Positions 1-64,000 of a stretch of 64,000 nucleotides of DNA are shown here, piece after piece (positions within the stretch are counted from its first letter, which is position 1; each line of letters starts with the position of its first letter). Both the position numbers and the translations under genes were made by a program. Source of the stretch: a virus; IMG/VR virus record IMGVR_UViG_3300036829_000104, positions 19,598 to 83,597 of that record. One strand, given 5' to 3'. The notes under the pieces were generated by a model. It worked only from the letters and a program-made list of their open reading frames with translations, made no database searches and was not told where the DNA came from.

Positions 1-19
1 TGCCGGTCTTGTCGCTCAT
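1..19 (-). CDS. 5' end of a leftward gene cut by the window edge
   Basis: An ATG at 17-19 on the minus strand overlaps the stop codon of the upstream gene in the ATGA arrangement used throughout this operon. Only the first six codons (MSDKTG) lie inside the window, so nothing can be said about function. It shows that the leftward operon continues past the left edge. Confidence 0.45.
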
Positions 20-261
20 CACAGAACCCCGTTCGCAAGGTCGTCTTCGATGGCCGCTTCGATCCCGGCTATCTCCGGGTCGTCGGGCAGGTAGTAGGTG
101 CGCGCGGTGGCGCAGAAGATGATCAGATCGCCGGCGGTGAGCGGTGCGCCGGACCCGTCCACCGGGCCGAGCGGCTTCCGCGCCAGGCGCAGGTCGATCC
201 GGCACACCAGGGCGACGAGGGCGCGGCTGAGGATGCCGAGGGCGGTGAATGCGAGGCTCAT
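19..261 (-). CDS. Small hypothetical protein with hydrophobic N-terminus
   Basis: 80 residues. The first 25 or so (MSLAFTALGILSRALVALVC) are hydrophobic enough to be a membrane anchor or signal; the rest is a soluble acidic tail. I do not recognise the family. The start overlaps the stop of the HNH gene upstream and the stop overlaps the next start, so it is translationally coupled inside the leftward early operon. Confidence 0.6.
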   Translation of the reverse strand: MSLAFTALGILSRALVALVCRIDLRLARKPLGPVDGSGAPLTAGDLIIFCATARTYYLPDDPEIAGIEAAIEDDLANGVL

Positions 262-755
262 GCTGCTGCCTCCGGCGGGATCTCGTACGTGCCGTCAGCT
301 GTCAGCAGCATCAGCGCGCCAGCGCCGTGCGCGGACATGACCATGACCGGGACTTCGGCGGGGTCCTGCCACGACCGGACCGTGTAGCCGCGTGCCTCGT
401 CGTGAGGGTCGCGGCGAGAGTCGATCCGCTCGTGGCATCCGGTTGTCCCGGTGCCCAGGACCGTTATCAGGTTCGACGGGCTGTTGCCGCCGCCCTGGGA
501 GCGCCTCTTGCGATGCTGGAGGCTGTACGGCCGGCCTATGACGCTCACGCCGCAGCAGACGCAGCGGTGGTCGTCACGCTCGAGCACGAGCGCCCGGGTC
601 TTCGCGTCCGGGCCCGTGTAGCGCGCCGCCTTCGGCCTCGCCGCGGTACGGACGGTCTCGCCGCCGCGTGCCATCGGCGACGGCCGGGACAGGCCCTTGC
701 CGCGCGCCAGCTCCGTCTTGCGCTGCAGTCCTCCCGAACGCTTCAGCTCAGCCAT
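258..755 (-). CDS. HNH endonuclease
   Basis: 165 residues. A zinc-knuckle type HNH fold is readable: C65 and C68 (CVCC), the HNH histidine at H81 in LQHRKRR, the asparagine in SNLITVLG near residue 95 and a third metal ligand in CHERI near residue 108. The family cuts or nicks DNA with one divalent metal; phage members assist packaging or recombination or act as homing enzymes. The N-terminal 45 residues are basic. I chose ATG 755 because it begins MAELKRSGG just inside the preceding gene's end; a longer start exists upstream. It sits in the ERF operon rather than beside the terminase, so a recombination role is as plausible as packaging. Confidence 0.75.
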   Translation of the reverse strand: MAELKRSGGLQRKTELARGKGLSRPSPMARGGETVRTAARPKAARYTGPDAKTRALVLERDDHRCVCCGVSVIGRPYSLQHRKRRSQGGGNSPSNLITVLGTGTTGCHERIDSRRDPHDEARGYTVRSWQDPAEVPVMVMSAHGAGALMLLTADGTYEIPPEAAA

Positions 756-915
756 GGTCGATGACCTCACCCTCCAGGTAGACGACCACGTTGCCGGGGC
801 CCTGGCGGGACGGCTTCTTCGACGACTTGCCGGGGACGTCGAGCACCATCTGCTGACGCCGCACGGCCTCGGCGACCTCGGCGGGCGGGCCGTCGATGCG
901 AATGCGGACGCTCAT
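748..915 (-). CDS. Small hypothetical protein (55 aa)
   Basis: Begins MSVRIRIDGPPAEVAEAVRR and has a basic middle (SSKKPSRQ). The start overlaps the stop of the upstream gene and its end overlaps the HNH start, so it is a coupled operon member. The alternating first strand and following helix suggest a small alpha-beta protein. No family recognised. Confidence 0.6.
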   Translation of the reverse strand: MSVRIRIDGPPAEVAEAVRRQQMVLDVPGKSSKKPSRQGPGNVVVYLEGEVIDHG

Positions 916-1283
916 CACCGCACCCCCGCCGCGTTGTACATCGCCCGGACACTGTTGAGGATCGACTGCCACGCGAACAGTTCCTTGTCCAGCGCGCTCG
1001 CAGTCCGGATCGCATGCTTGTAGGACAACTCCGCGTCTTCGGCCTTCGACCGCTGCTCCAGCGTCTGCAGCGTGGCCTCGGCCTTCCGCAGGTACTCCGG
1101 ACCTTCGGTGCGCTTGATGACGTGAGCCTGCGCGCGGTCGAACTCCAGCTTCGCGGCGTTCATGGCGCGCTCGGCCCCGGTGACGATCGACACCCCGGCG
1201 GCGATGCGGTTCTTCGTTTCCACGATCTTCCGCTCGACGTCCACCGGGTTGTGGATGTCTCCGGAGACGTCGTGGCCGGTCAT
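915..1283 (-). CDS. Coiled-coil hypothetical protein (122 aa)
   Basis: Almost entirely helical, rich in Glu, Lys, Arg and Ala (for example VERKIVETKNRIAAG and KAEATLQTLEQRSKAED), suggesting a coiled coil. The start at 1283 (MTGHDVSGD) overlaps the stop of the previous gene. It lies directly downstream of the ERF recombinase and its partner, so an accessory role in recombination is possible but not shown by sequence. Confidence 0.6.
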   Translation of the reverse strand: MTGHDVSGDIHNPVDVERKIVETKNRIAAGVSIVTGAERAMNAAKLEFDRAQAHVIKRTEGPEYLRKAEATLQTLEQRSKAEDAELSYKHAIRTASALDKELFAWQSILNSVRAMYNAAGVR

Positions 1284-1885
1284 GACTCGCCGCCTGTCGG
1301 CAGCGCGAGCGCGTCCAGGGCGATGCCCTGCAGATCGCCGCGCTGCCATGCCGCGATCACCTCGTCGCGGGCGTTCTTCGCCGGCCGGTAGCTGAACGCC
1401 CCGGTCGGCTTGACGTCCGCGACCGCGGCGACCTGCTCCTTGTCGCCGCTCTCCTTGTCGACCAGGTAGCCGCCGGTCTCCTCGATCTCCTTCAGCAGCG
1501 CCGTCCGGACCTCGGCCCGGATGCGGGTGCGGACCAGTTCGGGGAACACGGCGCGGATCACGTCGAGGAGTTCGGTGTTCGTCACCGCGGACGGGTCAAG
1601 GTAGTCCTCGAGCCCTTCCGGGTTGTGCTCTTTCAGCCAGCCGGTGAGCGCGTCCTCGGTGACGCCGACGTTCTTGCCGCCGGCCTTGATCGAGATCAGC
1701 CCGATCTCGGTTCCGTTCGGCATCATGACCTTCTGCTGCGGCGTGCCGTCTGCGCGCAGCGGCCCGAATGCCGCCTCGGCGTCCTTCCGCGCGCCCTTGT
1801 AGGCGCCGCTGATCTCCTTGCCGATCACGTCCAGCACGGCGACGCGCAGGGCGTGGTCTCGTGCCGACATGCTCCCGTCCGTCAT
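1280..1885 (-). CDS. Hypothetical protein downstream of ERF (201 aa)
   Basis: A soluble alpha-beta protein beginning MTDGSMSARDHALRVAVLDV. I know of similarly placed unnamed genes beside annealing proteins in actinophages but cannot assign a domain. It overlaps the end of the ERF gene by four bases (ATGA) and is followed by another overlap, so its dosage is tied to ERF. An accessory or exonuclease-partner role would be inference only; no nuclease motif is visible. Confidence 0.6.
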   Translation of the reverse strand: MTDGSMSARDHALRVAVLDVIGKEISGAYKGARKDAEAAFGPLRADGTPQQKVMMPNGTEIGLISIKAGGKNVGVTEDALTGWLKEHNPEGLEDYLDPSAVTNTELLDVIRAVFPELVRTRIRAEVRTALLKEIEETGGYLVDKESGDKEQVAAVADVKPTGAFSYRPAKNARDEVIAAWQRGDLQGIALDALALPTGGES

Positions 1886-2868
1886 GCCGCGCTCCTCAGC
1901 TCGTTCTGGCGGTTCTTCAGCACGTCGCCGAGCTCGTTGGCGATCTCGGGGGTGACGGTCTTGTCCTTGACGGCGCGGGCCAGTTCGAGCTTCAGCCCGC
2001 GGATGTCCTCGTAGCTCCCGGCGCCGCCGGCACGGCCGGTGAAGTCGACAGCCCAGGCGGACTCGCCGTCGCCGGCGTCCTGCGCGGGTTCCGCGCCGTC
2101 CGCGGGCTGCTGCTGCGCCTGCCGTGCCCGGCCGCGCAGTTCCGCGACGCGGGCGTCGATCGCCCGGCGGATCTCGTTAGCGCGCTCCGCCTCGAGCGCG
2201 CCCCGGTCGTAAAGCTGAGTCACCTCGTCCTTGATGGCGATCACGTCGTCCGGTGTGGCGATCTCCGCGACCTTCACGTCCCAGTCGCCGAGGTCTTGGC
2301 CTGCCGGGCGCTTCGGCTCCTGTCGGCGTTCCTGCTGCGATCCGGCACCGTCCGCGGCCTTCTCGCGGGGCTTCCACTGCCGCTGCTGCCCGTTGCCGTC
2401 CGGGCGCGGCCCCGAGGCGTTGTCGAACGCGCTGGATGCCGACTGCTGCCAGCCCTGCTGCGCCGCGCCGGCGTCATCATCCTCGCCGTCCGGGTGGACT
2501 CCCGTGGCCGCACAGAGGCAGTACCGGCGGGCGTAGGTGATCGCGGATCCGACTTCCCGCGGCCCGGTGCTGCGGGGATCGGGCAGCGGGTAGAACCCCT
2601 CGTCAGACTCGCCTGACTCGTGCCGCAGCGTGTACACCAGGACGAAGGCCCCGTCCGCCATGGTCGGCTTGCTGGTGAACGACAGCCCGAACGACCCGAG
2701 CAGCGGTATTACCACCTGGCTGATGTCGGCAAGGTCGGCGTACTTGTAGCTGTAGCCCTGCGCCCCGTTCTTGCCGGGGATCTTCGCGGTCTCGCCCTTG
2801 GTGATCCTGGGCAGCTTCGCCTGCAGTTTCGCCAGCGCCGCGTTCAGTTCCGGTGTTCCGTCGCTCAC
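1882..2868 (-). CDS. erf: ERF-family single-strand DNA annealing protein
   Basis: 328 residues from a GTG start. The first 140 or so match the ERF superfamily pattern: LNAALAKLQAKLP, then YSYKYADLADISQVVIPLL, LVYTLRHESGE, and GSAITYARRYCLCAATGV, a hallmark of the family. ERF proteins bind single-stranded ends and pair complementary strands during phage circularisation and recombination. After about residue 145 comes a Gln/Gly/Arg-rich linker and then a second helical region (residues ~200-328) whose role I cannot name. The start was chosen because the family's N-terminal helix begins there and the GTG overlaps the preceding stop. Confidence 0.85.
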   Translation of the reverse strand: MSDGTPELNAALAKLQAKLPRITKGETAKIPGKNGAQGYSYKYADLADISQVVIPLLGSFGLSFTSKPTMADGAFVLVYTLRHESGESDEGFYPLPDPRSTGPREVGSAITYARRYCLCAATGVHPDGEDDDAGAAQQGWQQSASSAFDNASGPRPDGNGQQRQWKPREKAADGAGSQQERRQEPKRPAGQDLGDWDVKVAEIATPDDVIAIKDEVTQLYDRGALEAERANEIRRAIDARVAELRGRARQAQQQPADGAEPAQDAGDGESAWAVDFTGRAGGAGSYEDIRGLKLELARAVKDKTVTPEIANELGDVLKNRQNELRSAA

Positions 2869-3215
2869 AGCGCACTCCCCGATGTCGTGAGGCCGGTAAG
2901 GTCCGCGACGATCCGCCGCTCGGCGTCGTCGGGGGCGGCGTAGGTGATCGCGGCCCAGGTGTCGTCCCGGTCTCCGGCGTCCCGGACGAGCCCGGCGAAT
3001 GCGTTCATATAGATCGCGAATGCGGTGGCGTCGTCCGGAGCCTGCTCGACGCGGCGGAACGCGTCGCCGAGGTTCACCGAGATCTCGTCGCGGAGCGACA
3101 TCTCCTCCGGATCGGCCCCGTCGGCGACGAGCGCCCCGTAGACGGCGGTGTCGATGATGGCCTGCAGCCGCTGGACGAGCGCACTGCGGCGGCGAGGGGC
3201 GGTCGTGACGGTCAT
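2865..3215 (-). CDS. Hypothetical protein upstream of ERF (116 aa)
   Basis: Begins MTVTTAPRRRSALVQRLQ; a helical, acidic protein without a recognisable motif. It overlaps both neighbours by four bases, so it is co-translated with ERF. A longer in-frame start exists, but the one at 3215 places the ATG over the stop of the preceding gene, as elsewhere in the operon. Confidence 0.6.
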   Translation of the reverse strand: MTVTTAPRRRSALVQRLQAIIDTAVYGALVADGADPEEMSLRDEISVNLGDAFRRVEQAPDDATAFAIYMNAFAGLVRDAGDRDDTWAAITYAAPDDAERRIVADLTGLTTSGSAL

Positions 3216-3751
3216 GCGGCACCCCCGATCGGCATGGCCCACATGGCGGGCTGCTCGAACCGGCTGGTGGTGCCGGTGATCCGGCCCATGCGGCGCAGCA
3301 GCTCGGCGTAGTCGGCGCCGGTGGCGCTGCCGTCGCATGCCGGGTAGGCGAGCTTCTCGATCCGCGCCCCGGCCGCCTCAGCGCGCCGTTCCCGGACCTG
3401 CGGGGAGGCCATCGGGATCTCGCGGGGCAGCGGCCGGATGCGCGGGCCCGGCGCGTCCTCGCGGACCCGCTGCGTCTCGGTGTGCGCGGGGCCGTCGAAC
3501 GGGTGCTGGCCCTTCAGCGCGGTGCGCAGCCTCGCGAGCACCTCGGGCGTGGCCTTCGCCCACTCCGGGGCGGAGGGTCCGAACACGGCCTGCGCGTCCG
3601 CGAGGCCCGGGATCTCGCCCGTGTCGCGGAGCGGGTCCGGCTGCGGCCCGTCGGGAACATTCCGGAGATCGTCCGCGATCGTGAGCGCGGTGTCCGGGTC
3701 GAACTGGTGGCGGCCGCGCCTGCAGCTGCGGGGCAGGAGCGAGATGGTCAC
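3212..3751 (-). CDS. Hypothetical protein (179 aa)
   Basis: Starts at a GTG that overlaps the previous stop. The N-terminus is basic (LLPRSCRRGRHQF); the C-terminal half contains ATGADYAELLRRMGRITGTTSRFEQPAMW, which looks like a small helical bundle. No catalytic motif is visible. It is a coupled member of the leftward early operon. Confidence 0.55.
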   Translation of the reverse strand: MTISLLPRSCRRGRHQFDPDTALTIADDLRNVPDGPQPDPLRDTGEIPGLADAQAVFGPSAPEWAKATPEVLARLRTALKGQHPFDGPAHTETQRVREDAPGPRIRPLPREIPMASPQVRERRAEAAGARIEKLAYPACDGSATGADYAELLRRMGRITGTTSRFEQPAMWAMPIGGAA

Positions 3752-4119
3752 GCGGCGGCCCTCCGCTCCGTGATGAAGCGCCGCCACTCGGCGGTCAGGG
3801 TGTCATACTCGCCATCGGATCGGCCCCATGTGGCGGCAGCGGCCTGAAATCCGAGATCCGCCGCCCAGGCATCGATCGCATCCTCCTCAAGGAGACCGCT
3901 GATCGCGGCGGCGCGAGCGTGGTAGGGCGCCTGCCCGCAGTCGTGGGCCCCCTCGGCGTCCTCCAGCGGGCAGCGCTGTCCGAGGATGCACATGCCGCCG
4001 TGGCCGAGGTCCAGCGCCTCCAGGTCGATCGCCCGCTCGACGCCGGGCTTCCACCAGTCCGGGTCGTGCTCGTCGAGGAACTGCGCGCCCTTCGCGACGC
4101 GTTCGGCGATGGTGATCAT
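3748..4119 (-). CDS. Hypothetical protein of a common actinophage type (123 aa)
   Basis: The N-terminus, MITIAERVAKGAQFLDEHDPDWW, followed by a Cys-containing stretch (CILGQRCPLE), resembles small actinophage and actinobacterial proteins of unknown function carrying the pattern GxxxLDExxPxWxxxI; I give that from memory of the pattern, not a search. Three cysteines are spaced as if to bind a metal or form a disulfide, which is inference. Coupled on both sides by 4-base overlaps. Confidence 0.6.
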   Translation of the reverse strand: MITIAERVAKGAQFLDEHDPDWWKPGVERAIDLEALDLGHGGMCILGQRCPLEDAEGAHDCGQAPYHARAAAISGLLEEDAIDAWAADLGFQAAAATWGRSDGEYDTLTAEWRRFITERRAAA

Positions 4120-4481
4120 GCCGCCACCGCCGTCTCCGGCCGGATGTTCCCGAGGTAGGACATGACGGCGCTGTGCTCGTCCATCACCTTGCTGCTGACC
4201 GCGGTGGCGGCGTAGGTGACGCCGCCGCCGAAGTGGCGCACCGCCTTGTAGACGCCGCCGGCGCCGGTCGGGTCCAGGGCGGTGACGCCGAGGATGTCCG
4301 CGATCCAGTCGACCTTGGCGCGGTTCTCCTCGTCGGTGCCGTCGTAGACGCGGTAGTCGAACGCGCTGCCGGTCTTGCTGAGCGGCAGGTCCGGGTGCGT
4401 TTCGAGGAACGCGGCGAGGTTTTCCAGGCCGCGGATGGCGTCGGCGTGCCGTATGCCGATGCCGATGGTCGCGAGTGTCAT
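4116..4481 (-). CDS. Hypothetical protein, first long gene of the leftward operon (121 aa)
   Basis: Begins MTLATIGIGIRHADAIRGLENLAAFLE and contains KVDWIADILGV and GGVTYAATAVSSKV; an alpha-beta protein of unknown family. GGAGAG lies eight bases before the ATG. The ATG overlaps the stop of a ten-codon upstream reading frame that has the same ribosome-binding sequence, so expression of the operon may depend on translation of that leader. It lies downstream of a strong hairpin at 4557-4582, so its promoter is probably between the hairpin and the leader. Confidence 0.6.
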   Translation of the reverse strand: MTLATIGIGIRHADAIRGLENLAAFLETHPDLPLSKTGSAFDYRVYDGTDEENRAKVDWIADILGVTALDPTGAGGVYKAVRHFGGGVTYAATAVSSKVMDEHSAVMSYLGNIRPETAVAA

Positions 4482-4510
4482 CGCGGTATCTCTCCTGTCT
4501 CGGTTACCAT
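4478..4510 (-). CDS. Candidate leader peptide MVTETGEIPR
   Basis: Ten codons from an ATG at 4508-4510 to a TGA that overlaps the ATG of the next gene. Both starts are preceded by the same 13-base sequence (GGAGAGATACCGC on the minus strand, at 4519-4531 and 4483-4495). The duplicated ribosome site and stop-start overlap suggest translational coupling. It is too short for statistical support. Confidence 0.35.
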   Translation of the reverse strand: MVTETGEIPR

Positions 4511-4556
4511 GTGTGCTGGCGGTATCTCTCCGCCCTGGCCGACTCGTGTCGGCCCC

Positions 4557-4582
4557 GGCCCCGGTGTTCGCCCACCGGGGCC
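4557..4582 (-). terminator. Hairpin terminator between regulator and early operon
   Basis: A perfect 10-bp GC-rich stem with a 6-base loop sits just after the stop codon at 4586 of the small gene that follows the Xre regulator. There is no T-tract, common for actinobacterial hairpins. It probably separates repressor transcription from the leftward operon. Confidence 0.55.
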
Positions 4583-4585
4583 TAC

Positions 4586-4789
4586 TCATGCCGCCCTGTT
4601 GAGGGCGCGGTCTTGCTTGGCCCGGTACTGCCGCTCGATCGCCTCGGCTGACCCGGCCGGATGGCCCGGCCAGTACGCGGCGCCGGCGACGGCCCGAGCG
4701 CCTTCGGAGCAGGCGAGCGCGTCCCGTTCGGCGGAGGCGTCCCGGAGGATCCTCGCCGCGGCGGTGATGGCCTCGTCCCGGGTGATCAT
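4586..4789 (-). CDS. Small hypothetical protein co-transcribed with Xre regulator (67 aa)
   Basis: Begins MITRDEAITAAARILRDAS; helical, with SAERDALACSEG and EAIERQYRAKQDR. Its ATG overlaps the stop of the Xre-family gene, so the two are translated together. A regulator partner such as an antirepressor is possible from position alone; there is no domain evidence. Confidence 0.55.
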   Translation of the reverse strand: MITRDEAITAAARILRDASAERDALACSEGARAVAGAAYWPGHPAGSAEAIERQYRAKQDRALNRAA

Positions 4790-5109
4790 CAGGCGGCCTC
4801 GGCCTCGGCCGGCTCGGGCTGGTCGTCCTCGGCTGCCTCGCCCTGCGCTGCGCCGAGCTCGCGCATGATCGCGCTGACCGGCACGCGGAGGTTGCGGGCG
4901 ATGGTGTTGAGTGTGGTGACCCGCGCGCTGGAGACCTCGCGCTCGATGAGCGAGAGGGTTCCCTGCCGGATGCCGACCGCCGCGGCGAGGGCCTGCTGAG
5001 ACCAGCCGTCCTTCTCGCGGAGGGCCTTGATCGACGGCCCGTTCTGCCGGGGCGGTCCTGTCCGGCGGAGAGCGGCGCGGGACTTGATGTCCTCTTGTGT
5101 CCCTTCCAT
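4789..5109 (-). CDS. Xre/Cro-family repressor-like regulator
   Basis: 106 residues from ATG 5109 (118 if ATG 5145 is used). A classical HTH_3 domain spans about residues 25-80: IKALREKDGWSQQALAAAVGIRQGTLSLIEREVSSARVTT, with the helix-turn-helix in QQALAAAVGIRQGTLSLIE. Such proteins are phage CI/Cro-type repressors. The C-terminus is an acidic tail. The upstream region has two copies of CGTATAGSGATCAWT (5125-5139 and 5183-5197), the obvious candidate binding sites; the nearer one overlaps the longer N-terminal extension, a reason to prefer the internal ATG. The divergent HTH gene at 5327 completes a switch-like arrangement. Confidence 0.8.
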   Translation of the reverse strand: MEGTQEDIKSRAALRRTGPPRQNGPSIKALREKDGWSQQALAAAVGIRQGTLSLIEREVSSARVTTLNTIARNLRVPVSAIMRELGAAQGEAAEDDQPEPAEAEAA

Positions 5110-5124
5110 AAAGGACACAATAAC

Positions 5125-5197
5125 CGTATAGGGATCATTAGGCAAGTGCTACCGGGCCACTGAGGGACATGAAGTGCCAAAGCGTATAGCGATCAAT
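5125..5197. promoter_or_regulatory. Divergent control region with two direct-repeat operators
   Basis: CGTATAGGGATCATT at 5125-5139 and CGTATAGCGATCAAT at 5183-5197 lie in the same orientation, 58 bp apart, between the leftward Xre gene and the rightward HTH gene. A weaker pair (AAGGACACAA at 5111-5120 and GAGGGACATGA nearby at 5162) precedes each. CTATAC inside the first copy, read leftward, could be a -10 element. Position and repetition suggest repressor operators. Confidence 0.55.
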
Positions 5198-5326
5198 GCT
5201 CTACGGCCCTCTGACCTGCGTACGTGCCGCTAGGGGCATTGGTGGTACCGTCGGCATGTCGAAAGTTGACGCGGCGTGAATGCGTCGGTCACGATGAGGA
5301 TCTGAGCGGCCATAGACGGGACCCAA

Positions 5327-5935
5327 ATGGACAGCACGTACCCGCCCGAAGCGTGGCGGCGCCTGGGCAAGGACCTGGAACGCCGCCGCGCACAGCTCGG
5401 CTACGGCTACCGCCAGCGCGAGGACTTCCTCCGCGACCGCGGCGGGCCGCCGCCGTCAGTCAAGACCATCGGCCGGCTAGAGCGCGGAGAGCGCCACGGC
5501 TACCCTGAATCCACGATCACCCTCCTCGAGCAGATGTACAGCGTCGAGCCGGGATCATTCGAGACCGTGCTGCGCGGCGGCAGCCTCGAGCCGCTGTCCG
5601 CCACGGAAAGCACCAGCGACCCGTCCCTGCAGGCCGCCCGTGCCCGCGCGGACACCTCCGACCCGGGCACCGCCCCCGACGTGCTGTTCCCCGGCGACCC
5701 GGTCCGCCAGGACATGTGGCGGGTGATCACCGACCAGGCCATGCCCGCGGACGAGAAGCTTGCCGCCGTCGCCGGCCCTGCGCTGTTCCCCCAGGATCGC
5801 GCCAAGCAGGCCATCGTGGCAGCCGACATCATCGGCCGCGAGAAGCCGGCCGAGATGGCGGCGAAGATCCGGGTCCTGGACCGCATGCGCGACCGGACGC
5901 GGGAGAGGGCCGGGCACAGCGAACAATCCGCGTAA
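5327..5935 (+). CDS. HTH regulator divergent from the Xre gene (202 aa)
   Basis: The N-terminal 70 residues (AWRRLGKDLERRRAQLGYGYRQREDFLRDRG, then SVKTIGRLERGERHGYPESTITLLEQMY) form an Xre-like helix-turn-helix of the atypical kind seen in actinobacterial regulators. The C-terminal ~130 residues are helical and charged, ending in KIRVLDRMRDRTRERAG, perhaps a dimerisation coil. It faces the leftward repressor across the two-operator region, so it is a candidate for the opposing arm of the lysogeny switch. Confidence 0.7.
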   Translation: MDSTYPPEAWRRLGKDLERRRAQLGYGYRQREDFLRDRGGPPPSVKTIGRLERGERHGYPESTITLLEQMYSVEPGSFETVLRGGSLEPLSATESTSDPSLQAARARADTSDPGTAPDVLFPGDPVRQDMWRVITDQAMPADEKLAAVAGPALFPQDRAKQAIVAADIIGREKPAEMAAKIRVLDRMRDRTRERAGHSEQSA

Positions 5936-6106
5936 GTCCCCTTGCCCGGACTGTAGCAAACATGTAACCCTATGAAGATCCGGTAAACCCGGACAACCCC
6001 GAACACGTCGCTTATGACGGGGAGTATCGCAGGCAAACTGCCAACCATGACGCCGCCCCGGGACCTCGGCGGCAATCCCGCTACCGCGCACGAGGGGACT
6101 ACCTCC

Positions 6107-6400
6107 ATGCCCTCCGACCCCGCCGATCCCGCACCCCTCGCCGAGCACGTCGCCTTCGCCGGGGCCCTGTACAGCCAGGCCGTCCGGCTGTGCGGCACGA
6201 GTCCCCAGCCGCAGCCCGTCGAGTTCGCCGTCCTGGCCGATGCGATGAGGACCCTCGCCGACGCGCTCCGCGGCGCCATCCCGTCCGCCGAGGCGCTTGC
6301 CGAGTCGTACGCCTCCGGGTGGGACGGCTGCGAGGAGGCGATCGCCGCGCTCGCCGCCGAGGAGGACCCGCCCGGGCGGCACCTGCGCCGCGTCAGCTAG
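6107..6400 (+). CDS. Hypothetical helical protein (97 aa)
   Basis: I prefer ATG 6107, preceded by GAGGGG, over in-frame starts at 6014 and 6047, because conserved-looking sequence begins with PLAEHVAFAGALYSQAVRLCG. The rest is an Ala-rich helical protein. It converges with the methyltransferase-like gene and the two stops overlap by four bases. No function recognised. Confidence 0.5.
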   Translation: MPSDPADPAPLAEHVAFAGALYSQAVRLCGTSPQPQPVEFAVLADAMRTLADALRGAIPSAEALAESYASGWDGCEEAIAALAAEEDPPGRHLRRVS

Positions 6401-7104
6401 AGCCGGGCGATCATCTCGCCGAGCCCGCCGCCCCCCGGCAGGGGCGCGACCTCCGATGACACCACCCGCATCCCGGCCGCCTCCGCCCACCCCTCCACCG
6501 TCTCGGGCGCGTGCCGGCGCATGGTTATCCCCATCCCGGCGAACGCGTCCGTCGCCGCCTGCGGGGCACCTGGCATCGCCGTGCTGGTGACCAGCCACGA
6601 CCCGGGCGGCATCAGCCGTCCGTAGGCGGCGAAGATCTCCGCGCCCTCGTCTGCCGGCCAGAAATGGGCCGCCATCCGGATGTGGCAGCACCATGGCCCC
6701 GGCGAGTCCGCGATCACCGGGTGCGCGAGCAGTTCCCCGGGCCGCGACGCCCACCCCTCGATCGCGTGCACCCGCGGATGGCTGGGCCGCACCGCCTGGC
6801 GGATCAGGACCGCCTGCGGGTTCGGGTCGGCGAACACGTGCGTGCCGTGCAGCACCTTGCCCCGCGTCGTCACGTGCGGTTCCGGGTCGGCGGGCAGTCC
6901 CGCCGGGGCGTGCACCACCGTGCTGGTCCCGTGCCTGAGCGCGCGGACCGTGGCCTGCCGGTGGAACTCGCGGGCATGCCGCACCGCGGCGGCCGTGCCG
7001 GGCGCCATCGCCTCGATCCGGGCGGCGATCTCCCGGTCCTCGGGGTTAGCCCACCTCGAGGCCGCCCACGCGGCGTACAGGCGGCCGCAGTCGGTCGGCT
7101 CCAT
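6397..7104 (-). CDS. S-adenosylmethionine methyltransferase-like protein (Methyltransf_19 type), probably degenerate
   Basis: 235 residues. The order of segments recalls the actinobacterial DUF574/Methyltransf_19 family: REIAARIEAMAPGTAAAVRHAREFHRQATVRAL, then GKVLHGTHVFADPNPQAVLIRQA, HFWPADEGAEIFAAYGRLMPPGSWLVTST, and a C-terminal AETVEGWAEAAGM-like end. The glycine-rich SAM motif usually read as IGTGLPT is replaced by HAPAGLPADPE, and the usual N-terminal YDYLLGG segment is missing. It may therefore not bind SAM normally. A perfect 12-bp palindrome lies 25 bp before the start. Confidence 0.6.
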   Translation of the reverse strand: MEPTDCGRLYAAWAASRWANPEDREIAARIEAMAPGTAAAVRHAREFHRQATVRALRHGTSTVVHAPAGLPADPEPHVTTRGKVLHGTHVFADPNPQAVLIRQAVRPSHPRVHAIEGWASRPGELLAHPVIADSPGPWCCHIRMAAHFWPADEGAEIFAAYGRLMPPGSWLVTSTAMPGAPQAATDAFAGMGITMRRHAPETVEGWAEAAGMRVVSSEVAPLPGGGGLGEMIARL

Positions 7105-7128
7105 CGGCGGATTTTCTCCTGTCACAAC

Positions 7129-7140
7129 ACTGATATCAGT
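7129..7140. promoter_or_regulatory. Palindrome upstream of the methyltransferase-like gene
   Basis: ACTGATATCAGT is a perfect 12-bp palindrome 25 bp before the ATG at 7104. On the minus strand TTGACT overlaps its right side, so it could be a -35/operator overlap. The 7105-7489 stretch otherwise holds the hairpin at 7443-7477 and no gene I can support. Confidence 0.4.
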
Positions 7141-7442
7141 CAATACAGCGCTGCCGGGGACACTGGTGTCACACGGTCGCCAGCAGCGCACTAGGGCGGC
7201 GGCAACCGTGCCGTGCCTCGCAAAACAACCCTACTGCCGGGTAATCTCTCGTATCACACCGGCCCCGGCCGGGACCGGAACGCACCGGCGCACACGCCTT
7301 ACGCCGCACGGGTTTGGCGAGGATGCGGCGCGAGCTCGGCGTGCTGCAAGACCGGATGGTGCCGTACCCGTTGCAGGGCGGCCAACTGCGTGAGGTCGTG
7401 GCAGGGCTGCGGCGGGGGCGGTAGGCGGCACCCGGGCACAGC

Positions 7443-7477
7443 GAGGGGCCGCGCACCTGCAAGGTGCGCGGCCCCTC
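7443..7477 (-). terminator. Strong hairpin terminator after the first ribbon-helix-helix operon
   Basis: A perfect 16-bp stem with a 3-base loop starts 13 bp beyond the stop codon at 7490 of the leftward RHH gene. The stem is very GC rich and has no clear T-tract. It ends the operator-RHH cassette. Confidence 0.7.
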
Positions 7478-7489
7478 CGTCGCGTTCGG

Positions 7490-7900
7490 TCAGGCTCGTT
7501 TGACCGGGGCATACAGGGCGTTGTCCGCCACGTCCCACTTGCCGGCGATCTGCCAGCCGTGCTCGCGCAGCACGCGCTCGGCATCGGCCTCTATCACGCC
7601 GAGGACATCCTCGTGGTCGGTACGGATCTCGGTCTCGGCCTGCATGACCGCCGTGTCGGTGAGGTTTCCCTCGGCGTCGTTGATGATGACGGACGCGTCG
7701 CAGAATTCGCCCGCGACCACGTCGGAAGCCGTGCCGATTGCTGCCGTGTAGGTCATTTCCCGCTCCAGTTTCTCCTCGATCGCCTGGCTGATGAACTTGT
7801 TGACCGGCATCTCCGTGCGCTCCAGGTGCGCGGCCAGCCGTTCCCGCACCGCCTCGGGGGGACGGACGCGGAACGGGGGGTGCTTGTGCTGGCTAGGCAT
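7490..7900 (-). CDS. Ribbon-helix-helix protein, paralogue A (136 aa)
   Basis: The N-terminal 50 residues, MPSQHKHPPFRVRPPEAVRE then LERTEMPVNKFISQAIEEKL, read as a CopG/Arc-type ribbon-helix-helix DNA-binding domain: one beta strand followed by two helices. The same N-terminus with small changes occurs in the gene at 10654-11124. Residues ~50-136 form a separate acidic domain I do not recognise. The start overlaps the end of the upstream gene, which is preceded by a tandem GGTGGT-N3-ACCACC palindrome. Autoregulation through that palindrome is the natural inference. Confidence 0.7.
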   Translation of the reverse strand: MPSQHKHPPFRVRPPEAVRERLAAHLERTEMPVNKFISQAIEEKLEREMTYTAAIGTASDVVAGEFCDASVIINDAEGNLTDTAVMQAETEIRTDHEDVLGVIEADAERVLREHGWQIAGKWDVADNALYAPVKRA

Positions 7901-8201
7901 CGGCTGTATGAGCATTGCCGGTGATCGAGACCCTGACGTCCCCGGGGAGCGTCGCCTCCACGGTGCCCTGGGCCAGCCAGTCGGTCCAGGAGAACTCGCC
8001 GCCGATGAGCTCGGCCCAGCGCTGCAGCATAGCCCGCATCTTGTCCTCGAAGTCGTCGTGGCGGTACTGGCCGACGATGACCATCTGGCACGCTGCGGGC
8101 TGCCCGACTTTCCTGCCTGACCATCCGATGTCGTCCGCGCACAGCTCCGGGTCATCCTGCTGGAGGGCTTCCGGCAGGTCCGCCATGGTCATGTTGCTCA
8201 T
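7893..8201 (-). CDS. Hypothetical partner of RHH paralogue A (102 aa)
   Basis: Begins MSNMTMADLPEALQQDDPELCADDIGWSG and has an alpha-beta pattern (ACQMVIVGQYRHDDFEDKMRAMLQRWAELIGGEFSW). First gene after the tandem operator at 8220-8256; its end overlaps the RHH start by eight bases. It has no resemblance to the corresponding first gene of the second RHH cassette. Function unknown. Confidence 0.6.
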   Translation of the reverse strand: MSNMTMADLPEALQQDDPELCADDIGWSGRKVGQPAACQMVIVGQYRHDDFEDKMRAMLQRWAELIGGEFSWTDWLAQGTVEATLPGDVRVSITGNAHTADA

Positions 8202-8219
8202 TTCCCGCCCCGTTCTCTC

Positions 8220-8256
8220 GGTGGTGGGTCCACCATAACAAGGTGGTAGGACCACC
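8220..8256. promoter_or_regulatory. Tandem GGTGGT-N3-ACCACC operator, copy 1
   Basis: GGTGGTGGGTCCACC (8220-8234, one mismatch from a 6-3-6 palindrome) and GGTGGTAGGACCACC (8242-8256, perfect) lie 22 bp apart centre to centre, two helical turns, directly upstream of the leftward RHH-paralogue-A operon. The same arrangement occurs at 11354-11389 before paralogue B. Confidence 0.7.
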
Positions 8257-8375
8257 GCAAGAGGGAATCCCTCACGGGAGGGAAACAGGCTCCACCGTCA
8301 CCGACGCGCCGGCCGCACCGTCACGCGCACGCCCTTCCCGTCACCGATCGCCCTGCATGATCGCCGCCGCGACAT

Positions 8376-8969
8376 TCATCCCTCCGCCACCCGCAGCCCG
8401 ACGGCCGCGAACCCGGCCGCCGACGTGGACCGGAACTCGTTGTCGTCCGCGCCGCCCCGCGCCCCTTCCATCGGGTACACGTCCGCCCACCAGCGGGACA
8501 GGGCGTCACGGACCGCGTCGTCCTGTCCGGGGGTGAGGCTCCGCAGCCACCGGTCCAGTTCGGCCTCGTCGAGGCCGTACCTTGCGGCGTACGTGTCGTC
8601 CGGGTGGCCTGATGCGCGGGCATCGGATGCCGCCACCGCCCATTCGCCCCACAGGGCGGCCCGGAACGTGCCGTCGGCGTCGACGGCGAAGATGCTGGCG
8701 GAGAGCTGCTCACCGCCGACGACCTCCGTCAGCGCGTCCGCCCACGCGAGCGGGACCGGCAGCATGGCTGCCAGTTCGGCGCCCTGGAGCTCCCGTCGCG
8801 CGGTCAGCTCCAGTTTCGCCTGCACGGACAGGCTGCCGGTACCCACGCGGGCGAGAATCGTGCGTTCCCGGCGGGACGCGAGCCATGCGCCCAGCTCTGG
8901 GCCGCTCCAGAACCGGGCGAGGATGCTGCCCGTGTCGGTGCTCGCGGCGTTTTCGCCAGTGTCAGTCAC
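8376..8969 (-). CDS. Hypothetical protein (197 aa)
   Basis: Begins MTDTGENAASTDTGSILARFWSG. The middle contains VPLAWADALTEVVGGEQLSASIFAVDADGTFRAALWGEW, and the end WWADVYPMEG. No domain recognised. It is preceded closely by another small leftward gene and followed by a 120-bp gap that carries the operator of the next cassette. Confidence 0.6.
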   Translation of the reverse strand: MTDTGENAASTDTGSILARFWSGPELGAWLASRRERTILARVGTGSLSVQAKLELTARRELQGAELAAMLPVPLAWADALTEVVGGEQLSASIFAVDADGTFRAALWGEWAVAASDARASGHPDDTYAARYGLDEAELDRWLRSLTPGQDDAVRDALSRWWADVYPMEGARGGADDNEFRSTSAAGFAAVGLRVAEG

Positions 8970-8981
8970 GGTGAAGTCTCC

Positions 8982-9260
8982 TCAGGCGGCGCGGCCGGTG
9001 ACGGTGGTCCGCGACGTGTCACCGTCGTTGGTCCACTCGCCGACCGTGAAGCCGAGGATGTCCCGGATGGCCTCGGTGGCGCGCTCCATCCCGAGCTCCT
9101 CCTCGCCCCACGGCTCGACCGAGGTGGCGTTGGAGAGGGAGCCGTCGGCGCCGGTAATGAGCTCCCACCGCGCGTCGTTGTCGGTCCAGTCGCCGGTCTC
9201 GACCGCGATTTCGCCGGTGATCACGTTGGCGGTGATCTTGATCTCGAGGCTGGTGTTCAT
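8982..9260 (-). CDS. Hypothetical protein (92 aa)
   Basis: Starts MNTSLEIKITANVITGEIAVETGDW with AGGAGCGGGAC immediately before the ATG. The sequence alternates short strands and charged turns and ends VTGRAA. No family recognised. It lies 12 bp from the following gene and is probably co-transcribed with it. Confidence 0.6.
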   Translation of the reverse strand: MNTSLEIKITANVITGEIAVETGDWTDNDARWELITGADGSLSNATSVEPWGEEELGMERATEAIRDILGFTVGEWTNDGDTSRTTVTGRAA

Positions 9261-9368
9261 GTCCCGCTCCTGATGTCGTTCCGTCCTGACATCTCGACTA
9301 TGGCATACCTGGAACAGTTTGTGCCACAAAAATCGGGGAGCGTGACCTACTCGTTATAAATACCGGGG

Positions 9369-9650
9369 CTACACCGGCTGCACATCGAGCCGCGCCCCCG
9401 GCATTGCCGCCCACTCGCCGCAGGCAGCCAGCCCCAGCACCACGGCCTCCGTCAGCGACGGTGCCCGCACCACCATCCCGACCTCGGCCTTCTCCGCGCT
9501 GAACGCCGCGATCACGCCCTTGCCCTGCGGCGCGTCCCCGGGGCCCAGCGTCTCACCGGCGTGCGGCACTGTCAGCACCACCTCGAACGCCAGCAGCGGG
9601 CGCGGCACGGCAATGTCGGGGAACAGCGGGGCGAGGGTGTCATCAGCCAT
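9369..9650 (-). CDS. Hypothetical protein (93 aa)
   Basis: MADDTLAPLFPDIAVPRPLLAFEVVLTVPHAG: a hydrophobic, beta-rich small protein without a signal peptide. No motif known to me. It sits alone between two other small leftward genes, with about 110 bp to the next one. Confidence 0.5.
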   Translation of the reverse strand: MADDTLAPLFPDIAVPRPLLAFEVVLTVPHAGETLGPGDAPQGKGVIAAFSAEKAEVGMVVRAPSLTEAVVLGLAACGEWAAMPGARLDVQPV

Positions 9651-9692
9651 GCCCGCACGGTAGCGCGCACTGCCGACATTCCGGCACCGCCG

Positions 9693-9878
9693 TCATTCTG
9701 AGTCGGGCTGGGTCTTCCGCCGGGGGTCGTCGCCGAGCTCGCGGTCGATGAATTCGAGGAGCGCGCGCCTCACGATCGACGCGAGCGGCACCTCATACCG
9801 CTGCCGCTTCCGGATCGTCTCCAGGTCCTCACGCATGGGCTCGTCGAGGCGCAAATTGAACCCCTTCTTGGGCGGCAT
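9693..9878 (-). CDS. Short ribbon-helix-helix protein (61 aa)
   Basis: FNLRLDEPMREDLETIRKRQ then LASIVRRALLEFIDREL is a textbook Arc/MetJ-like ribbon-helix-helix layout with a basic N-terminus (MPPKKG). Such small proteins repress by binding inverted repeats as dimers of dimers. It is not closely related to the two longer RHH paralogues here. The 332 bp upstream, to 10210, contain only the hairpin at 10014-10049; I see no gene there. Confidence 0.65.
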   Translation of the reverse strand: MPPKKGFNLRLDEPMREDLETIRKRQRYEVPLASIVRRALLEFIDRELGDDPRRKTQPDSE

Positions 9879-10013
9879 GCGGGAACCTTACAGAAGCCCG
9901 CAGTTACCCCCATCGGCGGGTTACGCAGCGTATCACGATGCACCCGGCGTAGTGCGAAAGTTGTGACAACCCGTGATGTTGTGACTACGCCTCGAAGACT
10001 GCCCCCAAACGCA

Positions 10014-10049
10014 GCGCCCCCCGGAAGACCGTCATCTTCCGGGGGGCGC
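10014..10049. terminator. GC-rich hairpin, likely terminator of the second RHH operon
   Basis: A perfect 15-bp stem with a 6-base loop, followed on the plus strand by GGTTTTA. It lies 160 bp beyond the stop of the leftward HNH gene and could act in either direction. Confidence 0.6.
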
Positions 10050-10210
10050 GGTTTTAGCGGTGAGAGGGCCGCCTCCGGGCGCGGCCAAGCATGCGCGCCA
10101 TCATGCGCTCACGCCCCCTTCAACTGGTCCTCAACACGCCACCAGAGCCGCACGGAGGGTGCCCGGCTCCCGCAGATCCCGGAGGCGGTACGCACGCACC
10201 TGCCAGCCCC

Positions 10211-10657
10211 CTATCCTGCCGCCTCGGCCTGCAGGCCACCGTGATCGGTAGCACCCCAGATCCGGTACTGGACGTAGTCGTTACACCACAGGCATGACCA
10301 CGCGAGATTTTCGACGGCATTCAAGCCGCCGCTGACTCGCATAACGAGATGTTCAAGCGAGCCGATTCGCCTGCCGACAGCGTCCCACGGTAGCGGCCGG
10401 CCATCTACGCCAGACGGACGCGGTTCAAGAGCCAGCGAGTTGCAGTAGACACAACGTCCCCGTGCTTTCTCCAGCACGCTCCAGACGTCCCCAGCGGTCA
10501 GCTTGGCAGCCGTCTCCGACGGGGAACGCTTACGGTTGGCCGTCTTTGCCTTCCGGGCACACCACGCCAGACGTTCAGCTTCTGCCGTCCGCTCGAGGTA
10601 GTCGGCCCAGCTGGTGAACCCGCTAGCGGGTGCGCCGTCTGCAAGCGTGAACTTCAC
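10211..10657 (-). CDS. HNH endonuclease (148 aa)
   Basis: C69 and C72 (CVYC), H103 in GSLEHLV, N117 in VENLAWS, and C122/C125 (CLWC) make a complete zinc-stabilised HNH fold; the SLEHLVMRVSGG segment is typical of McrA-like members. The N-terminal 60 residues are basic and helical. Its GTG start overlaps the stop of the RHH paralogue B gene, so it is in that operon. Whether it attacks competitor DNA or acts in recombination cannot be told; co-regulation by an RHH protein is unusual. Confidence 0.75.
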   Translation of the reverse strand: MKFTLADGAPASGFTSWADYLERTAEAERLAWCARKAKTANRKRSPSETAAKLTAGDVWSVLEKARGRCVYCNSLALEPRPSGVDGRPLPWDAVGRRIGSLEHLVMRVSGGLNAVENLAWSCLWCNDYVQYRIWGATDHGGLQAEAAG

Positions 10658-11124
10658 GGCTCTAGCCCCTCGAACAGGTCCCAGCGGATCAGGCGCTTAG
10701 CCAGCGTCTCGCCCGGGGTCACATGCGCGGCGGCCAGGGCGTCCCGGATGAGCTTGGCGGCGTAGTCCTCGGCCTCACGGGCGCCCGCCGCATCGATGGC
10801 GAGATCGACGGACAGGGCGTGAGCGTCAAGAGTGCTCTGGCCGACCCCCGCACCGGCCTCGGCGGGGAACAGGCCCTCGATGCGGACGCAGAGGTCCGGA
10901 CCGGGGATGTCCACGGTGAGAATGTCAGCCTCGTACTGGAAGGCGGTCATGCCCATCCCCACTCCGGCTTCGCGGTTCTCGTTACGGTCCAAGTAGTCGG
11001 CTAGGGCTTCGGTGATGATGGCGTTCACACGCCGCTCAGTCCGCTCTGCGAAAGCACGAAGCCGCTCGCGCACGTCCTCGGGAGGGCGATACGCGAGCGG
11101 CGGGTGCTTGTGCTTACTGGGCAT
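10654..11124 (-). CDS. Ribbon-helix-helix protein, paralogue B (156 aa)
   Basis: MPSKHKHPPLAYRPPEDVRE, then AERTERRVNAIITEALADYL, aligns without gaps to the N-terminus of the protein at 7490-7900, giving a shared pattern MPSxHKHPPxxxRPPExVRE. This is a CopG-like DNA-binding domain. Residues ~55-156 form a domain unlike that of paralogue A. The gene is second in a cassette whose first gene follows a tandem palindromic operator and whose last gene encodes an HNH nuclease. The paired arrangement suggests a duplicated regulator with swapped effector parts. Confidence 0.7.
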   Translation of the reverse strand: MPSKHKHPPLAYRPPEDVRERLRAFAERTERRVNAIITEALADYLDRNENREAGVGMGMTAFQYEADILTVDIPGPDLCVRIEGLFPAEAGAGVGQSTLDAHALSVDLAIDAAGAREAEDYAAKLIRDALAAAHVTPGETLAKRLIRWDLFEGLEP

Positions 11125-11125
11125 C

Positions 11126-11335
11126 TCAGTTCTCGGACTTCCCGTTGCCGAAGGACGCGGGGCGGACGAGCGACCCGGCAGGTGGGTTGACGATGAAGCG
11201 CCCGCTGGTCTCCGCCGAGATGGCGCGGGCGATGTCGCATGCGTTCCCGTAGTCGGGGACCTGCGCGATGGTGACCGGCTCACTCTTGCGGTAGCAGACT
11301 TCGGCGGTGTGCTGGTCGCTGGTGATGGTGAACAT
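11126..11335 (-). CDS. Small first gene of RHH cassette B (69 aa)
   Basis: MFTITSDQHTAEVCYRKSEP then YGNACDIARAISAETSGRF; looks like a compact alpha-beta protein. It is separated from RHH paralogue B by a single base. No family recognised. The tandem operator lies 18 bp upstream of its start. Confidence 0.6.
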   Translation of the reverse strand: MFTITSDQHTAEVCYRKSEPVTIAQVPDYGNACDIARAISAETSGRFIVNPPAGSLVRPASFGNGKSEN

Positions 11336-11353
11336 TTCCCGTCCCGTTCTCTT

Positions 11354-11389
11354 GGTGGTAATACCACCTTACTTGGTGGCACTACCACC
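11354..11389. promoter_or_regulatory. Tandem GGTGGT-N3-ACCACC operator, copy 2
   Basis: GGTGGTAATACCACC (11354-11368, perfect 6-3-6) and GGTGGCACTACCACC (11375-11389, one mismatch) are 21 bp apart, just upstream of the leftward RHH-paralogue-B operon. Conservation of both spacing and half-site with copy 1 makes a shared regulator very likely. Confidence 0.7.
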
Positions 11390-11431
11390 TGTCAAGCCGG
11401 GGAGTGTCCCTGCCGAAGTTGCGTGATGCAA

Positions 11432-11833
11432 CTAGCGGACGAGAGTCGCATCCACGAAACGCTGCACAGGCTCGAAAAGCCCGTGCGGGACATACTCGGA
11501 CAGCTCGCCGATCCGCACGAACTCCACCCGGTCATGCTCCTCCGGGTCGCCGATGTGCGGCGTCCCCGCGATCACGTCGCACGCCACATAGGACATGTGC
11601 CTCTTTGTGGCGGGGTGAATCCTGGAGCCCAGAAGCTGCCGCGCCTCCACGGTCAGGCCCGTCTCCTCCAGCGTCTCGCGGACCGCGGCCTCCTCGACCG
11701 ATTCGCCCGGCTCGACACCGCCGCCAGGTAGTGCCCAGAGGACCGTCCCCTCCTGCTCCCGCCGCCGGGCCAGCAGCAGCCTGCCGTCCTGCACGATGAC
11801 GGCGGATGCGATCGCGGGCTTGGCTTCAGACAT
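11432..11833 (-). CDS. Nudix hydrolase
   Basis: 133 residues with an intact Nudix box, GGGVEPGESVEEAAVRETL then EETGL (consensus Gx5Ex7REUxEExGU), after a typical first strand SAVIVQDGRLLLARRREQ. Members hydrolyse nucleoside diphosphates linked to another group. In the actinomycete element pSAM2 the transfer-immunity factor Pif carries a Nudix motif, and this gene sits beside a GntR regulator and transfer-type genes as in that element; the functional link is inference. It overlaps the end of the next Nudix gene by eight bases. Confidence 0.8.
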   Translation of the reverse strand: MSEAKPAIASAVIVQDGRLLLARRREQEGTVLWALPGGGVEPGESVEEAAVRETLEETGLTVEARQLLGSRIHPATKRHMSYVACDVIAGTPHIGDPEEHDRVEFVRIGELSEYVPHGLFEPVQRFVDATLVR

Positions 11834-12464
11834 GCTGGCCCTCCAGAGCCTCTAGGACCGGCGGGAAGATGCTCCCGCGCGGGATGTGCTGTTCGATCTC
11901 GGCCGCCGGCGCCCACATGACGCCGGCGTTCTCGTCCTCATCCTTGTTGACCGGCTCGCCGCTCACCCATGAGCATGCGAAGTACTCGCACCGGACGCCC
12001 GTGACGGGATGAACCCTGCCGCCCAGGTGCTCCGTTACCGAGCATTCGACGCCCGTCTCTGCGAGCGTCTCCCGGACCGCAGTCACCGCCGGGTCGGCGC
12101 CGGTCTTCACAGTCCCGCAAGGGAAGCCCACCCGGATACCGCTGTTGTCGTCCCTCCGCCGCACCAGCAGCACGTCCGGGCCGCGCGTGACGATCGCCAT
12201 CGCCACCCGGTACATCTGCGGGCCGACCGGGTTCTCCGGGCTGGACAGCTCCCCGAACCGCGACCGCTCCGCCGGCGACGCGGCGGCGTACGCCCGGTCC
12301 AGTGCCCGCTGTTGCGCGGCCCGCGGCCTGGTGCCAGGCTGCTCGGCCCATCCGGCGACGGTACGCGGGGCGACCTGAAGGCGTGCGGCGAAGCCCTCGG
12401 TGGTCACGCGCAGGGCAATGCGCAGGGCCGTCGCGTCCTGTCCAGTCCACGTCCGGCCTGCCAT
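11826..12464 (-). CDS. HTH-Nudix fusion with degenerate Nudix box
   Basis: 212 residues. Residues ~10-65 (RIALRVTTEGFAARLQVAPRTVAGWAEQPG) form a helix-turn-helix of the kind seen at the start of actinobacterial regulators. Residues ~85-205 are a Nudix fold (YRVAMAIVTRGPDVLLVRRRDD) whose box reads GTVKTGADPAVTAVRETLAETGV: the first acidic residue and the first Glu of the EE pair are replaced by Ala. Catalysis by the usual metal site is therefore unlikely; a ligand-sensing regulator is a reasonable alternative. Fusions of HTH and Nudix domains are common in actinomycete transfer elements. Confidence 0.75.
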   Translation of the reverse strand: MAGRTWTGQDATALRIALRVTTEGFAARLQVAPRTVAGWAEQPGTRPRAAQQRALDRAYAAASPAERSRFGELSSPENPVGPQMYRVAMAIVTRGPDVLLVRRRDDNSGIRVGFPCGTVKTGADPAVTAVRETLAETGVECSVTEHLGGRVHPVTGVRCEYFACSWVSGEPVNKDEDENAGVMWAPAAEIEQHIPRGSIFPPVLEALEGQHV

Positions 12465-12533
12465 CTGGTTACCGCCTCAAACTGCAATGGTTCCGCATGG
12501 TGATCATCGCCGCCGCGCGTTTGACTTAGCGGC

Positions 12534-12692
12534 ATGAGCCCGCAAGAACGCCGACGGCTCGCCGCGGCCCTCGATGTCATCGAGACGCGCCTCGAAGCTG
12601 TTGAGCGCGGCGTTGCCGACCTCACTGCCGAGCATGATGCGCCGTCTTCAGTTCGGCAAGCTCCCGCTCGACAGCCAGTAGCCGCTCGCTGA
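12534..12692 (+). CDS. Possible small coiled-coil protein (52 aa)
   Basis: MSPQERRRLAAALDVIETRL then EAVERGVADLTAEHD reads as a plausible short coiled coil. There is no ribosome-binding site, and the last 70 bases lie antisense to the end of the GntR gene, so this is weakly supported. Confidence 0.3.
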   Translation: MSPQERRRLAAALDVIETRLEAVERGVADLTAEHDAPSSVRQAPARQPVAAR

Positions 12693-12963
12693 GGTTTTCC
12701 ACTCTCGCGGCGATACCCGCGTCGGACGGGGGCGGCTTGCGCACGAACGTGCCCATGCCGTGAATCGTCTCGGCGATGCCGAGATCCCGCAGCACGCCGA
12801 GCGCCTTGTCGATCGTGCCCTTGGATGCCCCGTAGTGCTTCTCCAGCTCGGCATACGTGGGCATCTGCGCGTCCACGGGCCATTCACCGCCGTCGATGCG
12901 CTTGCGCAGATCGTCGGCGATATGCCGGTACACGGCCGGGTTCCTGCCTCCTCGCTGCACCAT
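12622..12963 (-). CDS. GntR-family regulator (KorSA-like)
   Basis: 113 residues. A complete GntR winged helix spans residues ~10-75: YRHIADDLRKRIDGGEWPVDAQMPTYAELEKHYGASKGTIDKALGVLRDLGIAETIHGMGTFV. There is no large effector domain, only a short coiled-coil tail (ENLSERLLAVERELAEL). Short GntR regulators of this type (KorSA in pSAM2, KorA in plasmids) repress transfer genes and their own gene. The upstream region holds inverted TGACAGTC/GACTGTCA repeats, and a divergent excisionase-like gene follows. Confidence 0.8.
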   Translation of the reverse strand: MVQRGGRNPAVYRHIADDLRKRIDGGEWPVDAQMPTYAELEKHYGASKGTIDKALGVLRDLGIAETIHGMGTFVRKPPPSDAGIAARVENLSERLLAVERELAELKTAHHARQ

Positions 12964-13015
12964 AAGGCACAGCGTAGAGGGCGGAACTTAATTAGGAAAC
13001 CCAGGGGTGAGTTAT

Positions 13016-13060
13016 CCCTTGACTCTCCTATGACAGTCATGGCAGACTCAAGACTGTCAA
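13016..13060. promoter_or_regulatory. Inverted repeats between GntR and the transfer operon
   Basis: TGACAGTC at 13031-13038 and GACTGTCA at 13052-13059 form an inverted repeat, nested inside CCTTGAC (13016-13022) and GTCAAGG. TTGACA read leftward could be a -35. The position between divergent GntR and rightward transfer-type genes suits a KorSA-like operator. Confidence 0.55.
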
Positions 13061-13091
13061 GGCGCTGCGGACGCTACCGCAGCAGGAGAGC

Positions 13092-13373
13092 GTGAGGACG
13101 GTACGCATGCTTGAGACCCCCGTCAGCGAGTGGGTTGACCTCGGCTACATGGCCGACAAGACCGGCTTCGACGAGGTGACGCTGCGGCGCCTGATCGACT
13201 CCGGGGATCTCCCGGCAATGCAGGTCGCAGGCGCGACGCGCACTTCCCACAAGATCCCGCGCCGCCTGGTCGACGAGGCTTACGCCGCGGTGATGGCCGG
13301 CGCACAGGTTGAGCTCCGCGCATTCGCCCGCAAGTGGGCCCAGCGCAACTCCGCATCCAAGGCGGTGGCATAG
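13092..13373 (+). CDS. Excisionase-like HTH protein (93 aa)
   Basis: LGYMADKTGFDEVTLRRLIDSGDLPAMQVAGATRTSHKIPRRLVDEAY is a MerR/HTH_17-type winged helix of the kind used by excisionases: a helix pair followed by a short wing with a basic turn. GTG 13092 has AGGAG six bases upstream; ATG 13107 is an alternative. As first gene of the rightward operon, opposite the GntR regulator, it matches the place of xis-like or regulatory genes in actinomycete integrative elements. The cognate integrase could be the serine recombinase at the right edge, though those normally use other accessory factors. Confidence 0.65.
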   Translation: MRTVRMLETPVSEWVDLGYMADKTGFDEVTLRRLIDSGDLPAMQVAGATRTSHKIPRRLVDEAYAAVMAGAQVELRAFARKWAQRNSASKAVA

Positions 13374-13523
13374 ATGACCGCCGACCTCGACATCTGCCCG
13401 TCCTGCTGGCGCGAGCACCCGGACTCCGAGCCGTGCACGAGCCTCGCGCAGCGGGCCGCAGACAACACCGCGCTCCTCGCCCGCGAGGCCGCTGAGCGGC
13501 TGACAGCGGAGGCATGTGACTGA
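13374..13523 (+). CDS. Small Cys-containing protein (49 aa)
   Basis: MTADLDICPSCWREHPDSEP, then CTSLAQRAADNTALLAREAAERL. C8-x2-C11, with a third Cys at residue 21, suggests a small zinc-binding knuckle. It starts directly after the stop of the excisionase-like gene. Too short to classify. Confidence 0.5.
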   Translation: MTADLDICPSCWREHPDSEPCTSLAQRAADNTALLAREAAERLTAEACD

Positions 13524-13565
13524 CATGGCCCGTTCCGCTGCAACCCCCCGAACCGAAGGAGCGCC

Positions 13566-13661
13566 ATGCGCGCTGACCCCAAGCCCCCGGACCCGGAGGA
13601 CTGTGTCCTCTGCAACGTCCGGGGTGCCGGCTGCCCGTTCCACGGGCGCGGCTCCCGCTGA
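13566..13661 (+). CDS. Micro-protein with CxxC and CxxxH (31 aa)
   Basis: MRADPKPPDPEDCVLCNVRG then AGCPFHGRGSR. The AAGGAG five bases before the ATG is one of the best ribosome sites in this stretch, which supports a real gene despite its size. CVLC and CPFH could co-ordinate one zinc. Overlapping longer frames on the same strand have poor codon structure. Confidence 0.5.
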   Translation: MRADPKPPDPEDCVLCNVRGAGCPFHGRGSR

Positions 13662-13741
13662 CCCGGAAATGACGAACGCCCCGCAGTGGTGGTGCACCCG
13701 GGGCGCTCTGAGCTATCCCAACCGCCTGGAAAGGAACTCTG

Positions 13742-13882
13742 ATGCGCAACCTAGCACGCCTGTCACTCCTGCGCCCCCTGACTCGCCGGCGCGCCGTCCG
13801 GACGCTGACCGCCGAGGCGATCGCCGCCGCGGAGCAATCCGGCTACAACCGGGCGAAGGCCGAGATGGCGTCGTCGTCATGA
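13742..13882 (+). CDS. Small basic protein (46 aa)
   Basis: MRNLARLSLLRPLTRRRAVR then TLTAEAIAAAEQSGYNRAKA; basic start followed by an amphipathic helix. GGAAAGGAA lies just upstream, and the stop overlaps the next ATG. It is a coupled small gene of the transfer-type operon with no known function. Confidence 0.5.
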   Translation: MRNLARLSLLRPLTRRRAVRTLTAEAIAAAEQSGYNRAKAEMASSS

Positions 13883-14055
13883 CACCCGCCTCCGTCACGC
13901 AGATCAACACCAGGCAGGACATGTCCCGCTGGACCCGCGACCACGCCGACAAGCCCGGCATCAACTGGTCCACCGAGGCTGGCCCCGGCGGAACGATGAT
14001 CATCGTCGAGCACGAGGCGGACCGCACGACCGCGGGAACCGGGGTGCCGGCATGA
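13879..14055 (+). CDS. Small hypothetical protein (58 aa)
   Basis: MTPASVTQINTRQDMSRWTRDHADKPGINWSTEAGPGGT, ending with a strand MIIVEHEADR. Overlaps both neighbours by ATGA. No family recognised; a short alpha-beta protein. Confidence 0.5.
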   Translation: MTPASVTQINTRQDMSRWTRDHADKPGINWSTEAGPGGTMIIVEHEADRTTAGTGVPA

Positions 14056-14288
14056 GCACGCGCAAGCGCACCAGCGGGCCGGACTTCATGGAGACCATGG
14101 CCCACGGGAACGACATCAACGCGATCCGCATGGCCGCCCTCGACATAGCCCGCGACCTGTACGGGCCGAACGCCCGGCTGGCGATCGAGGACACCGGGAC
14201 CATCCAGAAGGCGGTCGCGACGCACAAGGGCCGCTTCTGTGCCCACGTGACGGTCCGCTGCCTCGACTACCCGGCGGAGGAGCTGTGA
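14052..14288 (+). CDS. Small hypothetical protein (78 aa)
   Basis: MSTRKRTSGPDFMETMAHGN, then INAIRMAALDIARDLYGPNARLAIEDTG and a final pair of strands HVTVRCLDYPAEEL. Coupled to the WhiB-like gene downstream by a four-base overlap. The fold looks like a small alpha-beta sandwich; no assignment. Confidence 0.55.
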   Translation: MSTRKRTSGPDFMETMAHGNDINAIRMAALDIARDLYGPNARLAIEDTGTIQKAVATHKGRFCAHVTVRCLDYPAEEL

Positions 14289-14773
14289 GCGCGAACCGCA
14301 CAAGCCTCCAGTTCAGCCCCGGCGCCGCAGGCCCGGTGCTGCGGGAAGACCTGTCGTGGCAGGACGGGGCGGCCTGCCAGTACACCGACCCCGAGATTTT
14401 CTTCATCGAGAAGGGCGGCAGCCCGGCGCCCGCGAAGCGCGTCTGCCGAGGCTGTGACATCCGCGTGACCTGCCTGCAGTGGGCGCTCGACACCCGGGAG
14501 CGGTTCGGGATCCTCGGCGGCATGTCAGAGCAGCAGCGGCGCGGCATTCTCCGGCTCGGCCTCACCGCGGCCGAGGCGATCGCGGAGGACGGCAGCCGGC
14601 GCCTGCGGAATGCGGCGCAGGAAGCCGCACGGCAGGACCAGCGCAATGAACGGGACCGTCAGCAGCGCGCCGGGGCGCGCGCGATGGCCGCCGGCTCGGG
14701 TACCCCGGCGCCTCAGCTCAGAGACGAGGGCGGCCAGTTCCTCGCTCAGGTATCAGCGGCAAAAGCCGCGTAA
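14285..14773 (+). CDS. WhiB-like (Wbl) iron-sulfur regulator
   Basis: 162 residues from GTG. Four conserved cysteines of the Wbl [4Fe-4S] site are present at C31, C54, C57 and C63 (AACQY, VCRGC, TCLQW), followed by RERFGILGGMSEQQRR, the variant of the G[I/V]WGG turn that contacts the sigma factor. Wbl proteins bind the principal sigma factor and adjust promoter choice; phage copies can redirect host transcription. The C-terminal 70 residues are a charged helical tail not found in the shortest family members. It is in a tightly overlapped operon with small membrane proteins. Confidence 0.85.
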   Translation: MSANRTSLQFSPGAAGPVLREDLSWQDGAACQYTDPEIFFIEKGGSPAPAKRVCRGCDIRVTCLQWALDTRERFGILGGMSEQQRRGILRLGLTAAEAIAEDGSRRLRNAAQEAARQDQRNERDRQQRAGARAMAAGSGTPAPQLRDEGGQFLAQVSAAKAA

Positions 14774-14787
14774 CGAAAGGAAACCCT

Positions 14788-14985
14788 GTGAAAACCTTTA
14801 TCGGCGTCGTCGTGATCGTGGTCGACGCCATCGTGGTGAAGGCGCTGATGATCGCCCAGCATGCCCCGCACGCCGGCAACAAGGTGGCGGAAGCCGCAGT
14901 CGTTCTCTTCGTCGCCAACGTGGTGATCTTCTGGCAGCTCAGCAAGGCGAAGAAGGCCACAACCCCGTTCGGCGGTTCCCGGTGA
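14788..14985 (+). CDS. Small membrane protein (65 aa)
   Basis: Two hydrophobic segments (FIGVVVIVVDAIVVKALMIA and AAVVLFVANVVIFWQL) separated by a short polar loop, then a basic tail. GTG start with GAAAGGAAA upstream. In actinomycete transfer elements such small membrane genes cluster near spd genes. Function unknown. Confidence 0.55.
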   Translation: MKTFIGVVVIVVDAIVVKALMIAQHAPHAGNKVAEAAVVLFVANVVIFWQLSKAKKATTPFGGSR

Positions 14986-15203
14986 AGGCGACCGCCCCGC
15001 CGGAGCGCGTGAACTGGCCGTCGGTCGTCGCCGTGTTCGTCGCGCTGCTGATCCTCATCGCGGGGGTCGCGGGGATGGTCGGCTTCGTCCACGCCCATAA
15101 CTGGCTTGGCGTCGCCGACATCATCGGCTCGTGGCTGCTGGCGATCGGCGTGGGATTGGTCGCCGAGCGGATCACGCGCCCCCGCGCGAGGGGGCAGCGG
15201 TGA
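14982..15203 (+). CDS. Small membrane protein (73 aa)
   Basis: GTG start overlapping the previous stop. Two membrane segments: PSVVAVFVALLILIAGVAGM and ADIIGSWLLAIGVGLVAE, then a basic end (RITRPRARGQR). Second of a run of small membrane proteins; likely part of the envelope-associated transfer apparatus, by position only. Confidence 0.55.
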   Translation: MKATAPPERVNWPSVVAVFVALLILIAGVAGMVGFVHAHNWLGVADIIGSWLLAIGVGLVAERITRPRARGQR

Positions 15204-15331
15204 CACGCGAACTCGTGCTCGCCGCCGCGCACACCGCCGCCGCGCACCAGTCGAACATCCCCAGCTGGATCGCCCTCATCGGGGGCGCACTCCTCATCGC
15301 GCTGATCATCCGCGGGAAGAAGAGGAGCTGA
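15200..15331 (+). CDS. Single-span membrane micro-protein (43 aa)
   Basis: VTRELVLAAAHTAAAHQSN then IPSWIALIGGALLIALIIRGKKRS: a single C-terminal membrane helix with a basic cytoplasmic end. GTG overlaps the previous stop by four bases. No family known. Confidence 0.5.
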   Translation: MTRELVLAAAHTAAAHQSNIPSWIALIGGALLIALIIRGKKRS

Positions 15332-15337
15332 CCGCTG

Positions 15338-15886
15338 ATGCGCAGGTACCGCTACCCGTACCGCCGCAGCGACGTCAGCCCGCGGGCGGTTGCCGTGGTG
15401 CTGGGCGCGGTCGTGGTGCTGGCGGCGGTGCACGCGCACTCGCCGGCCGGGACCGGCGGCACGCACGCCGGGAAACGGCATGCGGCCTCCCCGTCCCGGG
15501 AAGCCCGGACCGCGGTCGCCTACGCCGAATCCAAGGTCGGCCGGGTGCCGTACGTGTGGGGCGGCGTCACCAACGCCGGGATGGACTGCTCGGGCCTGAC
15601 GTGGAACGCGTGGGGCGATGCCGGGGTGCACATCGCCCGCACCTCCCAGGACCAGTGGGCGACCGAGCACCGGGTCTCCAGCCCCGCAGCCGGGGACCTG
15701 GTGTTCTTCGCCGGCGTGGACGGAACCGCCGAGGCCCCCGGGCACGTGGGGATCGTCACCAACCCGTCCCGGCACCTGATGATCGACGCCTACGGCGCCG
15801 GAACTTACGTCCGCTCCGACACCTACGGACTCGCGTCCTCGGCACCGGGGCTGTCCGCCGTCATCGGCTACACCAGCCCCGCATAA
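15338..15886 (+). CDS. NlpC/P60 cell-wall peptidase
   Basis: 182 residues. A membrane anchor (RAVAVVLGAVVVLAAVHAH) is followed by a basic linker and an NlpC/P60 domain: YAESKVGRVPYVWGG, catalytic Cys84 in GMDCSGLTW, AAGDLVFFAG, and His136 in PGHVGIV. Such enzymes cleave gamma-D-Glu to diamino-acid bonds or related links in peptidoglycan. Being anchored and in an operon with membrane proteins and an FtsK-like translocase, it probably opens the wall locally for DNA transfer rather than lysis; that is inference. Confidence 0.85.
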   Translation: MRRYRYPYRRSDVSPRAVAVVLGAVVVLAAVHAHSPAGTGGTHAGKRHAASPSREARTAVAYAESKVGRVPYVWGGVTNAGMDCSGLTWNAWGDAGVHIARTSQDQWATEHRVSSPAAGDLVFFAGVDGTAEAPGHVGIVTNPSRHLMIDAYGAGTYVRSDTYGLASSAPGLSAVIGYTSPA

Positions 15887-15922
15887 CCCCCATCCGCCAC
15901 CACTCCCGAAGGAGAGCACATC

Positions 15923-16114
15923 ATGTTCCTCGTCAAGGCGGCTGTCATCGTCGCCATCGGCCTGTTCGTCGCGGCCTACGGGGCCGACCACGTCGCCGCC
16001 GCGATGAACATCCCGGTTAACAGCGCCCCGATCACCGTGCTTGCGGTCGCAATCGAGGTCGTGTTCAACGTCGCCGTCTACCTGGTCCTGCGTCGCCGCG
16101 ACGCCAGGTCCTGA
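15923..16114 (+). CDS. Small membrane protein (63 aa)
   Basis: MFLVKAAVIVAIGLFVAAYG and ITVLAVAIEVVFNVAVYLVL are two membrane spans with a short linker. AAGGAGAG is placed eight bases before the ATG. Another small membrane component of the transfer-type operon. No family assigned. Confidence 0.55.
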   Translation: MFLVKAAVIVAIGLFVAAYGADHVAAAMNIPVNSAPITVLAVAIEVVFNVAVYLVLRRRDARS

Positions 16115-16145
16115 CCAGGTTCATCGTGCTGAGGGGCCGCAGCGA

Positions 16146-16433
16146 ATGAGCACCCGCGCCGCGCTGATCTCCGGGACCGTCCTGTCGGTCGCCGTCACCT
16201 GCGCATGGTCGTGGACGGCGGACGCGCTCGCGGGGCCGATTCCGGATCCGCACCTCGGGACTGGGCTGCGCGCGGATTACGCGCAGCTCGCCGACTCGGC
16301 CGCAGGCGGCCCCGGGATCGCGCTGTTCGCCACGATCGCCGCGATCTACACGCTGTGCCTGTTCGTCTCCGGACTGCGGCGGATCCGCCGGGAGCAGGCC
16401 GCGCGGGAGCAGATGGCGGGTGATCGCCGGTGA
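16146..16433 (+). CDS. Small membrane protein (95 aa)
   Basis: N-terminal hydrophobic stretch LISGTVLSVAVTCAWSWTAD may be a signal anchor; a second span is IALFATIAAIYTLCLFVSGL, followed by a basic tail. Its stop overlaps the GTG of the lysozyme-like gene. Unknown function; position suggests an envelope role. Confidence 0.55.
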   Translation: MSTRAALISGTVLSVAVTCAWSWTADALAGPIPDPHLGTGLRADYAQLADSAAGGPGIALFATIAAIYTLCLFVSGLRRIRREQAAREQMAGDRR

Positions 16434-16960
16434 GGCGCTACACGACCCATTCCCGGTCGGGCGGCTCGGACTCGGGCGTGACCGCTGTCCTGGTGATCGC
16501 CGGGATCATTGCGGTCGCCGGCGCCGGCAAGGGAGCCGCGGCAGTCGTGACACACCACCACCACTCGGCGCACGTCACCGCCGCCGCGGTCACGTCCGGC
16601 AGCGAGCGGGCGTTCATCCGCGCGGTCCTCGCCGACCTCGGCGCCCCGGTCAACTCGGCGAACACGGCATCGCTGGCCGGATGGTTCACCCGCGAGTTCC
16701 CGGCGTGGCCGCCGTACGCAGCCGAGAACCCTATGTCGTCCACCCAGCGGATGCCCGGCAGCACCACCTACAACAGCGTCGGCGTCCAGAACTACCCGAC
16801 AGCCTCCGAGGGCGCGCATGCAACTGCGATAACCCTCGCGAACGGCTACTACCCGCGCGTCGTCGCCGCCCTGCGCTCTGGCCGGGGCCTGTGCGGCAAC
16901 CCCTCTATCGCCGGCGAACTACTCACCTGGTCCGGCAACGGCTATTCGGAGGTGTGCTGA
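16430..16960 (+). CDS. Membrane-anchored lysozyme-like protein (176 aa)
   Basis: An N-terminal anchor (AVLVIAGIIAVAGAGKGAAA) precedes a His run and an exported domain. The domain reads SERAFIRAVLADLGAP, NTASLAGWFTREFPAW, then NPMSSTQ, YNSVGVQNYPTASEGAHATA and NGYYPRVVAAL, the layout of a family of small lysozyme-like or transglycosylase-like domains in actinobacterial integrative elements and phages. A second wall enzyme next to NlpC/P60 fits a local peptidoglycan-opening pair. The last 32 bases are repeated, with three changes, at 17580-17611. Confidence 0.6.
   Translation: MRRYTTHSRSGGSDSGVTAVLVIAGIIAVAGAGKGAAAVVTHHHHSAHVTAAAVTSGSERAFIRAVLADLGAPVNSANTASLAGWFTREFPAWPPYAAENPMSSTQRMPGSTTYNSVGVQNYPTASEGAHATAITLANGYYPRVVAALRSGRGLCGNPSIAGELLTWSGNGYSEVC
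16922..16953 (+). repeat. 32-bp end-of-gene repeat, copy 1 (copy 2 at 17580-17611)
   Basis: The 32 bases covering the end of the lysozyme-like gene and the GGAGG ribosome site of the next gene match 17580-17611 at 29 of 32 positions. In copy 2 the Trp codon of the paralogous tail is TGA. Copy 2 also supplies the ribosome site for ATG 17618, so a gene junction has been duplicated. Confidence 0.65.
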
Positions 16961-16963
16961 TTT

Positions 16964-17588
16964 ATGACCGTGACACCGTTCCCTGCACGGCAGCACGCCG
17001 ACCGGACGGCTCCGGCGGCGAGTGACTACGCCTCGTACCGAGACCTGTCTGACGACGCGTACCGGGCTCTCCCGGACCACGCCATGCTCAGCGTGTCGGC
17101 CGAGTTCTCCGACGTGCCGCACGCGATCGGCTACGCGGACAGCCCCGCCGGACTGCTGCCTATCATCCGCGGGATCCCGGCCTCGTACCCGGCAGCGACC
17201 GAGGCGGATCTGGCATGGCTGGAAGACGGGATCCAGCACGAGGCGCAGCATGCCGCCGCGGCCACTGTGCTGGGATGCTCCAGCCGCTTCTGCATCACCA
17301 TGACACCGCTCCCGGGCGGCGGCGTGCACGCCAGGCCGTGTTGCTCATGGGTGTCTCGCCGGCCGCTCAGCAAACTCGCCATCGCGTCGATTGCCGCCGC
17401 GCCCTCAGACCCGTCACCGGACGACCTCGCGGACTTGCGCCGCATGGGATACCGCGACGCGGACGACGTGGCCGAGCGCATCCGCAGGTTCAACCGCCGC
17501 GCCCGGTACCCGTTGCCACTGCCGGCCGGCGCGCAAAACGGCTATCGAGGCGGAGCACGCGGCTGGAGGCGCCGAGTTCCTCACCTGA
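16964..17588 (+). pseudogene. Hypothetical protein with HEAQH motif, likely frameshifted near its end
   Basis: ATG 16964. The first ~190 residues look genuinely coded: helical start, then DGIQHEAQHAAAATVLGCSS with HEAQH at residues 92-96, the HExxH pattern of zinc peptidases of the M41-like kind seen in actinomycete elements. Near 17530 third-position GC falls in this frame and rises in the +1 frame, which reads RKTAIEAEHAAGGAEFLT to a TGA at 17586-17588. The tail then resembles the end of the preceding lysozyme-like gene. The unshifted frame runs on, without a stop, into the next two genes to 18517. A one-base insertion is the simplest explanation; programmed shifting is possible. Confidence 0.5.
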
Positions 17589-17617
17589 TCCGGCGACGAC
17601 TATTCGGAGGTCTAACC

Positions 17618-18517
17618 ATGTCAACCACTGAGAACAGAATCCCTGAGCTGCGGGTGCGCCGCGGGGTAAGCCACGCGGTCACCTCGGCCGGGCTCATCCT
17701 CGGCACGTTCATAGCGGTCCTGGCCATGACGAACGGGCTGCGGCTGCGCCTCGGCGGTATGCCCGAGCTTCCCGGCGTCGTCTTCGGCGCGCTGCTCGTG
17801 TGGGCGCTGTTCGTGGCCGCGGCGTTCCTGCTGGCCGAGATGACCCGCCGCCATCACAAGACGGCGGCCCGGTATGCGGCGCGGCAGGGGAGCCGCGGCG
17901 CGTCCGCTGGCGGCCAGGCCCTCCGCAGGCAGGCGCTGGTGCTCTTTGAGATCGGCGTCGCGTGGGCCGGGCCCCGGTGGCATACCCGGACGACCAGAAC
18001 CCGCAGCGCGCCGGATGATGTCACGCCGGCAGCGCCCGTAAGCCCCTCCGCGGACAACGCGGAGGTCAGTCAACCCGAAGGAGAAGACATGACGACACCA
18101 CTATCCGGACGCGGCCGTGTCAGCCGCATCGCCCCTGACCGGCGGGCGCGGCGCGTCGCATCCCGCACCGGCGGCCCGATCTCGACACTGTGGGCCGCAC
18201 TGGAACGCCGCGCCTTGGACTTCGACCCTGAAGGCGAAGGCGATTACCTCGACTATCTGAATGAGGACACCGTCGGCATCTCCGCCCTAGCGGAGGCAAA
18301 TGTCGAAGTGTACGGAGGCATGACCAACGACAAGGGAGCCGACCCGCAGGCCGTGGCCGCGTTCCACGACTACGCCGACGCCTTGGTGCACGCCGCCGAG
18401 ATGGCCACCGCCGCTAAGAAGGCGTGGACCGAGCGCTACGAACTGCCGCGCGAGTCCGCCGCCGAAGGCGTCCAGATGACGCACGACGGCCGGTTCATCA
18501 CCGGCGAAGGCGACTAG
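17618..18517 (+). CDS. Membrane protein with C-terminal QMTHDGRFITGEGD motif (300 aa; internal start at 18089)
   Basis: ATG 17618 has GGAGG seven bases upstream. Two membrane segments occur at about residues 20-45 (TSAGLILGTFIAVLAM) and 52-75 (GVVFGALLVWALFVAAAFLL), then a basic linker. A second ATG at 18089, with GAAGGAGAA before it, would give a 142-residue soluble helical protein alone (MTTPLSGRGRVSRIAPDRRA onward). No stop separates the two parts, so either a fusion or two products from one frame is possible. The C-terminus QMTHDGRFITGEGD recurs almost exactly inside the protein at 20984. It directly precedes the FtsK-like gene and is likely part of the transfer module. Confidence 0.6.
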   Translation: MSTTENRIPELRVRRGVSHAVTSAGLILGTFIAVLAMTNGLRLRLGGMPELPGVVFGALLVWALFVAAAFLLAEMTRRHHKTAARYAARQGSRGASAGGQALRRQALVLFEIGVAWAGPRWHTRTTRTRSAPDDVTPAAPVSPSADNAEVSQPEGEDMTTPLSGRGRVSRIAPDRRARRVASRTGGPISTLWAALERRALDFDPEGEGDYLDYLNEDTVGISALAEANVEVYGGMTNDKGADPQAVAAFHDYADALVHAAEMATAAKKAWTERYELPRESAAEGVQMTHDGRFITGEGD

Positions 18518-18591
18518 CCCTCACCCACCGTTCCCCGCCGCCGTGCGCTTGCCCGGCGGCGGGGACCTGACCAGAAGCGGAAGGAAGTCCA

Positions 18592-20853
18592 GTGGCCATA
18601 AAGGCGCCGGAGCGATGGGCACCGGAGCGGCCGTGCCAGATCCCCGGGCACCCGCACGACGACGGAGACGACGCGCGTGTGCTGGTCAGGGAGTCGCCGT
18701 GGCAGCGGATGCTGTCATGGCTCCAGGTCGCGCCCGCCGAGCGGCTGCCGCTGCCCGCATTCGTGACTGCGTGGCCCGTCACGGAGATCATGCACGCAGC
18801 CGGCGTCCCCGGCTACGTCCCGGGCTGCGCGACATGCGCCGCCGCCGTCGCGGCGTGGCTGACCTGGTACCGGCATGGGAAGCGATCAGAGCATCCCCGG
18901 CTCGCCGCCATGGAGGCCGCCGCCGTCGCTGCCGCTGCCGGCGGATGGATCACCGCCGCCGACATATGGGGACCGCTCGGCTGGCCCGTCCACATGCTCA
19001 GCCTCATCTACCTCGCCGGATCCGCCGGCGGGTACTGGTGGCTGCGGAGCCACGAGGCTGTCCGCGCCGCCCGCCAGCGCCGCGACGACGCCGCCGCCGC
19101 GATCGCCGACAGGCGCCGCTGGCATCAGGTCCTGCACCGGGCCGGGCTCGGCGGCTGGCACGTGCAGTGGCGCCGCGACACCAACCTCGGCGAGGAGCGG
19201 CTGATCACCACCAGCCCGGAGAACGCGTCCGCCAAGCAGATCGCCGCGAACAGCAGCAGGATCGCGGAGAAGCTGGAGCACATCCTCGGCCTGCCCTACA
19301 ACCGGGTCGACATCACCACGACCGGCCTTCCGGGCGAGCTGATCATCGGCATCCGCACCGTCGACGTGTCCTCGCGGAGCGCCGCCTACCATCCGTTCAC
19401 GCTGCCGTGGCCTGAGTCTAAGCCGTCACCGTTCGCGGACTGGTTCCCCCAGACCGCCAGTATCCGCGACCCGGCCGTCTGGGGATTCTCGCCCGAGGAC
19501 AGTTCCCCCCTGGCCGCCCAGCTGCTGTCCGACATCGGCGGCCGAGTCGTCGGCGTGTTCGGCATGACCGGCTCCGGCAAGTCGAACCTGCTCAACGACC
19601 TCCGCGAGTTCGTCACCCGCTGCCCTGACGCCCGCATGGTGCAGCTGAACGGCGCGCACATGGGTGACGAGCTGACCTGGCAGCCGCTGTCCGCGCTGAC
19701 GCGATGCGGCTCGGTCCAGACCAACGAGAACGTCCGCAACGACATCGCCGAGATCCTGGAGGCGCTGTGCCTGCTCGTAACCGAGCGGTCAGCCACCCTC
19801 GCGGAGACCGGGCATTCCACGTTCCAGCCCACCCCGGACAACCCGGCCGTCGTCATCTTCATCGACGAGGTCGACGAGATCGTCAAGTATGTTCCCGGCG
19901 CCGGGGAGAAGCTGGAGTTCCTCGCCAGCAAGCAGCGCAAGAGCGCGGTGTGCCTGATTCTCTCGACTCAGCGTGCCGTGATCAAGGCGATCGGCGGCGG
20001 TGCCGTGCGGGCGAACATGAGCGAGGCCATCGTCGGCGTGGTCGCGCGGGGCTCTGAATCCCGCCACGCCACCGGCGCTGAGAGCGAGATGCCGGACATC
20101 CGCGAGTACAGCGGCGGCGCCCCCGGGTATTTCCAGACATTTGACCCGCATTCAAACTCCATCACCGGCCGGGGCCGGACGTTCCTCCTCGGCGTGCCCC
20201 CCGAGGAACTGGCCTATATCAAGCGTCTCGTCGCGGCCCGCCGGGACCTGCGGGACTGGGGCATCCCCGACATGCCGGAGATGGACCTGGATGGCGGTGA
20301 GGCGGTTGGTGAAGCCGCCGCGGGCGAGACGACGCGGGAAGTTACGGGCCTGCGCGAACGGCTCGCCGCCGCCCGCGACAACGCCGCGGCACAGCCCGCG
20401 CCTGCAGCGCCTGCAGCGGCGAAGCCCGAGACTCCTGCGCCTGCTGCCGCGTCCCCGTTCGTTCTAGGCGTTCCCCCCGCTGCCGTGGCGCAGCTCATGC
20501 GGATGATGGGCGACGAAGGGCGGGTGTCTGCCGCGTCAGCCGGGCTCGCCCTCGGAGCGTCGAAGACCGTCGCCTTCGAGTACCTGGCCGCGATGCGCGA
20601 TCGTGGCCTGGTTGAGCTTGACCGGCGCGGCCGGGCATCCGGCTGGCACCTCGCGCGCCCCACCGCTCCGGAACCAGCCAGCAAGGATGCCCCCGCCGAG
20701 GCGGATGACAGCACGCCCGCGGACAGGCCGGACGGATACCAGACCCTGGCGGATCTCGCGAGCGCGGTACGCGACGGGCTCGTAGACGTTGACGACGAGA
20801 CGCGCGAGGTTCTCGCGCGGGCGTGGGCACTCGAACATGGTGACGAGCAATGA
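18592..20853 (+). CDS. FtsK/TraB-type DNA translocase
   Basis: 753 residues from GTG. Two or three membrane segments lie in residues ~60-160. The FtsK motor has Walker A G324-M-T-G-S-G-K-S331 and Walker B FIDEVDE at D425/E426, with KQRKSAVCLILSTQR as sensor region. A Pro/Ala linker (residues ~600-630) leads to a winged-helix domain (residues ~645-700: LMRMMGDEGRVSAASAGLALGASKTVAFEYLAAM). A single hexameric, membrane-bound FtsK-like motor moves double-stranded DNA in actinomycete conjugation (TraB, TraSA), recognising repeats through its winged helix. Size, layout and spd-like neighbours support that role over chromosome segregation. A repeat cluster right downstream is a candidate recognition locus. 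Confidence 0.85.
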   Translation: MAIKAPERWAPERPCQIPGHPHDDGDDARVLVRESPWQRMLSWLQVAPAERLPLPAFVTAWPVTEIMHAAGVPGYVPGCATCAAAVAAWLTWYRHGKRSEHPRLAAMEAAAVAAAAGGWITAADIWGPLGWPVHMLSLIYLAGSAGGYWWLRSHEAVRAARQRRDDAAAAIADRRRWHQVLHRAGLGGWHVQWRRDTNLGEERLITTSPENASAKQIAANSSRIAEKLEHILGLPYNRVDITTTGLPGELIIGIRTVDVSSRSAAYHPFTLPWPESKPSPFADWFPQTASIRDPAVWGFSPEDSSPLAAQLLSDIGGRVVGVFGMTGSGKSNLLNDLREFVTRCPDARMVQLNGAHMGDELTWQPLSALTRCGSVQTNENVRNDIAEILEALCLLVTERSATLAETGHSTFQPTPDNPAVVIFIDEVDEIVKYVPGAGEKLEFLASKQRKSAVCLILSTQRAVIKAIGGGAVRANMSEAIVGVVARGSESRHATGAESEMPDIREYSGGAPGYFQTFDPHSNSITGRGRTFLLGVPPEELAYIKRLVAARRDLRDWGIPDMPEMDLDGGEAVGEAAAGETTREVTGLRERLAAARDNAAAQPAPAAPAAAKPETPAPAAASPFVLGVPPAAVAQLMRMMGDEGRVSAASAGLALGASKTVAFEYLAAMRDRGLVELDRRGRASGWHLARPTAPEPASKDAPAEADDSTPADRPDGYQTLADLASAVRDGLVDVDDETREVLARAWALEHGDEQ

Positions 20854-20878
20854 GGAGGGGACGCACGCGAGGCGTGTA

Positions 20879-20961
20879 TTCGTTCGCAGACCTTTGTATG
20901 GGCTGGTCAGAACGTTCCCGAACGGTTCGGCGCCGATTCCGCGAACGAACCCGCGAACGAA
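20879..20961. repeat. GAACG-core repeat cluster, candidate transfer recognition site
   Basis: TTCGTTCGC at 20879-20887 is the inverse of GCGAACGAA at 20941-20949 and 20953-20961, the last two being 12 bp apart. Two further GAACG cores lie between them (near 20910 and 20920). In TraB-type systems short 8-bp recognition repeats sit close to the translocase gene; this 83-bp cluster immediately follows it. Confidence 0.5.
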
Positions 20962-20983
20962 ACGCACGTGACAGGAGGGACGC

Positions 20984-22915
20984 ATGATGAGCGGATACGA
21001 AGAGACGCTGTACTCGCGCGCCGAGATGCTGGACGAGACCAGCGACCTCGCCGCCGAGGCCACGGAAGTGCTCGACGGGGCGTCCGGGGCCGGGGTCGAC
21101 CCGGCAGCCGTCACCAGCCTGCGGGCCGCAGTCCAGGCACTCGACCCAGCCGAAGGCGCCCCCGCCTACGACGCAAACCGGCCCGGCATAGGCTACCGCT
21201 CCGACGTCGAGTTCCTCGGGGCGGTCACCGACGCCGAGGACCAGGTCCGCGAGCGGCTCCGCGACGCTGGCACGCTCCGGGGCGACGCCGGCGAGGCGAT
21301 GGACAAGGCCCAGGATGACCTGGGACGATCCCGCCGCGACCTGCAAAACGCCCAGATGGCCCTCGCCGCCGCCTGCGCACTGCCCACCAAGGACCCGTGC
21401 GAGGGCTGCCATTCCGCCAAGGCCGCCGCGATCATGCAGGCCGAACAGGAGGTCGCCGACGCCGAGCAGGCCATCGCGGACGCCAGCCGGCGCATCAGCA
21501 CCCTCGGCGGCGCCCTGGAGATCCTCGACGCGCTCATCCTCAGGCTCACCGCCGCCGCGCAGGCACTCCGCCAGGTGCCCGCCGACCTGGGCGAAACCTA
21601 CGAGCTGATTGCCAACCTCATCCGCGACGGCGGCCAGATGACCCACGACGGCCGGTTCGTCACCGGCGAAGGCGACATGCCAGTCGGTGGCCGCCGCCCA
21701 AAAGACCAGCGGCGGCTGCGGAACACCCGAAGCGATCACGATGACAGGAGCAGCATGAACGGCACGCCGCCGGCCAGCGGCACGCAACTGCCGGCCGGAC
21801 CGGAGGCTGCCGCCGGCGGTTCGTCACCGGAGCCCGCCCGCAGGCTACTCGCCGTCCCGCGGCTGACGACAGGTCAGCGGTGGCTCGCAGGCGGAGTGGT
21901 CGCCCTCGGCCTCACGCTCACCCCGATCGCCTTCGGTGTCATGTACGTGAACGTGACCGGGTTGCTGCGGCCCGACCTGCACGGCGGCGCGTGGGCGGTC
22001 CCGGTCGGCACCGAAGTGGGATTCACTGGGCTGTTCCTCGCCGAACTGCTGCTGGAGTGGATCGGTAAGCCGCTGCGCTGGCTGCCCGTCCTTGAGTACC
22101 TTCTCGCCGCCGCGTCCATCGTCCTCAACGCCATCCCCGGCTGGGGAACCATCGCCGGGGTACTCGGCCACGAAGCTCTGCCGATCGTGTTCTTCGGCTA
22201 CCTGATCGTCGGGAAGGCGACAGTCCGCCGGCTCGCGGTCAGCGACGAGGCGAAACGACACGAGGTCGCCCTCGCTGACGCGCAGGCCCACGCCCGCGAC
22301 ATGCTCCGCTCGGCGCTCGGCATCAGATGGCGGATGAAGGCCCCGCTGATGCTGCGTCGCCAGCTCCGCTCCGGACGCCTCCCGGCGCGCGTGCTCGAGG
22401 CCGTGGAGACCGGCTCGGCGACCGAATGGGAGGATGCCGTAGAGACGTGGATCGCCGCCGCCGTGACCCTCCCGGAGCGCACTCGCGAGGTACTCCGCGC
22501 GGCCCGCGCCGAAGCCTCCGCGCGCCCCCTCCCGGACCCCTCGGAGAGCCCCTCCGCAGGCACCCCCGAGACCCCCTCCGGTACCCCCTCGGAAGACGCC
22601 TCCGCGAGTACCTCTGACGCCCCCTCGGCGACCCCTCCGGCGGCACCCTCGCGGACCGCTCCGAAGGCACCTCCGAAGGCACCTCCGAAGCCCCGCCGGC
22701 TGATCCCCTCGAAGGCGTCCGACGACGACCTCGCGGAGCTCATCATCCCGCTGCTGGCCGACGGTGAAGTGTCGCCGACCAAGGCGGTGAAGGTGATCCG
22801 GGAAGCAGCCGGAGGCAAGGCAAGCATCGGCCACGACCGGGCTAAGACGGTCATCGCGCTCGCGCAGGAACAGGCCAATCGCGTCGTCCCGATAGGGGAG
22901 CGGCGGCAGGCGTGA
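20984..22915 (+). CDS. SpdB-like membrane protein with N-terminal tagged domain (643 aa; internal start at 21755)
   Basis: AGGAGGG precedes the ATG. Residues 1-217 are long helices with QDDLGRSRRDLQNAQMALAA and a CEGCH pair, ending in QMTHDGRFVTGEGD, the motif that ends the protein at 18517. There is no stop here: the frame continues to a second start, ATG 21755, with AGGAG five bases upstream. The following part has four membrane spans (WLAGGVVALGLTLTPIAFGV, VPVGTEVGFTGLFLAELLL, EYLLAAASIVLNAI, LPIVFFGYLIVGK), as in SpdB/DUF2637 plasmid-spread proteins, then a Pro/Ser linker with repeated GCACCTCCGAAG and a small C-terminal HTH-like region. Two proteins from one frame or a fusion are both possible. 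Confidence 0.65.
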   Translation: MMSGYEETLYSRAEMLDETSDLAAEATEVLDGASGAGVDPAAVTSLRAAVQALDPAEGAPAYDANRPGIGYRSDVEFLGAVTDAEDQVRERLRDAGTLRGDAGEAMDKAQDDLGRSRRDLQNAQMALAAACALPTKDPCEGCHSAKAAAIMQAEQEVADAEQAIADASRRISTLGGALEILDALILRLTAAAQALRQVPADLGETYELIANLIRDGGQMTHDGRFVTGEGDMPVGGRRPKDQRRLRNTRSDHDDRSSMNGTPPASGTQLPAGPEAAAGGSSPEPARRLLAVPRLTTGQRWLAGGVVALGLTLTPIAFGVMYVNVTGLLRPDLHGGAWAVPVGTEVGFTGLFLAELLLEWIGKPLRWLPVLEYLLAAASIVLNAIPGWGTIAGVLGHEALPIVFFGYLIVGKATVRRLAVSDEAKRHEVALADAQAHARDMLRSALGIRWRMKAPLMLRRQLRSGRLPARVLEAVETGSATEWEDAVETWIAAAVTLPERTREVLRAARAEASARPLPDPSESPSAGTPETPSGTPSEDASASTSDAPSATPPAAPSRTAPKAPPKAPPKPRRLIPSKASDDDLAELIIPLLADGEVSPTKAVKVIREAAGGKASIGHDRAKTVIALAQEQANRVVPIGERRQA

Positions 22916-22981
22916 CTGCCACAGGTAGGGCGGTAGGAACGAGTGAAGCGGCGCGGGTGCCGCAGGTGAGAGGATGAGGGG

Positions 22982-23317
22982 ATGGATAACCTGATCGCGT
23001 TCATCGCGGCGCGGCTGGACGAGGACGAGGCAATCGCGCGGAAAGCGGCCAGCCTGCAAGCCGACCCCGAGAACGGGTGGGGCATTGACGGGCGCGCGAT
23101 CACTCCGCACATCGGCGTCATCCACGAGGACGAATCCCGCATCCACATCGCCCGCCACAACCCGGCCCGCGTGCTCCGCGACGTCGAGGCCAAGCGGGCG
23201 ATCCTCAACGGCCGGTGGGGCGGCCCGGACCATGCAGACATGTGGGAGTCTTGCGTCCAGAACCTTGCCGCCGTCTGGAGCGACCACCCGGACTACCGCG
23301 CCGAATGGAAGCCGTAG
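22982..23317 (+). CDS. DUF6221-like protein (111 aa)
   Basis: MDNLIAFIAARLDEDEAIAR, then HIARHNPARVLRDVEAKRAIL and a final VWSDHPDYRAEWKP fit my memory of the DUF6221 pattern, a family spread among actinobacterial chromosomes, plasmids and phages with no known function. GAGAGGATGAGGGG precedes the ATG. A terminator hairpin follows at 23350-23373. Flanking 13-bp repeats (ACGAGTGAAGCGG at 22939 and 23342) suggest a small inserted unit. Confidence 0.7.
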   Translation: MDNLIAFIAARLDEDEAIARKAASLQADPENGWGIDGRAITPHIGVIHEDESRIHIARHNPARVLRDVEAKRAILNGRWGGPDHADMWESCVQNLAAVWSDHPDYRAEWKP

Positions 23318-23349
23318 CCGCAGCCAGTAGAGCCGGCAGAGACGAGTGA

Positions 23350-23373
23350 AGCGGGGGCCGCTGCGCCCCCGCT
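23350..23373 (+). terminator. Terminator after the DUF6221-like gene
   Basis: Stem of nine GC-rich base pairs (23350-23358 with 23365-23373) followed by TTCG, 32 bp after the stop codon at 23317. Confidence 0.6.
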
Positions 23374-23455
23374 TTCGCTATCTGGTACCCGTCGCCCGGT
23401 CCCCTTATCTCGCGTTACGTTGGCACCACTCGCCCCCATCGGTGATGATGTGCCC

Positions 23456-24427
23456 ATGTCCCTCGGTGTCCCTTCCGCGTTTGATCCTGACAGCCAGCGC
23501 GAATGCGCCCGCGGCACCTGGTGTGCCGCCTCGACTCGCGATCCCGAGGGGGAGTGGCATCCGGCGCTGACGTATCAGCCGTTCTGCCCGGCCTGTACCG
23601 ACGCGATCGTGCGGGCAGCCGCCGACCTGCCCCGCGCCTACCGCATGCTCGCCGCCCGCGTCACCGACCCGGTAGCGTCCGGTTCCCGCTCCGGCATCCG
23701 GATGCCGCCCGGCTCCCGCGTCCTCATCGACGCCACCGCCGAGGCGCTCATGCAGACCGCGGCCGTCACCGCCGGGGGATGGGCGGCACGCGTCCGCGCC
23801 GTCCCGCAGCTGGCCCTCGCCCGCCACGGCTTCGCACATGCCACCCCCGAAGCCGTCGCCGCCGACTGCGGGGTGCTCGCCCGCTTCCCGGGCCCGCTGC
23901 TCGCCCTCCAGCACGGCTACATGACCCGCGAATGGACATGGGCACCGGGGAACCCGATGCCCGACGACCTCGCCGACGACCTCGCCGACCTGGAAATCAG
24001 CCGCATCGGCGACGGCTGGGTCAACGCGGTCACGTACCTGTCAGGCGAAGACGCAGGCCACGAGATCCTCGCACTGTCCCGCCGCATCATCCGGCATCTC
24101 GGCGAGACCCCGGCACCCCCGGCGATGCTGGACGGCATCCCGTGCCGCACCTGCGAGGAGATGGCGCTCGCAGTCGCCGAGCTGCCCGTCGCGGAACGCG
24201 GCGACGGCGACCCGGAACCTCCCTACTCACGCTGCCTGCGCTGCCGCGCCGAACTGTCCCGCGCCGACCACGACGCCTGGGTGCGCATGTACGAGTCCTG
24301 GGCGAAAGGCGCCGGCATCCTGGTCTGCAAGCGCTGCGAGAACGGCGACTGCGGAGACTGCCAATGGGACTCGTGCGAATGCCGCGCGCACGGGCACGAC
24401 ACGCGGCGACTCGCCGACGCGGCCTGA
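23456..24427 (+). CDS. Zinc-finger-rich hypothetical protein (323 aa)
   Basis: ATG 23456 chosen over ATG 23420 because the conserved-looking ECARGTWCAAS begins just after it. Cysteine pairs occur in the N-terminus (CARGTWC, CPAC), middle (CRTCEEM, CLRC) and C-terminus (CKRCENGDCGDCQWDSCECRAH), suggesting three or four zinc sites. Helical segments in between contain RAYRMLAARVTDP and WAPGNPMPDDLADDLADL. Proteins of this type are common in actinophages and annotated only as hypothetical; DNA or RNA binding is plausible. It is followed by a terminator hairpin. Confidence 0.65.
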   Translation: MSLGVPSAFDPDSQRECARGTWCAASTRDPEGEWHPALTYQPFCPACTDAIVRAAADLPRAYRMLAARVTDPVASGSRSGIRMPPGSRVLIDATAEALMQTAAVTAGGWAARVRAVPQLALARHGFAHATPEAVAADCGVLARFPGPLLALQHGYMTREWTWAPGNPMPDDLADDLADLEISRIGDGWVNAVTYLSGEDAGHEILALSRRIIRHLGETPAPPAMLDGIPCRTCEEMALAVAELPVAERGDGDPEPPYSRCLRCRAELSRADHDAWVRMYESWAKGAGILVCKRCENGDCGDCQWDSCECRAHGHDTRRLADAA

Positions 24428-24486
24428 GTGGCAGCACCCCATAAAGGGGTATAACATGTGGCTCGGTAGGAACAGTTGTCTTCACA

Positions 24487-24516
24487 CGCCCCCGAGCCTC
24501 GCGGCCGGGGGCGTTT
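24487..24516 (+). terminator. Hairpin downstream of the zinc-rich gene
   Basis: CGCCCCCG (24487-24494) pairs with CGGGGGCG (24506-24513), followed by TTT. It lies 60 bp after the stop at 24427 and before the next small HTH gene. Confidence 0.55.
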
Positions 24517-24533
24517 CGTGCTTTACGGGGGCG

Positions 24534-24809
24534 GTGGTCGCACTGCCGCGCCCGGACGGTTTCCTCACCACCCGCGAATCGGCGGCCCTCGTCGGCGTCA
24601 AGCCCCCAACCATCCGCGCATGGCGCGCATCCGGGCTGCTTGCCGTACAGGGCCTCGACGAGCGCGGGTTCCCGCTCCACACCGCCGAGGCCGTCCGCGC
24701 CGCTGAGCGCAAGGCTCGCGAGAGCGGGCGCGCCAGAGGCGGCTACGACCCGCGAAGGCTCCGCGGACACGAGGAATGGGAGCGCGGGAGACCCGCTCAG
24801 GCAGCCTGA
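24534..24809 (+). CDS. Small MerR-like HTH protein (91 aa)
   Basis: FLTTRESAALVGVKPPTIRAWRASGLLAVQGLDERGFPLHTAEAVRAAERKAR is a winged HTH of the excisionase/MerR class, comparable to the proteins at 13092 and 25569. GTG 24534 follows GGGGG; a longer frame to 24456 would cross the terminator hairpin, so I reject it. Possibly a transcription or excision factor. Confidence 0.65.
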   Translation: MVALPRPDGFLTTRESAALVGVKPPTIRAWRASGLLAVQGLDERGFPLHTAEAVRAAERKARESGRARGGYDPRRLRGHEEWERGRPAQAA

Positions 24810-24889
24810 AAACACGGGTGATCCGGTACAATACAAGTGAGCGAATTTACCGCTCTCACCTGCTACTTCTCCCCGGATCGGGTTGTCTC

Positions 24890-25039
24890 GTGCTGCATGC
24901 TCTCGCCATCGCCGCTGTCTTGCTCGCCGGTCCCGGCTGGCTCGGCCTCGTCGTCGCCATCCGCAACTGCGCGGCCCGCGATGCTGAGCAGGCCAGCCCG
25001 GAGCGAGATACGGCACGCGACATGAGGCTCGCAGCCTGA
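24890..25039 (+). CDS. Small membrane protein (49 aa)
   Basis: A hydrophobic N-terminus, VLHALAIAAVLLAGPGWLGL, then VVAIRNCAARDAEQASPERD. The start is uncertain: GTG 24890 has only GGATCGGG upstream. Followed closely by another membrane gene with a strong ribosome site. Weak support. Confidence 0.4.
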   Translation: MLHALAIAAVLLAGPGWLGLVVAIRNCAARDAEQASPERDTARDMRLAA

Positions 25040-25052
25040 CCGGGAGGTGCCC

Positions 25053-25388
25053 GTGACCGCCGCGCCCGCGCGCAAGCATCCCCGCACCGTCCTCGCCGTC
25101 ACTGGCACAGCCTGGACCCTCCTTTGGGTGACGCTCGGCAGTCTCTCCGACTGGGGCGCCTACTGGATCGCCTGGATCGCCTGCGGTTTTTTGGTCCCCG
25201 AGCTTTACGGGCTCGCCACGAACACGGCCCGCACCCTGTCCCGCAACACCTGGGCGCTGGAACACCTCGACTTCGGGCACCCGCTCGACTTTGCCGAATG
25301 GAACTGGATCCACTGGGCAGTCGCGATCATCGTCTGGGGACTCGCCGTGTGGCTCAGCGGACACCTGCCGTTCGGCGTCTGGCGATAG
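25053..25388 (+). CDS. Membrane protein (111 aa)
   Basis: Two or three spans: AVTGTAWTLLWVTLGSLSDW, GAYWIAWIACGFLVPELYGL and HWAVAIIVWGLAVWLSGHLP. GGGAGG is five bases before GTG 25053; GTG 25047 is possible. Unknown function; similar small membrane proteins occur in actinophage accessory regions. Confidence 0.6.
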   Translation: MTAAPARKHPRTVLAVTGTAWTLLWVTLGSLSDWGAYWIAWIACGFLVPELYGLATNTARTLSRNTWALEHLDFGHPLDFAEWNWIHWAVAIIVWGLAVWLSGHLPFGVWR

Positions 25389-25398
25389 GAACAGGACC

Positions 25399-25572
25399 GT
25401 GAACGGCCTGTGCGAGTACGACGTGGCCGACACCGGCAGGCTCACCAGCGACGAACGCAAGGCACTGCTGAACGACATGGCCGCCGACGGCTGGCAACTG
25501 GACCACGTCGACGGCGTCCGCTACATCCTCAAGCGGCCGAGGCATGATCCCCGCGATCCGCGGGAACCCTAG
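25399..25572 (+). CDS. Small hypothetical protein (57 aa)
   Basis: VNGLCEYDVADTGRLTSDER then LLNDMAADGWQLDHVDGVRYILKRP, a compact alpha-beta protein. The GWQLxxVxxxxYxxxRP pattern is like small DUF4177-type proteins with a strand-helix-strand layout; that resemblance is tentative. Converges with the next gene, the stops overlapping by four bases. Confidence 0.5.
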   Translation: MNGLCEYDVADTGRLTSDERKALLNDMAADGWQLDHVDGVRYILKRPRHDPRDPREP

Positions 25573-25838
25573 TTGTCTCCGCCCTTCCGGCGCGGCTTCG
25601 GCCGGCCTGCCGCACCCTGACCGGGCAGGATCGCCTTCCACTCACGCCATTCCTGCTCCCGCTCAGGGAGCCAGCCCCGGTCGGGGATGCCGTTGCGGCC
25701 GGGCGCAAGCTCAATGTCGGGCTGCGGCCAGTTGTCGTAGCGCGCGAGCCATTTGGTGACGGTCTGAGGCTTGACGTCGAACAATGCCGCTATCCCGGCG
25801 ACGCCGAGGTGCCGAACCGGTTTCCGGTTGGTGCTCAT
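25569..25838 (-). CDS. Small winged-HTH protein under the shared palindromic motif (89 aa)
   Basis: RHLGVAGIAALFDVKPQTVTKWLARYDNWPQPDIELAPGRNGIPDRGWLPEREQEW is an excisionase/MerR-like DNA-binding domain with a basic tail (GRPKPRRKGGDN). GAAGGG precedes the ATG. The divergent copy of the TTGTC-type palindrome at 25863-25882 lies 24 bp upstream. This is a small DNA-binding protein within the regulon and could even be its regulator; that is inference. Confidence 0.65.
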   Translation of the reverse strand: MSTNRKPVRHLGVAGIAALFDVKPQTVTKWLARYDNWPQPDIELAPGRNGIPDRGWLPEREQEWREWKAILPGQGAAGRPKPRRKGGDN

Positions 25839-25862
25839 AATCCCTTCCCCGATGCTCCCGAT

Positions 25863-25882
25863 CTGTCCGCTTACACGGACGA
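25863..25882 (-). promoter_or_regulatory. Regulon motif copy 1 (degenerate)
   Basis: Read leftward: TCGTCCGTGTAAGCGGACAG, 24 bp before the ATG at 25838. It keeps the invariant TGTAA centre and the GTCC/GGAC arms of the motif found five more times in this region. Confidence 0.6.
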
Positions 25883-25927
25883 ATCTATCACCCGCCCCCG
25901 GCCGCATCGGGGTTTATCGTTCCCTCT

Positions 25928-27595
25928 TCAGAACAGGGTTGGGGCCGGTTCTTCCGCCTCCACCGCCGGCGCGGCTGGTGCCGGGACCCCGACGGGCGCC
26001 ACGCTGACAGGGATAACGGCCATCACGGTCCGGACGCTGGCCCCGGATGCCTTGAACGAGTCGTCGGGCAGCCGCTCGATCCAGCCACCATGGTCGGCGA
26101 CCAGCTTGCGGAACTCCTCGGCGGTCTTGTCCTGCCGGAACTCAACGCCGCCCGACATGATCGCGACGACCATTCCTCCGGGCTTGACGAAGCCGAGCGC
26201 GTGGGTGACGTGCCGGATGTCGGCCTGCCTGCCGAACGGCGGGTTCATCAGGACCCGGTCGTACGCCAGTAGCGGGGTCGGCTGAACCTCGAGGAAGTCC
26301 GCGCACCGCACGTCACCGACCTCCGGGGACCAGGTAGCGCGCAGTCGGCCGGCCAGTTGCCCGTTCAGTTCGATGCAGTCAACCGAGGCGACCAGCGGCG
26401 CCACCTTCGAGGCGATCGCGCCCAGGCCGGCTGACGGTTCAAGCACCGTCATATCGGCCTCAAGTTCGGCAGCGTCGATCATCCGCTCAGTCACGGCGGC
26501 CGGGGTCGGGAAATACTCGGTTGACCCGTCCACGACCACCGCCGCCTCACGCTCAGGCGGCCGCTCGACCGTGACCGGCGCGGGCTTCGGCCGGGCCTCC
26601 CGCTTCGGTGCCGTGACGGTGGTCGTGGTGCCCTGGTGCGGGCACTCGACTGACTTGATCGTCTCGTATGGCAGTTTGTCAGTCCACGTGTACTGGGTTT
26701 CGACGCTTACGGTCTTGGCGTTGACCCGGACCACCTTCGCGGGCTTGTCGTACCAGTGCGTTGATGTCACCGTGTCGCCGACGTGAACGTTTTCGCGGGA
26801 CAGCCGCACGTACCCGTTGGCCTCATGCTCAGCCAAGGCGGCCTTGTCGGCGGCCAGCTGGTGCTCCAGGAACGTCTTTCGCGCCTGCTGCGACTCCAGC
26901 CACGCACCCTCAGCGGGTTTCGCCTCGGGGGCGTAGTAGGCGCCGCGCCAGTCGTTCGCCGGCCGGGTGCCGTTGATCCGGTGGTTCACCTGGCGTAGGT
27001 CCGCTTCGGTCTTCGCGATCCTGCGGATGATCACTGCCGGGCGCTCCCGGTAGGCGTCGGCGTCGCCGACCACGGCGGCGGCTGCGGCGGCACGCTCAGC
27101 CTTGCCGTACGCGACGTGCGCCGCCCGGTCGTTCTGCTCGATCCGCTTCTGATCGGCGCGGGCACCGCGCTCGGAGTGATGGCCTACCAGGATCGGCTGC
27201 CCGCCCGCGAATCGCTCGGCGATCTGATTGGCGCGTGCCATGCGCGCCCCGGCCTCCGCCGTGTTCCTGGCCGCTTTAGCAGTCAGCCGGTCGTAGCGGG
27301 CGTCTAGGCGGTCCGCCCGGTCAGCCTTGACCTCGCCCACATTGCGGGGCGTGTCGTCAATCTCGACTGTGACCTCGTGTCCGGCCGCCTCCAGCGCCTT
27401 GCGTGCCTGGTCGATCTGCCACCGCTTGGCGAGATGGTCACGGGACTGCGGGATGCCGATCATCTTGATCGACGGGAAGTAGCGGAACCGGGCGGCGGTC
27501 CGCGGGCCGATGAGTTCGTACACCCCGTCGCCCTTGCTGGTGCCGTAGACGAGCGTTCCGTCCTCGTGCGTGTGCTTGATGGTGATCTCTGCCAC
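25928..27595 (-). CDS. DUF3560 domain fused to an N6-adenine-type DNA methyltransferase
   Basis: 555 residues from a GTG with GAGGAG eight bases upstream. The N-terminal half, VAEITIKHTHEDGTLVYGTS then FRYFPSIKMIGIPQSRDHLAKRW and long charged helices with IAERFAGGQPILVGHHSE, matches the DUF3560 pattern found in plasmid and phage proteins. The C-terminal part is a Rossmann methyltransferase with TVLEPSAGLGAIA (SAM site) and MNPPFGRQ (catalytic NPPF near residue 453). NPPF enzymes methylate adenine N6 or related amines. In a mobile element it most likely protects DNA or modifies it to resist host enzymes. Confidence 0.8.
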   Translation of the reverse strand: MAEITIKHTHEDGTLVYGTSKGDGVYELIGPRTAARFRYFPSIKMIGIPQSRDHLAKRWQIDQARKALEAAGHEVTVEIDDTPRNVGEVKADRADRLDARYDRLTAKAARNTAEAGARMARANQIAERFAGGQPILVGHHSERGARADQKRIEQNDRAAHVAYGKAERAAAAAAVVGDADAYRERPAVIIRRIAKTEADLRQVNHRINGTRPANDWRGAYYAPEAKPAEGAWLESQQARKTFLEHQLAADKAALAEHEANGYVRLSRENVHVGDTVTSTHWYDKPAKVVRVNAKTVSVETQYTWTDKLPYETIKSVECPHQGTTTTVTAPKREARPKPAPVTVERPPEREAAVVVDGSTEYFPTPAAVTERMIDAAELEADMTVLEPSAGLGAIASKVAPLVASVDCIELNGQLAGRLRATWSPEVGDVRCADFLEVQPTPLLAYDRVLMNPPFGRQADIRHVTHALGFVKPGGMVVAIMSGGVEFRQDKTAEEFRKLVADHGGWIERLPDDSFKASGASVRTVMAVIPVSVAPVGVPAPAAPAVEAEEPAPTLF

Positions 27596-27675
27596 CGTTA
27601 CAGCTCCTCTCGTAACCGGCCGGATGGCCGCGGCACGCGGCGCAGCGGGAGGCGCCGGGCACCGCGGCCAGCCGG

Positions 27676-28245
27676 TCAGCGTCCCGGCTGAAGACGCGCC
27701 TTGGCGTCCTCGTAGCGGGCCCACGCGGCCATGAACTGCTCGGGGCTGCCGCCGCGGTCGGGGTGGACGGCAGCCGCCTCGTTCCTCAGCCGCTTCACTT
27801 CTTCGAGCAGCACCGGGTCAGCGTCCGGGGCGTCGTCGGTGAAGTCACCGATCGGGTCGGTCTGCGCGAAGTCGAACAGCGCCATCCACGACGCGCCGTA
27901 GAACACTTCACCGTTCGGGTTCTCCGGGGTCATCCGGTCCTCGTCGCGACCGGTTCGGGGATGCATGAGCAGGATCGCGGTTTCACCCTTGCGGACCTGC
28001 CGGCCCAGTTTCCGCCAGGTCTCGTACTTGTGCAGGCAGGTTGCGCGCGGGTACTGGACCCACAGGCGGCGCAGGTTGTTCTCGTTGTACCGGTCACCCC
28101 AGCGGGCGAGGAACGCCGCAACGTCCGGGTCGCTGTCGTCGACCGCCTCGCCGGCCAGTTCGATCTCAGCCTTGCGGGCGTCAAGCTGCTCTTTGCGCTC
28201 GGCTGACATCTTCCGGGCCGGCCTGCGGGTCTTGGTCGCCGCCAT
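27676..28245 (-). CDS. ArdC-like N-terminal domain fused to a J-domain-like tail
   Basis: 189 residues. Residues ~50-100 (NENNLRRLWVQYPRATCLHK then WRKLGRQVRKGETAILLMHP) match the ArdC N-terminal single-strand-binding domain, known from antirestriction proteins of conjugative plasmids. Residues ~145-185 (LLEEVKRLRNEAAAVHPDRGG then EQFMAAWARYEDAKARL) contain the HPD tripeptide at ~161-163 and flanking helices of a J domain. The ArdC metalloprotease half is absent. The regulon motif is 22 bp upstream. A role in protecting incoming DNA, perhaps recruiting an Hsp70, is inference. Confidence 0.75.
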   Translation of the reverse strand: MAATKTRRPARKMSAERKEQLDARKAEIELAGEAVDDSDPDVAAFLARWGDRYNENNLRRLWVQYPRATCLHKYETWRKLGRQVRKGETAILLMHPRTGRDEDRMTPENPNGEVFYGASWMALFDFAQTDPIGDFTDDAPDADPVLLEEVKRLRNEAAAVHPDRGGSPEQFMAAWARYEDAKARLQPGR

Positions 28246-28267
28246 GGGTTCCTCCTGAACAAGTGGT

Positions 28268-28286
28268 TTGTCCGCTTACAAGACAA
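28268..28286 (-). promoter_or_regulatory. Regulon motif copy 2
   Basis: Read leftward: TTGTCTTGTAAGCGGACAA, 22 bp before the ArdC-like gene. One base shorter in the centre than the other copies, with both arms perfect. Confidence 0.7.
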
Positions 28287-28344
28287 TCGTCTTCCGCCGG
28301 TCCGTAGAACGTCAAGTTAAACGGACGACATTAGTGGGCAGCGG

Positions 28345-28378
28345 AAAGGACCCGGAGCCTTGAGGCCGCGGGTCCTTT
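28345..28378 (-). terminator. Terminator of the first INLARPN micro-protein gene
   Basis: A 10-bp stem (AAAGGACCCG at 28345-28354 with CGGGTCCTTT at 28369-28378) lies 18 bp beyond the stop at 28396 on the leftward strand, before the next motif at 28268-28286. Confidence 0.65.
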
Positions 28379-28395
28379 CGGGGGGGCTTCGGGGG

Positions 28396-28569
28396 TTACT
28401 CGGCGACGCGGGTGAGGACCGGGAAGTTCGGGCGGGCCAGGTTGATCTCGGTGACCTTGTAATCGGTGCCCTCGACGTTCACGACCTGGCCGATCTGGAC
28501 GACGCCCGGGACGAAGACCTTGGTGAGCTGCTTGGCGGTCTTGCTGGTCTTGGCGGTCTTGGTGGCCAT
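28396..28569 (-). CDS. INLARPN micro-protein, copy 1 (57 aa)
   Basis: MATKTAKTSKTAKQLTKVFV then a beta-rich end GQVVNVEGTDYKVTEINLAR and PNFPVLTRVAE. The segment GTDYKV-EINLARPN-PVL is shared with the 51-residue protein encoded on the other strand at 30836-30991. The N-terminus is Lys/Thr rich, as in small DNA- or RNA-binding proteins. It has its own regulon motif 23 bp upstream and its own terminator. The conserved core looks like a small beta barrel of four strands. Function unknown; the pair is a good candidate for an undescribed family. Confidence 0.7.
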   Translation of the reverse strand: MATKTAKTSKTAKQLTKVFVPGVVQIGQVVNVEGTDYKVTEINLARPNFPVLTRVAE

Positions 28570-28592
28570 CTCGTTTACCCCTGACTGGTGTG

Positions 28593-28612
28593 TTGTCTGC
28601 TTACAAAGACAA
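28593..28612 (-). promoter_or_regulatory. Regulon motif copy 3
   Basis: Read leftward: TTGTCTTTGTAAGCAGACAA, 23 bp before INLARPN copy 1. Arms TTGTCT/AGACAA pair perfectly around the conserved TTGTAAGC centre. Confidence 0.75.
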
Positions 28613-28674
28613 CATTACAAGCTGGCGCAACGGAAGACAACCGAGGAAGCCAGATTTTTACGCATAGGAGTTCG

Positions 28675-29457
28675 ATGCCAGCCAAGTGGATCGCCACCCG
28701 GGAACTGCCGCTCGCGGACCTCGAGCGGTTCCCCGGCAACGCCCGCCGCGGCGACGTCGACGAGATCCGCAAGAGCATCGCCCGCCACGGCCAGTACCGC
28801 GCCATCGTCGTCCGCCAGCACGATGACCGCTACACGGTCCTTGCGGGGAACCACACCGCCGACGCGCTCGAGGCCGAGGGCAGCAGCACCGCCCGCTGCG
28901 AGCTGATCGAGTGCAGCGACGACGAGGCCGTCCGTATCAACCTCGCCGACAACCGCACCGCCGAGCTAGGCGGCTACGACAACGAGGCTCTCGCCGCGCT
29001 CCTGTCCACGCTGGATAACGACTACGACGGCACCGGCTGGGCCGAGGAAGACATCACCGCCATCCTCGAAGAGTCCGACGGTGTCTTCGGCGGCGACGGC
29101 GAATGGGACGGCGGCGACGGGGAGCCTGCCCCGAACCGCGGGGAGCTGCTCGCGCTCGCCGGCGTCACCATCGGGGAACCCCGGCACAAGGTCGAAACCG
29201 GCCAGGTCTGGGCGCTCGGCGACCACCGCCTCGTCATCGCGGACCTGTTCACCGGCTGGGAAGCATGGGCGCCGCTGCTCGACGGAGAGGTCACGTTCCT
29301 GCCGTACCCGACACCGCTCGCCCCGCACGCCCCCGGCTACGGCCCGCTCATCATGGTGCAGCCCGAGGAGTTCCTCGCCGGCCACCTGCTCGACAAGTGG
29401 CAGGACATCACCGGCGGGGCACCCGTCGTCGTCAACGCCGAGGTGGCCGCGGCGTGA
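28675..29457 (+). CDS. ParB/Srx-like protein with degenerate methyltransferase-like tail
   Basis: 260 residues; ATAGGAG precedes the ATG. Residues 1-90 are a ParB N-terminal-like fold: FPGNARRGDVDEIRKSIARH and VLAGNHTADAL (GNHT at 58-61), which binds nucleotide. The second half has PRHKVETGQVWALGDHRLVIAD, the hallmark of ParB-methyltransferase fusions, but where the catalytic DPPY should be it reads LPYP (209-212), and the domain is truncated to ~100 residues. A methylase is therefore unlikely. The TGA overlaps the DpdA start, so it is coupled to the 7-deazaguanine system, as ParB-like genes are in several related phages. Confidence 0.75.
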   Translation: MPAKWIATRELPLADLERFPGNARRGDVDEIRKSIARHGQYRAIVVRQHDDRYTVLAGNHTADALEAEGSSTARCELIECSDDEAVRINLADNRTAELGGYDNEALAALLSTLDNDYDGTGWAEEDITAILEESDGVFGGDGEWDGGDGEPAPNRGELLALAGVTIGEPRHKVETGQVWALGDHRLVIADLFTGWEAWAPLLDGEVTFLPYPTPLAPHAPGYGPLIMVQPEEFLAGHLLDKWQDITGGAPVVVNAEVAAA

Positions 29458-30242
29458 CGGTCAAGAACACTGGCGGCGGCACGTTCGACCCGTCCGCGAG
29501 GCCCCTGTACTTCGCTGCAGGCACGAACTGGACCGGCAACGCGGTCAGATGGCCCCGCCACGTCCTCGTCGCGGTCAACGACATCCTCAACCCCGCCGAC
29601 GAGCAGAAACTCCTCGTTCAGCACCTGGACGATGGCCGTATCGTCCTCCTGGACTCGGGCATCTTCTGGCTCACGAACCAGCACAAGCGCGCCCACGGCG
29701 TCACGATGGACGAGGCGCTCGCCCTCCCGCCCGAGGAGATCGACGGGTTCGACGAGCTGTTCACCCGGTATGTGCAGGTCGTCAAGCGGTACGGGGACCG
29801 CCTGTGGGGCTGGACCGAGCTGGACCAGGGCGGCGCGGTGAACAAGCGCCGCACCCGCGCCCGCCTCGAGGCCGAGGGAATCACCCCCATCCCCGTCTAC
29901 CACCCGCTGAACGACGGCTGGGACTACTTCGACGAGCTCGCCGCCGGCTATGACCGGATGTGCTTCGGGAACATCGTCCAGGCATCCCGCCCGTCCCGGG
30001 TCCGGCTGCTGCACACCATGTGGGAGCGGCACCGCGCCTACCCGGACCTGTGGATCCACATCCTCGGCCTGACCGCCAACGAGTGGTGCATGTCCGTCCC
30101 GCCGGACTCCTGTGACTCCTCGACCTGGCTGTCCCCGCTGCGCTGGCCCGCGGTCCGCACCGAGACCGCGATGCTCCGCAAGACCCGCGACCTCGGCGCG
30201 CGGTTCTCCTACGACATCGACAACCCGGACACCCCGGCATGA
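29454..30242 (+). CDS. dpdA: DpdA-like 7-deazaguanine DNA transglycosylase
   Basis: 262 residues from GTG. The sequence has the abbreviated tRNA-guanine transglycosylase fold of phage DpdA proteins: a predicted beta strand then LLDSGIFWL (D67), WGWTELDQGG, YHPLNDGWDYFDELAAGYDR, and HILGLTANEWCMSVPPDSCDSSTW, a substrate-loop region. Bacterial TGT is about 370 residues; small DpdA2-type proteins of actinophages are about this length. The enzyme swaps guanine in DNA for a 7-deazaguanine base. The neighbours QueD, QueE and FolE supply precursor, and the ParB-like gene is coupled upstream. The exact subfamily and final base are not determined by sequence. Confidence 0.75.
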   Translation: MTVKNTGGGTFDPSARPLYFAAGTNWTGNAVRWPRHVLVAVNDILNPADEQKLLVQHLDDGRIVLLDSGIFWLTNQHKRAHGVTMDEALALPPEEIDGFDELFTRYVQVVKRYGDRLWGWTELDQGGAVNKRRTRARLEAEGITPIPVYHPLNDGWDYFDELAAGYDRMCFGNIVQASRPSRVRLLHTMWERHRAYPDLWIHILGLTANEWCMSVPPDSCDSSTWLSPLRWPAVRTETAMLRKTRDLGARFSYDIDNPDTPA

Positions 30243-30388
30243 CACGGGCCGACTCGTTCGGCATGTGCTCCGACGCGGTGACAGCGATCAACCTGGTGTG
30301 GAGGCACGCCGGCGCCCGGACAGCCGAACTGCTCGGCCAGCCCGCCCATCCCGCGCACGTCATGAACGAGAGGCCAGCAGCCAAATGA
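30239..30388 (+). CDS. Small protein between DpdA and the T-fold protein (49 aa)
   Basis: MTRADSFGMCSDAVTAINLV then WRHAGARTAELLGQPAHPAHVM. Overlaps both neighbours by four bases (ATGA on each side), so it is translated with them. No family recognised; a single helix pair. Confidence 0.55.
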   Translation: MTRADSFGMCSDAVTAINLVWRHAGARTAELLGQPAHPAHVMNERPAAK

Positions 30389-30741
30389 CCAGCCCCGGCA
30401 CCGTAACCGTGTGGGCGACCGCGCAGCTGCCCGGCTTCCACCGCTGGCCGGACGCACCGCCGTCCCGCGGCTACCTGTGCGACAGGCACCGGCACGTGTT
30501 CCACGTCAAGGCAACCGCCGCGGTGAGCCACGACGACCGGGACATCGAGTTCCACGACCTGTCCGACATGATCCGGACGTGGTGGGGACCTGGTGCCCGG
30601 GAGTGCGGGAGCGCGTCGTGCGAGTCGCTGGCGAGGGAGCTTGCCGGGTACCTGGGGGATCAGGGGGTCGTCGTGGCGTCGGTGGAGGTGTCGGAGGACG
30701 GCGAGTCGGGGGCGGTGCTCACGCTCCCGCCGGACGTCTGA
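30385..30741 (+). CDS. QueD-like T-fold protein of unknown function (118 aa)
   Basis: LPGFHRWPDAPPSRGYLCDR, then HRHVFHVKATAAV, and RDIEFHDLSDMI. The spacing of FH, a Cys, HxH and a later DxxFxxL recalls 6-carboxytetrahydropterin synthase (His, Cys, HGH, DFxxLK), but HGH is HRH and the catalytic-helix sequence differs. A paralogue of QueD acting on a pterin or deazaguanine intermediate is a reasonable inference. It lies in an overlapping run ParB-DpdA-small protein-this gene, apart from the true QueD downstream. A regulon motif follows at 30798. Confidence 0.55.
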   Translation: MTSPGTVTVWATAQLPGFHRWPDAPPSRGYLCDRHRHVFHVKATAAVSHDDRDIEFHDLSDMIRTWWGPGARECGSASCESLARELAGYLGDQGVVVASVEVSEDGESGAVLTLPPDV

Positions 30742-30797
30742 AATGTTGTCCCGCTTCCTTTTCCGGGCTTGTCTTCTGCCGGTCTCATCGGTGAGTA

Positions 30798-30817
30798 TTG
30801 TCTTTGTAAGCGGACAA
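30798..30817 (+). promoter_or_regulatory. Regulon motif copy 4 (rightward)
   Basis: TTGTCTTTGTAAGCGGACAA, 18 bp before INLARPN copy 2, in the same orientation relative to its gene as all leftward copies. This copy is closest to the consensus. Confidence 0.75.
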
Positions 30818-30835
30818 CACTTCAGGAGGCACCCG

Positions 30836-30991
30836 ATGACCAGCACCACGACCACCCCGGCCCAGATCACCGCCCACGTCCCCGCCGCCCGGTACGGTCA
30901 GGTCGTCACGATCGACGGCACGGACTACAAGGTCATCGAGATCAACCTGGCCCGCCCGAACCACCCGGTCCTCGCCCCGATCAGCAAGTAA
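30836..30991 (+). CDS. INLARPN micro-protein, copy 2 (51 aa)
   Basis: MTSTTTTPAQITAHVPAARY then GQVVTIDGTDYKVIEINLAR and PNHPVLAPISK. Paralogue of the leftward protein at 28396-28569, with a Thr-rich rather than Lys-rich start. AGGAGG precedes the ATG. With the motif upstream and a hairpin terminator downstream, it is a complete cassette of about 240 bp between DpdA/T-fold genes and queD. Confidence 0.7.
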   Translation: MTSTTTTPAQITAHVPAARYGQVVTIDGTDYKVIEINLARPNHPVLAPISK

Positions 30992-31008
30992 CACCAGCCA
31001 GGCCCCGG

Positions 31009-31040
31009 CCCCGGCACCCCGCAGCGGAGTGCCGGGGTTT
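31009..31040 (+). terminator. Terminator after INLARPN copy 2
   Basis: CCCCGGCAC (31009-31017) pairs with GTGCCGGGG (31029-31037), followed by TTT. The stop codon is at 30991 and queD starts 55 bp beyond. Confidence 0.65.
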
Positions 31041-31094
31041 CCGCTTGCCCGCACCCGAGCCTTCACGGCCTCCAACCCTGCAGAGGTAGTCCCC

Positions 31095-31517
31095 TTGCAC
31101 GAAGTCACCGTGCGCCACAACTTCGAGACCGCTCACCGGCTGCCGCACCTTCCCGGCAAATGCCAGTCCCTCCACGGCCACTCGTGGTGGGCGCACGTCA
31201 CCGTCTCCGCCCCCGAGGTCGCCGCCGGGGTGCTGGTCGAGTTCGGCCCGTTCAAGGCCGCGCTCCGCGCGTGGATCGACACCCACCTAGACCACGGGTC
31301 GATGCTGGGCCCCGACGACCCGCTCGTCCCGCTGCTGCGCGCCGAGGGCTGCAAAGTCCACGAGGTGCCCGGCTGGCCGACCGTGGAGAACGTCGCCGCC
31401 ATGCTCGCGGAGGTCGCCGCGGCCGAGCTGGAGAACCTGGTCCGCGCACCGCACGCCACGGTGACCGGCGTGCGGGTCACCGAAACCCACGTGAACGAGG
31501 CCGCATGGCTGGCCTGA
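31095..31517 (+). CDS. queD: 6-carboxy-5,6,7,8-tetrahydropterin synthase
   Basis: 140 residues from TTG 31095 with AGAGG upstream. FETAHRLPHLPGKCQSLHGHSWWAHVTV is the QueD/PTPS signature: zinc ligands H14, H27 and H29 and the catalytic Cys C23. VLVEFGPFKAALRAWIDTHLDHGSML supplies the DFxxLK-like helix and the DH pair; VRVTETHVNEAAW ends the fold. It converts dihydroneopterin triphosphate, made by FolE, to carboxytetrahydropterin. It overlaps queE by 13 bases, and queE overlaps folE, forming a compact precursor operon. Confidence 0.9.
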   Translation: MHEVTVRHNFETAHRLPHLPGKCQSLHGHSWWAHVTVSAPEVAAGVLVEFGPFKAALRAWIDTHLDHGSMLGPDDPLVPLLRAEGCKVHEVPGWPTVENVAAMLAEVAAAELENLVRAPHATVTGVRVTETHVNEAAWLA

Positions 31518-32227
31518 CCGTGACCGCGGACACCCTCGTCGTCGCGGAGGCGTTCGGCCCCACGGTGCAGGGCGAGGGCCCATCGGCCGGCCGGCAGGCG
31601 TCGTTCATTCGCCTCGGCGGCTGCGACCTGCACTGCACATGGTGCGACTCGGGGTTCACCTGGGACGCTCAGCGGTTCGACCTGCGCGCCGAACTGGTCC
31701 GCCGTGACGTCGACAGCATGCTCGCCGAGGTGCTGGGGTACGGGACGCCGCTCGTGGTGATCACCGGCGGGGAGCCGCTGCTGCACCAGAACCAGCCCGG
31801 ATGGGACCGGCTCCTGACCGGTCTTGCGGCCGCGGACCGCGACATCGAGGTCGAGACGAACGGCACCCGCGCGCCGGGCGAGACCACGGCCCGCCTCGTC
31901 ACCAGGTTCAACGTGTCGCCGAAGCTGAGCGGCGCCGGAGACCCGGAGTCCGCGCGCATCCGCCCGGACGCGCTGGCCGCGCTCGCCGCGACCGGCCGGG
32001 CGGTGTTCAAGTTCGTATGCGCCAGCCGCGCCGACCTCGACGAGGCAGCCCGCGTGGCGGCGCTCGCGGGCATCCCGCCCCGGCTGGTGTGGATCATGCC
32101 GGAAGGCACCGACCCGGCAACGCTCACCGCCCGGCTGCGGGAGCTCGCGGATCCCGCCGTCGCCGCGGGCTTCAACCTGACCACGCGGCTCCACGTGCTC
32201 GCGTGGGGAGATGAACGAGGACGATGA
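31505..32227 (+). CDS. queE: 7-carboxy-7-deazaguanine synthase
   Basis: 240 residues. Radical-SAM cluster cysteines C40, C44 and C47 sit in GGCDLHCTWCDSGFTW, preceded by EAFGPTVQGEGPSAGRQASFIRL, which is specific to QueE; VVITGGEPLLH is the SAM-binding GGEP and DIEVETNGT follows. The enzyme rearranges carboxytetrahydropterin to 7-carboxy-7-deazaguanine (CDG). No QueC lies next to it, so CDG itself or a host-made product must feed DpdA. Confidence 0.92.
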   Translation: MAGLTVTADTLVVAEAFGPTVQGEGPSAGRQASFIRLGGCDLHCTWCDSGFTWDAQRFDLRAELVRRDVDSMLAEVLGYGTPLVVITGGEPLLHQNQPGWDRLLTGLAAADRDIEVETNGTRAPGETTARLVTRFNVSPKLSGAGDPESARIRPDALAALAATGRAVFKFVCASRADLDEAARVAALAGIPPRLVWIMPEGTDPATLTARLRELADPAVAAGFNLTTRLHVLAWGDERGR

Positions 32228-32799
32228 CCCACCAGCACGAAACCCACCCGGCCACGGCCCACGCCCGCGCGATGCTGACCGCCCTCGGCGTGGACTGCAC
32301 GGGGGAGGACACCGCCGACACGCCGGCCCGCCTGGTCGGCGCACTCGCCGAGCTGACCGCGGGCCTCGAGCTCGACCCGGGCAGGCACCTCGCGGTGACC
32401 TTCCCGCCGCCGTCAGCTGACCCACCGATGGTGGTCGTGCCCGGCATCCCGATCTCCTCGGTGTGTGAGCATCACGTGCTGCCGTTCACCGGCACGGCCA
32501 CGATCGCGTACCTGCCAGCCGGGCGGATCGTCGGCCTGTCGAAGCTCGCCCGGGTGGCACAGGAGTTCGCGGCCCGCCCGCAGGTGCAGGAGCGCCTCGG
32601 GGACCAGATCGTCACCGCGATCGACAAGCACCTCGACACGCGCGGCGCCGCGTGCATGATCACCGCCGTCCACTCGTGCATGACGCTGCGCGGCGCGAAG
32701 GCGGCCGGCGCGAAGATGGTCACCTCGCACCTGACCGGGCTGTTCCGGGAAGACGCCGCAGCGCGGGCCGAGTTCATCCAACTCGCCCGCACCGCCTGA
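32224..32799 (+). CDS. folE: GTP cyclohydrolase I
   Basis: 191 residues, the full GTP cyclohydrolase I core. SSVCEHHVLPFTGTATIAYLP gives zinc ligands C81 and H84, and AVHSCMTLRGAK gives C152. GLSKLARVAQEFAARPQVQERL and MVTSHLTGLF are family signatures. It makes dihydroneopterin triphosphate from GTP, the first step towards preQ-type bases. The ATG overlaps the end of queE. Confidence 0.93.
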   Translation: MTHQHETHPATAHARAMLTALGVDCTGEDTADTPARLVGALAELTAGLELDPGRHLAVTFPPPSADPPMVVVPGIPISSVCEHHVLPFTGTATIAYLPAGRIVGLSKLARVAQEFAARPQVQERLGDQIVTAIDKHLDTRGAACMITAVHSCMTLRGAKAAGAKMVTSHLTGLFREDAAARAEFIQLARTA

Positions 32800-32803
32800 C
32801 AGG

Positions 32804-33025
32804 CTACCGGCCAGGATCGTCCAGCACCTTGTCGCCGATACCCGGCTGGTAGAGGTGCAGGCGTTCGGGGCTGATCCACACCGTGAACACGGAGCGCGCG
32901 ACCTCGGCGTCACGGCTGCTACGGCCGGCCACCGCCTCCGCCTCAGCCGCCGACTCGTACCCGCTCCAGCGCGAGCCGTCGTTCCACTCGATCGCAAAGG
33001 TCTCGTAACTCCGTTCGATCACCAT
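32804..33025 (-). CDS. Hypothetical protein (73 aa)
   Basis: MVIERSYETFAIEWNDGSRW, GYESAAEAEAVAGRSSRDAEVARSVFTVW. A strand-helix-strand protein without a known motif. Leftward, convergent with folE at only four bases' distance. It has no regulon motif; upstream is the hairpin that ends the next leftward cassette. Confidence 0.5.
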   Translation of the reverse strand: MVIERSYETFAIEWNDGSRWSGYESAAEAEAVAGRSSRDAEVARSVFTVWISPERLHLYQPGIGDKVLDDPGR

Positions 33026-33068
33026 CGTGTGCTCCTCCTCGGGATTGCAGTTGGGACGGCCGGGTGCA

Positions 33069-33100
33069 GCGCGGGCCGGGTTTACGGACCTAGCCCGCGC
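33069..33100 (-). terminator. Terminator of the leftward 33116 gene
   Basis: GCGCGGGC (33069-33076) pairs with GCCCGCGC (33093-33100), 15 bp past the stop at 33116 on the leftward strand. The loop is 16 bases. Confidence 0.5.
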
Positions 33101-33115
33101 CGCGTAGGTGCTGGG

Positions 33116-33358
33116 TCATATGACGGCCAGCATGCTGGTGTGGACTTTGACCGTTCCGGTGCCGCCGTCGCGGGACAGCGTCGCGATCGAGTCGCGGATG
33201 CTGGCGACGGTCCACTCGGTGCCGGCGAGGTGCCATTCCCGGCCCATGTAGCGAACCCGGCGGCCGGCCCACGGGTGCTGGTTCTCGGGGACGATCCACA
33301 TGGCGGGGTCGCTGTAGTCGATGTCAGCGGCCGGGTTCTGGGTGCCGGTGGTGGTCAT
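33116..33358 (-). CDS. Hypothetical protein in the regulon (80 aa)
   Basis: MTTTGTQNPAADIDYSDPAM, then WAGRRVRYMGREWHLAGTEWTVASIRDSIATLSRDGGTGTVKVHTSMLAVI. Like the INLARPN proteins it is small and beta-rich with a Thr-rich N-terminus, suggesting a small beta-barrel, but the sequence differs. The regulon motif lies 17 bp upstream and a hairpin follows its stop, so it is another self-contained cassette. Confidence 0.6.
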   Translation of the reverse strand: MTTTGTQNPAADIDYSDPAMWIVPENQHPWAGRRVRYMGREWHLAGTEWTVASIRDSIATLSRDGGTGTVKVHTSMLAVI

Positions 33359-33375
33359 CGGGTCCTCCTCAAGTG

Positions 33376-33395
33376 TTGTCTCCTTACAAGGACAA
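33376..33395 (-). promoter_or_regulatory. Regulon motif copy 5
   Basis: Read leftward: TTGTCCTTGTAAGGAGACAA, 17 bp before the ATG at 33358. Confidence 0.75.
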
Positions 33396-33429
33396 TAATC
33401 ATCGATGGGCCGGGCAGAAGACAAGCGAA

Positions 33430-33458
33430 GCGCGGACCGGATTCAACCCGGCCCGCGC
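33430..33458 (-). terminator. Terminator of the RGHDSR gene
   Basis: GCGCGGACCGG (33430-33440) pairs, with one mismatch, with CCGGCCCGCGC (33448-33458). It lies just past the stop at 33471 and before the motif of the next leftward cassette. Confidence 0.6.
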
Positions 33459-33470
33459 CCCGCACCCAGG

Positions 33471-34367
33471 TCACGCCGCCTCGCTGGCCGCCCGCTTCGC
33501 GTCAGCCCGGTCCAGCGCCTTCGCAACCTTCCCGGCGAACCGGTCGCTGATCGCCGCAGCGGTCTTCGCGACCTGCTCGCGGGTCATCTCGCCGGCCACG
33601 TACCCCGCGGTCAGCTTCTTCGCGTACCGCGAGTCGTGACCCCGCACGAACGTCCGGGACGCCGCCTCACCGCAGCACGGGCAGGTGCCGGTACCGGGCC
33701 TGCTCTCCTCGTCCGCCTGCGCGAGGGACTTCACGAGCTTGCCGTGGAACCGCTCGCTCACCTTGCCAGCAGCTTCGATGACCTGCTCGCGGGTCATCTC
33801 GCCTGCCTTGTACGCGGCACGCAGCTTCGATGCGAACCGCGAGTCGTGACCGCGGGCGAACACCCGCGCGGTCAGCTCACCGCACCCGCAGGCGCACTGC
33901 TTGTCGGCCGGCTTCGGCTTGTAGGTGCCCTTCGCCTTCGGCGCCTTGACCTCAGCGGGCTCGTCCGCAGTCTCGGCCTCCGGCTCGCCGGCCTCGTCCT
34001 CGGGCTCGATGACCTCGGAGGCGTCTGCAGCTTCCTGCTGCGCGAGCCAGACGTCGGCGTCGATCATCGTGCCGTTGTCCAGCCCGCGCTGAATCGCGGC
34101 AGCCAGTTCCTCATCGGTCGGGTTGGCAGGGTCGGCCACAAACGGGGACACAGCCTCGCCGGTCTGCGGCGCCTCCTCCTGCACGGTCTCACCCTCGGCG
34201 GCGACCTGCGCGAGCCGCGCCTCGTGCCGCTTCGCCCGGCCGATCACGGTGGTGCGGGGAACGCCGAGCACCTTCGCTGCCTCGGTGGCGCTGCCGTCGG
34301 CTGCCTGCAAGGCGGCGTACGCCTGCACCTCGAGCTCAACCTTGCTGGTGGCGGTGGTGGTGGTCAT
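33471..34367 (-). CDS. HTH protein with two tandem RGHDSR zinc modules (298 aa)
   Basis: Residues ~10-50 (VQAYAALQAADGSATEAAKVLGVPRTTVIGRAKRH) form an Fis/HTH-like DNA-binding domain. A long acidic linker follows. Two copies of a ~65-residue module then occur: CACGCGELTARVFARGHDSR with YKAGEMTREQVIEAAGKVSERFHGK, and CPCCGEAASRTFVRGHDSR with YVAGEMTREQVAKTAAAISDRFAGK. Each has Cys ligands, an invariant RGHDSR and an EMTREQV helix. Proteins with RGHDSR modules occur in actinophages, but I know of no assigned function. The regulon motif lies 20 bp upstream. Confidence 0.7.
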   Translation of the reverse strand: MTTTTATSKVELEVQAYAALQAADGSATEAAKVLGVPRTTVIGRAKRHEARLAQVAAEGETVQEEAPQTGEAVSPFVADPANPTDEELAAAIQRGLDNGTMIDADVWLAQQEAADASEVIEPEDEAGEPEAETADEPAEVKAPKAKGTYKPKPADKQCACGCGELTARVFARGHDSRFASKLRAAYKAGEMTREQVIEAAGKVSERFHGKLVKSLAQADEESRPGTGTCPCCGEAASRTFVRGHDSRYAKKLTAGYVAGEMTREQVAKTAAAISDRFAGKVAKALDRADAKRAASEAA

Positions 34368-34387
34368 GGCTGGAGCCTCCCAAAGTG

Positions 34388-34407
34388 TTGTCCGTTTACA
34401 TGGATAA
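34388..34407 (-). promoter_or_regulatory. Regulon motif copy 6 (degenerate)
   Basis: Read leftward: TTATCCATGTAAACGGACAA, 20 bp before the ATG at 34367. It keeps the TGTAA centre and right arm. Confidence 0.65.
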
Positions 34408-34516
34408 GACTACCGGCGGACCTTCGGATAGGACAAGCCAGAAGACACGATTCGAACTCCCACTCGCTCACCACCGACCACCCATCCGCCAGCCGCGCGA
34501 ACGCTGAGGGAGGGCC

Positions 34517-34849
34517 ATGACCACCCCCGGCAGCACAACCGCCCGGGGATACGGCAACAGCCATCAGCGCGAGAGAGCACGCTGGGAACCGGTCGTCGCC
34601 GCAGGCGAAGCATTCTGCAGCGAAACCATTTGCGTCATGCCCGCCCGCTGGATCAAGCCCGGCACTCAGTGGCACCTGGCTCACACGCCAGATCGCACGG
34701 GCTGGCTAGGACCAGCGCACGCCCGCTGCAACCTCGCCGAGCGCAACCGCCGCGTGAACGGAAGCCGCAGGAAATCCGGAAGCCGAAGCCGCGCCATCCG
34801 CAAACCCGGCCCCAAGACACTGCCGTGGCGCACCTCACGCCAGTGGTAG
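34517..34849 (+). CDS. HNH endonuclease next to terminase
   Basis: 110 residues. C34/C39 (FCSETIC), H56 in WHLAHTPDRTGW, H68 and C71/N72 in PAHARCNLAERNRR form an HNH fold; the basic tail (RKSGSRSRAIRKPG) would bind DNA. An HNH nuclease just before the terminase genes is typical of HK97-like siphophages, where it works with the large terminase in packaging. Start with AGGG upstream. Confidence 0.8.
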   Translation: MTTPGSTTARGYGNSHQRERARWEPVVAAGEAFCSETICVMPARWIKPGTQWHLAHTPDRTGWLGPAHARCNLAERNRRVNGSRRKSGSRSRAIRKPGPKTLPWRTSRQW

Positions 34850-34875
34850 CCAGCCACCGCCTCACCCGGCCAGCG

Positions 34876-35091
34876 ATGCCAGTCACCCCCGCACGTGCAC
34901 CGCAGTACATCTGTCACCGCTACGTACCGTCGTCGAGCCCGGCGGCAGGAGCGTGCCGCACCTCAGGGCCTGACGCTGCGAAAGCGCAAGCAGGAAAGCA
35001 GAAGCGGAGCGCAAGCACGAAAGCGCCCAGCGGCATCCCGGTCAGACCGGAAGTAATCACCGACCGTGACGGTTGCCGTCGCGGACAGTAG
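34876..35091 (+). CDS. Possible small gene in the HNH-terminase gap (71 aa)
   Basis: MPVTPARAPQYICHRYVPSS then KAQAGKQKRSASTKAPSG. No ribosome site and a mixed codon pattern. The 370 bp between 34850 and 35219 have little else: a G-run at 35110 and the ribosome site of the terminase gene. Low support. Confidence 0.25.
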   Translation: MPVTPARAPQYICHRYVPSSSPAAGACRTSGPDAAKAQAGKQKRSASTKAPSGIPVRPEVITDRDGCRRGQ

Positions 35092-35219
35092 CGCACCGCC
35101 GCGACCGTGGGGGGGCGGGGTCGAAACGGGCAAAACGGGCGCCGCTGACCCCCCCGAGTCAAACTTTTTATCTCCCCCGGCGTGAGGGGGGCTTGTGACT
35201 GGCGAGGAGGTGACTGCGA

Positions 35220-35894
35220 GTGTCCCGGTCGCGTCCCAGTACTGAGGAAGTCACCGCACGCCGCAGCCGGGTCCTCCAGCTGCGCGCGGCGGGCCTGTCT
35301 TACCAGGAGATCGCGCGGCAGACCGGTCACAAAACCGCCGCCGCGGCGGCGCAGGACGCTACGCGGGCGTTGCGTGACCGGCAGGCGGTAGGGGAGCCGG
35401 CGGGCCTGTTCGGCACGCTTGAGCTCGAGCGGATCGACTCGCTTGAGCGGGCGATGCAGACGGTGCTGCGGACGGCGGCGGGCAAAGGTGACCATGAGAC
35501 GGTCCTGAAGTCGGTTGACCGGCTGACGCGCCTGTCGGAGCGCCGCTCGCGGCTCCTCGGCGACGGCGGCGGGAACGCGGGCGGCGGCCATTCGGACGAG
35601 ACGCCCGGCCGGTATACCGCGTCGAAGCCCGGCCCCGTGGAGCAGCGGGTGCGTGCCGATATCGGCGCGCTGATGACGAGTCATCCGATGGGCGAGGCGC
35701 TGACCGAGATGTGTCACACGCTGGCGCGGAACCTGGACAACGGCGCCGGGCTCGCGACGGCGGCGGTGAACCGCGAGCTGCGGGCGAACCTGGCGGAGCT
35801 GAGCAGGCTGGCGGTTGATGACGGCGATGAGCTTGCGGACGAGCTATCCGTCCCTGAGCTGCCCTCCCCGGTTCGGGACTCCGCGGAGTCCTGA
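35220..35894 (+). CDS. Terminase small subunit-like protein
   Basis: 224 residues from GTG with AGGAGG upstream. Residues ~10-60 (EEVTARRSRVLQLRAAGLSYQEIARQTGHKTAAAAAQDATRALRDRQ) are an HTH typical of small terminases, followed by helices for oligomerisation (LERAMQTVLRTAAGKGDHETVLKSVDRLTRL). Position just before the large terminase and the overlap of 80 bases support the call. The N-terminal HTH would recognise the packaging site. The overlapping start of the large subunit suggests translational coupling. Confidence 0.7.
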   Translation: MSRSRPSTEEVTARRSRVLQLRAAGLSYQEIARQTGHKTAAAAAQDATRALRDRQAVGEPAGLFGTLELERIDSLERAMQTVLRTAAGKGDHETVLKSVDRLTRLSERRSRLLGDGGGNAGGGHSDETPGRYTASKPGPVEQRVRADIGALMTSHPMGEALTEMCHTLARNLDNGAGLATAAVNRELRANLAELSRLAVDDGDELADELSVPELPSPVRDSAES

Positions 35895-37326
35895 CCGCCC
35901 GACGCTGGGCGGGCAGGTCGCGAACGTCGCGGCGAAGCTGGGCAAGCCGTTCATGCCGTGGCAGCGGTATGTCGCCGACGTGGTGATGGAGATCGACCCG
36001 GCGACCGGGCAGCTCGCGTACTCGGAGATGGGACTGACGGTCCCGCGGCAGTCGGGGAAGTCGACGTGGGTGCTGGCCAAGGCCGTGCACCGGGCGTCGG
36101 CCACGAAGTTTTTCGGGGCGCGGCAGCACCTGGTGTATACGGCGCAGACCCGGCTGAAGGCGCGGGAGAAGTGGGAAGAGGACTTCCTCACCGAGCTTGA
36201 GGCGTCGAGCGCGTTCAGGCACCGGTTCAAGCCGCACCTGGCGAACGGCACCGAGCATCTGCGGTTCGTGAACGGTTCCCGGTTCGGCCTCGAGGCGGGG
36301 ACGGAGAAGGCCGGGCACGGCGGGACGCTGGACGAGGCCTACATCGACGAGGCGTTCGCGCAGTCTGACTGGCGGCTGGAGCAGGCGTTCGGCCCGGCGA
36401 TGATCACGCGGGCGAACAAGCTGCTGGCGTGGATCTCGACGGCGGGATGGCTCGGCGGCTCGCAGTACCTGGCGGACAAGGTTGAGATCGGCCGGGCAGC
36501 GGTCGAGGAGGGCCGGACACGCGGCCTGGCGTACTTCGAGTGGTCGGCGGCGGATAGCGCGGACCCGGGGGACCCGGCAACCTGGTATGCGTGCATGCCG
36601 GCGCTCGGCTACACGATCAGCGAGGACGCGATCCGCGCCGAGTACGAGAAGGCGCGCGACGCCGGGAAGCTCAACGAGTTCGAGCGCGCCTACCTGAACC
36701 GGTGGGTGCCGAAGCAGGTGCAGGCGTCCCGTTCGGCGCTGGACCTGGCCGGGTGGGAGCGGAACGCGGACCCGGCGTCGGAGATCACCTCCCGGGTCGC
36801 GATCGGGTTCTCGATCGCACCGGACTTGTCGTCGGCGGCGATCGGGGTTGCGGGGCGGCGGGCAGACGGCCTCGGCCACCTCGAGCTGACGGATCACCGC
36901 GAGGGCACGGCGTGGGTGACGGACCGGCTGCTGGAGATGGCGAAGCGGTGGGGCCCGTGCGCGATCGTGCTGAACCCGTCGTCGGCCGCCGCAGCGATCG
37001 AGAAGGACCTGATCGAGCGCGGCGTGAAGCCGAAGCCCGGCCCGGGCGAGTACCTGCTGCACGTGGTGGGCGGCCGGGAGTGGGCGCAGGCGTGCGTTGC
37101 GCTCGCGCGGGACGTGACCGGCGACCGGCTGCGGGTCCTGCCGGCGCCGCCGCTGGACGACGCGGCACGGGACGCGGTGCGGCGGAAGCTCGGGGATTCG
37201 TGGGCGTTCGCGGAGAGGCCTGACGGCGCGGACATCCGCCCGCTCGAGGCCGTGACGCTCGCGAGGCACGGGTTCATGACCCACGGCCTCGCGGAGCCGG
37301 CGGACCCGTTCGTGATCTTCGGATAG
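35815..37326 (+). CDS. terL: Terminase large subunit
   Basis: 503 residues from TTG 35815 (ATG 35818 or 35827 equally possible). Walker A VPRQSGKST at ~76-84, the ATPase coupling region TLDEAYIDEAF with D178/E179 at ~171-181, and the nuclease part with IGFSIAPDLSSAAIGVAG and the later LNPSSAAAAIEKDL. The N-terminal PRFGTPRSPDRPTLGGQVANVA is typical of actinophage terminases. It powers DNA into the prohead and cuts concatemers. Confidence 0.9.
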   Translation: MMTAMSLRTSYPSLSCPPRFGTPRSPDRPTLGGQVANVAAKLGKPFMPWQRYVADVVMEIDPATGQLAYSEMGLTVPRQSGKSTWVLAKAVHRASATKFFGARQHLVYTAQTRLKAREKWEEDFLTELEASSAFRHRFKPHLANGTEHLRFVNGSRFGLEAGTEKAGHGGTLDEAYIDEAFAQSDWRLEQAFGPAMITRANKLLAWISTAGWLGGSQYLADKVEIGRAAVEEGRTRGLAYFEWSAADSADPGDPATWYACMPALGYTISEDAIRAEYEKARDAGKLNEFERAYLNRWVPKQVQASRSALDLAGWERNADPASEITSRVAIGFSIAPDLSSAAIGVAGRRADGLGHLELTDHREGTAWVTDRLLEMAKRWGPCAIVLNPSSAAAAIEKDLIERGVKPKPGPGEYLLHVVGGREWAQACVALARDVTGDRLRVLPAPPLDDAARDAVRRKLGDSWAFAERPDGADIRPLEAVTLARHGFMTHGLAEPADPFVIFG

Positions 37327-37333
37327 GAGGAGC

Positions 37334-37579
37334 GTGACTGGCATGCCGGCGGTCATCACGGCTGAGGCGTTCGCGAGGGCGCTGGCCGGGGCAGGCGTCA
37401 TCCACGATATCCATCGCGTGCGCCGCGTCGTGGTCGACGCCGAGGCCGGATCCGCGGTCCGCGTCTATGTCGAGCGGTACGGCGACGAGCGGCTGCTGAA
37501 CGTCGTCCCGACGCTCAACGGCATTGAGATCATCGGCGTCCCGGCGGGCCCGGCCAACGACGAACGCAGGGAGCGGTGA
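37334..37579 (+). CDS. Small hypothetical protein (81 aa)
   Basis: VTGMPAVITAEAFARALAGAG then IHRVRRVVVDAEAGSAVRVYVERYGDERLL; alpha-beta, GTG with GGAGGAGC upstream. Proteins of this size between terminase and portal are common in actinophages. Unknown function. Confidence 0.6.
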   Translation: MTGMPAVITAEAFARALAGAGVIHDIHRVRRVVVDAEAGSAVRVYVERYGDERLLNVVPTLNGIEIIGVPAGPANDERRER

Positions 37580-37815
37580 TGACGGTTCTCGATCACGTCC
37601 CGGTAGAGCGAATCAGCGAGCGGGCCTCGTCGGTGCGGTTCTCCCGGGTCCTCGTCGCGGTGGTCGCCGGCGTCCTGTTCGGGCTCGGCTGGGTCGCGTA
37701 CAAGACCCTCGCAGTCGTGTGGTTCGCCGCGGTCTGGTGCGCGATGGCTGTTGCAGAGGGATGGGCTGATGCACGCAGGGGACAGGTGACACGTGGGCCT
37801 GCCCGAGCGGGTTAA
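37576..37815 (+). CDS. Small membrane protein between terminase and portal (79 aa)
   Basis: VRFSRVLVAVVAGVLFGLGW and TLAVVWFAAVWCAMAVAEGW are two membrane spans. It overlaps both the previous gene and the portal start. Similarly placed two-span proteins occur in actinophages; role unknown. Confidence 0.6.
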   Translation: MMTVLDHVPVERISERASSVRFSRVLVAVVAGVLFGLGWVAYKTLAVVWFAAVWCAMAVAEGWADARRGQVTRGPARAG

Positions 37816-39841
37816 CGCCCGCGCGTCCCGAGCCCTGTCGCGGCGAACGGGCGGCGCCCTGTCGTGGGACGAGTACCAGTCGTATTTCGACTTCGGCGGC
37901 CCCGGTGCGCCGCTCCTGCAGACGACGATGGGGTCGCTGGACCGGGAGAAAGTCGCCGCCTCCGCGGTCGCCGCCTACAAGGCGTCGGGGCCGGTGTTCG
38001 CGCTGGTGATGGCCCGGATGCAGGTGTTCTCCCAGGTGCGGTTCCAGTGGACCCGGTTCTCCGGCAGCCTGCCCGGTGACCTGTTCGGCACGCCAGAGCT
38101 CGGGGTGCTGGAGAAGCCGTGGCCGAACGGGACGACCGCGGACCTGCTGGCCCGCATGGAGATGCACAACTCCCTCGCCGGGAACGCGTACGTGCGGCGC
38201 ACCCGAGTCGACCAGCTGAACGTGCTGCGGCCGGACCTGGTGACGATCATCCTCGGCTCGCAGGAGAACGAGGCGGACCCGGCGCTGGCCGCCGACACCG
38301 AGGTCGCCGGCTACTTCTACACGCCGGCCGGGGGCAGGCCGCAGATCTTCCTGCCTGACGAGATCGCGCACTTCGCGCCGGTCCCGGACCCGTGGTTCCA
38401 CTTCCTCGGCCAGTCGTGGATCACGCCGGTGCTGCGGGAACTACAGGGCGACATGGCCGCCACCGAGCACAAGTGGGCGTTCTTCCAGAACTCCGCAACA
38501 CCTAACCTCGCGGTCAAGTTCGACCCCGCGCTGACGATCGACAAGGTGCGGGCCTTCAAGGAACTGATGGAGGAGGAGCACCGGGGAGTCCGCAACGCGT
38601 TCCGCACGCTCTACCTCGGCGGCGGCGCGGACCCGACGACGGTCGGGTCCAGTTTCAAGGACATGGATTACGCGGTGATCCAGGGCCGCGCCGAGTCCCG
38701 GCTCGCCTCCGCAGCGGGCGTGCCGCCGTCCTGGGTCGGGTTCGCTGAGGGCCTCCAGGGCTCCAGCCTCAACGCCGGGAACTTCGACTCGGCTCGCAGG
38801 CGGTTCGCTGACGGAACACTTGTTCACCTTTGGACCAACGCGGCCGCGTCGCTGGGGTCGATCCTCACGCCCCCGGACCAGTTCTCGCAGCTGTGGTATG
38901 ACTCGCGTGTCCCGTTCATGCGGGAAGACGCCGGGGACCTCGCGAAGATCCAGGCGCAGCAGGCGCAGACGATCGCGGCGCTGGTGCGGGAAGGGTTCAC
39001 CCCGGAGTCGGTAAAGCTGGCGGTCGCGAACAACGACATGAACCTGCTCGAGCACACCGGGATGCTGAGCGTGCAGCTGTGGGAGCCGGGCGCGGAGAGT
39101 TCCGCTCACCCGGAGCCGGGCGCGGAGTCGCCGTCAGTACCGGCGGGCGTTCCCGCAGGACCGCCGGCGCCTGCCGGGCAGCCCGCCGTGGTGAACGGCG
39201 CGGCGAACGGCGCGACTCCGGCGCTGCATGCGGGCGGCGCGGCGAACGGCAAGCCGGTCTCATCCGCGAACGGGAAGGCCGTCCCGGCGCGTAGCATCCG
39301 CGCGATGAACGGCTACCCGGACGGAGAGCAGTCCCCGCAACCGGGCATGATCTCGCTCGACCTGCCCGACGGGACGATCGACCCGCTGCCCGGCGGCGTC
39401 ACCGACCATCACGTGACCGTCGTCTACCTCGGCCCCGACGTCGACGACACGGCGTTCACGCAGGCATGCGCACGCGCGCTCCAGGCCGCCACCGACGCGC
39501 CCGGGCCGCTCGCCGGGACGGTCGACGGGCTCGGCACGTTCCCGCCGTCGGATGCCAGCGACGGGAAGACGCCCGTGTACGCGGACGCGGACCTGCCGGG
39601 CGCGCAGGCGCTCCGCGACGCCCTCGCCGACCTGTCGCAAAGCGAGTTCACCGACTGGGTGCCGCACGTCACCTTGTGCTATGCGGGACCGGATGACGAG
39701 CTTCCGCCGCCGGTGCCCTCAACCCCGGTCACGGTCTCGCACCTGTCGGTCCACCGCGGTGATGACGTGATGCGGTTCCCGCTCGGCGGCGCCGCCGCGG
39801 CGTCCGGCGCGAACGGCAAGGTCCCGGCACACGCCGGCTGA
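37793..39841 (+). CDS. Portal protein fused to a 2H phosphoesterase-like domain
   Basis: 682 residues from GTG. Residues ~1-420 are an HK97-type portal: LLQTTMGSLDREKVAASAVAAYKASGPVFALVMARMQVF, GNAYVRRTRVDQLNVLRPDLV, DEIAHFAPVPDPWFHFLGQSW, and SRLASAAGVPPSWVGFAEGLQGSSLNAGNFDSARRRFAD. A low-complexity Ala/Pro/Gly/Asn linker (~425-505) leads to a C-terminal domain with two HxT motifs, H540-V-T542 in DHHVTVVYLG and H625-V-T627 in VPHVTLCYAG, spaced as in 2H phosphoesterases. Those cleave 2',5' or cyclic phosphodiesters; phage members can destroy cyclic-nucleotide defence signals. Delivery with the particle is a possible reason for the fusion. Confidence 0.85.
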   Translation: MGLPERVNARASRALSRRTGGALSWDEYQSYFDFGGPGAPLLQTTMGSLDREKVAASAVAAYKASGPVFALVMARMQVFSQVRFQWTRFSGSLPGDLFGTPELGVLEKPWPNGTTADLLARMEMHNSLAGNAYVRRTRVDQLNVLRPDLVTIILGSQENEADPALAADTEVAGYFYTPAGGRPQIFLPDEIAHFAPVPDPWFHFLGQSWITPVLRELQGDMAATEHKWAFFQNSATPNLAVKFDPALTIDKVRAFKELMEEEHRGVRNAFRTLYLGGGADPTTVGSSFKDMDYAVIQGRAESRLASAAGVPPSWVGFAEGLQGSSLNAGNFDSARRRFADGTLVHLWTNAAASLGSILTPPDQFSQLWYDSRVPFMREDAGDLAKIQAQQAQTIAALVREGFTPESVKLAVANNDMNLLEHTGMLSVQLWEPGAESSAHPEPGAESPSVPAGVPAGPPAPAGQPAVVNGAANGATPALHAGGAANGKPVSSANGKAVPARSIRAMNGYPDGEQSPQPGMISLDLPDGTIDPLPGGVTDHHVTVVYLGPDVDDTAFTQACARALQAATDAPGPLAGTVDGLGTFPPSDASDGKTPVYADADLPGAQALRDALADLSQSEFTDWVPHVTLCYAGPDDELPPPVPSTPVTVSHLSVHRGDDVMRFPLGGAAAASGANGKVPAHAG

Positions 39842-39930
39842 CCCCATCACATCCCTTTCAGCGGGCCTCCCCGTGCGGGCCCGTTTCTGACGCTGCCCAG
39901 CCATCGACAAAGGAGAGGCGGCCGCTGTTC

Positions 39931-42900
39931 ATGACGGAAACCGATCGCAGGGTGCGCCGCGCGCTGGACGGCGAGGGCGACGGGCTGCGTTCCCGCGTCC
40001 TGCCGCTGGACGACATCGAGATCCTGTCCCGCTCCAAGGGCGGCGACCCGGACGGGCGCACCGTTGTCGCCTACGCCGCAGCGTTCGGCAAGCCCACCGA
40101 GATCTGGGACCAGGACGGCCACTACACCGAGGAGAACCATCCGCACTCGTTCAACAAGACGGTCGCCGACCGCGGTGTGCGGTTCGGGGCGTTCTACCAC
40201 CACGGCCGCACCCTGCAAGGTACCCCGTCGGAGCGCGGGTCGGTGCCGATCGGCCGGCCGGCCCTCGTCCAGCCGGACGGCAAGGGCCTGCTGACCCACA
40301 CCGTCTACAACCGGACCCAGCTTGCCGACGACGTGCTGGACAGCATCCGCAACGGCGACCCGATGGGCATGTCGTACACCGGCGCCTACCTGCAGTCCGA
40401 CCCGGGGAACGGCCCCTTCCGGGCACGCAGCGACGGCTCCTTGCCGCACGTGGTGCGCAAGGAAATCGCCTTGATCGAGTTTGGGCCCACCCCCACGCCG
40501 GCCTACGAGGACGCGGAGATCCTCGGCGTGCGTGCCGCGCAGCTGCGTGAGGCGGCCCGTGCCGCCCGGGCGTCCGGGGCGGAGCCGTACCAGCGTCACG
40601 CCGGCGAAGACGTGCAGTGCCCTGACTGCGGCTGCTTCAACGAGGCGGACGCCAACTACTGCGACCAGTGCGGCATCCAGCTGCCTGATTCAGCGTTCCC
40701 GGACGGGCGGCAGCCCTACCAGCGGGATCCGGGCGAAGACGTGCAGTGCCCCGCCTGCGAGCGGTACGACATGCCGGACGCGATCTTCTGCGACCAGTGC
40801 GGGGCGCAACTCCCCGCCTCGGCGTACGAGGGCAGCCCGGCGCCGCCCGGCGGGACAGACTCGATGACCGCGGCGGACGGCCCGGTGGCGGACACGACCG
40901 CGGGACGCGCGGCGTCGACCGCGCGGCACGAGCCGGTCAACGGCAGCCACTCCCACCCGCACCCGGCATACGGGGCGCAGGGCGGCGACGCCACCCACAG
41001 CCACGAGCACGCCCACGACGGCGACGCGAACCACCAGCACTCCCACGACCAGCCGGACCCCGGCGACGAGCCGGCGGGCGGAGACATGCCAGGCCGCAGC
41101 AGCGACCCGGCCACGGTCCTGTCCGCGCACTTCGGCTGGACACCGGAACAGGTCGAGGCGCTCGACGAGCAGGAGCGGTCGCTGCTGCTCGCCAGCATCA
41201 GCGCTGCCCACGGTGGCGGCCCGCACGAGCGCGCCGACGTCGATAACAGCACGTGGGACGGCAACGCCGCGATGGCCGCGTGCAAGACCGCCTCTGATTA
41301 CCGGGCGATCTGCGCCGGCGAGAAGACCACCGGCACGCCGGACGAGCGGCAGCACTGGGCTCTCCCGCACCACTCGAAGCCCGATGCTCCGCCGAACGCC
41401 AACGGGGTCCGCAACAGCCTGTCGCGGCTGCCGCAGACCCAGGACCTCGCGAACAAGCAGGCCGCCGAGGCGCATCTGCAGGCCCACATGAGGACGATCA
41501 GCCCCGGCGGAGACTCCGGCGGGGATGACTCGGGCACTTCCGGCAGAAGCGAGACCACCCCGGCCGCCGCAAGCGGCACCGGGGCCGGAACCGCACCGGA
41601 AGCCGCACCCGCAGTAAGGACCGTGAAGCCGCATGAGCACTCCACGGGTGACACCGAAACCGGAAGTGAAAGGAAAGATGCCGTGGAAGGCATGACGATC
41701 GAGCAGCGGGTCGCCCGGCGAGGGGAAATCGACTCGCGGATCCTCGCGATCAGCGAGGAGCACGGCGAGCGGGCGTTCCCGCCCGAGGTGCAGACCGAGT
41801 GGGACACGCTCAACACCGAGCTGGACGAGCACTCCCGCGCAATCGACGAGCACGAGCGCGCCCTGACCGCGCGCCGGGAGCGAGTCGCGGCGATCGCCGC
41901 CCGGCAGAACCCGGGCACCGGCGGCACCGCGCCGGGGGAGCGGGTCGACGGCACGGCCACCGGCTACAACGCCCCGTCCGGCACGGGTGAGCGCGGCGCT
42001 CCGGCGCTGCTGCCCGGCCGTACCAGCGACGACATTTACGACGTGACCGCGATCCGGTCCCGTGCTTCCAGCCCCGAGCATCTCGCGGGCCTGTACCGGG
42101 ACAACGCGCTGCGCGCGATCGAGCGGGGCACCTTCCCCGGCTCGGACTCCCGGGAGCGCTCGCAGGGCACCGTGGAGCGCCTGCTGCACCGCTGCGACAA
42201 CGAGGAAGGCGTCCTCGCCCGCCGCATCCTGGTCACAGGCAACCCGGTTTACATGCGGGCGTACGCGAAGTACGTGGCCCGTCTCGGCGGGGGCGGGCTG
42301 AGCCAGGAGGAGGCGCAGGCGCTCGAGCGCGGCCGGGCGATGGCGGTCGGCACGGGCGCGGACGGCGGTTTCGCGGTCCCCTTCCAGCTCGACCCGACGG
42401 TCATCCTCACTTCCGACGGGGCGATCAACCCGCTGCGGCAGATCTCCCGCGTGGAGCAGATCGTGGGCAAGGAGTTCGACCTTGTCACCTCCACCGGGGT
42501 GACGGTGACCCGGTCCAATGAGGCGACGCCGATGCCGGACAACTCGCCGACCCTCGCGCAGCCGACGATCAGGGCGGAGCGGCTGACAGGCTTCATCCCG
42601 TTCTCGATGGAAATCGAGCAGGACTGGTCGGCGCTGCAGTCGCAGATGATGATGCTGCTGGCCGACGCGAAGGACGTCGAGGAAGCAGAGTCGTTCACCA
42701 ACGGCAACGGCACCGCGCCGAACGCCGGCGGTATCGTCGCCACCCTGGCCGCGTCCAGCATCATCACGGGCACCGGCACCACCGGGACCCTCGCCGAAGG
42801 CGACCTGTACGCGCTCGAGGACGACATGGCGCCCCGGTTCCGCTCCCGGGCGGTGTGGATGGCGTCCAAGACGTCGTTCAACGCCTACCGGCAGCTGTTC

Positions 42901-43218
42901 ACGCAGACTGCCAGCGCGGCCGGGGACCCGTGGGTGCGTCCCAGCGCCGGCACCCCGCCGGAGCTGCTCGGCTATGGGGCGTACGAGAACTCGGCGATGG
43001 CCTCCACGCACGCCACCGGCGACAAGCCCATCGTCCTGGGTGACTTCAGCCGCGGCTTCCTGATCATCGACCGCTTGGGCATGAGCACTGAAATCGCCCC
43101 GATGCTGTTCGACCCGACGACGGGCCGGCCGACCGGCCAGCGCGGTCTGGTCATGTTCTGGCGGAACAACTCCCGGGTCATCGTGGACAACGCGTTCCGG
43201 ATGATCACCGTCCCGTAA
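39931..43218 (+). CDS. Prohead protease / zinc ribbon / major capsid polyprotein
   Basis: 1095 residues, ATG with GGAGAGG upstream. Residues ~1-210 are an HK97-type maturation protease: EILSRSKGGDPDGRTVVAYAAAFG, FGAFYHHGRTLQG (catalytic His region) and DPMGMSYTGAYLQ (Ser). Residues 219-304 hold two tandem 43-residue zinc ribbons (CPDC...CDQC and CPAC...CDQC). A His-rich stretch (~330-375) and a spacer with DNSTWDGNAAMAACK follow. The major capsid protein starts near 585-588 (VEGMTIEQRVARRGEIDSRI), with a delta-like coiled coil and the HK97 fold (LARRILVTGNPVYMRAYAKY, GTGADGGFAVPFQLDP, FSMEIEQDWSALQSQMMMLL). A GTG at 41683 with AAAGGA upstream could start the capsid alone. Confidence 0.85.
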   Translation: MTETDRRVRRALDGEGDGLRSRVLPLDDIEILSRSKGGDPDGRTVVAYAAAFGKPTEIWDQDGHYTEENHPHSFNKTVADRGVRFGAFYHHGRTLQGTPSERGSVPIGRPALVQPDGKGLLTHTVYNRTQLADDVLDSIRNGDPMGMSYTGAYLQSDPGNGPFRARSDGSLPHVVRKEIALIEFGPTPTPAYEDAEILGVRAAQLREAARAARASGAEPYQRHAGEDVQCPDCGCFNEADANYCDQCGIQLPDSAFPDGRQPYQRDPGEDVQCPACERYDMPDAIFCDQCGAQLPASAYEGSPAPPGGTDSMTAADGPVADTTAGRAASTARHEPVNGSHSHPHPAYGAQGGDATHSHEHAHDGDANHQHSHDQPDPGDEPAGGDMPGRSSDPATVLSAHFGWTPEQVEALDEQERSLLLASISAAHGGGPHERADVDNSTWDGNAAMAACKTASDYRAICAGEKTTGTPDERQHWALPHHSKPDAPPNANGVRNSLSRLPQTQDLANKQAAEAHLQAHMRTISPGGDSGGDDSGTSGRSETTPAAASGTGAGTAPEAAPAVRTVKPHEHSTGDTETGSERKDAVEGMTIEQRVARRGEIDSRILAISEEHGERAFPPEVQTEWDTLNTELDEHSRAIDEHERALTARRERVAAIAARQNPGTGGTAPGERVDGTATGYNAPSGTGERGAPALLPGRTSDDIYDVTAIRSRASSPEHLAGLYRDNALRAIERGTFPGSDSRERSQGTVERLLHRCDNEEGVLARRILVTGNPVYMRAYAKYVARLGGGGLSQEEAQALERGRAMAVGTGADGGFAVPFQLDPTVILTSDGAINPLRQISRVEQIVGKEFDLVTSTGVTVTRSNEATPMPDNSPTLAQPTIRAERLTGFIPFSMEIEQDWSALQSQMMMLLADAKDVEEAESFTNGNGTAPNAGGIVATLAASSIITGTGTTGTLAEGDLYALEDDMAPRFRSRAVWMASKTSFNAYRQLFTQTASAAGDPWVRPSAGTPPELLGYGAYENSAMASTHATGDKPIVLGDFSRGFLIIDRLGMSTEIAPMLFDPTTGRPTGQRGLVMFWRNNSRVIVDNAFRMITVP
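40585..40842 (+). repeat. Tandem 129-bp zinc-ribbon repeat
   Basis: Two in-frame 129-bp units (40585-40713 and 40714-40842) encode two related zinc ribbons with the shared start YQR..GEDVQCP and end CDQCG-QLP. The divergence shows an old, maintained duplication. Confidence 0.8.
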
Positions 43219-43300
43219 CAACCCGCCATACCGCAGGTCAGCGTCCGCCGTGCCGCACGGCAGACGCTGCCTGGGCGGCAATCCGCGCGAGGAGGCGCAC

Positions 43301-43564
43301 ATGGCTGATGGTGCCATCCTGGTGGCCACGAAGAACGTCCTGACCGACTTCGATGGGCGGCGGGTCATCCTCCGGCGCGGTGTCACCACCGTCCGGGAGG
43401 GTCATCCGCTCCTGAAGGGCCGGGAGTCTCTGTTCGAGCCACTGGTACCCGAGTTCGAGCTCGGGAAGTCCGAGGCCAAGGCCCCGGCGCAGCCGCGCCA
43501 GTCGCAGGGCAGGCCCGGCACCCGGCAGTCCCGGCCAGCGGGGCAGGGCAGCGGGAGTGAGTGA
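43301..43564 (+). CDS. Small head protein (87 aa)
   Basis: GAGGAGGCGC then MADGAILVATKNVLTDFDGRRVILRRGVTTVREGHPLLKGRESLFEPL. A beta-rich core followed by a basic, Gln/Pro-rich tail. Position right after the capsid gene is typical for a head decoration or connector-associated protein. No domain recognised. Confidence 0.6.
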   Translation: MADGAILVATKNVLTDFDGRRVILRRGVTTVREGHPLLKGRESLFEPLVPEFELGKSEAKAPAQPRQSQGRPGTRQSRPAGQGSGSE

Positions 43565-43736
43565 CGCCGGCGAAGCGGCGGGGGACGACGGCAGCACGCC
43601 CGCCGACCCCGCCGCAGCGCCGGACGCCGGGGACGAGCAGCAGATCCCGCCGGGACTGCTGGTATCCGTGGACTCCAGAGGCGGTTATGCGGTGCCCCGC
43701 CAGCTTGACGGGCACCGGGGGAGGGGAACGCGGTGA
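43557..43736 (+). CDS. Small hypothetical protein (59 aa)
   Basis: GTG start overlapping the previous stop; reads VSDAGEAAGDDGSTPADPAA then an acidic stretch and QQIPPGLLVSVDSRGGYAVP. The stop overlaps the next GTG. An acidic linker-like protein between head genes; function unknown. Confidence 0.5.
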   Translation: MSDAGEAAGDDGSTPADPAAAPDAGDEQQIPPGLLVSVDSRGGYAVPRQLDGHRGRGTR

Positions 43737-44551
43737 TCGACCTCGGCGCTCCCGTCCCGCTCGCCTTCCCCGTCCTCGACGACGCCGGCAACCCGGCGAA
43801 CGCGGACACGGTGACGCTGACGGTCACGCTCCCGGATGGGACCGCCGACCAGCCCGCCGTCACGAACCCGCCCGCCTTGCCCGGCCAGTACCGCTACTCG
43901 TATGTGCCCGCGCAGCCGGGGCGGCATGTCGTCCGGTGGGTCGCGGCCAGCCCGGCGGCCGCGTACACGGACATGTTCGACGTCGCCCCCGCGAATGTGC
44001 CGTCGATCGTGTCGCTGGCCGACGCGAAGCAGTTCCTCGGCATCGACCCCGACGACACCAGCGAGAACGACGAGCTGCGGGCGTGGCTCGCGGGCGTCAC
44101 TTCGGTCATCGAGCGGGAGAAGAACGAGGTCATCGCCCGCCGCCAGATCACCGACACGGACTGGAACGAGCATCCGCGCAGCGTCCGGCTGTGGCATGTG
44201 CCGGTGATATCCCTCGATTCCCTCGCGTCCGCGGACGGCACGAGGACGTGGGACGTCACTGCCGACGTGCGGGTCAATCCTGAGACCGGGCTGGTGCGGC
44301 TGGTGAACGGGCGGCAGTCGCTGTACGGCGACATCACCGCCGTCTACACGGCCGGATACCAGGTGATCCCGTACCACCTCATGCAGGCGTCGCTGGTGCT
44401 GCTGCAGCACGTGTGGGAGACGCAGCGAGGCCCGGCGTCGGTCGGCGGCGGTGTCATCGGCCCGGAGGAGACAGCCGACTACAAGCAGGCGTTCATGCTC
44501 CCGCGCAAGGTGCGGGAGTGGCTGGGCGAGCCGCGGCCCTCGGTGATCTGA
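43733..44551 (+). CDS. Head-tail connector (gp6-like)
   Basis: 272 residues from GTG. After a beta-sandwich N-terminus (VPLAFPVLDDAGNPANADTVTLTVTLPDG) comes the helical connector core: SLADAKQFLGIDPDDTSENDELRAWLAGVTSVIEREKNEVI and later MQASLVLLQHVWETQRGPAS. This matches HK97 gp6-like adaptors, which ring the portal. The extra N-terminal sandwich domain is unusual and may decorate the neck. Confidence 0.75.
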   Translation: MIDLGAPVPLAFPVLDDAGNPANADTVTLTVTLPDGTADQPAVTNPPALPGQYRYSYVPAQPGRHVVRWVAASPAAAYTDMFDVAPANVPSIVSLADAKQFLGIDPDDTSENDELRAWLAGVTSVIEREKNEVIARRQITDTDWNEHPRSVRLWHVPVISLDSLASADGTRTWDVTADVRVNPETGLVRLVNGRQSLYGDITAVYTAGYQVIPYHLMQASLVLLQHVWETQRGPASVGGGVIGPEETADYKQAFMLPRKVREWLGEPRPSVI

Positions 44552-45042
44552 TGCCTGCGTCGAAGCCGACTGTTCCCGCGGCGCTCGCCGGTCTGGTCAC
44601 CATGTTCCGTGACGCTCCCGGCCTGGAGGGCGCCGTGATCTTCGACGGGCCGGTCGTCAGCGAGTCGAAAGCACCTGCGGCGATCGCGGTCGGGTTCACC
44701 GGGGAGCGCATGTCCCGCACCGGCGCCTACCCTGAGCCCGGCACCCCGGCCGTCGACTACGACGCCGCAGTCGACGGGCTGGTGACGGCGCCGCAGGCCG
44801 AGACGTACACGATCCGGAACCTGCTGGCGGTCCTGAACGGGTCCGGGAACGCCGCCGCGGCACGGGAACGCGCCTACGAACTGCTCGCCGAATGCGGGCA
44901 GGTGATCGCCGGGGACAAGACCCTCGGCGGGGCGGTCGCAATGGCGCACATGGGAACCCACACGCTCGACCAGGAGCAGGGTCCGCGGGGTGCGGTCGCC
45001 ACGATCGTGTTCGAGGTGGCGGTCAGCGGCTGGACTCGCTGA
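44551..45042 (+). CDS. Neck or tail-completion protein (163 aa)
   Basis: MPASKPTVPAALAGLVTMFR, then beta strands (GAVIFDGPVVSESKAPAAIAVGFTGE, AETYTIRNLLAVLNGSG) and GGAVAMAHMGTHTLDQEQGPRGAVATIVFEVAV. Fold and position (after the connector, before the tail tube) fit a tail terminator or head-tail joining protein. The start overlaps the preceding TGA. Confidence 0.6.
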   Translation: MPASKPTVPAALAGLVTMFRDAPGLEGAVIFDGPVVSESKAPAAIAVGFTGERMSRTGAYPEPGTPAVDYDAAVDGLVTAPQAETYTIRNLLAVLNGSGNAAAARERAYELLAECGQVIAGDKTLGGAVAMAHMGTHTLDQEQGPRGAVATIVFEVAVSGWTR

Positions 45043-45289
45043 CCCGGCGCATGTCGGACGCGAGCCGTCCCAGCATCTCCTGACGCTCCCGCAGATGCCG
45101 CCGCGCCCGGCGCTTGACCATTCCGCGGACCGCCAGGATCACCACGGTCGCCACGGCGCCGAGGATCCCCGCGAGAGCCGCGCTCAGCACGCCCGTCCGC
45201 GCCAGCCAGTACGCCGCGCAGGCGTCCGCGATGACCAGCACTATCCAGCCGCTGAGCCTGTCGCCGCCGTCCGATCTGCCGCTGCCCAT
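45023..45289 (-). CDS. Reverse-strand small membrane protein inside the head-tail operon (88 aa)
   Basis: MGSGRSDGGDRLSGWIVLVI, two membrane helices (GWIVLVIADACAAYWLA and AALAGILGAVATVVILAV) and a basic tail. GGAAGGA precedes the ATG and the region has no rightward gene, so it is likely real. The orientation against all neighbours suggests an independently expressed cargo gene. Its end overlaps the neck gene's end by 20 bases. Confidence 0.5.
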   Translation of the reverse strand: MGSGRSDGGDRLSGWIVLVIADACAAYWLARTGVLSAALAGILGAVATVVILAVRGMVKRRARRHLRERQEMLGRLASDMRRVSESSR

Positions 45290-45393
45290 GATCCGTCCTT
45301 CCGTCCGCTTTTGTGCGAGTGCTCCCAGTCTCTGACGCGCAGGAGCGGCTCGCGGTTCACCGCGCCGGCTAAACCACCCCGAAAGGAACGCGC

Positions 45394-45732
45394 ATGGCAA
45401 CCCTGCCAGTGAAGGTGATCCCGCACGGCGGCCTCTCGCTGGCCGCCGCGGACTATGCCGCGGCGACCGCGTCTGGCGGCGACAAGGCCCCGACCGGCTC
45501 CGGCGTCGTGCTGCTGGTGAAGAACGGCGACTCGGCGGCGCACACGGTGACGCTGGCCGTGCCGGAGACGGTCGACGGCCTGACGGTGAACTCGCGGCCG
45601 GTCTCGGTGCCGGCGGGCGATACGGGCTTCATCCCGCTGCTGGACCTGTACAAGTCGCCGTCGGACGGCCTGGCGACGTTCACCTACGACAACACGACGA
45701 GCGTGACCGTCGCCGTGATCAGGGCCGCCTGA
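45394..45732 (+). CDS. Hypothetical structural protein (112 aa)
   Basis: AAAGGAACGCGC then MATLPVKVIPHGGLSLAAAD and strands VVLLVKNGDSAAHTVTLAVPETV, AGDTGFIPLLDLYKSPSDGLATFTYDNTTSVTVAVI. A beta-sandwich, as in capsid decoration or tail accessory proteins. Position before the tail tube suggests a structural role; unproven. Confidence 0.6.
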   Translation: MATLPVKVIPHGGLSLAAADYAAATASGGDKAPTGSGVVLLVKNGDSAAHTVTLAVPETVDGLTVNSRPVSVPAGDTGFIPLLDLYKSPSDGLATFTYDNTTSVTVAVIRAA

Positions 45733-45950
45733 TGGAGTGGACCTGGATCGAGCACCCGGTGACCGGCCTGACGGCACGCATCGCCCGCCCGGCGCTCGCC
45801 CACCACCTGCGCTGCGGCTGGGTCGAGACGGCCGCGCCGGAGGCCGCGCCCGCGCCGGTACCCGCGAAGCCCGAACCTGACGAGACGCCGGACGCCGCGT
45901 CACCCGAGGATGTCCCGCCGCCGGGCGGGCCAGACAAGACAGGAGAGTGA
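45732..45950 (+). CDS. Small hypothetical protein (72 aa)
   Basis: MEWTWIEHPVTGLTARIARP, then a Pro/Ala/Glu-rich tail. ATG immediately follows the previous stop. The WxxHPVTGxTARI opening is a short alpha-beta motif seen in similarly placed actinophage proteins (my recollection). Unknown function. Confidence 0.55.
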   Translation: MEWTWIEHPVTGLTARIARPALAHHLRCGWVETAAPEAAPAPVPAKPEPDETPDAASPEDVPPPGGPDKTGE

Positions 45951-45953
45951 GCC

Positions 45954-46439
45954 GTGGTAGCCACGCCTATCGCCGCGAGCACCCGCTACTACCCGCCCGG
46001 TACGCGCGAGGTGTACTGGGTGCCCGCGATCGCGAACACGAACGCGCCCACCCGGGCCGAGCTGGACGCGGGAACCAACCTGACCGGCGAGATCTCGGCC
46101 ATGGCCGGGTTCTCCGTCGCGTCGGCGACGGTCAGCGTCCCGGACCTGGCCAACCGGTTCGCACCGGACATCCCCGGCCAGATCACGTCGGCCAGCTCGT
46201 CGATCACCATGTACACGTCCGAGGACAGCCAGGACGTGCGGCAGCTCATGCCGCGCGACACGGCGGGCTTCGTCGTGGTGCTGTGGGAGGGCGACACGCC
46301 CGGCCGGCTGATGGACGTGTTCCCGGTGACGGTTACGTCCGCCCCGAAGGACGTCACCACGACCAACGCCGGGACCTTGACGATCGACTTCGCGGTCACG
46401 TCGGTGCCGGTCGAGAACGCGGTCATCCCCGCGTCGTGA
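45954..46439 (+). CDS. Major tail tube protein
   Basis: 161 residues from GTG. GTREVYWVPAIANTNAPTRAELDAGTNLTGEISAMAGFSVASATVSVPDLANRF is the actinophage major tail protein start, followed by strands SSITMYTSEDSQDVRQLM and VVLWEGDTPGRLMDVFPVTVTS. The beta-sandwich with long loops stacks as hexamers to make the tail tube. Place before the chaperones and tape measure is typical. Confidence 0.8.
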   Translation: MVATPIAASTRYYPPGTREVYWVPAIANTNAPTRAELDAGTNLTGEISAMAGFSVASATVSVPDLANRFAPDIPGQITSASSSITMYTSEDSQDVRQLMPRDTAGFVVVLWEGDTPGRLMDVFPVTVTSAPKDVTTTNAGTLTIDFAVTSVPVENAVIPAS

Positions 46440-46912
46440 GCATCAGCGTCCGCGCGTCCGGCCAGGACCTGGCGGAGGTGTCGCGCAAGCTGCGGAAGGC
46501 CGGGAACAAGGGGGCCGCGCGCCAGTTCCGCACGGAGCTGCGCGCCGCGGCTGCCCCGTTCGTCCCGGCCGTCCGCGCCTCCATCGCCGCGATCCCGGTC
46601 AAGGGCACGTCCGGGTCGACCGGGCTCCGCAAGAGCCTCCAGAAAGCCGTCACGCTGCGGGTCCGCACCACCGGCAAGAACGCCCAGGTGTCGATCCTCA
46701 TGTCCACCGCGAAGATGGCGGATGGGCACAAGGCGCTGCCCGCGATGATGGAAGGCACCAAGCGCTGGCGCCATCCCGTGTTCGGCAACGAGGACGTGTG
46801 GGTGTCGCAGGAGTCCCACCCGTACTTCTTCCCGGTGGTGCGCAAGGCTGGCCCGGCGGCGAAGGTGGCCGTGAACAAGGTCGTCGGCAACATCACCCGC
46901 GAGATCACCTAG
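46436..46912 (+). CDS. HK97 gp10-like tail component (158 aa)
   Basis: VSISVRASGQDLAEVSRKLRKAGNKGAARQFRTELRAAAAPFVPAVRASI is typical of the HK97_gp10/minor tail family: a helix with regular Lys/Arg, followed by GTKRWRHPVFGNEDVWVSQESHPYFFPVV. The GTG overlaps the tail tube stop. These proteins join or terminate the tail. Confidence 0.75.
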   Translation: MSISVRASGQDLAEVSRKLRKAGNKGAARQFRTELRAAAAPFVPAVRASIAAIPVKGTSGSTGLRKSLQKAVTLRVRTTGKNAQVSILMSTAKMADGHKALPAMMEGTKRWRHPVFGNEDVWVSQESHPYFFPVVRKAGPAAKVAVNKVVGNITREIT

Positions 46913-47031
46913 CCCCCGCCAGGGCGGCATGCCGCGATCCGGCCGCGGGACCGGCGAGCGGCGGGGCGCTGCCCTGGCGGGTTCCATTTCCCGCGTTCCC
47001 GCAACCCATCCCGCATGCAAAGGAATCATCC

Positions 47032-47582
47032 ATGGCAAAGCCACTGCTGTCCCGCGCCGCGATCCTCAACGCCGACGACCTGGAGTCCGAGAACCTGGAG
47101 ATCCCCGAGTGGGGCGGCACCGTCCGCGTCCGTGCCCTGACCGGCGCCGAGCGCGACGCCTACGAGGCGTCGATGCGCCAGCAGCGCGGCCGGGAGTTCG
47201 TCGCGAACCTGGCCAACGTCCGCGCCAAGCTCGTGGTCCGCAGCGTCGTCGACCAGGCCGGCGATCGGATCTTCACCGACCAGGACGCGAACGCGCTGGG
47301 GAAGAAGTCGGCAGCGGCGCTGGACCGGATCTTCGAGTGCGCGGCGAAGCTGTCGCGACTGTCAGACGAGGACGTGGATGAGCTGGCGGGAAAATCCGGG
47401 AGCGACCAGAACGGCGATTCTACTTCCAGCTAGCCGAGCGGCTCGGCTGCACCGTCCGCGAGCTGCTGCAGCGCATCGACTCTGCCGAGATCACGGAGTG
47501 GATGGCCTTCTATCGCGTGAAGGCCGAGGACGAGGAAAGCGACCGGGACGGCGGCACCGCCTGGTCGCCCGAATTTGAGTAG
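47032..47582 (+). CDS. Tail assembly chaperones G and G-T (programmed -1 frameshift)
   Basis: The upstream product (47032-47433, 133 aa) starts MAKPLLSRAAILNADDLESE and contains GTVRVRALTGAERDAYEASM, typical of G chaperones. At 47388-47394 the heptamer G-GGA-AAA lies in frame; slipping back one base continues in the -1 frame, IRERPERRFYFQLAERLGCT, VRELLQRIDSAEITEWMAFY, to a TAG at 47580-47582. That tail is the T part (compare AERLGxTVxELLxRIxxxEITEW in other phages). Both proteins coat the tape measure during assembly. Confidence 0.9.
47388..47394 (+). other. Slippery heptamer GGGAAAA for -1 frameshifting
   Basis: Codon phase is G GGA AAA, the canonical -1 slippery pattern, 40 bp before the in-frame stop. 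The downstream -1 frame is open for 62 codons and encodes the conserved T tail. Confidence 0.85.
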
Positions 47583-47602
47583 CGGAGGGGAGGTCCCCGG
47601 CC

Positions 47603-50600
47603 ATGTCGACTGTCAGCGTCATCTATGACCTCGTCGGCCGCGACAACGTCAGCGGCACGTTCAAGAAGGCCGGGGACTCCGCCGATGGCCTGCGCGGCAC
47701 GCTCGGGACGCTCGGCAAGGCGGCCGTCGCGGCGGGCGCTGCGATCGCCGCTGGCGCGGTCGCGATCGGCGCCGAGTCCGTCAAGGCCGCGGTCCAGTTC
47801 CAGTCCAGCATGGAGAAGATCCACACGCAGGCGGGCGCCAGCCAGGGCGCGGTTGACTCGCTGACGAAAAGCGTCCTCCAGCTCGCCCCGTCCACGCAGC
47901 AAGGACCCGAGCAGCTCGCCGACTCCCTCTATCACCTGAAGTCCGTCGGCATGGACAACGCCGACGCGATGAAAGCGCTGAAGACCGCGTCCGACCTGGC
48001 GGCCGTCGGCGGCGCGAACCTGGAGGACACCACCAACGCGCTCGCCGGGGCGTGGCGGTCGGGGATCCGCGGCGCAACGGACTTCGGCAGCGCGGCCAGC
48101 ACAGTCAACGCCATCATCGGCGCGGGCAACATGCGGATGAGCGACTTTGTCGAGGCCATCGGCACCGGCATCCTTCCCTCGGCGAAGACGTTCGGGCTGT
48201 CGCTGTCGCAGGTGGGCTCCGCGCTCGCGCTGATGACGGACGAGGGCGTGCCCGCCGTCGACGCCGCGACACGGCTGCGGATGTCGTTCTCGCTGCTCGG
48301 CGCCCCGTCCGCCGCAGCGGACAAGGTGCTGAAGTCGATCGGCCTGTCCGGGCTCCAGCTGGCCAACGCGATGCGCGGACCGCAGGGCCTCATCGGCGCG
48401 ATCAGCCTGCTGAAGGACCACCTCGACGCTAGCGGCATGTCCGCGTCGAAGCAGGCGCAGATCATCAGCGCCGCGTTCGGCGGCGGCCGGTCCAGCTCGG
48501 CGATCATGACGATGCTGAACAACCTGGACGTGCTGGAGAAAAAACAGCAGCAGATCAACGACACGACCGGGAAGTACGGGTCAGCGGTCGCGGCGCAGAG
48601 ACAGACAGCGCAGGCCCAGTTCGCCATCCTGCGGTCGTCGATCGACACGCTGGGGATCCAGCTCGGCCTGGACCTGCTGCCACCGGTGACGGCGTTCGTG
48701 AAATACCTCGCGAAGACGGCGGTCCCGGCGGTCGCGAACTTCGCGCACACGCTCAAGTCCATCATCCCTGTCGATGCGATCAAGAGCGACTTCGACAAGG
48801 CGATGTCGTGGATCGACAAGCTGTTCGGCATCGACCAGAAGCCGAAGCCGGTCACGGTGCCGGTGAAGCTCGGGCCCGTGGTGGGCGGCATGAAGGCCCA
48901 GATCTTCAACGCGCCGGTTACGGTCCCGGCAAAGCTCGGCCCGGTCGTCGGCGGCACGAGCGCGCTGTACAACCTGCCCGCGACCACAGTCCAGGCCCGG
49001 CTGGGGCCGAAGATCGGCGGGACAGAGCAGATCTTCAACGCGCTGCCCGGCCAGGCGAAGAAGTCCGCGAGCAACTTCGCGGACACCCTGACCAGCGCGG
49101 TCAAGAAGGTCAACTGGGGCACGGTGTTCGCCGACGTGCTCCGCGGGGCAGTGAGCGGCGCGCAGCAGATCGGTGCGGCGTTCGTCGACTTGCTCGGGAA
49201 GATCAACTGGACGCAGGTGGGCGGAGCGGCTGCGAAGGTCATGGTCGGCCTCGTCGTCGGGATCTTCAACGGCCTCCTCCCGGCGATCCTGGACGAGGCG
49301 ATACATCACCCGCTCGACATGCTCCAGTTCGTCCTGGCGCTGATCCCGATCGGGCGGGCCGCCGGGATCCTCATCGACGTGCTCGACAAGGTCCCGTTCA
49401 TCGGCCCGCTGGCGAAGTTCTTCCTCGGCCCGGTCGCGAAGGTCGGGGACATGGTCGAGTCCGCGCTCGGGTCGATGCTTAAGAAGGTATTCGGCCCGGT
49501 CGCTGACCGGATCGGCGGATTTTTCAAGGGCGTCGGCTCGTGGCTGGCCGGCAAGGGCGAGTCCATCATCCTCGGCCTCTGGTACGGCGCGGAGGACGCC
49601 TGGGGAACCGTCGCCCGGTGGCTCGGCAAGTTCGGGGATTTCATCCTCGCCCCGTTCAAGGCGGCCGGGAAGTGGCTGCTCGAGAAGGGCTCGGACATCC
49701 TGTCCGGCCTGTGGGACGGCCTGAAGATCGCCTGGAACTGGGTCATCGGGTGGGTCGGGAAAATCGGCGGCTGGCTGCTCAGGCCCTACGCCAAGGCCGG
49801 AACATGGCTCCTCAGCAAGGGGCGGGACATCATCTCGGGCCTGTGGGACGGGCTGAAGGCGGCCTGGAACTGGCTCTGGTCGTGGATCACGAAGATCGGC
49901 GGCTGGATCGGCGGCGTCTTCGCCAAGGCCGGGAGCTGGCTGCTGGGTCACGGCCGTGACATCATCTCCGGGCTCTGGAACGGGCTGAAGGGCCAGTGGT
50001 CCGCCGCGTGGTCGTGGATCACGAAGATCGGCGGCTGGATCGGCGGCGTCTTCGCCAAGGCGGGCTCGTGGCTCGTCGGGCACGGCGGCGACATCATCTC
50101 CGGCCTGAAGAACGGCATGTTCAATGCCATGAAGGACATCGGCGGCTGGATCAAGACGTATGTGGTCGACCCGGTAGTGAACGCGGTCAAGCACTTCTTC
50201 GGCATCAAGAGCCCGTCCACCGTCATGGCCGGTCTCGGCGGCCACCTGATGAGCGGTCTGTTCAAGGGGATGATGGGCGCCGACCTGACCGGCATGATCC
50301 AGCAGATCTTCGGATCGATGCCGGACGCGCTCGGCGCCATCGTCCAGAAGGGCCTCGTGTCCATCACGAGCCTGCCGTCGAAGGCGCTGGATGCGATCGG
50401 CGGACTGGCAGGCAAGGGCGCCTCGTGGCTCAGCGGCCTGCTCGGCATCGGCGGCGGCGGCGGAGGCGGCAACGCCGGAAACCAGGCGATCGGCAAGGCG
50501 ATGGCCGCGGCGATGGGCTGGACCGGCGGCCAGTGGACCGCGCTGCAGGCGCTGTGGAACCGGGAGTCCGGCTGGAACGCGCTCGCCAAGAACCCGTCCA

Positions 50601-51025
50601 GCGGCGCGTACGGCATCCCTCAGTCCCTGCCCGCGTCGAAGATGGCCAGCGCCGGGGCGGACTGGCTGACGAACGCGGCCACTCAGATCAAGTGGGGCCT
50701 CGGCTACATCGCGGCGACGTACGGGTCGCCCGCGGCTGCGTGGGCGCACGAGACGGCCGCGGGCTGGTACGGGCACGGCGGCAAGTTCGCCGCGGGGCAG
50801 CTGATCGGCGTCGGGGACCGCGGGCGCGAGCTGGTCAGCTTCGACCAGCCCGGCACCGTCCTGTCGCCGGAGCAGTCCGCGGCACTGGCGGCCAAGGGCC
50901 GGAGCGGCGATGGTCCGCTCGTCGGCACGCTGAACGTCAACCATGTGCCCGGTTTCACCACCACGAAGGACATCGAGAACGCGCTGACCATGGCCTCGCG
51001 CCAGGTGCGCCTTGGCCGGCGGTAG
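47603..51025 (+). CDS. Tape measure protein with C-terminal lytic transglycosylase domain
   Basis: 1140 residues. N-terminal phage tail TMP domain: FKKAGDSADGLRGTLGTLGKAAVAAGAAIAAGAVAIGA, SLYHLKSVGMDNADAMKAL and SVFSL-like AALAMMTDEG segments (residues ~1-330). A hydrophobic middle follows (residues ~530-640), then a 132-bp tandem repeat (residues ~688-863) with GSWLL and SGLWNGLK units. Near the C-terminus WTALQALWNRESGWNALAKNPSSGAYGIPQSLP is a transglycosylase active site (Glu in NRESGW). It sets tail length, forms the membrane channel and digests peptidoglycan at entry. Confidence 0.9.
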   Translation: MSTVSVIYDLVGRDNVSGTFKKAGDSADGLRGTLGTLGKAAVAAGAAIAAGAVAIGAESVKAAVQFQSSMEKIHTQAGASQGAVDSLTKSVLQLAPSTQQGPEQLADSLYHLKSVGMDNADAMKALKTASDLAAVGGANLEDTTNALAGAWRSGIRGATDFGSAASTVNAIIGAGNMRMSDFVEAIGTGILPSAKTFGLSLSQVGSALALMTDEGVPAVDAATRLRMSFSLLGAPSAAADKVLKSIGLSGLQLANAMRGPQGLIGAISLLKDHLDASGMSASKQAQIISAAFGGGRSSSAIMTMLNNLDVLEKKQQQINDTTGKYGSAVAAQRQTAQAQFAILRSSIDTLGIQLGLDLLPPVTAFVKYLAKTAVPAVANFAHTLKSIIPVDAIKSDFDKAMSWIDKLFGIDQKPKPVTVPVKLGPVVGGMKAQIFNAPVTVPAKLGPVVGGTSALYNLPATTVQARLGPKIGGTEQIFNALPGQAKKSASNFADTLTSAVKKVNWGTVFADVLRGAVSGAQQIGAAFVDLLGKINWTQVGGAAAKVMVGLVVGIFNGLLPAILDEAIHHPLDMLQFVLALIPIGRAAGILIDVLDKVPFIGPLAKFFLGPVAKVGDMVESALGSMLKKVFGPVADRIGGFFKGVGSWLAGKGESIILGLWYGAEDAWGTVARWLGKFGDFILAPFKAAGKWLLEKGSDILSGLWDGLKIAWNWVIGWVGKIGGWLLRPYAKAGTWLLSKGRDIISGLWDGLKAAWNWLWSWITKIGGWIGGVFAKAGSWLLGHGRDIISGLWNGLKGQWSAAWSWITKIGGWIGGVFAKAGSWLVGHGGDIISGLKNGMFNAMKDIGGWIKTYVVDPVVNAVKHFFGIKSPSTVMAGLGGHLMSGLFKGMMGADLTGMIQQIFGSMPDALGAIVQKGLVSITSLPSKALDAIGGLAGKGASWLSGLLGIGGGGGGGNAGNQAIGKAMAAAMGWTGGQWTALQALWNRESGWNALAKNPSSGAYGIPQSLPASKMASAGADWLTNAATQIKWGLGYIAATYGSPAAAWAHETAAGWYGHGGKFAAGQLIGVGDRGRELVSFDQPGTVLSPEQSAALAAKGRSGDGPLVGTLNVNHVPGFTTTKDIENALTMASRQVRLGRR
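49664..50191 (+). repeat. Four tandem 132-bp units in the tape measure gene
   Basis: Units start at 49664, 49796, 49928 and 50060, exactly 132 bp (44 codons) apart. About 50 bases starting at 49879 and 50011 are identical, so part of the expansion is recent. Confidence 0.75.
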
Positions 51026-51955
51026 GTGACGGTGACGAGTCCGTGGGCATCCAAGAGCATCACCTGGACGTCAGCGGCCGGGGTGACGATCGGCCTGACC
51101 GACAGCGCGGGCGGCTACGTCAGCACGACGGGCCGCGCCGGGTTCGGCCCGGTGGACGCGCAGATCGTCTCCGACCAGATGTGGGACGGGTCCACGCTGG
51201 TGCGCACGCATCGCGTTCAGCCGCGCCTTATGTCAGTGCCGCTGTACGTGATGGGGCCGGATGCGGACACCTACCTCGCCCGGCTCCGTGCCCTCCAGGC
51301 GACGTTCCGCCACCCGGTGGACCCGTCGACCGGACTGCCGGTGCCCGGCCGGATCACGGTGCAGCTGCCGGACGGGTCGGCGCGGTCGATCGGCGCCTAC
51401 TATCAGGGCGGCGGCGCGCCGACGGAGAGCGACGTCGATGACGTGGCGGCCGGGTGGGTGCCGCTGCCTAACCTGCAGTTTTACGCGCCGGTCCCGACGT
51501 GGGAGGGCGACACGTCCAGCCGGACGTGGCAGCTCGCTCCGTCGTCGTCCGGGGTGCCCCCGATGCCGCCGGTGCTGCTCGGCTCCGGCGCGGTCATCGG
51601 GTCGACGACGGTCACGAACCCGGGCGACACGGACGCCTACCCCATCTGGACGATCACCGGCCCGGGGACGGTGACGATCGAGAACGCCGACAGCGGCCAG
51701 TCGTACTCGTTCAAGCAGGCGATCCCCGCGGGCACGACCGTGACCGTGGACTGCCGGCCGGTGGAGCTCGCCCCGTCGACGGGGCTCACGGCTACCGACC
51801 AGACGGGCGCGGACTGGTGGCCGAACCTCGCGGATTACCCGGACTTCTGGCCGCTGCCGCCGGGTGACACGAACCTGTCCATCACGGTTACCGGCGCCAC
51901 GGCGGCGAGTGCGGTGACGGTGGAGTTCGCGCCGAGGTATCTCGGCGCATGGTGA
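51026..51955 (+). CDS. Distal tail-like protein (309 aa)
   Basis: VTVTSPWASKSITWTSAAGVTIGLTDSAGGYV, then VRTHRVQPRLMSVPLYVMGPDADTYLARLRALQATFRHPVDP, YTPIGWVPLPNLQFYAP-like and IPAGTTVTVDCRPVEL. This is the pattern of the siphovirus distal tail or Dit-like family after the tape measure. It forms the ring joining tail tube to tip. The start is GTG 51026 or 51032. Confidence 0.75.
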   Translation: MTVTSPWASKSITWTSAAGVTIGLTDSAGGYVSTTGRAGFGPVDAQIVSDQMWDGSTLVRTHRVQPRLMSVPLYVMGPDADTYLARLRALQATFRHPVDPSTGLPVPGRITVQLPDGSARSIGAYYQGGGAPTESDVDDVAAGWVPLPNLQFYAPVPTWEGDTSSRTWQLAPSSSGVPPMPPVLLGSGAVIGSTTVTNPGDTDAYPIWTITGPGTVTIENADSGQSYSFKQAIPAGTTVTVDCRPVELAPSTGLTATDQTGADWWPNLADYPDFWPLPPGDTNLSITVTGATAASAVTVEFAPRYLGAW

Positions 51956-53142
51956 GCCAGGAGTGGCAGGTCATCGCCCGCGACCCGGACCTGAACCGCC
52001 GCGGCTACCTGCCGTGGAAGACGCTCACCCTGGACCACCGGCACGCCGACGTGTCGAGCTGGACGCTAACGCTGCCCGCGATCCCGTCGGTGCTGTCCAA
52101 GATCGATCCGGGCTGGGGCGTGATCCTGCTGCGCTACGGGCAGGAGCTGCTGTCAGGCCCGCTCGAGGACGACGGCCCGCGCTCGTGGACGGCCGCTGAT
52201 GACGGCGGCCCGGGGACGCTGACCGTCACCGGCGCCGACGACCTCGCCATCGTCGCGAACGAGCTCGCCTACCCGGACCCGGCGAAGAACGCGGCCGGGC
52301 AGCTGAACGGCACCTACCAGGACACGCAGACATCGCTGGCCGCCGAGACAGTCATCAAGCACTACGTGTCCGCGAACGTCGGCAGCACGCGCGCGACGGC
52401 CCGCGGGGACGCGTCCGCGCCGCAGGCCCGCACGGTCACCGTGGCGACGGACCAGGCGCGCGGCGACATCGTCAGCTTCTCGGCCCGGTTCAACGGGCTG
52501 CTGGACATCATCCAGACCATCAGCCAGGCCGGGTCGAACCTCGGCGCCGAGGTGCTGCAGTCCGGCAGCTCGCTCGTGTTCGACGTGTACGAGCCGCGTG
52601 ACCTGTCGGCCCGGATGCGGTTCTCCCGCGAGTCCGGGACGCTGATCTCCGCGTCCACCACCGTCAGCATGCCGACGCTCACGCACGCCGTGGTGCTCGG
52701 CTCCGGCAGCGACAACGCGCAGGTGGTCACCGAGGTCGATGACTCCGCCTCGGCGCAGTCGTGGCGGATGATCGTCCGGCAGACAGTGGACTCCTCGAGC
52801 ACGTCGGACGCGACGCAGCTGACGCAGGCCGGGCAGGCGGCGCTCACCGCGGGGGCGAGGCAGTACGCGCGGGACTGCACGATCGTGGAGACGCCGCAGG
52901 TCCGCTACCCGGCGACGGTGCGCCGCGGCGACATCGTGACGATCGTCGACCCGACACGGCCGGGCACGGTGATCACCGACGTGATCTCCAGCGTGCATAT
53001 CGAGGCGGACGCCAGCGCCGGGACGCGGCTGATCCAGTTCAACGTGGGCACCAGCACGCAGACCGCGACCGGCAACGACCTGACCAACCAGCTGACCATC
53101 GTGAAGCGCAAGGTCAACGAGCTTCAGAAGAGGACCCCCTGA
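51949..53142 (+). CDS. Tail hub protein (ReqiPepy6 gp37-like family)
   Basis: 397 residues. WQVIARDPDLNRRGYLPWKTLTLDHRHADVSSWTLTLPAI and GVILLRYGQELLSGPLEDD, then ADDLAIVANELAYPDPAK, ETVIKHYVSANVG and QTVDSSSTSDATQLTQAGQAAL are typical of the Gp37-like tail hub proteins of actinophages. It builds the tail tip hub below Dit. The start overlaps the previous stop. Confidence 0.8.
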   Translation: MVSQEWQVIARDPDLNRRGYLPWKTLTLDHRHADVSSWTLTLPAIPSVLSKIDPGWGVILLRYGQELLSGPLEDDGPRSWTAADDGGPGTLTVTGADDLAIVANELAYPDPAKNAAGQLNGTYQDTQTSLAAETVIKHYVSANVGSTRATARGDASAPQARTVTVATDQARGDIVSFSARFNGLLDIIQTISQAGSNLGAEVLQSGSSLVFDVYEPRDLSARMRFSRESGTLISASTTVSMPTLTHAVVLGSGSDNAQVVTEVDDSASAQSWRMIVRQTVDSSSTSDATQLTQAGQAALTAGARQYARDCTIVETPQVRYPATVRRGDIVTIVDPTRPGTVITDVISSVHIEADASAGTRLIQFNVGTSTQTATGNDLTNQLTIVKRKVNELQKRTP

Positions 53143-54122
53143 TGGCCACCGATGATGCGTATCCGCTCCCCGGCCAGTCCGCGATGTCGACGATCGGCCA
53201 GTGGGAGGAGTTTTTCCATCCCGCGTTCGGGTCCGGCATTATCAGCGGCGAGGGCTCGGAGATGGCGCCGAGCCTGGATTCGTCCGGCCGCAATATCGTG
53301 ATCCAGGCGGGCGGAGCGATCGTCCGGGCGTTCTACAAGCCGGTCTCGGCGGCGACCTTTACGCCGATCCCGGCGGCGTCGTCGCAGAACCGGATCGACC
53401 GCCTGGTGCTGCGGCTGAACCGGGCCTCGTCCACCACGGCCGGGTTCATCGTCCCGACGGTCATCACGGGCACCCCGTCATCCAGTCCGCAGGTCCCGGC
53501 GGTCACGCAGACGAGCGGCGGCCTGTGGGACCTGCCGATCGCCCACTGGACCAGCGCGTCCAACGGGTCGCTGTCCGGCCTCGTCGACGAGCGGATGAAG
53601 ATCTCCAGCCCGATGGCGGTCATGAACTCGACGGCGGGCACGCCGGCCCTGGACCGGGCGGCGCTGCTCATCCAGCCGGACACCGGCGACCTGCTCGTGT
53701 CGTCCACGCCCGGCGGGGCATGGAAAACCGTCTGGGTGGACGACGACTGGCAGGAAGGCGGCAACGGGCTGAACGGCTGGACAGCCCAGGCGCACCCCAC
53801 GAACTACTTCATCTACAAGTTCGCCGCCCCGGGCCTGGTCGTCGCCGAGTTCAACCTGGGCGCCCCCGGCGGCACCTCCGGCAACGACGACGGAACGCAG
53901 GTCCTCGCCAGCCCGCTGCACGCGGATTACTGGCCGACGCAAGACCGGGTGCTGCCCGCCCACACCGACTACCAGCGGAACCTGCCCACCAGCCAGTTCA
54001 GCAACAACGAGTCGTCATGCCTGCGGGTCAGTGCCGCCGGAATCGTGAGCTGCTTCGGGTTCGCGACCGCCGCGACCTTCGCCTTTGGCGGCGGCGTCTA
54101 CTCGGTCGGCTCGCCCTACTAA
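53142..54122 (+). CDS. Minor tail or receptor-adaptor protein (326 aa)
   Basis: MATDDAYPLPGQSAMSTIGQWEEFFHPAFGSGIISGEGSEMAPSLDSSGRNIVIQAGGAIVRAFYK resembles the N-terminal domain of tail-tip adaptor proteins that attach fibres. The C-terminal half (NYFIYKFAAPGLVVAEFNLGAPGG) is a beta-sandwich. Position and structure fit a baseplate-like adaptor. GAAGAGG precedes the ATG. Confidence 0.75.
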   Translation: MATDDAYPLPGQSAMSTIGQWEEFFHPAFGSGIISGEGSEMAPSLDSSGRNIVIQAGGAIVRAFYKPVSAATFTPIPAASSQNRIDRLVLRLNRASSTTAGFIVPTVITGTPSSSPQVPAVTQTSGGLWDLPIAHWTSASNGSLSGLVDERMKISSPMAVMNSTAGTPALDRAALLIQPDTGDLLVSSTPGGAWKTVWVDDDWQEGGNGLNGWTAQAHPTNYFIYKFAAPGLVVAEFNLGAPGGTSGNDDGTQVLASPLHADYWPTQDRVLPAHTDYQRNLPTSQFSNNESSCLRVSAAGIVSCFGFATAATFAFGGGVYSVGSPY

Positions 54123-54136
54123 AGGAGACAGCAAGG

Positions 54137-56611
54137 ATGCCCTTCCCCACGGACCTGACCATCATCACGGTGACCGCCACCTACGAGGCGATCGACGGCA
54201 GCCTGGCATCCGGCGGGACGGTCACGTTCGACCCCGGCGGCGTCATCGCCGACAACATCGGGAAGGCGATCTTCGACAGGCCCGCCACTGCCACCGTCCA
54301 GAACGGGACGATCAGCGTGCAGTTGCCGGCCACCGACAACGCGAACCTGAACCCGACCGGGTTCAGCTACGCGGTGACGGAAAAGATCAACGGCACGACC
54401 TCCCGCGCGTACACGATCCAGCTTCCGTCCAGCCTCGGCACCACCGTAGACCTGGCCCAGCTCACGCCCGTCGCCCAGCCGCCGGCGCCCACCGCGCAGG
54501 CAGGCGGCGACCTGTCCGGTGCCTACCCCAACCCGACCGTGACCGGCACCCACCTGGCCGCGCCGCTGCCACCTGTGCAGGGCGGCACGGGCCTGGCCGC
54601 CGCGGGCAGCAACGGCGAAGTCCTCACCGCTGACGGGACCGGCGGAATTTCGTGGCAGCCTGCCGGGACCAGCGCCGTCGGCGGCGACCTGACGGGCAGT
54701 CTCCCGTCCCCGGAAGTTGCCGCCACCCACCTCGCTGAGCCGCTCCCCGTTGACCAGGGCGGCACGGGCATAGCGGCGGCCGGGGCCACGGGAACCGTCC
54801 TCACCGCTGACGGGACCGGCGGAATGTCATTCCAGCCTGTCTCCGGTGCCCTGATGCCCGCCGCCGTGCAGACGGCCGCCTACAACGCGGAACCCGGCGA
54901 CCTCGTCCCGTGCGACATCTCCGGCGGATCACTCACCGTCACCCTGCCGCAGGCCCCGCCCGCGGGGACCACGGTCGCGGTCATGATCACCGCGGCATCC
55001 GGCGGTCACATGCTCACCGTCGCCGCCCAGGGCGCAGACACGTTCAACACTGCGGGCAGCCCCGCCGCGGTCACGCTGTCGGCACCGCACCAGGCCGCCG
55101 CCTTCCGGTACTCCAGCGGATTCTGGTACACGGCCAGCGCCGGGCCGGACTGGCTGAACGTGAGGGCGTACGGGGCGAAGGGCGACGGCGTCACCGACGA
55201 CACCGCCGCGATCACCGCCGCGATCACCGCGGCGGTACCCGGACAGGTCGTATACCTGCCTGCGGGCACATACCTCCTGGGCGGTGCCGGCGGCATCACC
55301 CTGGCGGCAGTTGGAACACGACTGACCGGGGACGGCCCGAACGCCACCGTCATCAAGATCGGCTCGCCGTTCACCGGCACCGCGGCTATCACCCTGGACG
55401 CGGAGGCATGCGCCGCCGAGAACCTGACGGTCGCCGGCCCCTCCTCGTCTACCGCATCAAACCCGGCCGCAGACGCCATCTACCTGAACGGCCGCCGGTT
55501 CTGCCGTGTCCGCAACGTCGAGTTCGAATACATCAACGGCTGGTGCGTCAACTCCATCGCCACCGCTACGCACGCCGGCAACGCCACCATGCTCGACAGC
55601 CTCTCCTCGTACAAGAACTGCGCCGGCGGCATTCACATCCAGTCCGTCTCCGGTGTCACCTGGGCCGCCCAGCACTTCATGTCCAACCTGAACTTCCAGG
55701 GCGTAGGCGTCGGCTCCGGCTCGAAGGCGAACCTGGACGTGTTCTGCTTCGAGGACTGCTGGGACATCGTGGCGTCCAACTTCAACGCGTCAGTGTCCAA
55801 TGCGTCGTCCGGCTCGACGCTGCACGTCAAGGGCAACTGCGCCACCTGCTACTTCTCGAACATGGACATCGGCACCTACCCGAACGGTGCCAGCGAGACA
55901 TGTGACGTGATCCGGATCGATTCGTCGGCCAACGGGTCGCCGTCCGACATCCGCTTCACCCAAGGTGCCGCCCAGCAGGGCCGGTACGGGCTGAACCTGT
56001 CCGCCGGGAAGAAGATCTACTTCTGCAGCTACCGGTTCTTCAACAACTACTCGCACGGGGCTGTCGTCTCGGCCGCGGGCGGGCAGGAAATCGAGTTCCT
56101 GCGGTGCGGGTTCAACCTCAACGGGCAAGGCGCGTCCGGCACCAACTACGACCTCGAATGGACCGGCAGCAATATCGGTGACGTGACCGCCTGCATGTTT
56201 TCGTCCCCGCTCGTCGCCTCCGGCACCGCCGGCGTGCAGGCGGCAATGGACTTCACGGGGGCCGGGCACGTCACCGTCGGCGGCGGCAGCTCCTCCGGAG
56301 GCGGAGCGACCGCGTCCAACACGTTCGCGACCGCCCCGTGGCGGTCCCGGAACTTCGCGCCGTACAACCCGCGCGGCGCGGTAACCGTCTCCGTGCCCGC
56401 GTCCGGGTCGGCGACCGCCGCTTCCCCCTCGGATGCCTACTACTACATCACGGCCGGGTCCGGCGGGTGCACGTGCAAGGTCTCCGGTGCCGCGGCCAGC
56501 GGGAACATCGTCATCCCCGCATCCGGCATGGGGACCGTGTTCGTGCCGGCCGGGCAGACCCTCACCGTCACCTATACGACCGCTCCCACATGGGTGGTGT
56601 ACGGCAACTAG
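54137..56611 (+). CDS. Tail fibre with beta-helix (pectate-lyase-like) domain
   Basis: 824 residues; AAAGGAG upstream. An N-terminal immunoglobulin-like domain (ATYEAIDGSLASGGTVTFDPGG) precedes two repeats of GGDL[ST]G[SA][LY]P[NS]P-VT, QGGTG[LI]AAAG and LTADGTGG, common in fibre shafts. Around residue 345 VRAYGAKGDGVTDDTAAITAAI begins a right-handed beta-helix (pectate lyase 3-like), rich in repeated strands to ~700. A C-terminal head domain (AYYYITAGSGGCTCKV) ends it. Such fibres bind and often cleave surface polysaccharide; host range is probably set here. Confidence 0.85.
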   Translation: MPFPTDLTIITVTATYEAIDGSLASGGTVTFDPGGVIADNIGKAIFDRPATATVQNGTISVQLPATDNANLNPTGFSYAVTEKINGTTSRAYTIQLPSSLGTTVDLAQLTPVAQPPAPTAQAGGDLSGAYPNPTVTGTHLAAPLPPVQGGTGLAAAGSNGEVLTADGTGGISWQPAGTSAVGGDLTGSLPSPEVAATHLAEPLPVDQGGTGIAAAGATGTVLTADGTGGMSFQPVSGALMPAAVQTAAYNAEPGDLVPCDISGGSLTVTLPQAPPAGTTVAVMITAASGGHMLTVAAQGADTFNTAGSPAAVTLSAPHQAAAFRYSSGFWYTASAGPDWLNVRAYGAKGDGVTDDTAAITAAITAAVPGQVVYLPAGTYLLGGAGGITLAAVGTRLTGDGPNATVIKIGSPFTGTAAITLDAEACAAENLTVAGPSSSTASNPAADAIYLNGRRFCRVRNVEFEYINGWCVNSIATATHAGNATMLDSLSSYKNCAGGIHIQSVSGVTWAAQHFMSNLNFQGVGVGSGSKANLDVFCFEDCWDIVASNFNASVSNASSGSTLHVKGNCATCYFSNMDIGTYPNGASETCDVIRIDSSANGSPSDIRFTQGAAQQGRYGLNLSAGKKIYFCSYRFFNNYSHGAVVSAAGGQEIEFLRCGFNLNGQGASGTNYDLEWTGSNIGDVTACMFSSPLVASGTAGVQAAMDFTGAGHVTVGGGSSSGGGATASNTFATAPWRSRNFAPYNPRGAVTVSVPASGSATAASPSDAYYYITAGSGGCTCKVSGAAASGNIVIPASGMGTVFVPAGQTLTVTYTTAPTWVVYGN

Positions 56612-56643
56612 GCCGCACCCGTTTCCAGCACCGGGGGGTGTTC

Positions 56644-56985
56644 GTGGCCGATGAGCCATCCAACGCCGAGCTTGCGTGGCGCCTCGAGCGAATACAGGAC
56701 ATGCTCGGCGGGGTCGTCGGCAGGCCGGAGTACATCTCCGACAAGGCCGGATTCGACTACCGGCTCCAGAAAAACGAGCGCACCATCGCAGAAGCGCGCC
56801 GCGAGCTCGGCCAGGCGATCAAGGACGTGAAAGACCAGATCACCAAGCACGAGAACAAGCACGAGGAACGCGCTGACGAGAACCGGATCAACTGGCGGAG
56901 CCTGCTGCTGACCGGCGTGCTCCCGGCGGTGGTGGCGCTTCTCGGCGTGCTGGCCACCCTGTACGTCAAGCAGCACGGAGGCTAG
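56644..56985 (+). CDS. Holin-like or XhlA-like membrane protein (113 aa)
   Basis: GTG start. A long charged coiled coil (DYRLQKNERTIAEARRELGQAIKDVKDQITKHENKHEERADENRINW) is followed by one C-terminal membrane span, LLLTGVLPAVVALLGVLATLYV. This layout matches haemolysin XhlA-like accessory lysis proteins found next to holins and lysins. It probably helps permeabilise the membrane. Confidence 0.65.
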   Translation: MADEPSNAELAWRLERIQDMLGGVVGRPEYISDKAGFDYRLQKNERTIAEARRELGQAIKDVKDQITKHENKHEERADENRINWRSLLLTGVLPAVVALLGVLATLYVKQHGG

Positions 56986-57480
56986 ATGCAAGTGCGTTCG
57001 CTCGCACAGAAGGCCCTGCCGTCCGTCCTCGCGGGAGCGATCGCGGTCGGCGGGACGCTCGCCGTGGGCGCGGTCGACAACGGGTTCGGGGGGCTGACGC
57101 CGTCTGCGGCGCCCCGCCCGCACGCCACCGTGACCCGGCCGGCGACGCCGGCCCCGTCACCGTCCCGGCCCTCGCCCGGAGCGTCCCTGTCGCCCGTCAG
57201 GGCGTCGCCTGCGCCGTCCGGCACTGCGCCGTCCGGCACCGCACCGGCCCCGCCGGCGGTTCTCGCCGCCGCGGGAAGCAGCCCGGCCGGAGGCGGGTCA
57301 TCCGGCGGCAGCGGGACAGGAAGCACGGGCGGCGGCAGCGGGACAGCGCCATCGTCCCCGCGCCCGTCTAGTCCAGCCCCGTCCACGCCGGCACCCGGCC
57401 CGAGGCCGACGCAGTGCCTCATCGGCCTGCACGTCGCCTCTGCCCTCAGCGTGTGCGCCGTGGCGCAGAACGGAGGGTGA
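56986..57480 (+). CDS. Exported Pro/Ser-rich protein (164 aa)
   Basis: A signal-like N-terminus (MQVRSLAQKALPSVLAGAIAVGG) is followed by a low-complexity Pro/Ser/Gly/Thr region and a short C-terminal end (CLIGLHVASALSVCAVAQN) with two cysteines that may form a disulfide. Such proteins occur in actinophage lysis regions and may span the wall. Function is unknown. Confidence 0.6.
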   Translation: MQVRSLAQKALPSVLAGAIAVGGTLAVGAVDNGFGGLTPSAAPRPHATVTRPATPAPSPSRPSPGASLSPVRASPAPSGTAPSGTAPAPPAVLAAAGSSPAGGGSSGGSGTGSTGGGSGTAPSSPRPSSPAPSTPAPGPRPTQCLIGLHVASALSVCAVAQNGG

Positions 57481-57927
57481 GTGGAACACGTCGTCCCCGC
57501 CCACGAGCAGGTGCACTCCAGCCGGTACCAGGTGCACTTCCCGGAGCACGGCACCCGCGAAGGCGACCCCAACTACGTCGACTTCCGCCACTACCACGAG
57601 CACACCCGCCACGACCCGGACATCTACCAGTGCACCGTCGGCAAGCGCCGCGGCGACTTCACCGACTGCACCCTCGACAAGCCGCTAGAGCTGCACCACG
57701 CGCATATTGAGTGGGCTCTCCAGAACGGCATCGACCTGGCCATGCTCGAGCACCAGTACCCGGGCGTGTCCGACCGGGAGGAGGTGGGGGCGTGGGTGGA
57801 GTCAGCCGAGAATCTCGAATGGCTCTGCCAGAGACCCCAGTTCCATCACCGGGGCCACGGGGGTGCGCACGTCGCAAGCGCGAGCGACTTTGAGGGGCAG
57901 CATTTCGTCAAGGGGCTGATCTTTTGA
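57481..57927 (+). CDS. HNH-like nuclease in the lysis region (148 aa)
   Basis: GTG start. LELHHAHIEWALQNGIDLAM, then ENLEWLCQRPQFHHRGHGGAHVASASDFEGQHFVKG. The HH pair, Asn in AENLEWLC and HHRGxGGxH look like the core of an HNH or recombination-endonuclease fold, but no Cys pairs are present. The N-terminus (VVPAHEQVHSSRYQVHFPEHGTREGDPNYVDFRHYHEHTR) is His-rich. It overlaps the nucleotidyltransferase-like gene by four bases, a pairing that could be functional. Confidence 0.55.
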   Translation: MEHVVPAHEQVHSSRYQVHFPEHGTREGDPNYVDFRHYHEHTRHDPDIYQCTVGKRRGDFTDCTLDKPLELHHAHIEWALQNGIDLAMLEHQYPGVSDREEVGAWVESAENLEWLCQRPQFHHRGHGGAHVASASDFEGQHFVKGLIF

Positions 57928-58337
57928 GCACGAAGCCCCGAACGGACCTGCTGACGACGACGGAGATGTACCACTTGGACCAGGCGTGCGAGCTCATCAG
58001 TAAGGCGTTCGGCGATGAGTGCCCGTACCTCGTCGGGAGCGCGGGGATCGGCAACGACAGCGGCTCGCCTCGCGATGTCGACGTCCGCCTCATGCTCGAT
58101 GACGACGAGTTCGCCGCAGCCTGCCCGACACGGGAACGCTGGGAACTGCTATGCCTGGCGATCAGCACGTACCTGCGCGACCGCACGGGATTGCCCATCG
58201 ATTTCCAGATTCAGCGGACTCGCGAAGCGAACGAGCGCCACGGCGGCAGCCCGCGCAACCCTCTCGGCATCGGCGGGGCGGCGGCTCGCTCCTTCGCCGG
58301 CGGCGGCGACGCCACGCCTGACTGGGGTGGCGCATGA
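57924..58337 (+). CDS. Nucleotidyltransferase-like protein (137 aa)
   Basis: TTG start overlapping the previous stop. YLVGSAGIGNDSGSPRDVDVRLML gives GS, then DVD (metal-binding Asp pair), and PIDFQIQR a third Asp: the core of a minimal nucleotidyltransferase fold. Such domains can add nucleotides to RNAs, proteins or small molecules. As it is coupled to an HNH-like gene in a lysis region, it may be an accessory cargo gene, possibly a toxin or defence protein. Confidence 0.6.
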   Translation: MSTKPRTDLLTTTEMYHLDQACELISKAFGDECPYLVGSAGIGNDSGSPRDVDVRLMLDDDEFAAACPTRERWELLCLAISTYLRDRTGLPIDFQIQRTREANERHGGSPRNPLGIGGAAARSFAGGGDATPDWGGA

Positions 58338-58774
58338 AGCAGGACCTCGCCCGCCCGGCGATCGTCGGCGCGTTCGACGGGACCGCGAGCCTGCTCGGCG
58401 TGACCGTGTTCCTGCTCATCTCGCACCCATCGCTGATCTTCCCGACTGCGCTGTCCGGCGCGATCTCGGCCGCCCTGTCGATGGCCGCCGGATGGTGGCT
58501 GTCCGACGGCAACCGCGACGGTCTCGCCGGGTCCTCGGTGATGGGAGTCGCCACCCTCGCCGGCGCGCTGCTGCCCGCGCTGCCGTTCGCGTTCAGCACG
58601 AGGCCTGTCGCCGTCGCGGAGTGCGCGATCATCTGCGTGTGCATCGGCATCGCCGTGGCGATGCTGCGCGCGAAGCGGAGCCTGCCGCTGGCGCTGACTG
58701 AGACGTTCGGGCTGCTGCTGGTGATCGCGGGCGTCACTGCCGCCTGCGCGCTGGCCTGGGGGAGCGGTGGGTGA
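58334..58774 (+). CDS. VIT-like membrane protein (146 aa)
   Basis: Four hydrophobic segments. AIVGAFDGTASLLGVTVFLL, ALSGAISAALSMAAGWWLSD and VATLAGALLPALPFAF resemble, in order, the parts of VIT1/CCC1 iron and manganese transporters (DGxxSxxG, AxSMAAGxxxS, ALLPxLPF). The family is 230 residues or more; this is shorter and lacks the metal-binding cytoplasmic segment. A holin role or remodelled transporter are alternatives. Confidence 0.5.
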   Translation: MKQDLARPAIVGAFDGTASLLGVTVFLLISHPSLIFPTALSGAISAALSMAAGWWLSDGNRDGLAGSSVMGVATLAGALLPALPFAFSTRPVAVAECAIICVCIGIAVAMLRAKRSLPLALTETFGLLLVIAGVTAACALAWGSGG

Positions 58775-58815
58775 TGTGGCACTGGCTGCTGCGAACAGAA
58801 GCGGAGAGAAGCAGC

Positions 58816-59664
58816 ATGAGCAACCTTACTTGCGCTGATTCCATCTATCCGGACAACCTTCCGTCCGGGTACGACGCGTATCTCGGGTACGTCGATGGTG
58901 CCTGGCCTACTGCCGCGCTGCTGCCCGCGAAGTTCCCCGGCCACCACATCCTGACCATCACAGTGCGAGGCGGGTCAACGGTCGCTGACGGGTGCGACGT
59001 AGAGGCCGGGGACCTGACCCCGGCGCACGGCGCCCAGTGGGCGCAGCACCGGATCGCCGCCGGTGCTCACCGGCCGGTGATCTACGCGTCCGCGTCGGCG
59101 ATGAGCCAGGTGCTGTCCGAGCTCGCCGCAGTGAAGGTGCCCCGCTCGTCGGTGCGGCTCCTGTCCGCCCACTACGGTCACGGCGAGCACATCTGCGGAC
59201 CGTCGACCTGCCGGCTGGTGAGCGTGGCGATGGACGGCACCCAGTGGACCGACCAGGCGCCGGGAAGCCGCGGGACGCGCATCGACGTGTCACTGCTCGC
59301 CGCGGACTTCTTCGGCACCGCCCCGCAGCCCGCCCCGAAACCAGCCCCCGCACCCGCACCCTTGGAGGATGACATGGCTGTAGAGATCCCGCCCGGCAGC
59401 AAGAGCCCCGACGTCGGCGTGAGCTTCAACGGCGCCCCGTACACCACGGTCGGGTTCCTCGCCGACCCGTCCCGCGTCGGCACCGCACAGACCGCGGTCC
59501 GCTGCGCGTTCCACAACGGGAAGGGTGCGGTATTCGCCGTGGTGACGGCGACCATGACGAAAGCCTCGCCGAAGGTCGTCGTGAAGGTCCCGGCCAACGC
59601 GGACGGCGTTTCGTTCCACCGGCTGGACGACGCTCCGATCACCCTCTACCCGAACTTCGCCTGA
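58816..59664 (+). CDS. GH25-like lysozyme-type protein (282 aa)
   Basis: ATG 58816 with GGAGAG upstream (longer starts at 58771 and 58774 exist). SGYDAYLGYVDGAWPTAALLPAKFPGHHILTITVRG, VADGCDVEAGDLTPAHGAQWAQHRIAAG and HRPVIYASASAMSQVL match the start, D-x-E and strand pattern of a GH25/glycosidase-like domain that in actinobacteria is often annotated as hypothetical. A Pro-rich linker (PAPKPAPAPAP) leads to a beta-rich C-terminal domain that may bind the wall. No other clear endolysin is present, so this is the best candidate. Confidence 0.6.
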   Translation: MSNLTCADSIYPDNLPSGYDAYLGYVDGAWPTAALLPAKFPGHHILTITVRGGSTVADGCDVEAGDLTPAHGAQWAQHRIAAGAHRPVIYASASAMSQVLSELAAVKVPRSSVRLLSAHYGHGEHICGPSTCRLVSVAMDGTQWTDQAPGSRGTRIDVSLLAADFFGTAPQPAPKPAPAPAPLEDDMAVEIPPGSKSPDVGVSFNGAPYTTVGFLADPSRVGTAQTAVRCAFHNGKGAVFAVVTATMTKASPKVVVKVPANADGVSFHRLDDAPITLYPNFA

Positions 59665-59676
59665 GCCCGTCTCTTG

Positions 59677-59703
59677 AGCCCCGGTCATCCGGCCGGGGCT
59701 TTC
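59677..59703 (+). terminator. Hairpin between the GH25-like and papain-like genes
   Basis: AGCCCCGG (59677-59684) pairs with CCGGGGCT (59693-59700), followed by TTC. It could reduce read-through into the downstream genes. Confidence 0.5.
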
Positions 59704-59724
59704 TCGTATGCCCACGGAGGCTAA

Positions 59725-60546
59725 GTGAGCCGCTACGGCCGTATTCAGTCGCCGGCACCGATGCAGCTTCACCGGCTGCACGTCCCCGCCCACCCGGGCA
59801 CGCTGAGGGAAGTCCGGCACGAGGTACCGATCCCGGTCCTCGACCAGCAGGACCTGAAGTCGCAGGGCGTTGACGTGACCGCGCTGGTCCCCGGCGCGCA
59901 GGCCACCGACGCACTCGGCAGCTGCACGTGCAACGCCGGGACCGCGCACATCGCCGAGCGCTGGGTCGCGGCGGGCAAAGACCTCGGCGACCTCGAGCTG
60001 TTCGGCCTGACCTTGTCGGCAACGGACGCCGTGCAGGACGAGAAGGCCGCGATCCTGCTCTACCACAACGTCACCGACCAGACCGGCGACCCGGCCAGCG
60101 AGTGGCCGCCGCAGGACGTGGGCTCGTCCGGCTACTACGTGGCCGCCGAGCTGGAGCGGCTGAAGCTCGCCAGCACCTACAAGTCCGCCAGCAACGTCAC
60201 CGGCGCCCTGTCCCTGCTCCAGGCGGGCACCGTCATGATCGGCTCGGTGTTCTTCAACTCGTGGGAGGAGCCGGACAGCGGCGGCTTCGTCGACGGGGAC
60301 GGCAGCGTGGACGCCCTCATGGCCGCGCTCGACTCCGGCGTCGCCGGCGGCCACGAGACGCTCATAACCGGCATCGAGCAGCTCGCCGTCACCGGCGGCA
60401 GCGTCGACCTGGCGAACACCGTGCTCCGCGTTCGCAATAGCTGGTCGGCCGACTGGAACCCGGTCCTGTCGGGCGACTACCTGATCCACGCCAGCACCCT
60501 CGACACGCTCGCGCAATACGTGGACTACAAGGCCATCGCGATCTGA
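59725..60546 (+). CDS. Papain-like (C1A) cysteine peptidase
   Basis: 273 residues from GTG with GGAGG upstream. Catalytic residues are readable: C67 in LGSCTCNAGTA, H210 in GGHETLITGI and N238 in VRNSWSADW. VPIPVLDQQDLKSQG lies before the Cys; the usual oxyanion Gln in bacterial homologues (DQGxLGSC) is not at that place. No signal peptide is obvious, so it may act inside the cell or be released by the holins. Phage papain-like enzymes near lysis genes are known but poorly studied. Whether it degrades a wall peptide or a host protein is not clear. Confidence 0.8.
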   Translation: MSRYGRIQSPAPMQLHRLHVPAHPGTLREVRHEVPIPVLDQQDLKSQGVDVTALVPGAQATDALGSCTCNAGTAHIAERWVAAGKDLGDLELFGLTLSATDAVQDEKAAILLYHNVTDQTGDPASEWPPQDVGSSGYYVAAELERLKLASTYKSASNVTGALSLLQAGTVMIGSVFFNSWEEPDSGGFVDGDGSVDALMAALDSGVAGGHETLITGIEQLAVTGGSVDLANTVLRVRNSWSADWNPVLSGDYLIHASTLDTLAQYVDYKAIAI

Positions 60547-60561
60547 CGCGACCCCCAATTG

Positions 60562-60586
60562 GCCCCGGTATCGGCCGGGGCTTTTC
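60562..60586 (+). terminator. Hairpin after the papain-like gene
   Basis: GCCCCGG (60562-60568) pairs with CCGGGGC (60575-60581), followed by TTTTC. The stop codon lies 16 bp upstream. Confidence 0.6.
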
Positions 60587-60609
60587 TTCGTTCACCCCTG
60601 GAGGCAGTC

Positions 60610-61038
60610 TTGGGAAAGTTCATCAACGTCATGAAGACAGAGCCGGCCCTGATAACGGGTGCCGCGCAGGTGATCCTGGCCCTGCTGTCGGCGACGGTCG
60701 TCAGCCTCACCGCCGAGCAGACCGGTGCGGTCCTCGCCGTCACCACGGCGGTGCTGGCGCTGATCGCGGCGATTGCAACCCGGCCGTTTCAGGTGCAGGG
60801 GCTCACCGGGTTCGTCACCGCGGCGGTGACGCTGCTGATCACGTTCGGTGTGCCGCACGTCGACCCGGGCATCGTGGCGACGGTGAACGCGGCCATCGTT
60901 GCCATCGCGCCGTTGATCGTGCGGTTCCACGTGACCCCGGTCGCGACGCTCAACGCCGCGAAGCGCAAGCCCGTTCCTGCTCCGGCCTCGCCCGCGACCG
61001 CCCCGGTCCCTCCGTCGCCCGCGGCTCCCGCCGCGTGA
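60610..61038 (+). CDS. Holin-like membrane protein (142 aa)
   Basis: TTG 60610 with GGAGG six bases upstream. Three or four hydrophobic segments: ALITGAAQVILALLSATVVSL, AVLAVTTAVLALIAAIATRP, GFVTAAVTLLITFGVPHV and IVATVNAAIVAIAPLIVRFH; basic, Pro-rich tail. Size and position after lysins suit a holin. A longer start at 60559 would overlap the terminator, so I reject it. Confidence 0.7.
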   Translation: MGKFINVMKTEPALITGAAQVILALLSATVVSLTAEQTGAVLAVTTAVLALIAAIATRPFQVQGLTGFVTAAVTLLITFGVPHVDPGIVATVNAAIVAIAPLIVRFHVTPVATLNAAKRKPVPAPASPATAPVPPSPAAPAA

Positions 61039-61172
61039 GACGGCTCTGGCGCCTCCTCGTCGCAGCGGCCGCCTGGCTGTACGCAGCGCTGCTCAGGTTC
61101 GCGTGGCGGGACCACGACGACCCGCCAGAACGGTACGCTGATCACCAGCACGAGCGCAGGTCCACCGGGTAG
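61035..61172 (+). CDS. Small membrane protein after the holin (45 aa)
   Basis: GTG overlapping the holin stop. LLVAAAAWLYAALLRFAWRD is one membrane helix, followed by an acidic/basic tail ending YADQHQHERRSTG. It could be an antiholin or second holin. A strong terminator follows. Confidence 0.55.
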   Translation: MRRLWRLLVAAAAWLYAALLRFAWRDHDDPPERYADHQHERRSTG

Positions 61173-61189
61173 ACGCAAGCGCACGCCAT

Positions 61190-61233
61190 AAAGGGGCCTC
61201 GATCCAGTCTCCGGACTGGATCGAGGCCCCTTT
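61190..61233. terminator. 20-bp perfect-stem terminator between the lysis operon and leftward genes
   Basis: 61190-61209 pairs perfectly with 61214-61233 around TCCG. It has TTT on one side and AAA on the other, so it can stop rightward lysis transcripts and leftward ones. Confidence 0.8.
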
Positions 61234-61258
61234 CGCATGCCCGCAGACCTGAAGCCCG

Positions 61259-61480
61259 TCAGGCGCCCCTGTCCGTCTGCCGCCGGGGCGGGTTCCCGCG
61301 CAACGCGCGCACGAACCACACCGGAGCCCACAGGCCGCAGGTGAAGACGGTAAGCAGCAGGTGGAGGATGTGCTGGTTAGCCGTGAGCGGCGTGCGCTGC
61401 GGCTTCGGCGGCATGCCGGCCCCGGCGACCCGCCCGTCCATCATCCTGTCCACCCACTGCCGGTATCGGCTGATAATCAT
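61259..61480 (-). CDS. Small membrane protein (73 aa)
   Basis: MIISRYRQWVDRMMDGRVAG, then NQHILHLLLTVFTCGLWAPVWFVRALRG, one or two membrane spans typical of small actinobacterial DUF2510-like membrane proteins (weak resemblance). It converges with the lysis operon across the terminator and is last of the leftward set below the integrase. Confidence 0.6.
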   Translation of the reverse strand: MIISRYRQWVDRMMDGRVAGAGMPPKPQRTPLTANQHILHLLLTVFTCGLWAPVWFVRALRGNPPRRQTDRGA

Positions 61481-61559
61481 TGGTCACTCCTGGATCGCCC
61501 CGTAATACCTGCGCCGTCTTGTTGGACGGCGCAGGGCCGTTTTGCGTTTACAGTGACGC

Positions 61560-61691
61560 TTACTTCGCGTTCCCGGTGTTATCGACCCGTTGCAGCCGCG
61601 AGATCCGGATCAGGGCGGCGATGCCCTCCAGTTGCTGCTCCTCGCCGGCGTCGCCCTCGCCGTCGGCGTTGGTGACGGCGCACGCGGGCAT
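61560..61691 (-). CDS. Small hypothetical protein (43 aa)
   Basis: MPACAVTNADGEGDAGEEQQ then LEGIAALIRISRLQRVDNTG. GGAGGA upstream and an ATG overlapping the previous TGA support it. No family known. Confidence 0.5.
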   Translation of the reverse strand: MPACAVTNADGEGDAGEEQQLEGIAALIRISRLQRVDNTGNAK

Positions 61692-61879
61692 CAGTCCTCC
61701 ACGCCTAGAGCGGCGCGGGCACGGTCGATGTAGCCCTGGTGACTCCACCTCTCCCGGAAGTACTCGGGCACGTATCCGACCATGTCTTCCATGCCTTCCA
61801 GCGCGTCGCGCAGCGCCGCCTCCAGCTCGGTGACGCGGGCGGCGTGCTGGCCGGGTGTCGGCGCGGTGTTGTCGGTCAC
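61691..61879 (-). CDS. Small coiled-coil protein (62 aa)
   Basis: GTG 61879 with AGGAG six bases upstream; ATG 61927, overlapping the HNH stop, would add 16 residues. VTELEAALRDALEGMEDMVG then FRERWSHQGYIDRARAALG is helical. Unknown function, co-transcribed with the HNH and integrase genes. Confidence 0.5.
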   Translation of the reverse strand: MTDNTAPTPGQHAARVTELEAALRDALEGMEDMVGYVPEYFRERWSHQGYIDRARAALGVED

Positions 61880-61923
61880 GTACTGCTCCTGATGGTTAGG
61901 CGGGGCGATTCGGATGAGAGGCG

Positions 61924-62496
61924 TCATGACGCCTGTTGCTTCTGCTTGGCCTCCCAGTAGAGGAAGAACTCCCTCACCGTTTCCACCGCGCCGCCGGTCG
62001 CTACCCAGGCGATGGCTTCGGCGGCGTGCTCGGCGTCGAAGATCGGCATGAAGCGGTTGCAGATCCTGCATAGCGGCACGATGTTCTGGACCTGGTCGAG
62101 GCCGTCACGTGCCCAGTTCACAAGGTGGCCGCGCTCCAGCCACCAGCCCGAGGAGTACCACCTTTCCTCCAGGTCATCAGTGTCAGGCAAGTCAGCGGTA
62201 ACTCGGCAGCCGAAGCAGTGAGGGTCGTCGAGGTTGACCTGGAACAAGCCCTCGTGGTTCGCCCGCTTGTCGCGTTCCGCCCAGTAGGACGCGATCGTCC
62301 ACAAGGACGGGAGCGGCTTGCGGACGTGAGGCGCGACCCAGTCGGAGGCGAACATGACCCGGCGCGTCGCTTCGTCGTACGCCTCTGGGGTCATGTTTGC
62401 CCGGCGCCGCTTCAGCGCGGCGATTTCACGGGCCCGTGCCGTCTTAGTGAGCTCCAGCCAGACGTCGCCCTCGCGGACGCGCTTCGCTCGCGCCAT
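61924..62496 (-). CDS. HNH endonuclease beside the integrase (190 aa)
   Basis: ATG 62496 with GGGAGGG upstream. C94/C97 (CFGC), H124 in WWLERGHLVNWARDG, N138 in QNIVPLCRICNRF and C143/C146 form a complete HNH site. The N-terminal 60 residues are basic and helical. Fifth HNH-like gene in the window. Its position just downstream of the integrase suggests either a homing-type nuclease or a partner in prophage processing. Confidence 0.75.
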   Translation of the reverse strand: MARAKRVREGDVWLELTKTARAREIAALKRRRANMTPEAYDEATRRVMFASDWVAPHVRKPLPSLWTIASYWAERDKRANHEGLFQVNLDDPHCFGCRVTADLPDTDDLEERWYSSGWWLERGHLVNWARDGLDQVQNIVPLCRICNRFMPIFDAEHAAEAIAWVATGGAVETVREFFLYWEAKQKQQAS

Positions 62497-62547
62497 GCGC
62501 CCCCATCCCTCCCTTAAACCGCACGTCAGAACAACAATCATTTAAAG

Positions 62548-62567
62548 TGGTCCTGCAATCAGGACCA
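62548..62567 (-). terminator. Short hairpin at the integrase stop codon
   Basis: TGGTCCTG (62548-62555) pairs with CAGGACCA (62560-62567) around CAAT, overlapping the stop codon, in an AT-rich stretch unusual for this element. It could end the integrase transcript. Confidence 0.4.
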
Positions 62568-64000
62568 TTCTAAATCATTGTCGGTCTCCCAGGGGTCCGG
62601 TTGCCATGCCGGATGGATCACGATCCGCACCGGCATCGGCAGCCAGTGCCCCTTCGCGTCCCGGACACGCTCCCCGTCCCGGTGCACCACGATCCGGCGT
62701 GCCAACTTCCGCAGGATCTCGTTCAGCGCCCCGGGCGGCAGCGTGTCCCAGTCGGCCAGCAGGGACGGCAGCAGGCGCGGCACGTCCCGCGATGCCTCCA
62801 TCTGCCGTTCGCGCGTCCGCAGCGCCTCTATGTCGGCTGCCGCCGCGTCGCGTTCCGCCCTCGCCTCGGCCGCGGCCGCTTTCCATGCGTCGTCCGGGAT
62901 GTCGCCGGCGCCGCGGGCACGCTCCCGTGCGAGCCGCACCAGTTCCCGCTCCGCTTCCCGGAGCTTCTTCTCGGCCAGCGCCGCGGCGGTAGGCGCGGGG
63001 CCGCGGGCCTGCTGCCGGATCGCTGCCTCGCGGGCCACCCGGTCGATGTCGGTGGCCAGCTCCGCCGCATACTCGCGTGCCGCCTCCACGAGGCGCGTCA
63101 CGGTCACCGACGGACGGCCCTCGCAGTCGGCGTACTTGCGGTGACGCAGGCATTTGAACACCGGCGCGCCTCCCGCGCCGTCCCCGGTGGCGGCCATCGC
63201 ACCCTGGCAGTGCCCGCACCGCACCATCCCCGACACGGGGAACACCGGGACGCGGGCCCGCGGCGGCAGTTCCCGTGTCGCGTTCCTGCGATCCTGGTAC
63301 GCCTGCCACTCCTGCCCGGTAATGACCGGCTCGTGGGCGCCGCGGACATGCCGCTTCCGGCGGCATTTCGACTTGCGGTTGCACCGGCAGGCGGAGTCGT
63401 GCAGCAGCAGGAACCCGGCACCGAACCCGGAGTCGAGCACATCCCGCACCGCGTCGGCACGCCACGGGTTGCCGTAGGAGGTGCGCCAGCCGTCGTCGGT
63501 CAGGCGCCGCCCGATCGCCGTGAACCCGGTGCCGCCGATGTAATCCCGGTACATGGCGGCGAGAACATCCCCGGTGTCCGGGTCCGGCTCGTAACGCTCA
63601 TCCTCGCCCTTCACGTGGCGGGTGCGCTTCGGGTTCTTCTCGTCAGGGACGCGCCCGGCCTGGCGGTAGCCGAACCTCGGCTTCCCGTGGGTGGGCAGTC
63701 CTCTGCGCGCCCGGTACTCATAGACTTCCGCCCAGATCTCCCCGGCCCGGTCGGACTCGTATACGCCGAACTCCAGCAGCATGGAGCGGCTGAACTTCCC
63801 CGTCGCGGTCCACGTATCGATGTCCTCAGTCGCGGATACGAGCCGTCCGCCCGCCTTCTCCAGCTCGTCCAGGTACTTGGCATTGCCGGCCCGGTCGCGC
63901 CCGAACCGGCTGAACTTCCAGACGATGATCTCCTCGGCCTCGCCAGCCGCAACCCGGTTAATCGCGTTCGTGATCTTGCGCTTGTTGAAGCTGCGGCCTG
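62559..64000 (-). CDS. Large serine recombinase (integrase), N-terminus outside the window
   Basis: 479 codons visible from the right edge. The start of the visible part is the end of the resolvase domain: AAGEAEEIIVWKFSRFGRDR, LEKAGGRLVSATEDIDT. The recombinase domain follows (ARRGLPTHGKPRFGYRQAG, DPDTGDVLAAMYRDYIGG), then a zinc ribbon with CGHC and CLRHRKYADCEG, and a long coiled coil (EKKLREAERELVRLARERA). Catalytic serine and attP lie beyond the edge. Such enzymes integrate phage DNA at a single site without host factors and need a small directionality factor to excise. It places this edge close to one end of the element. Confidence 0.9.
   Translation of the reverse strand, partial: GRSFNKRKITNAINRVAAGEAEEIIVWKFSRFGRDRAGNAKYLDELEKAGGRLVSATEDIDTWTATGKFSRSMLLEFGVYESDRAGEIWAEVYEYRARRGLPTHGKPRFGYRQAGRVPDEKNPKRTRHVKGEDERYEPDPDTGDVLAAMYRDYIGGTGFTAIGRRLTDDGWRTSYGNPWRADAVRDVLDSGFGAGFLLLHDSACRCNRKSKCRRKRHVRGAHEPVITGQEWQAYQDRRNATRELPPRARVPVFPVSGMVRCGHCQGAMAATGDGAGGAPVFKCLRHRKYADCEGRPSVTVTRLVEAAREYAAELATDIDRVAREAAIRQQARGPAPTAAALAEKKLREAERELVRLARERARGAGDIPDDAWKAAAAEARAERDAAAADIEALRTRERQMEASRDVPRLLPSLLADWDTLPPGALNEILRKLARRIVVHRDGERVRDAKGHWLPMPVRIVIHPAWQPDPWETDNDLEWS

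What the first reader, a model, noticed from the sequence alone, without database searches (positions are those of the whole stretch)
25863..34407. Six copies of a 19-20 bp palindromic motif just upstream of scattered genes on both strands
Consensus TTGTCYTTGTAAGCGGACAA occurs at 25863, 28268, 28593, 30798, 33376 and 34388, always in the same orientation to its gene and 17-24 bp before the start codon. The centre TGTAA is invariant and arms pair, so it could be a DNA operator/promoter or an RNA hairpin near the ribosome site. The regulated genes include ArdC-like, INLARPN micro-proteins and the RGHDSR protein.
Basis: seen in the sequence. Interest (0 to 1): 0.8.

Follow-up and report, generated by a model that had tools for sequence, protein, structure and literature searches.

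The report
Shared operator of a phage repressor
Six copies of a short palindrome sit on the promoters of scattered accessory genes in an actinobacterial phage and are most likely the DNA switch bound by a small helix-turn-helix protein made by one of those genes, an arrangement resembling the one phages use to control anti-CRISPR and other counter-defence genes.

Summary
In detail: six copies, no others detected in the 83.6-kb record, 17-24 bp before start codons, all sense-oriented, TGTAA invariant. The first T of each palindrome is the last T of a SigA-like -10 hexamer (-35 of TTGTC/TTGAC type 17-18 bp upstream in 5 of 6), so transcription should start inside the palindrome: a promoter operator rather than an RNA hairpin. 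It was not found in backbone relatives but travels with one regulator family. Two other viral contigs encoding homologues of the small HTH protein at 25569-25838 (itself behind a copy) carry it in the same promoter register. In actinomycete genomes 17 of 33 HTH-family loci have TYGTC-N7..11-GACRA within 1 kb upstream (downstream control 1 of 33); in 31 such genomes 10 of 11 extended operators lie beside the HTH gene. In four of six contexts inspected the unit sits backwards among prophage head genes. In the window all six lie in an 8.9-kb block (ArdC-like, methyltransferase, 7-deazaguanine genes) missing from the nearest relative found. Best reading: an Aca-like autorepressor whose operator has spread into a dispersed, moron-type regulon. 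Binding, repression and counter-defence are inferred.

The parts
25863..25882 (-). Operator 1 (degenerate, 20 bp), upstream of the HTH gene; -10 TAGATT at 25887-25882, preceded by TGA; no -35 match
25569..25838 (-). 89-aa HTH protein, proposed regulator that binds the operator and autoregulates
   Evidence: (HTH_23 below cut-off; phrog_597)
28268..28286 (-). Operator 2 (19 bp) upstream of the ArdC-like gene; -35 TTGACG 28315-28310, -10 GACGAT 28291-28286
28309..28328 (-). Second, upstream palindrome TCGTCCGTTTAACTTGACGT (9 of 10 arm positions) carrying the -35, 42 bp from operator 2; L094 and L102 have one 41 bp upstream
27676..28245 (-). 189-aa ArdC-N-like gene, probably with the 25928-27595 DUF3560/methyltransferase gene behind it
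28593..28612 (-). Operator 3; -35 TTGTCT 28640-28635, -10 TAATGT 28617-28612
28396..28569 (-). 57-aa INLARPN micro-protein
30798..30817 (+). Operator 4 (consensus copy); -35 TTGTCT 30769-30774, -10 GAGTAT 30793-30798
30836..30991 (+). 51-aa INLARPN micro-protein
30742..31094 (+). Moron-like unit (promoter, operator, INLARPN gene, hairpin 31009-31037 with perfect 9-bp arms, a possible terminator that the terminator scan did not list) between the 118-aa gene and QueD
33376..33395 (-). Operator 5; -35 TTGTCT 33424-33419, -10 GATTAT 33400-33395
33116..33358 (-). 80-aa protein of unknown function under operator 5
34388..34407 (-). Operator 6; -35 TTGTCC 34436-34431, -10 TAGTCT 34412-34407
33471..34367 (-). 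298-aa RGHDSR-repeat protein with weak HTH matches, under operator 6
25573..34516 (.). 8.9-kb accessory block holding all six operators; absent from the closest relative found, L086

Best explanation
The palindrome is the DNA operator of the small winged-HTH protein encoded at 25569-25838. Each copy overlaps the -10 box and start point of a SigA-type promoter, so bound protein would block RNA polymerase. On entry into a cell, with no repressor present, the six promoters would fire at once; as the HTH protein accumulates it shuts off its own gene and the others. The six controlled units are short, mostly single-gene units on both strands inside an accessory block rich in counter-restriction genes. 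In other actinobacterial phages and prophages the same HTH family uses the same kind of operator on one promoter driving small gene(s) followed by the HTH gene, as in acr-aca loci; here it has spread into a dispersed regulon. Shown by sequence: promoter register, exclusive location in the block, HTH-palindrome linkage. Inferred: binding, repression, timing, and the counter-defence role of the uncharacterised small proteins.
For: -10 hexamer with A2 and T6 ending on the first palindrome T in 6 of 6; -35 in 5 of 6, binomial tail 3e-6 if sites were independent, which not all are. HTH homologue L094 (59%) has TCGTCGTTGTACGCAGACGA and L102 (52%) TTGTCTGTGTAGCCAGACAA in the identical register upstream of the HTH gene's presumed operon, scores 20.4 and 26.1 with a matrix from window sites only against a maximum of 18.0 in 1.12 million background positions, some of them in overlapping loci. 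Of the 33 usable HTH-family loci carry TYGTC-N7..11-GACRA within 1 kb upstream, against 1 of 33 downstream, 1 of 33 with the reversed pattern, and 200 shuffles averaging 1.35 (largest 6 of 33). Scan of 31 HTH-bearing genomes: 11 extended sites in 10 genomes, 10 of 11 within 1 kb of the HTH gene, reversed control 0; the extended pattern was drawn from these loci, so this tests specificity, not presence. The HTH gene itself carries a copy. 0 of 394 actinomycete genomes hold the exact 20-bp window core (the 19-bp form was not sought there).
Against: No binding or expression data. 16 of 33 HTH-family loci have no such palindrome within 1 kb upstream, and 21 of 31 genomes lack the extended form. 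The copy in front of the HTH gene is the weakest of the five ungapped ones and that promoter has no -35 match. The generic promoter scan reported none of the six promoters. TGTA is invariant in one orientation at the 9 sites of 4 elements aligned, which a symmetric dimer site does not need, and it is missing from most of the wider family's sites. One extended site (G821) has no HTH gene detected nearby. In the window the HTH gene stands alone rather than last in an operon, and only 1 of 6 promoters has the second palindrome. Counter-defence is assigned by homology for ArdC-like and DpdA/Que genes only, and the DpdA/Que genes have no operator directly before them.
Confidence: 0.76

Rival explanations
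1. Operator of another phage regulator, for example the XRE protein at 4789-5109 (possible immunity repressor), making the six units part of the main lysis-lysogeny switch.
For: A palindrome TTGTGTCC-N10-GGACACAA overlaps the start of the XRE gene; besides four of the six sites it is the only TTGT-N10..20-ACAA inverted repeat in the record.
Against: Its half-site spacing differs (26 bp outer or 20 bp inner span) and it lacks the TGTA core; about one such loose match is expected by chance (my estimate from base composition). The regulator linked to the palindrome in other elements is the 25569 family. Homologues of the XRE gene were not searched for linkage.
Confidence: 0.1
2. Positive control: the palindrome, with its fixed orientation and TGTA core, is an activator or alternative-sigma site that switches the six genes on together.
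For: Fixed orientation and invariant TGTA at 9 sites of 4 elements; several -10 hexamers are weak (GACGAT, GAGTAT), and the generic promoter scan missed all six.
Against: The site covers about -7 to +13 of the predicted promoter, where bound proteins usually block RNA polymerase (general knowledge); -35 and -10 are both present in 5 of 6, so no substitute is needed; TGTA is not kept in most of the wider family's sites.
Confidence: 0.08
3. RNA hairpin in the 5' leader acting on translation.
For: 17-24 bp from the start codon; arms can pair.
Against: Predicted start at palindrome position 8-9 removes the left arm from the mRNA (inferred); degenerate copies show uncompensated C-A (25863) and A-C (34388) oppositions; in relatives the palindrome lies at 43 to 740 bases from the HTH match; no Rfam family reached its cut-off in the window. 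No folding or covariation test was run.
Confidence: 0.04
4. No function as an operator: a promoter-bearing unit was copied around by recombination, and the palindrome is a passenger.
For: 63-nt 86% repeat between 30767-30829 and 33364-33426, and paralogous INLARPN genes.
Against: At the other sites flanks have diverged while the palindrome and -10 register stay; the same kind of palindrome precedes the HTH gene in other elements.
Confidence: 0.02

Closest known systems
Aca autorepressors of acr-aca operons (PMC9410906, passages; PMC8434428, search listing only)
   Same: Small HTH protein; inverted repeat IR1 inside the core promoter and, in several families, a similar IR2; HTH gene behind small unknown genes in L094, L102, L156, L157, L158, L161
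   Different: No Aca chain among the 4 PDB matches at E up to 10; in the window the HTH gene is alone and the operator recurs on five other units; no tested anti-CRISPR gene nearby
ESAS promoters of cluster K mycobacteriophages (PMC3203893 passages; PMC11373665 passages and one section)
   Same: Seven intergenic copies in Adephagia of a SigA-like promoter with 17-18 bp spacing plus imperfect inverted repeat; a repressor is suspected there
   Different: No 13-bp SAS in the window; repeat sequences not compared; in cluster K the regulator is unidentified, here a candidate is linked
Shared early promoters of anti-defence genes in archaeal viruses with Aca8 (PMC11065993, abstract and one section)
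   Same: One regulatory sequence on scattered small genes, including the gene of the proposed wHTH repressor
   Different: Archaeal promoter elements; no palindrome mentioned in the section read; some genes there were tested
CUP/ArdK regulon of IncN plasmids (PMC6289460, passages; original 1997 paper not read)
   Same: Repeated upstream operators on ardB, ardK and repA, regulator autoregulated
   Different: Plasmid; ArdK family not compared here
phiC31 conserved inverted repeats and mycobacteriophage stoperators (recalled, not read; the one search, listed nothing)
   Same: Many operator copies for one phage repressor
   Different: Those belong to the immunity repressor and are spread over the genome (recalled)

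Membership tests
Aca autorepressor / acr-aca operon | Inverted repeat inside the core promoter | tested here: met
   22 of 23 sites of relatives have a hexamer with A2/T6 ending on the palindrome's first T, 10 of 23 also a -35
Aca autorepressor / acr-aca operon | Small HTH protein encoded by the controlled unit | tested here: met
Aca autorepressor / acr-aca operon | HTH gene downstream of small acr genes in one operon | tested here: not met
   In the window the HTH gene is alone; in relatives L094, L102, L156, L157, L158, L161 small genes precede it
Aca autorepressor / acr-aca operon | Proven repression, and a proven anti-CRISPR protein in the unit | not testable with these tools
   needs bench work
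ESAS of cluster K phages | SigA-like promoter with 17-18 bp spacing plus inverted repeat, several intergenic copies | tested here: met
   architecture only
ESAS of cluster K phages | Adjacent 13-bp SAS GGGATAGGAGCCC | tested here: not met
   window only: 0 with at most 2 mismatches; 14 with 3 against 26.9 expected
CUP/ArdK regulon | ArdK-type regulator | not tested
   no ArdK sequence was compared
BldC/MerR-like wHTH | Winged HTH fold | tested here: inconclusive
   HTH-wing-helix model at mean pLDDT 66.5; best Foldseek hits RacA, BrlR, BldC at E 0.05-0.12, none at E up to 0.001

The most novel reading that the evidence does not exclude
An unnamed Aca-type repressor family of actinobacterial phages, recognisable by its TYGTC-N9/10-GACRA operator, marks counter-defence genes; in this phage it governs a dispersed regulon that includes new anti-defence proteins (the INLARPN micro-proteins, the 80-aa protein and the RGHDSR protein), so the operator could be used to find such genes in actinophages.
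Probability: 0.38. Interest if true: 0.8.

Novelty: new variant of a known kind. Interest (0 to 1): 0.62.

Why it matters
It ties a regulator to its operator across phages and prophages by comparison alone, and gives a short sequence tag that could pick out counter-defence genes in actinobacterial phages, where (my impression, not searched) few are known. It also offers a testable parallel for the cluster K ESAS promoters, whose regulator is unidentified in the 2024 Adephagia paper.

Tried and rejected
Host-wide regulon: not supported, 0 of 394 actinomycete genomes hold the exact 20-bp core. Conservation in backbone or DpdA relatives: not found (in one search L086 has one 3-mismatch site, as many as its control, and L087 none). 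A degenerate scan of viral contigs gave 24 records with one site each, probably chance or another phage group. Near search of phage records: no match. Window HTH protein against phage and plasmid records, and L094 HTH against phage records: no match. INLARPN homologues: none in phage records, one weak locus in viral contigs, and a match inside a longer reading frame of L102 that looks like a Hint domain by eye; not useful. The 298-aa protein found no relative in viral contigs and two short matches in phage records. First palindrome survey of the genome loci ignored match strand and was replaced. HTH family in 200 Streptomycetaceae genomes: none at E up to 1e-5 (searches used 1e-4); these searches score only the best 13-26 candidates per genome, so misses are possible. 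Single-sequence HTH model was poor.

Rows dropped before counts. background left out L001-L004, L054-L077, L094, L096-L110 and loci under 60% G+C. Of 43 genomes with an HTH match, 34 matches had loci; one (L111, too short) was dropped from the 33; 31 of 43 genomes were given to (left out: 9 without loci and G046, G232, G248). Six of these 34 loci were widened for context.
Full report
Setting. The window is bases 19598-83597 of an 83,597-b virus record, 69.7% G+C, with an exact 118-b terminal repeat, so probably a complete circular genome of about 83.5 kb. It encodes a large terminase (weak Pfam matches, matches in 853 phage records, mostly of actinobacteria) and part of a serine recombinase near the record end: probably a temperate actinobacterial phage. 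I could not name its host.

Observation. Five copies are found with up to 3 mismatches (0.00 expected), and the sixth, at 28268, is the same with one base deleted. A matrix scan of the whole record puts only these six places clearly on top. All lie in 25863-34407, point with their gene, and end 17-24 bp before the ATG. The set is not fully independent: two promoters share a 63-nt repeat and two controlled genes are paralogues.

Promoter anatomy. In all six the first T of the palindrome is the last base of a hexamer with A at position 2 and T at position 6 (TAGATT, GACGAT, TAATGT, GAGTAT, GATTAT, TAGTCT). In five a -35 of TTGTC or TTGAC type stands 17 or 18 bp before it. A random T of the record reaches this -35 score in 5.6% of draws; five of six gives a binomial tail of 3e-6, overstated by the repeats. 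Transcription should start near position 8-9, inside the palindrome, so the leader would carry only the right arm. This favours a DNA operator over an RNA hairpin. Against it, the generic promoter scan reported none of the six; it asks for 9 of 12 matches to the E. coli consensus.

Where it lies. L086, a stretch of a 52.6-kb record, is the closest backbone relative found (78% identity to the 753-aa protein, shared gene order). There the homologue of the gene ending at 25572 is followed within about five bases by a homologue of the gene at 34517 (53% identity over 72 aa). The 8.9-kb block 25573-34516, with all six operators, is therefore an insertion here or a loss there. It holds an ArdC-N-like gene, a DUF3560/methyltransferase protein, and ParB-like, DpdA-like, QueD, QueE and FolE genes. 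DpdA-type modification protects phage DNA from restriction in phage CAjan (PMC6884629, passages). Within the block the INLARPN unit at 30742-31094 fills a junction that is only about 15-25 bp between the tblastn matches in four Kitasatospora and Amycolatopsis relatives. The gene is followed by a hairpin with perfect 9-bp arms, which the terminator scan did not list. I read it as a moron-like unit.

Which regulator. The motif is not in the backbone or DpdA relatives tested at up to one mismatch (0 of 8, three of them duplicates). In one search L086's record has one 3-mismatch site, as many as its control, and L087's none. The exact 20-bp core is in none of 394 sampled actinomycete genomes. But two viral contigs that share little else with the window in the 10 kb held of each encode homologues of the HTH protein at 25569 and carry the palindrome. 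L094 (59% identity) has TCGTCGTTGTACGCAGACGA and L102 (52%) has TTGTCTGTGTAGCCAGACAA, each upstream of small genes that lead into the HTH gene (640 and 928 bases downstream), each with -35 TTGACG and -10 TAGATT in the same register. The matrix used was made from window sites only; the scores, 20.4 and 26.1, exceed the best of 1.12 million background positions (18.0). L094 and L102 are alike in DNA to each other, so they are not independent. Both have a second palindrome 41 bp upstream that contains the -35; of the six window promoters only the ArdC-like gene's has one (42 bp, 9 of 10 arm positions).

Wider family. A three-sequence profile finds the HTH family in 34 of 297 genomes of the family of the Amycolatopsis anabasis genome (Pseudonocardiaceae) and in 9 of 394 of the class sample, at E up to 1e-4, and in 0 of 200 Streptomycetaceae at E up to 1e-5. 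Of 33 usable loci, 17 have TYGTC-N7..11-GACRA within 1 kb upstream; controls are 1 of 33 downstream, 1 of 33 for the reversed pattern, and a shuffled mean of 1.35 with a largest value of 6. Sixteen of 33 have none. Of the 23 sites in the 17 loci, 22 have an A2/T6 hexamer ending on the first T and 10 also have a -35; part of this is the palindrome's own extended arm. L121 comes closest to the window: TTGTCTTTGTAAGCGACAA before a 113-aa gene and then the HTH gene. Across 31 HTH-bearing genomes the extended operator occurs at 11 places in 10 genomes, and 10 of 11 are within 1 kb of the HTH gene. That pattern was drawn from these loci, so the result speaks for specificity only. The exception, in G821, has no HTH gene detected nearby. 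In these genomes the extended operator is found at one locus each; the window phage has six units.

Context of the relatives. Of six 12-16-kb contexts, four look like prophage head-gene regions with the HTH unit on the opposite strand between a minor-head gene and the scaffold and major-head genes. For one of the four, L157, these neighbours were identified with PHROGs; for the other three by resemblance of translations and gene order. The other two (L159, L160) look chromosomal. The genes ahead of the HTH gene in the four prophages (60-213 aa) and in L094 match no Pfam or PHROGs family at E up to 0.01. From memory, acr-aca loci of Mu-like Pseudomonas phages lie in a similar place.

Parallel case. 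The ArdC homologue in L087 (66%) also stands behind a repeated promoter: five places, with 0-3 mismatches, of a different 30-bp module in that 111-kb record, the pattern being drawn from two of them. Shared promoters on scattered small genes may therefore recur in such phages with different operators.

Mechanism. The best reading is repression by the HTH protein with negative feedback: units fire on entry and are then shut down. Steps shown: register, exclusive location, linkage with the HTH family. Steps inferred: binding, direction of control, and counter-defence role. The structure model (HTH, wing, helix; mean pLDDT 66.5) resembles RacA, MerR-type and BldC DNA-binding domains only weakly.

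Known kinds. Aca proteins control acr-aca operons through one or two inverted repeats, IR1 inside the core promoter (PMC9410906, passages). Cluster K ESAS promoters have the same anatomy with an unidentified regulator (PMC11373665, section read), but SAS is absent from the window. Archaeal viruses share early promoters among proposed anti-defence genes (PMC11065993, abstract and one section). IncN plasmids have the ArdK/CUP regulon (PMC6289460, passages). The literature searches made did not list a description of this HTH-operator pair; only open-licence papers were searched and no search used the operator sequence.

Noticed in passing
window 5095-5120 with gene 4789-5109: Perfect 8-bp-arm palindrome TTGTGTCC-N10-GGACACAA over the start of an XRE gene; a -35/-10 pair read by eye would make its mRNA leaderless. 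Possible immunity-repressor autoregulation.
   Followed up: partly
L087 and its 111-kb record (L089-L093): Five copies (0-3 mismatches) of a 30-bp promoter module TTGTCGnGTTCTACACTnnTnnnATATnAT before genes, one before an ArdC homologue.
   Followed up: partly
L049 5333, 6990, 7814; L011 780, 3396: Other DpdA phages also show repeated AT-rich promoter-like or palindromic stretches (L011).
   Followed up: no
window 28675-32799: ParB-like, DpdA-like, QueD, QueE, FolE cassette also in Kitasatospora humi and Amycolatopsis genomes; L079 shows two adjacent DpdA-like matches.
   Followed up: partly
window 25928-27595: Fusion of DUF3560 with a methyltransferase-like region; the C-terminal part matches PADLOC mad2.
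   Followed up: no
window 33495-33884: Two-copy repeat (180 nt, 71%) with RGHDSR in each copy of the 298-aa protein.
   Followed up: no
window 49535-50116: Five 132-bp-spaced repeats in the long gene 47603-51025, probably the tape-measure gene by size and place.
   Followed up: no
record bases 1-118 and 83480-83597: Exact 118-b terminal repeat; the recombinase gene near the end may continue across the junction.
   Followed up: no
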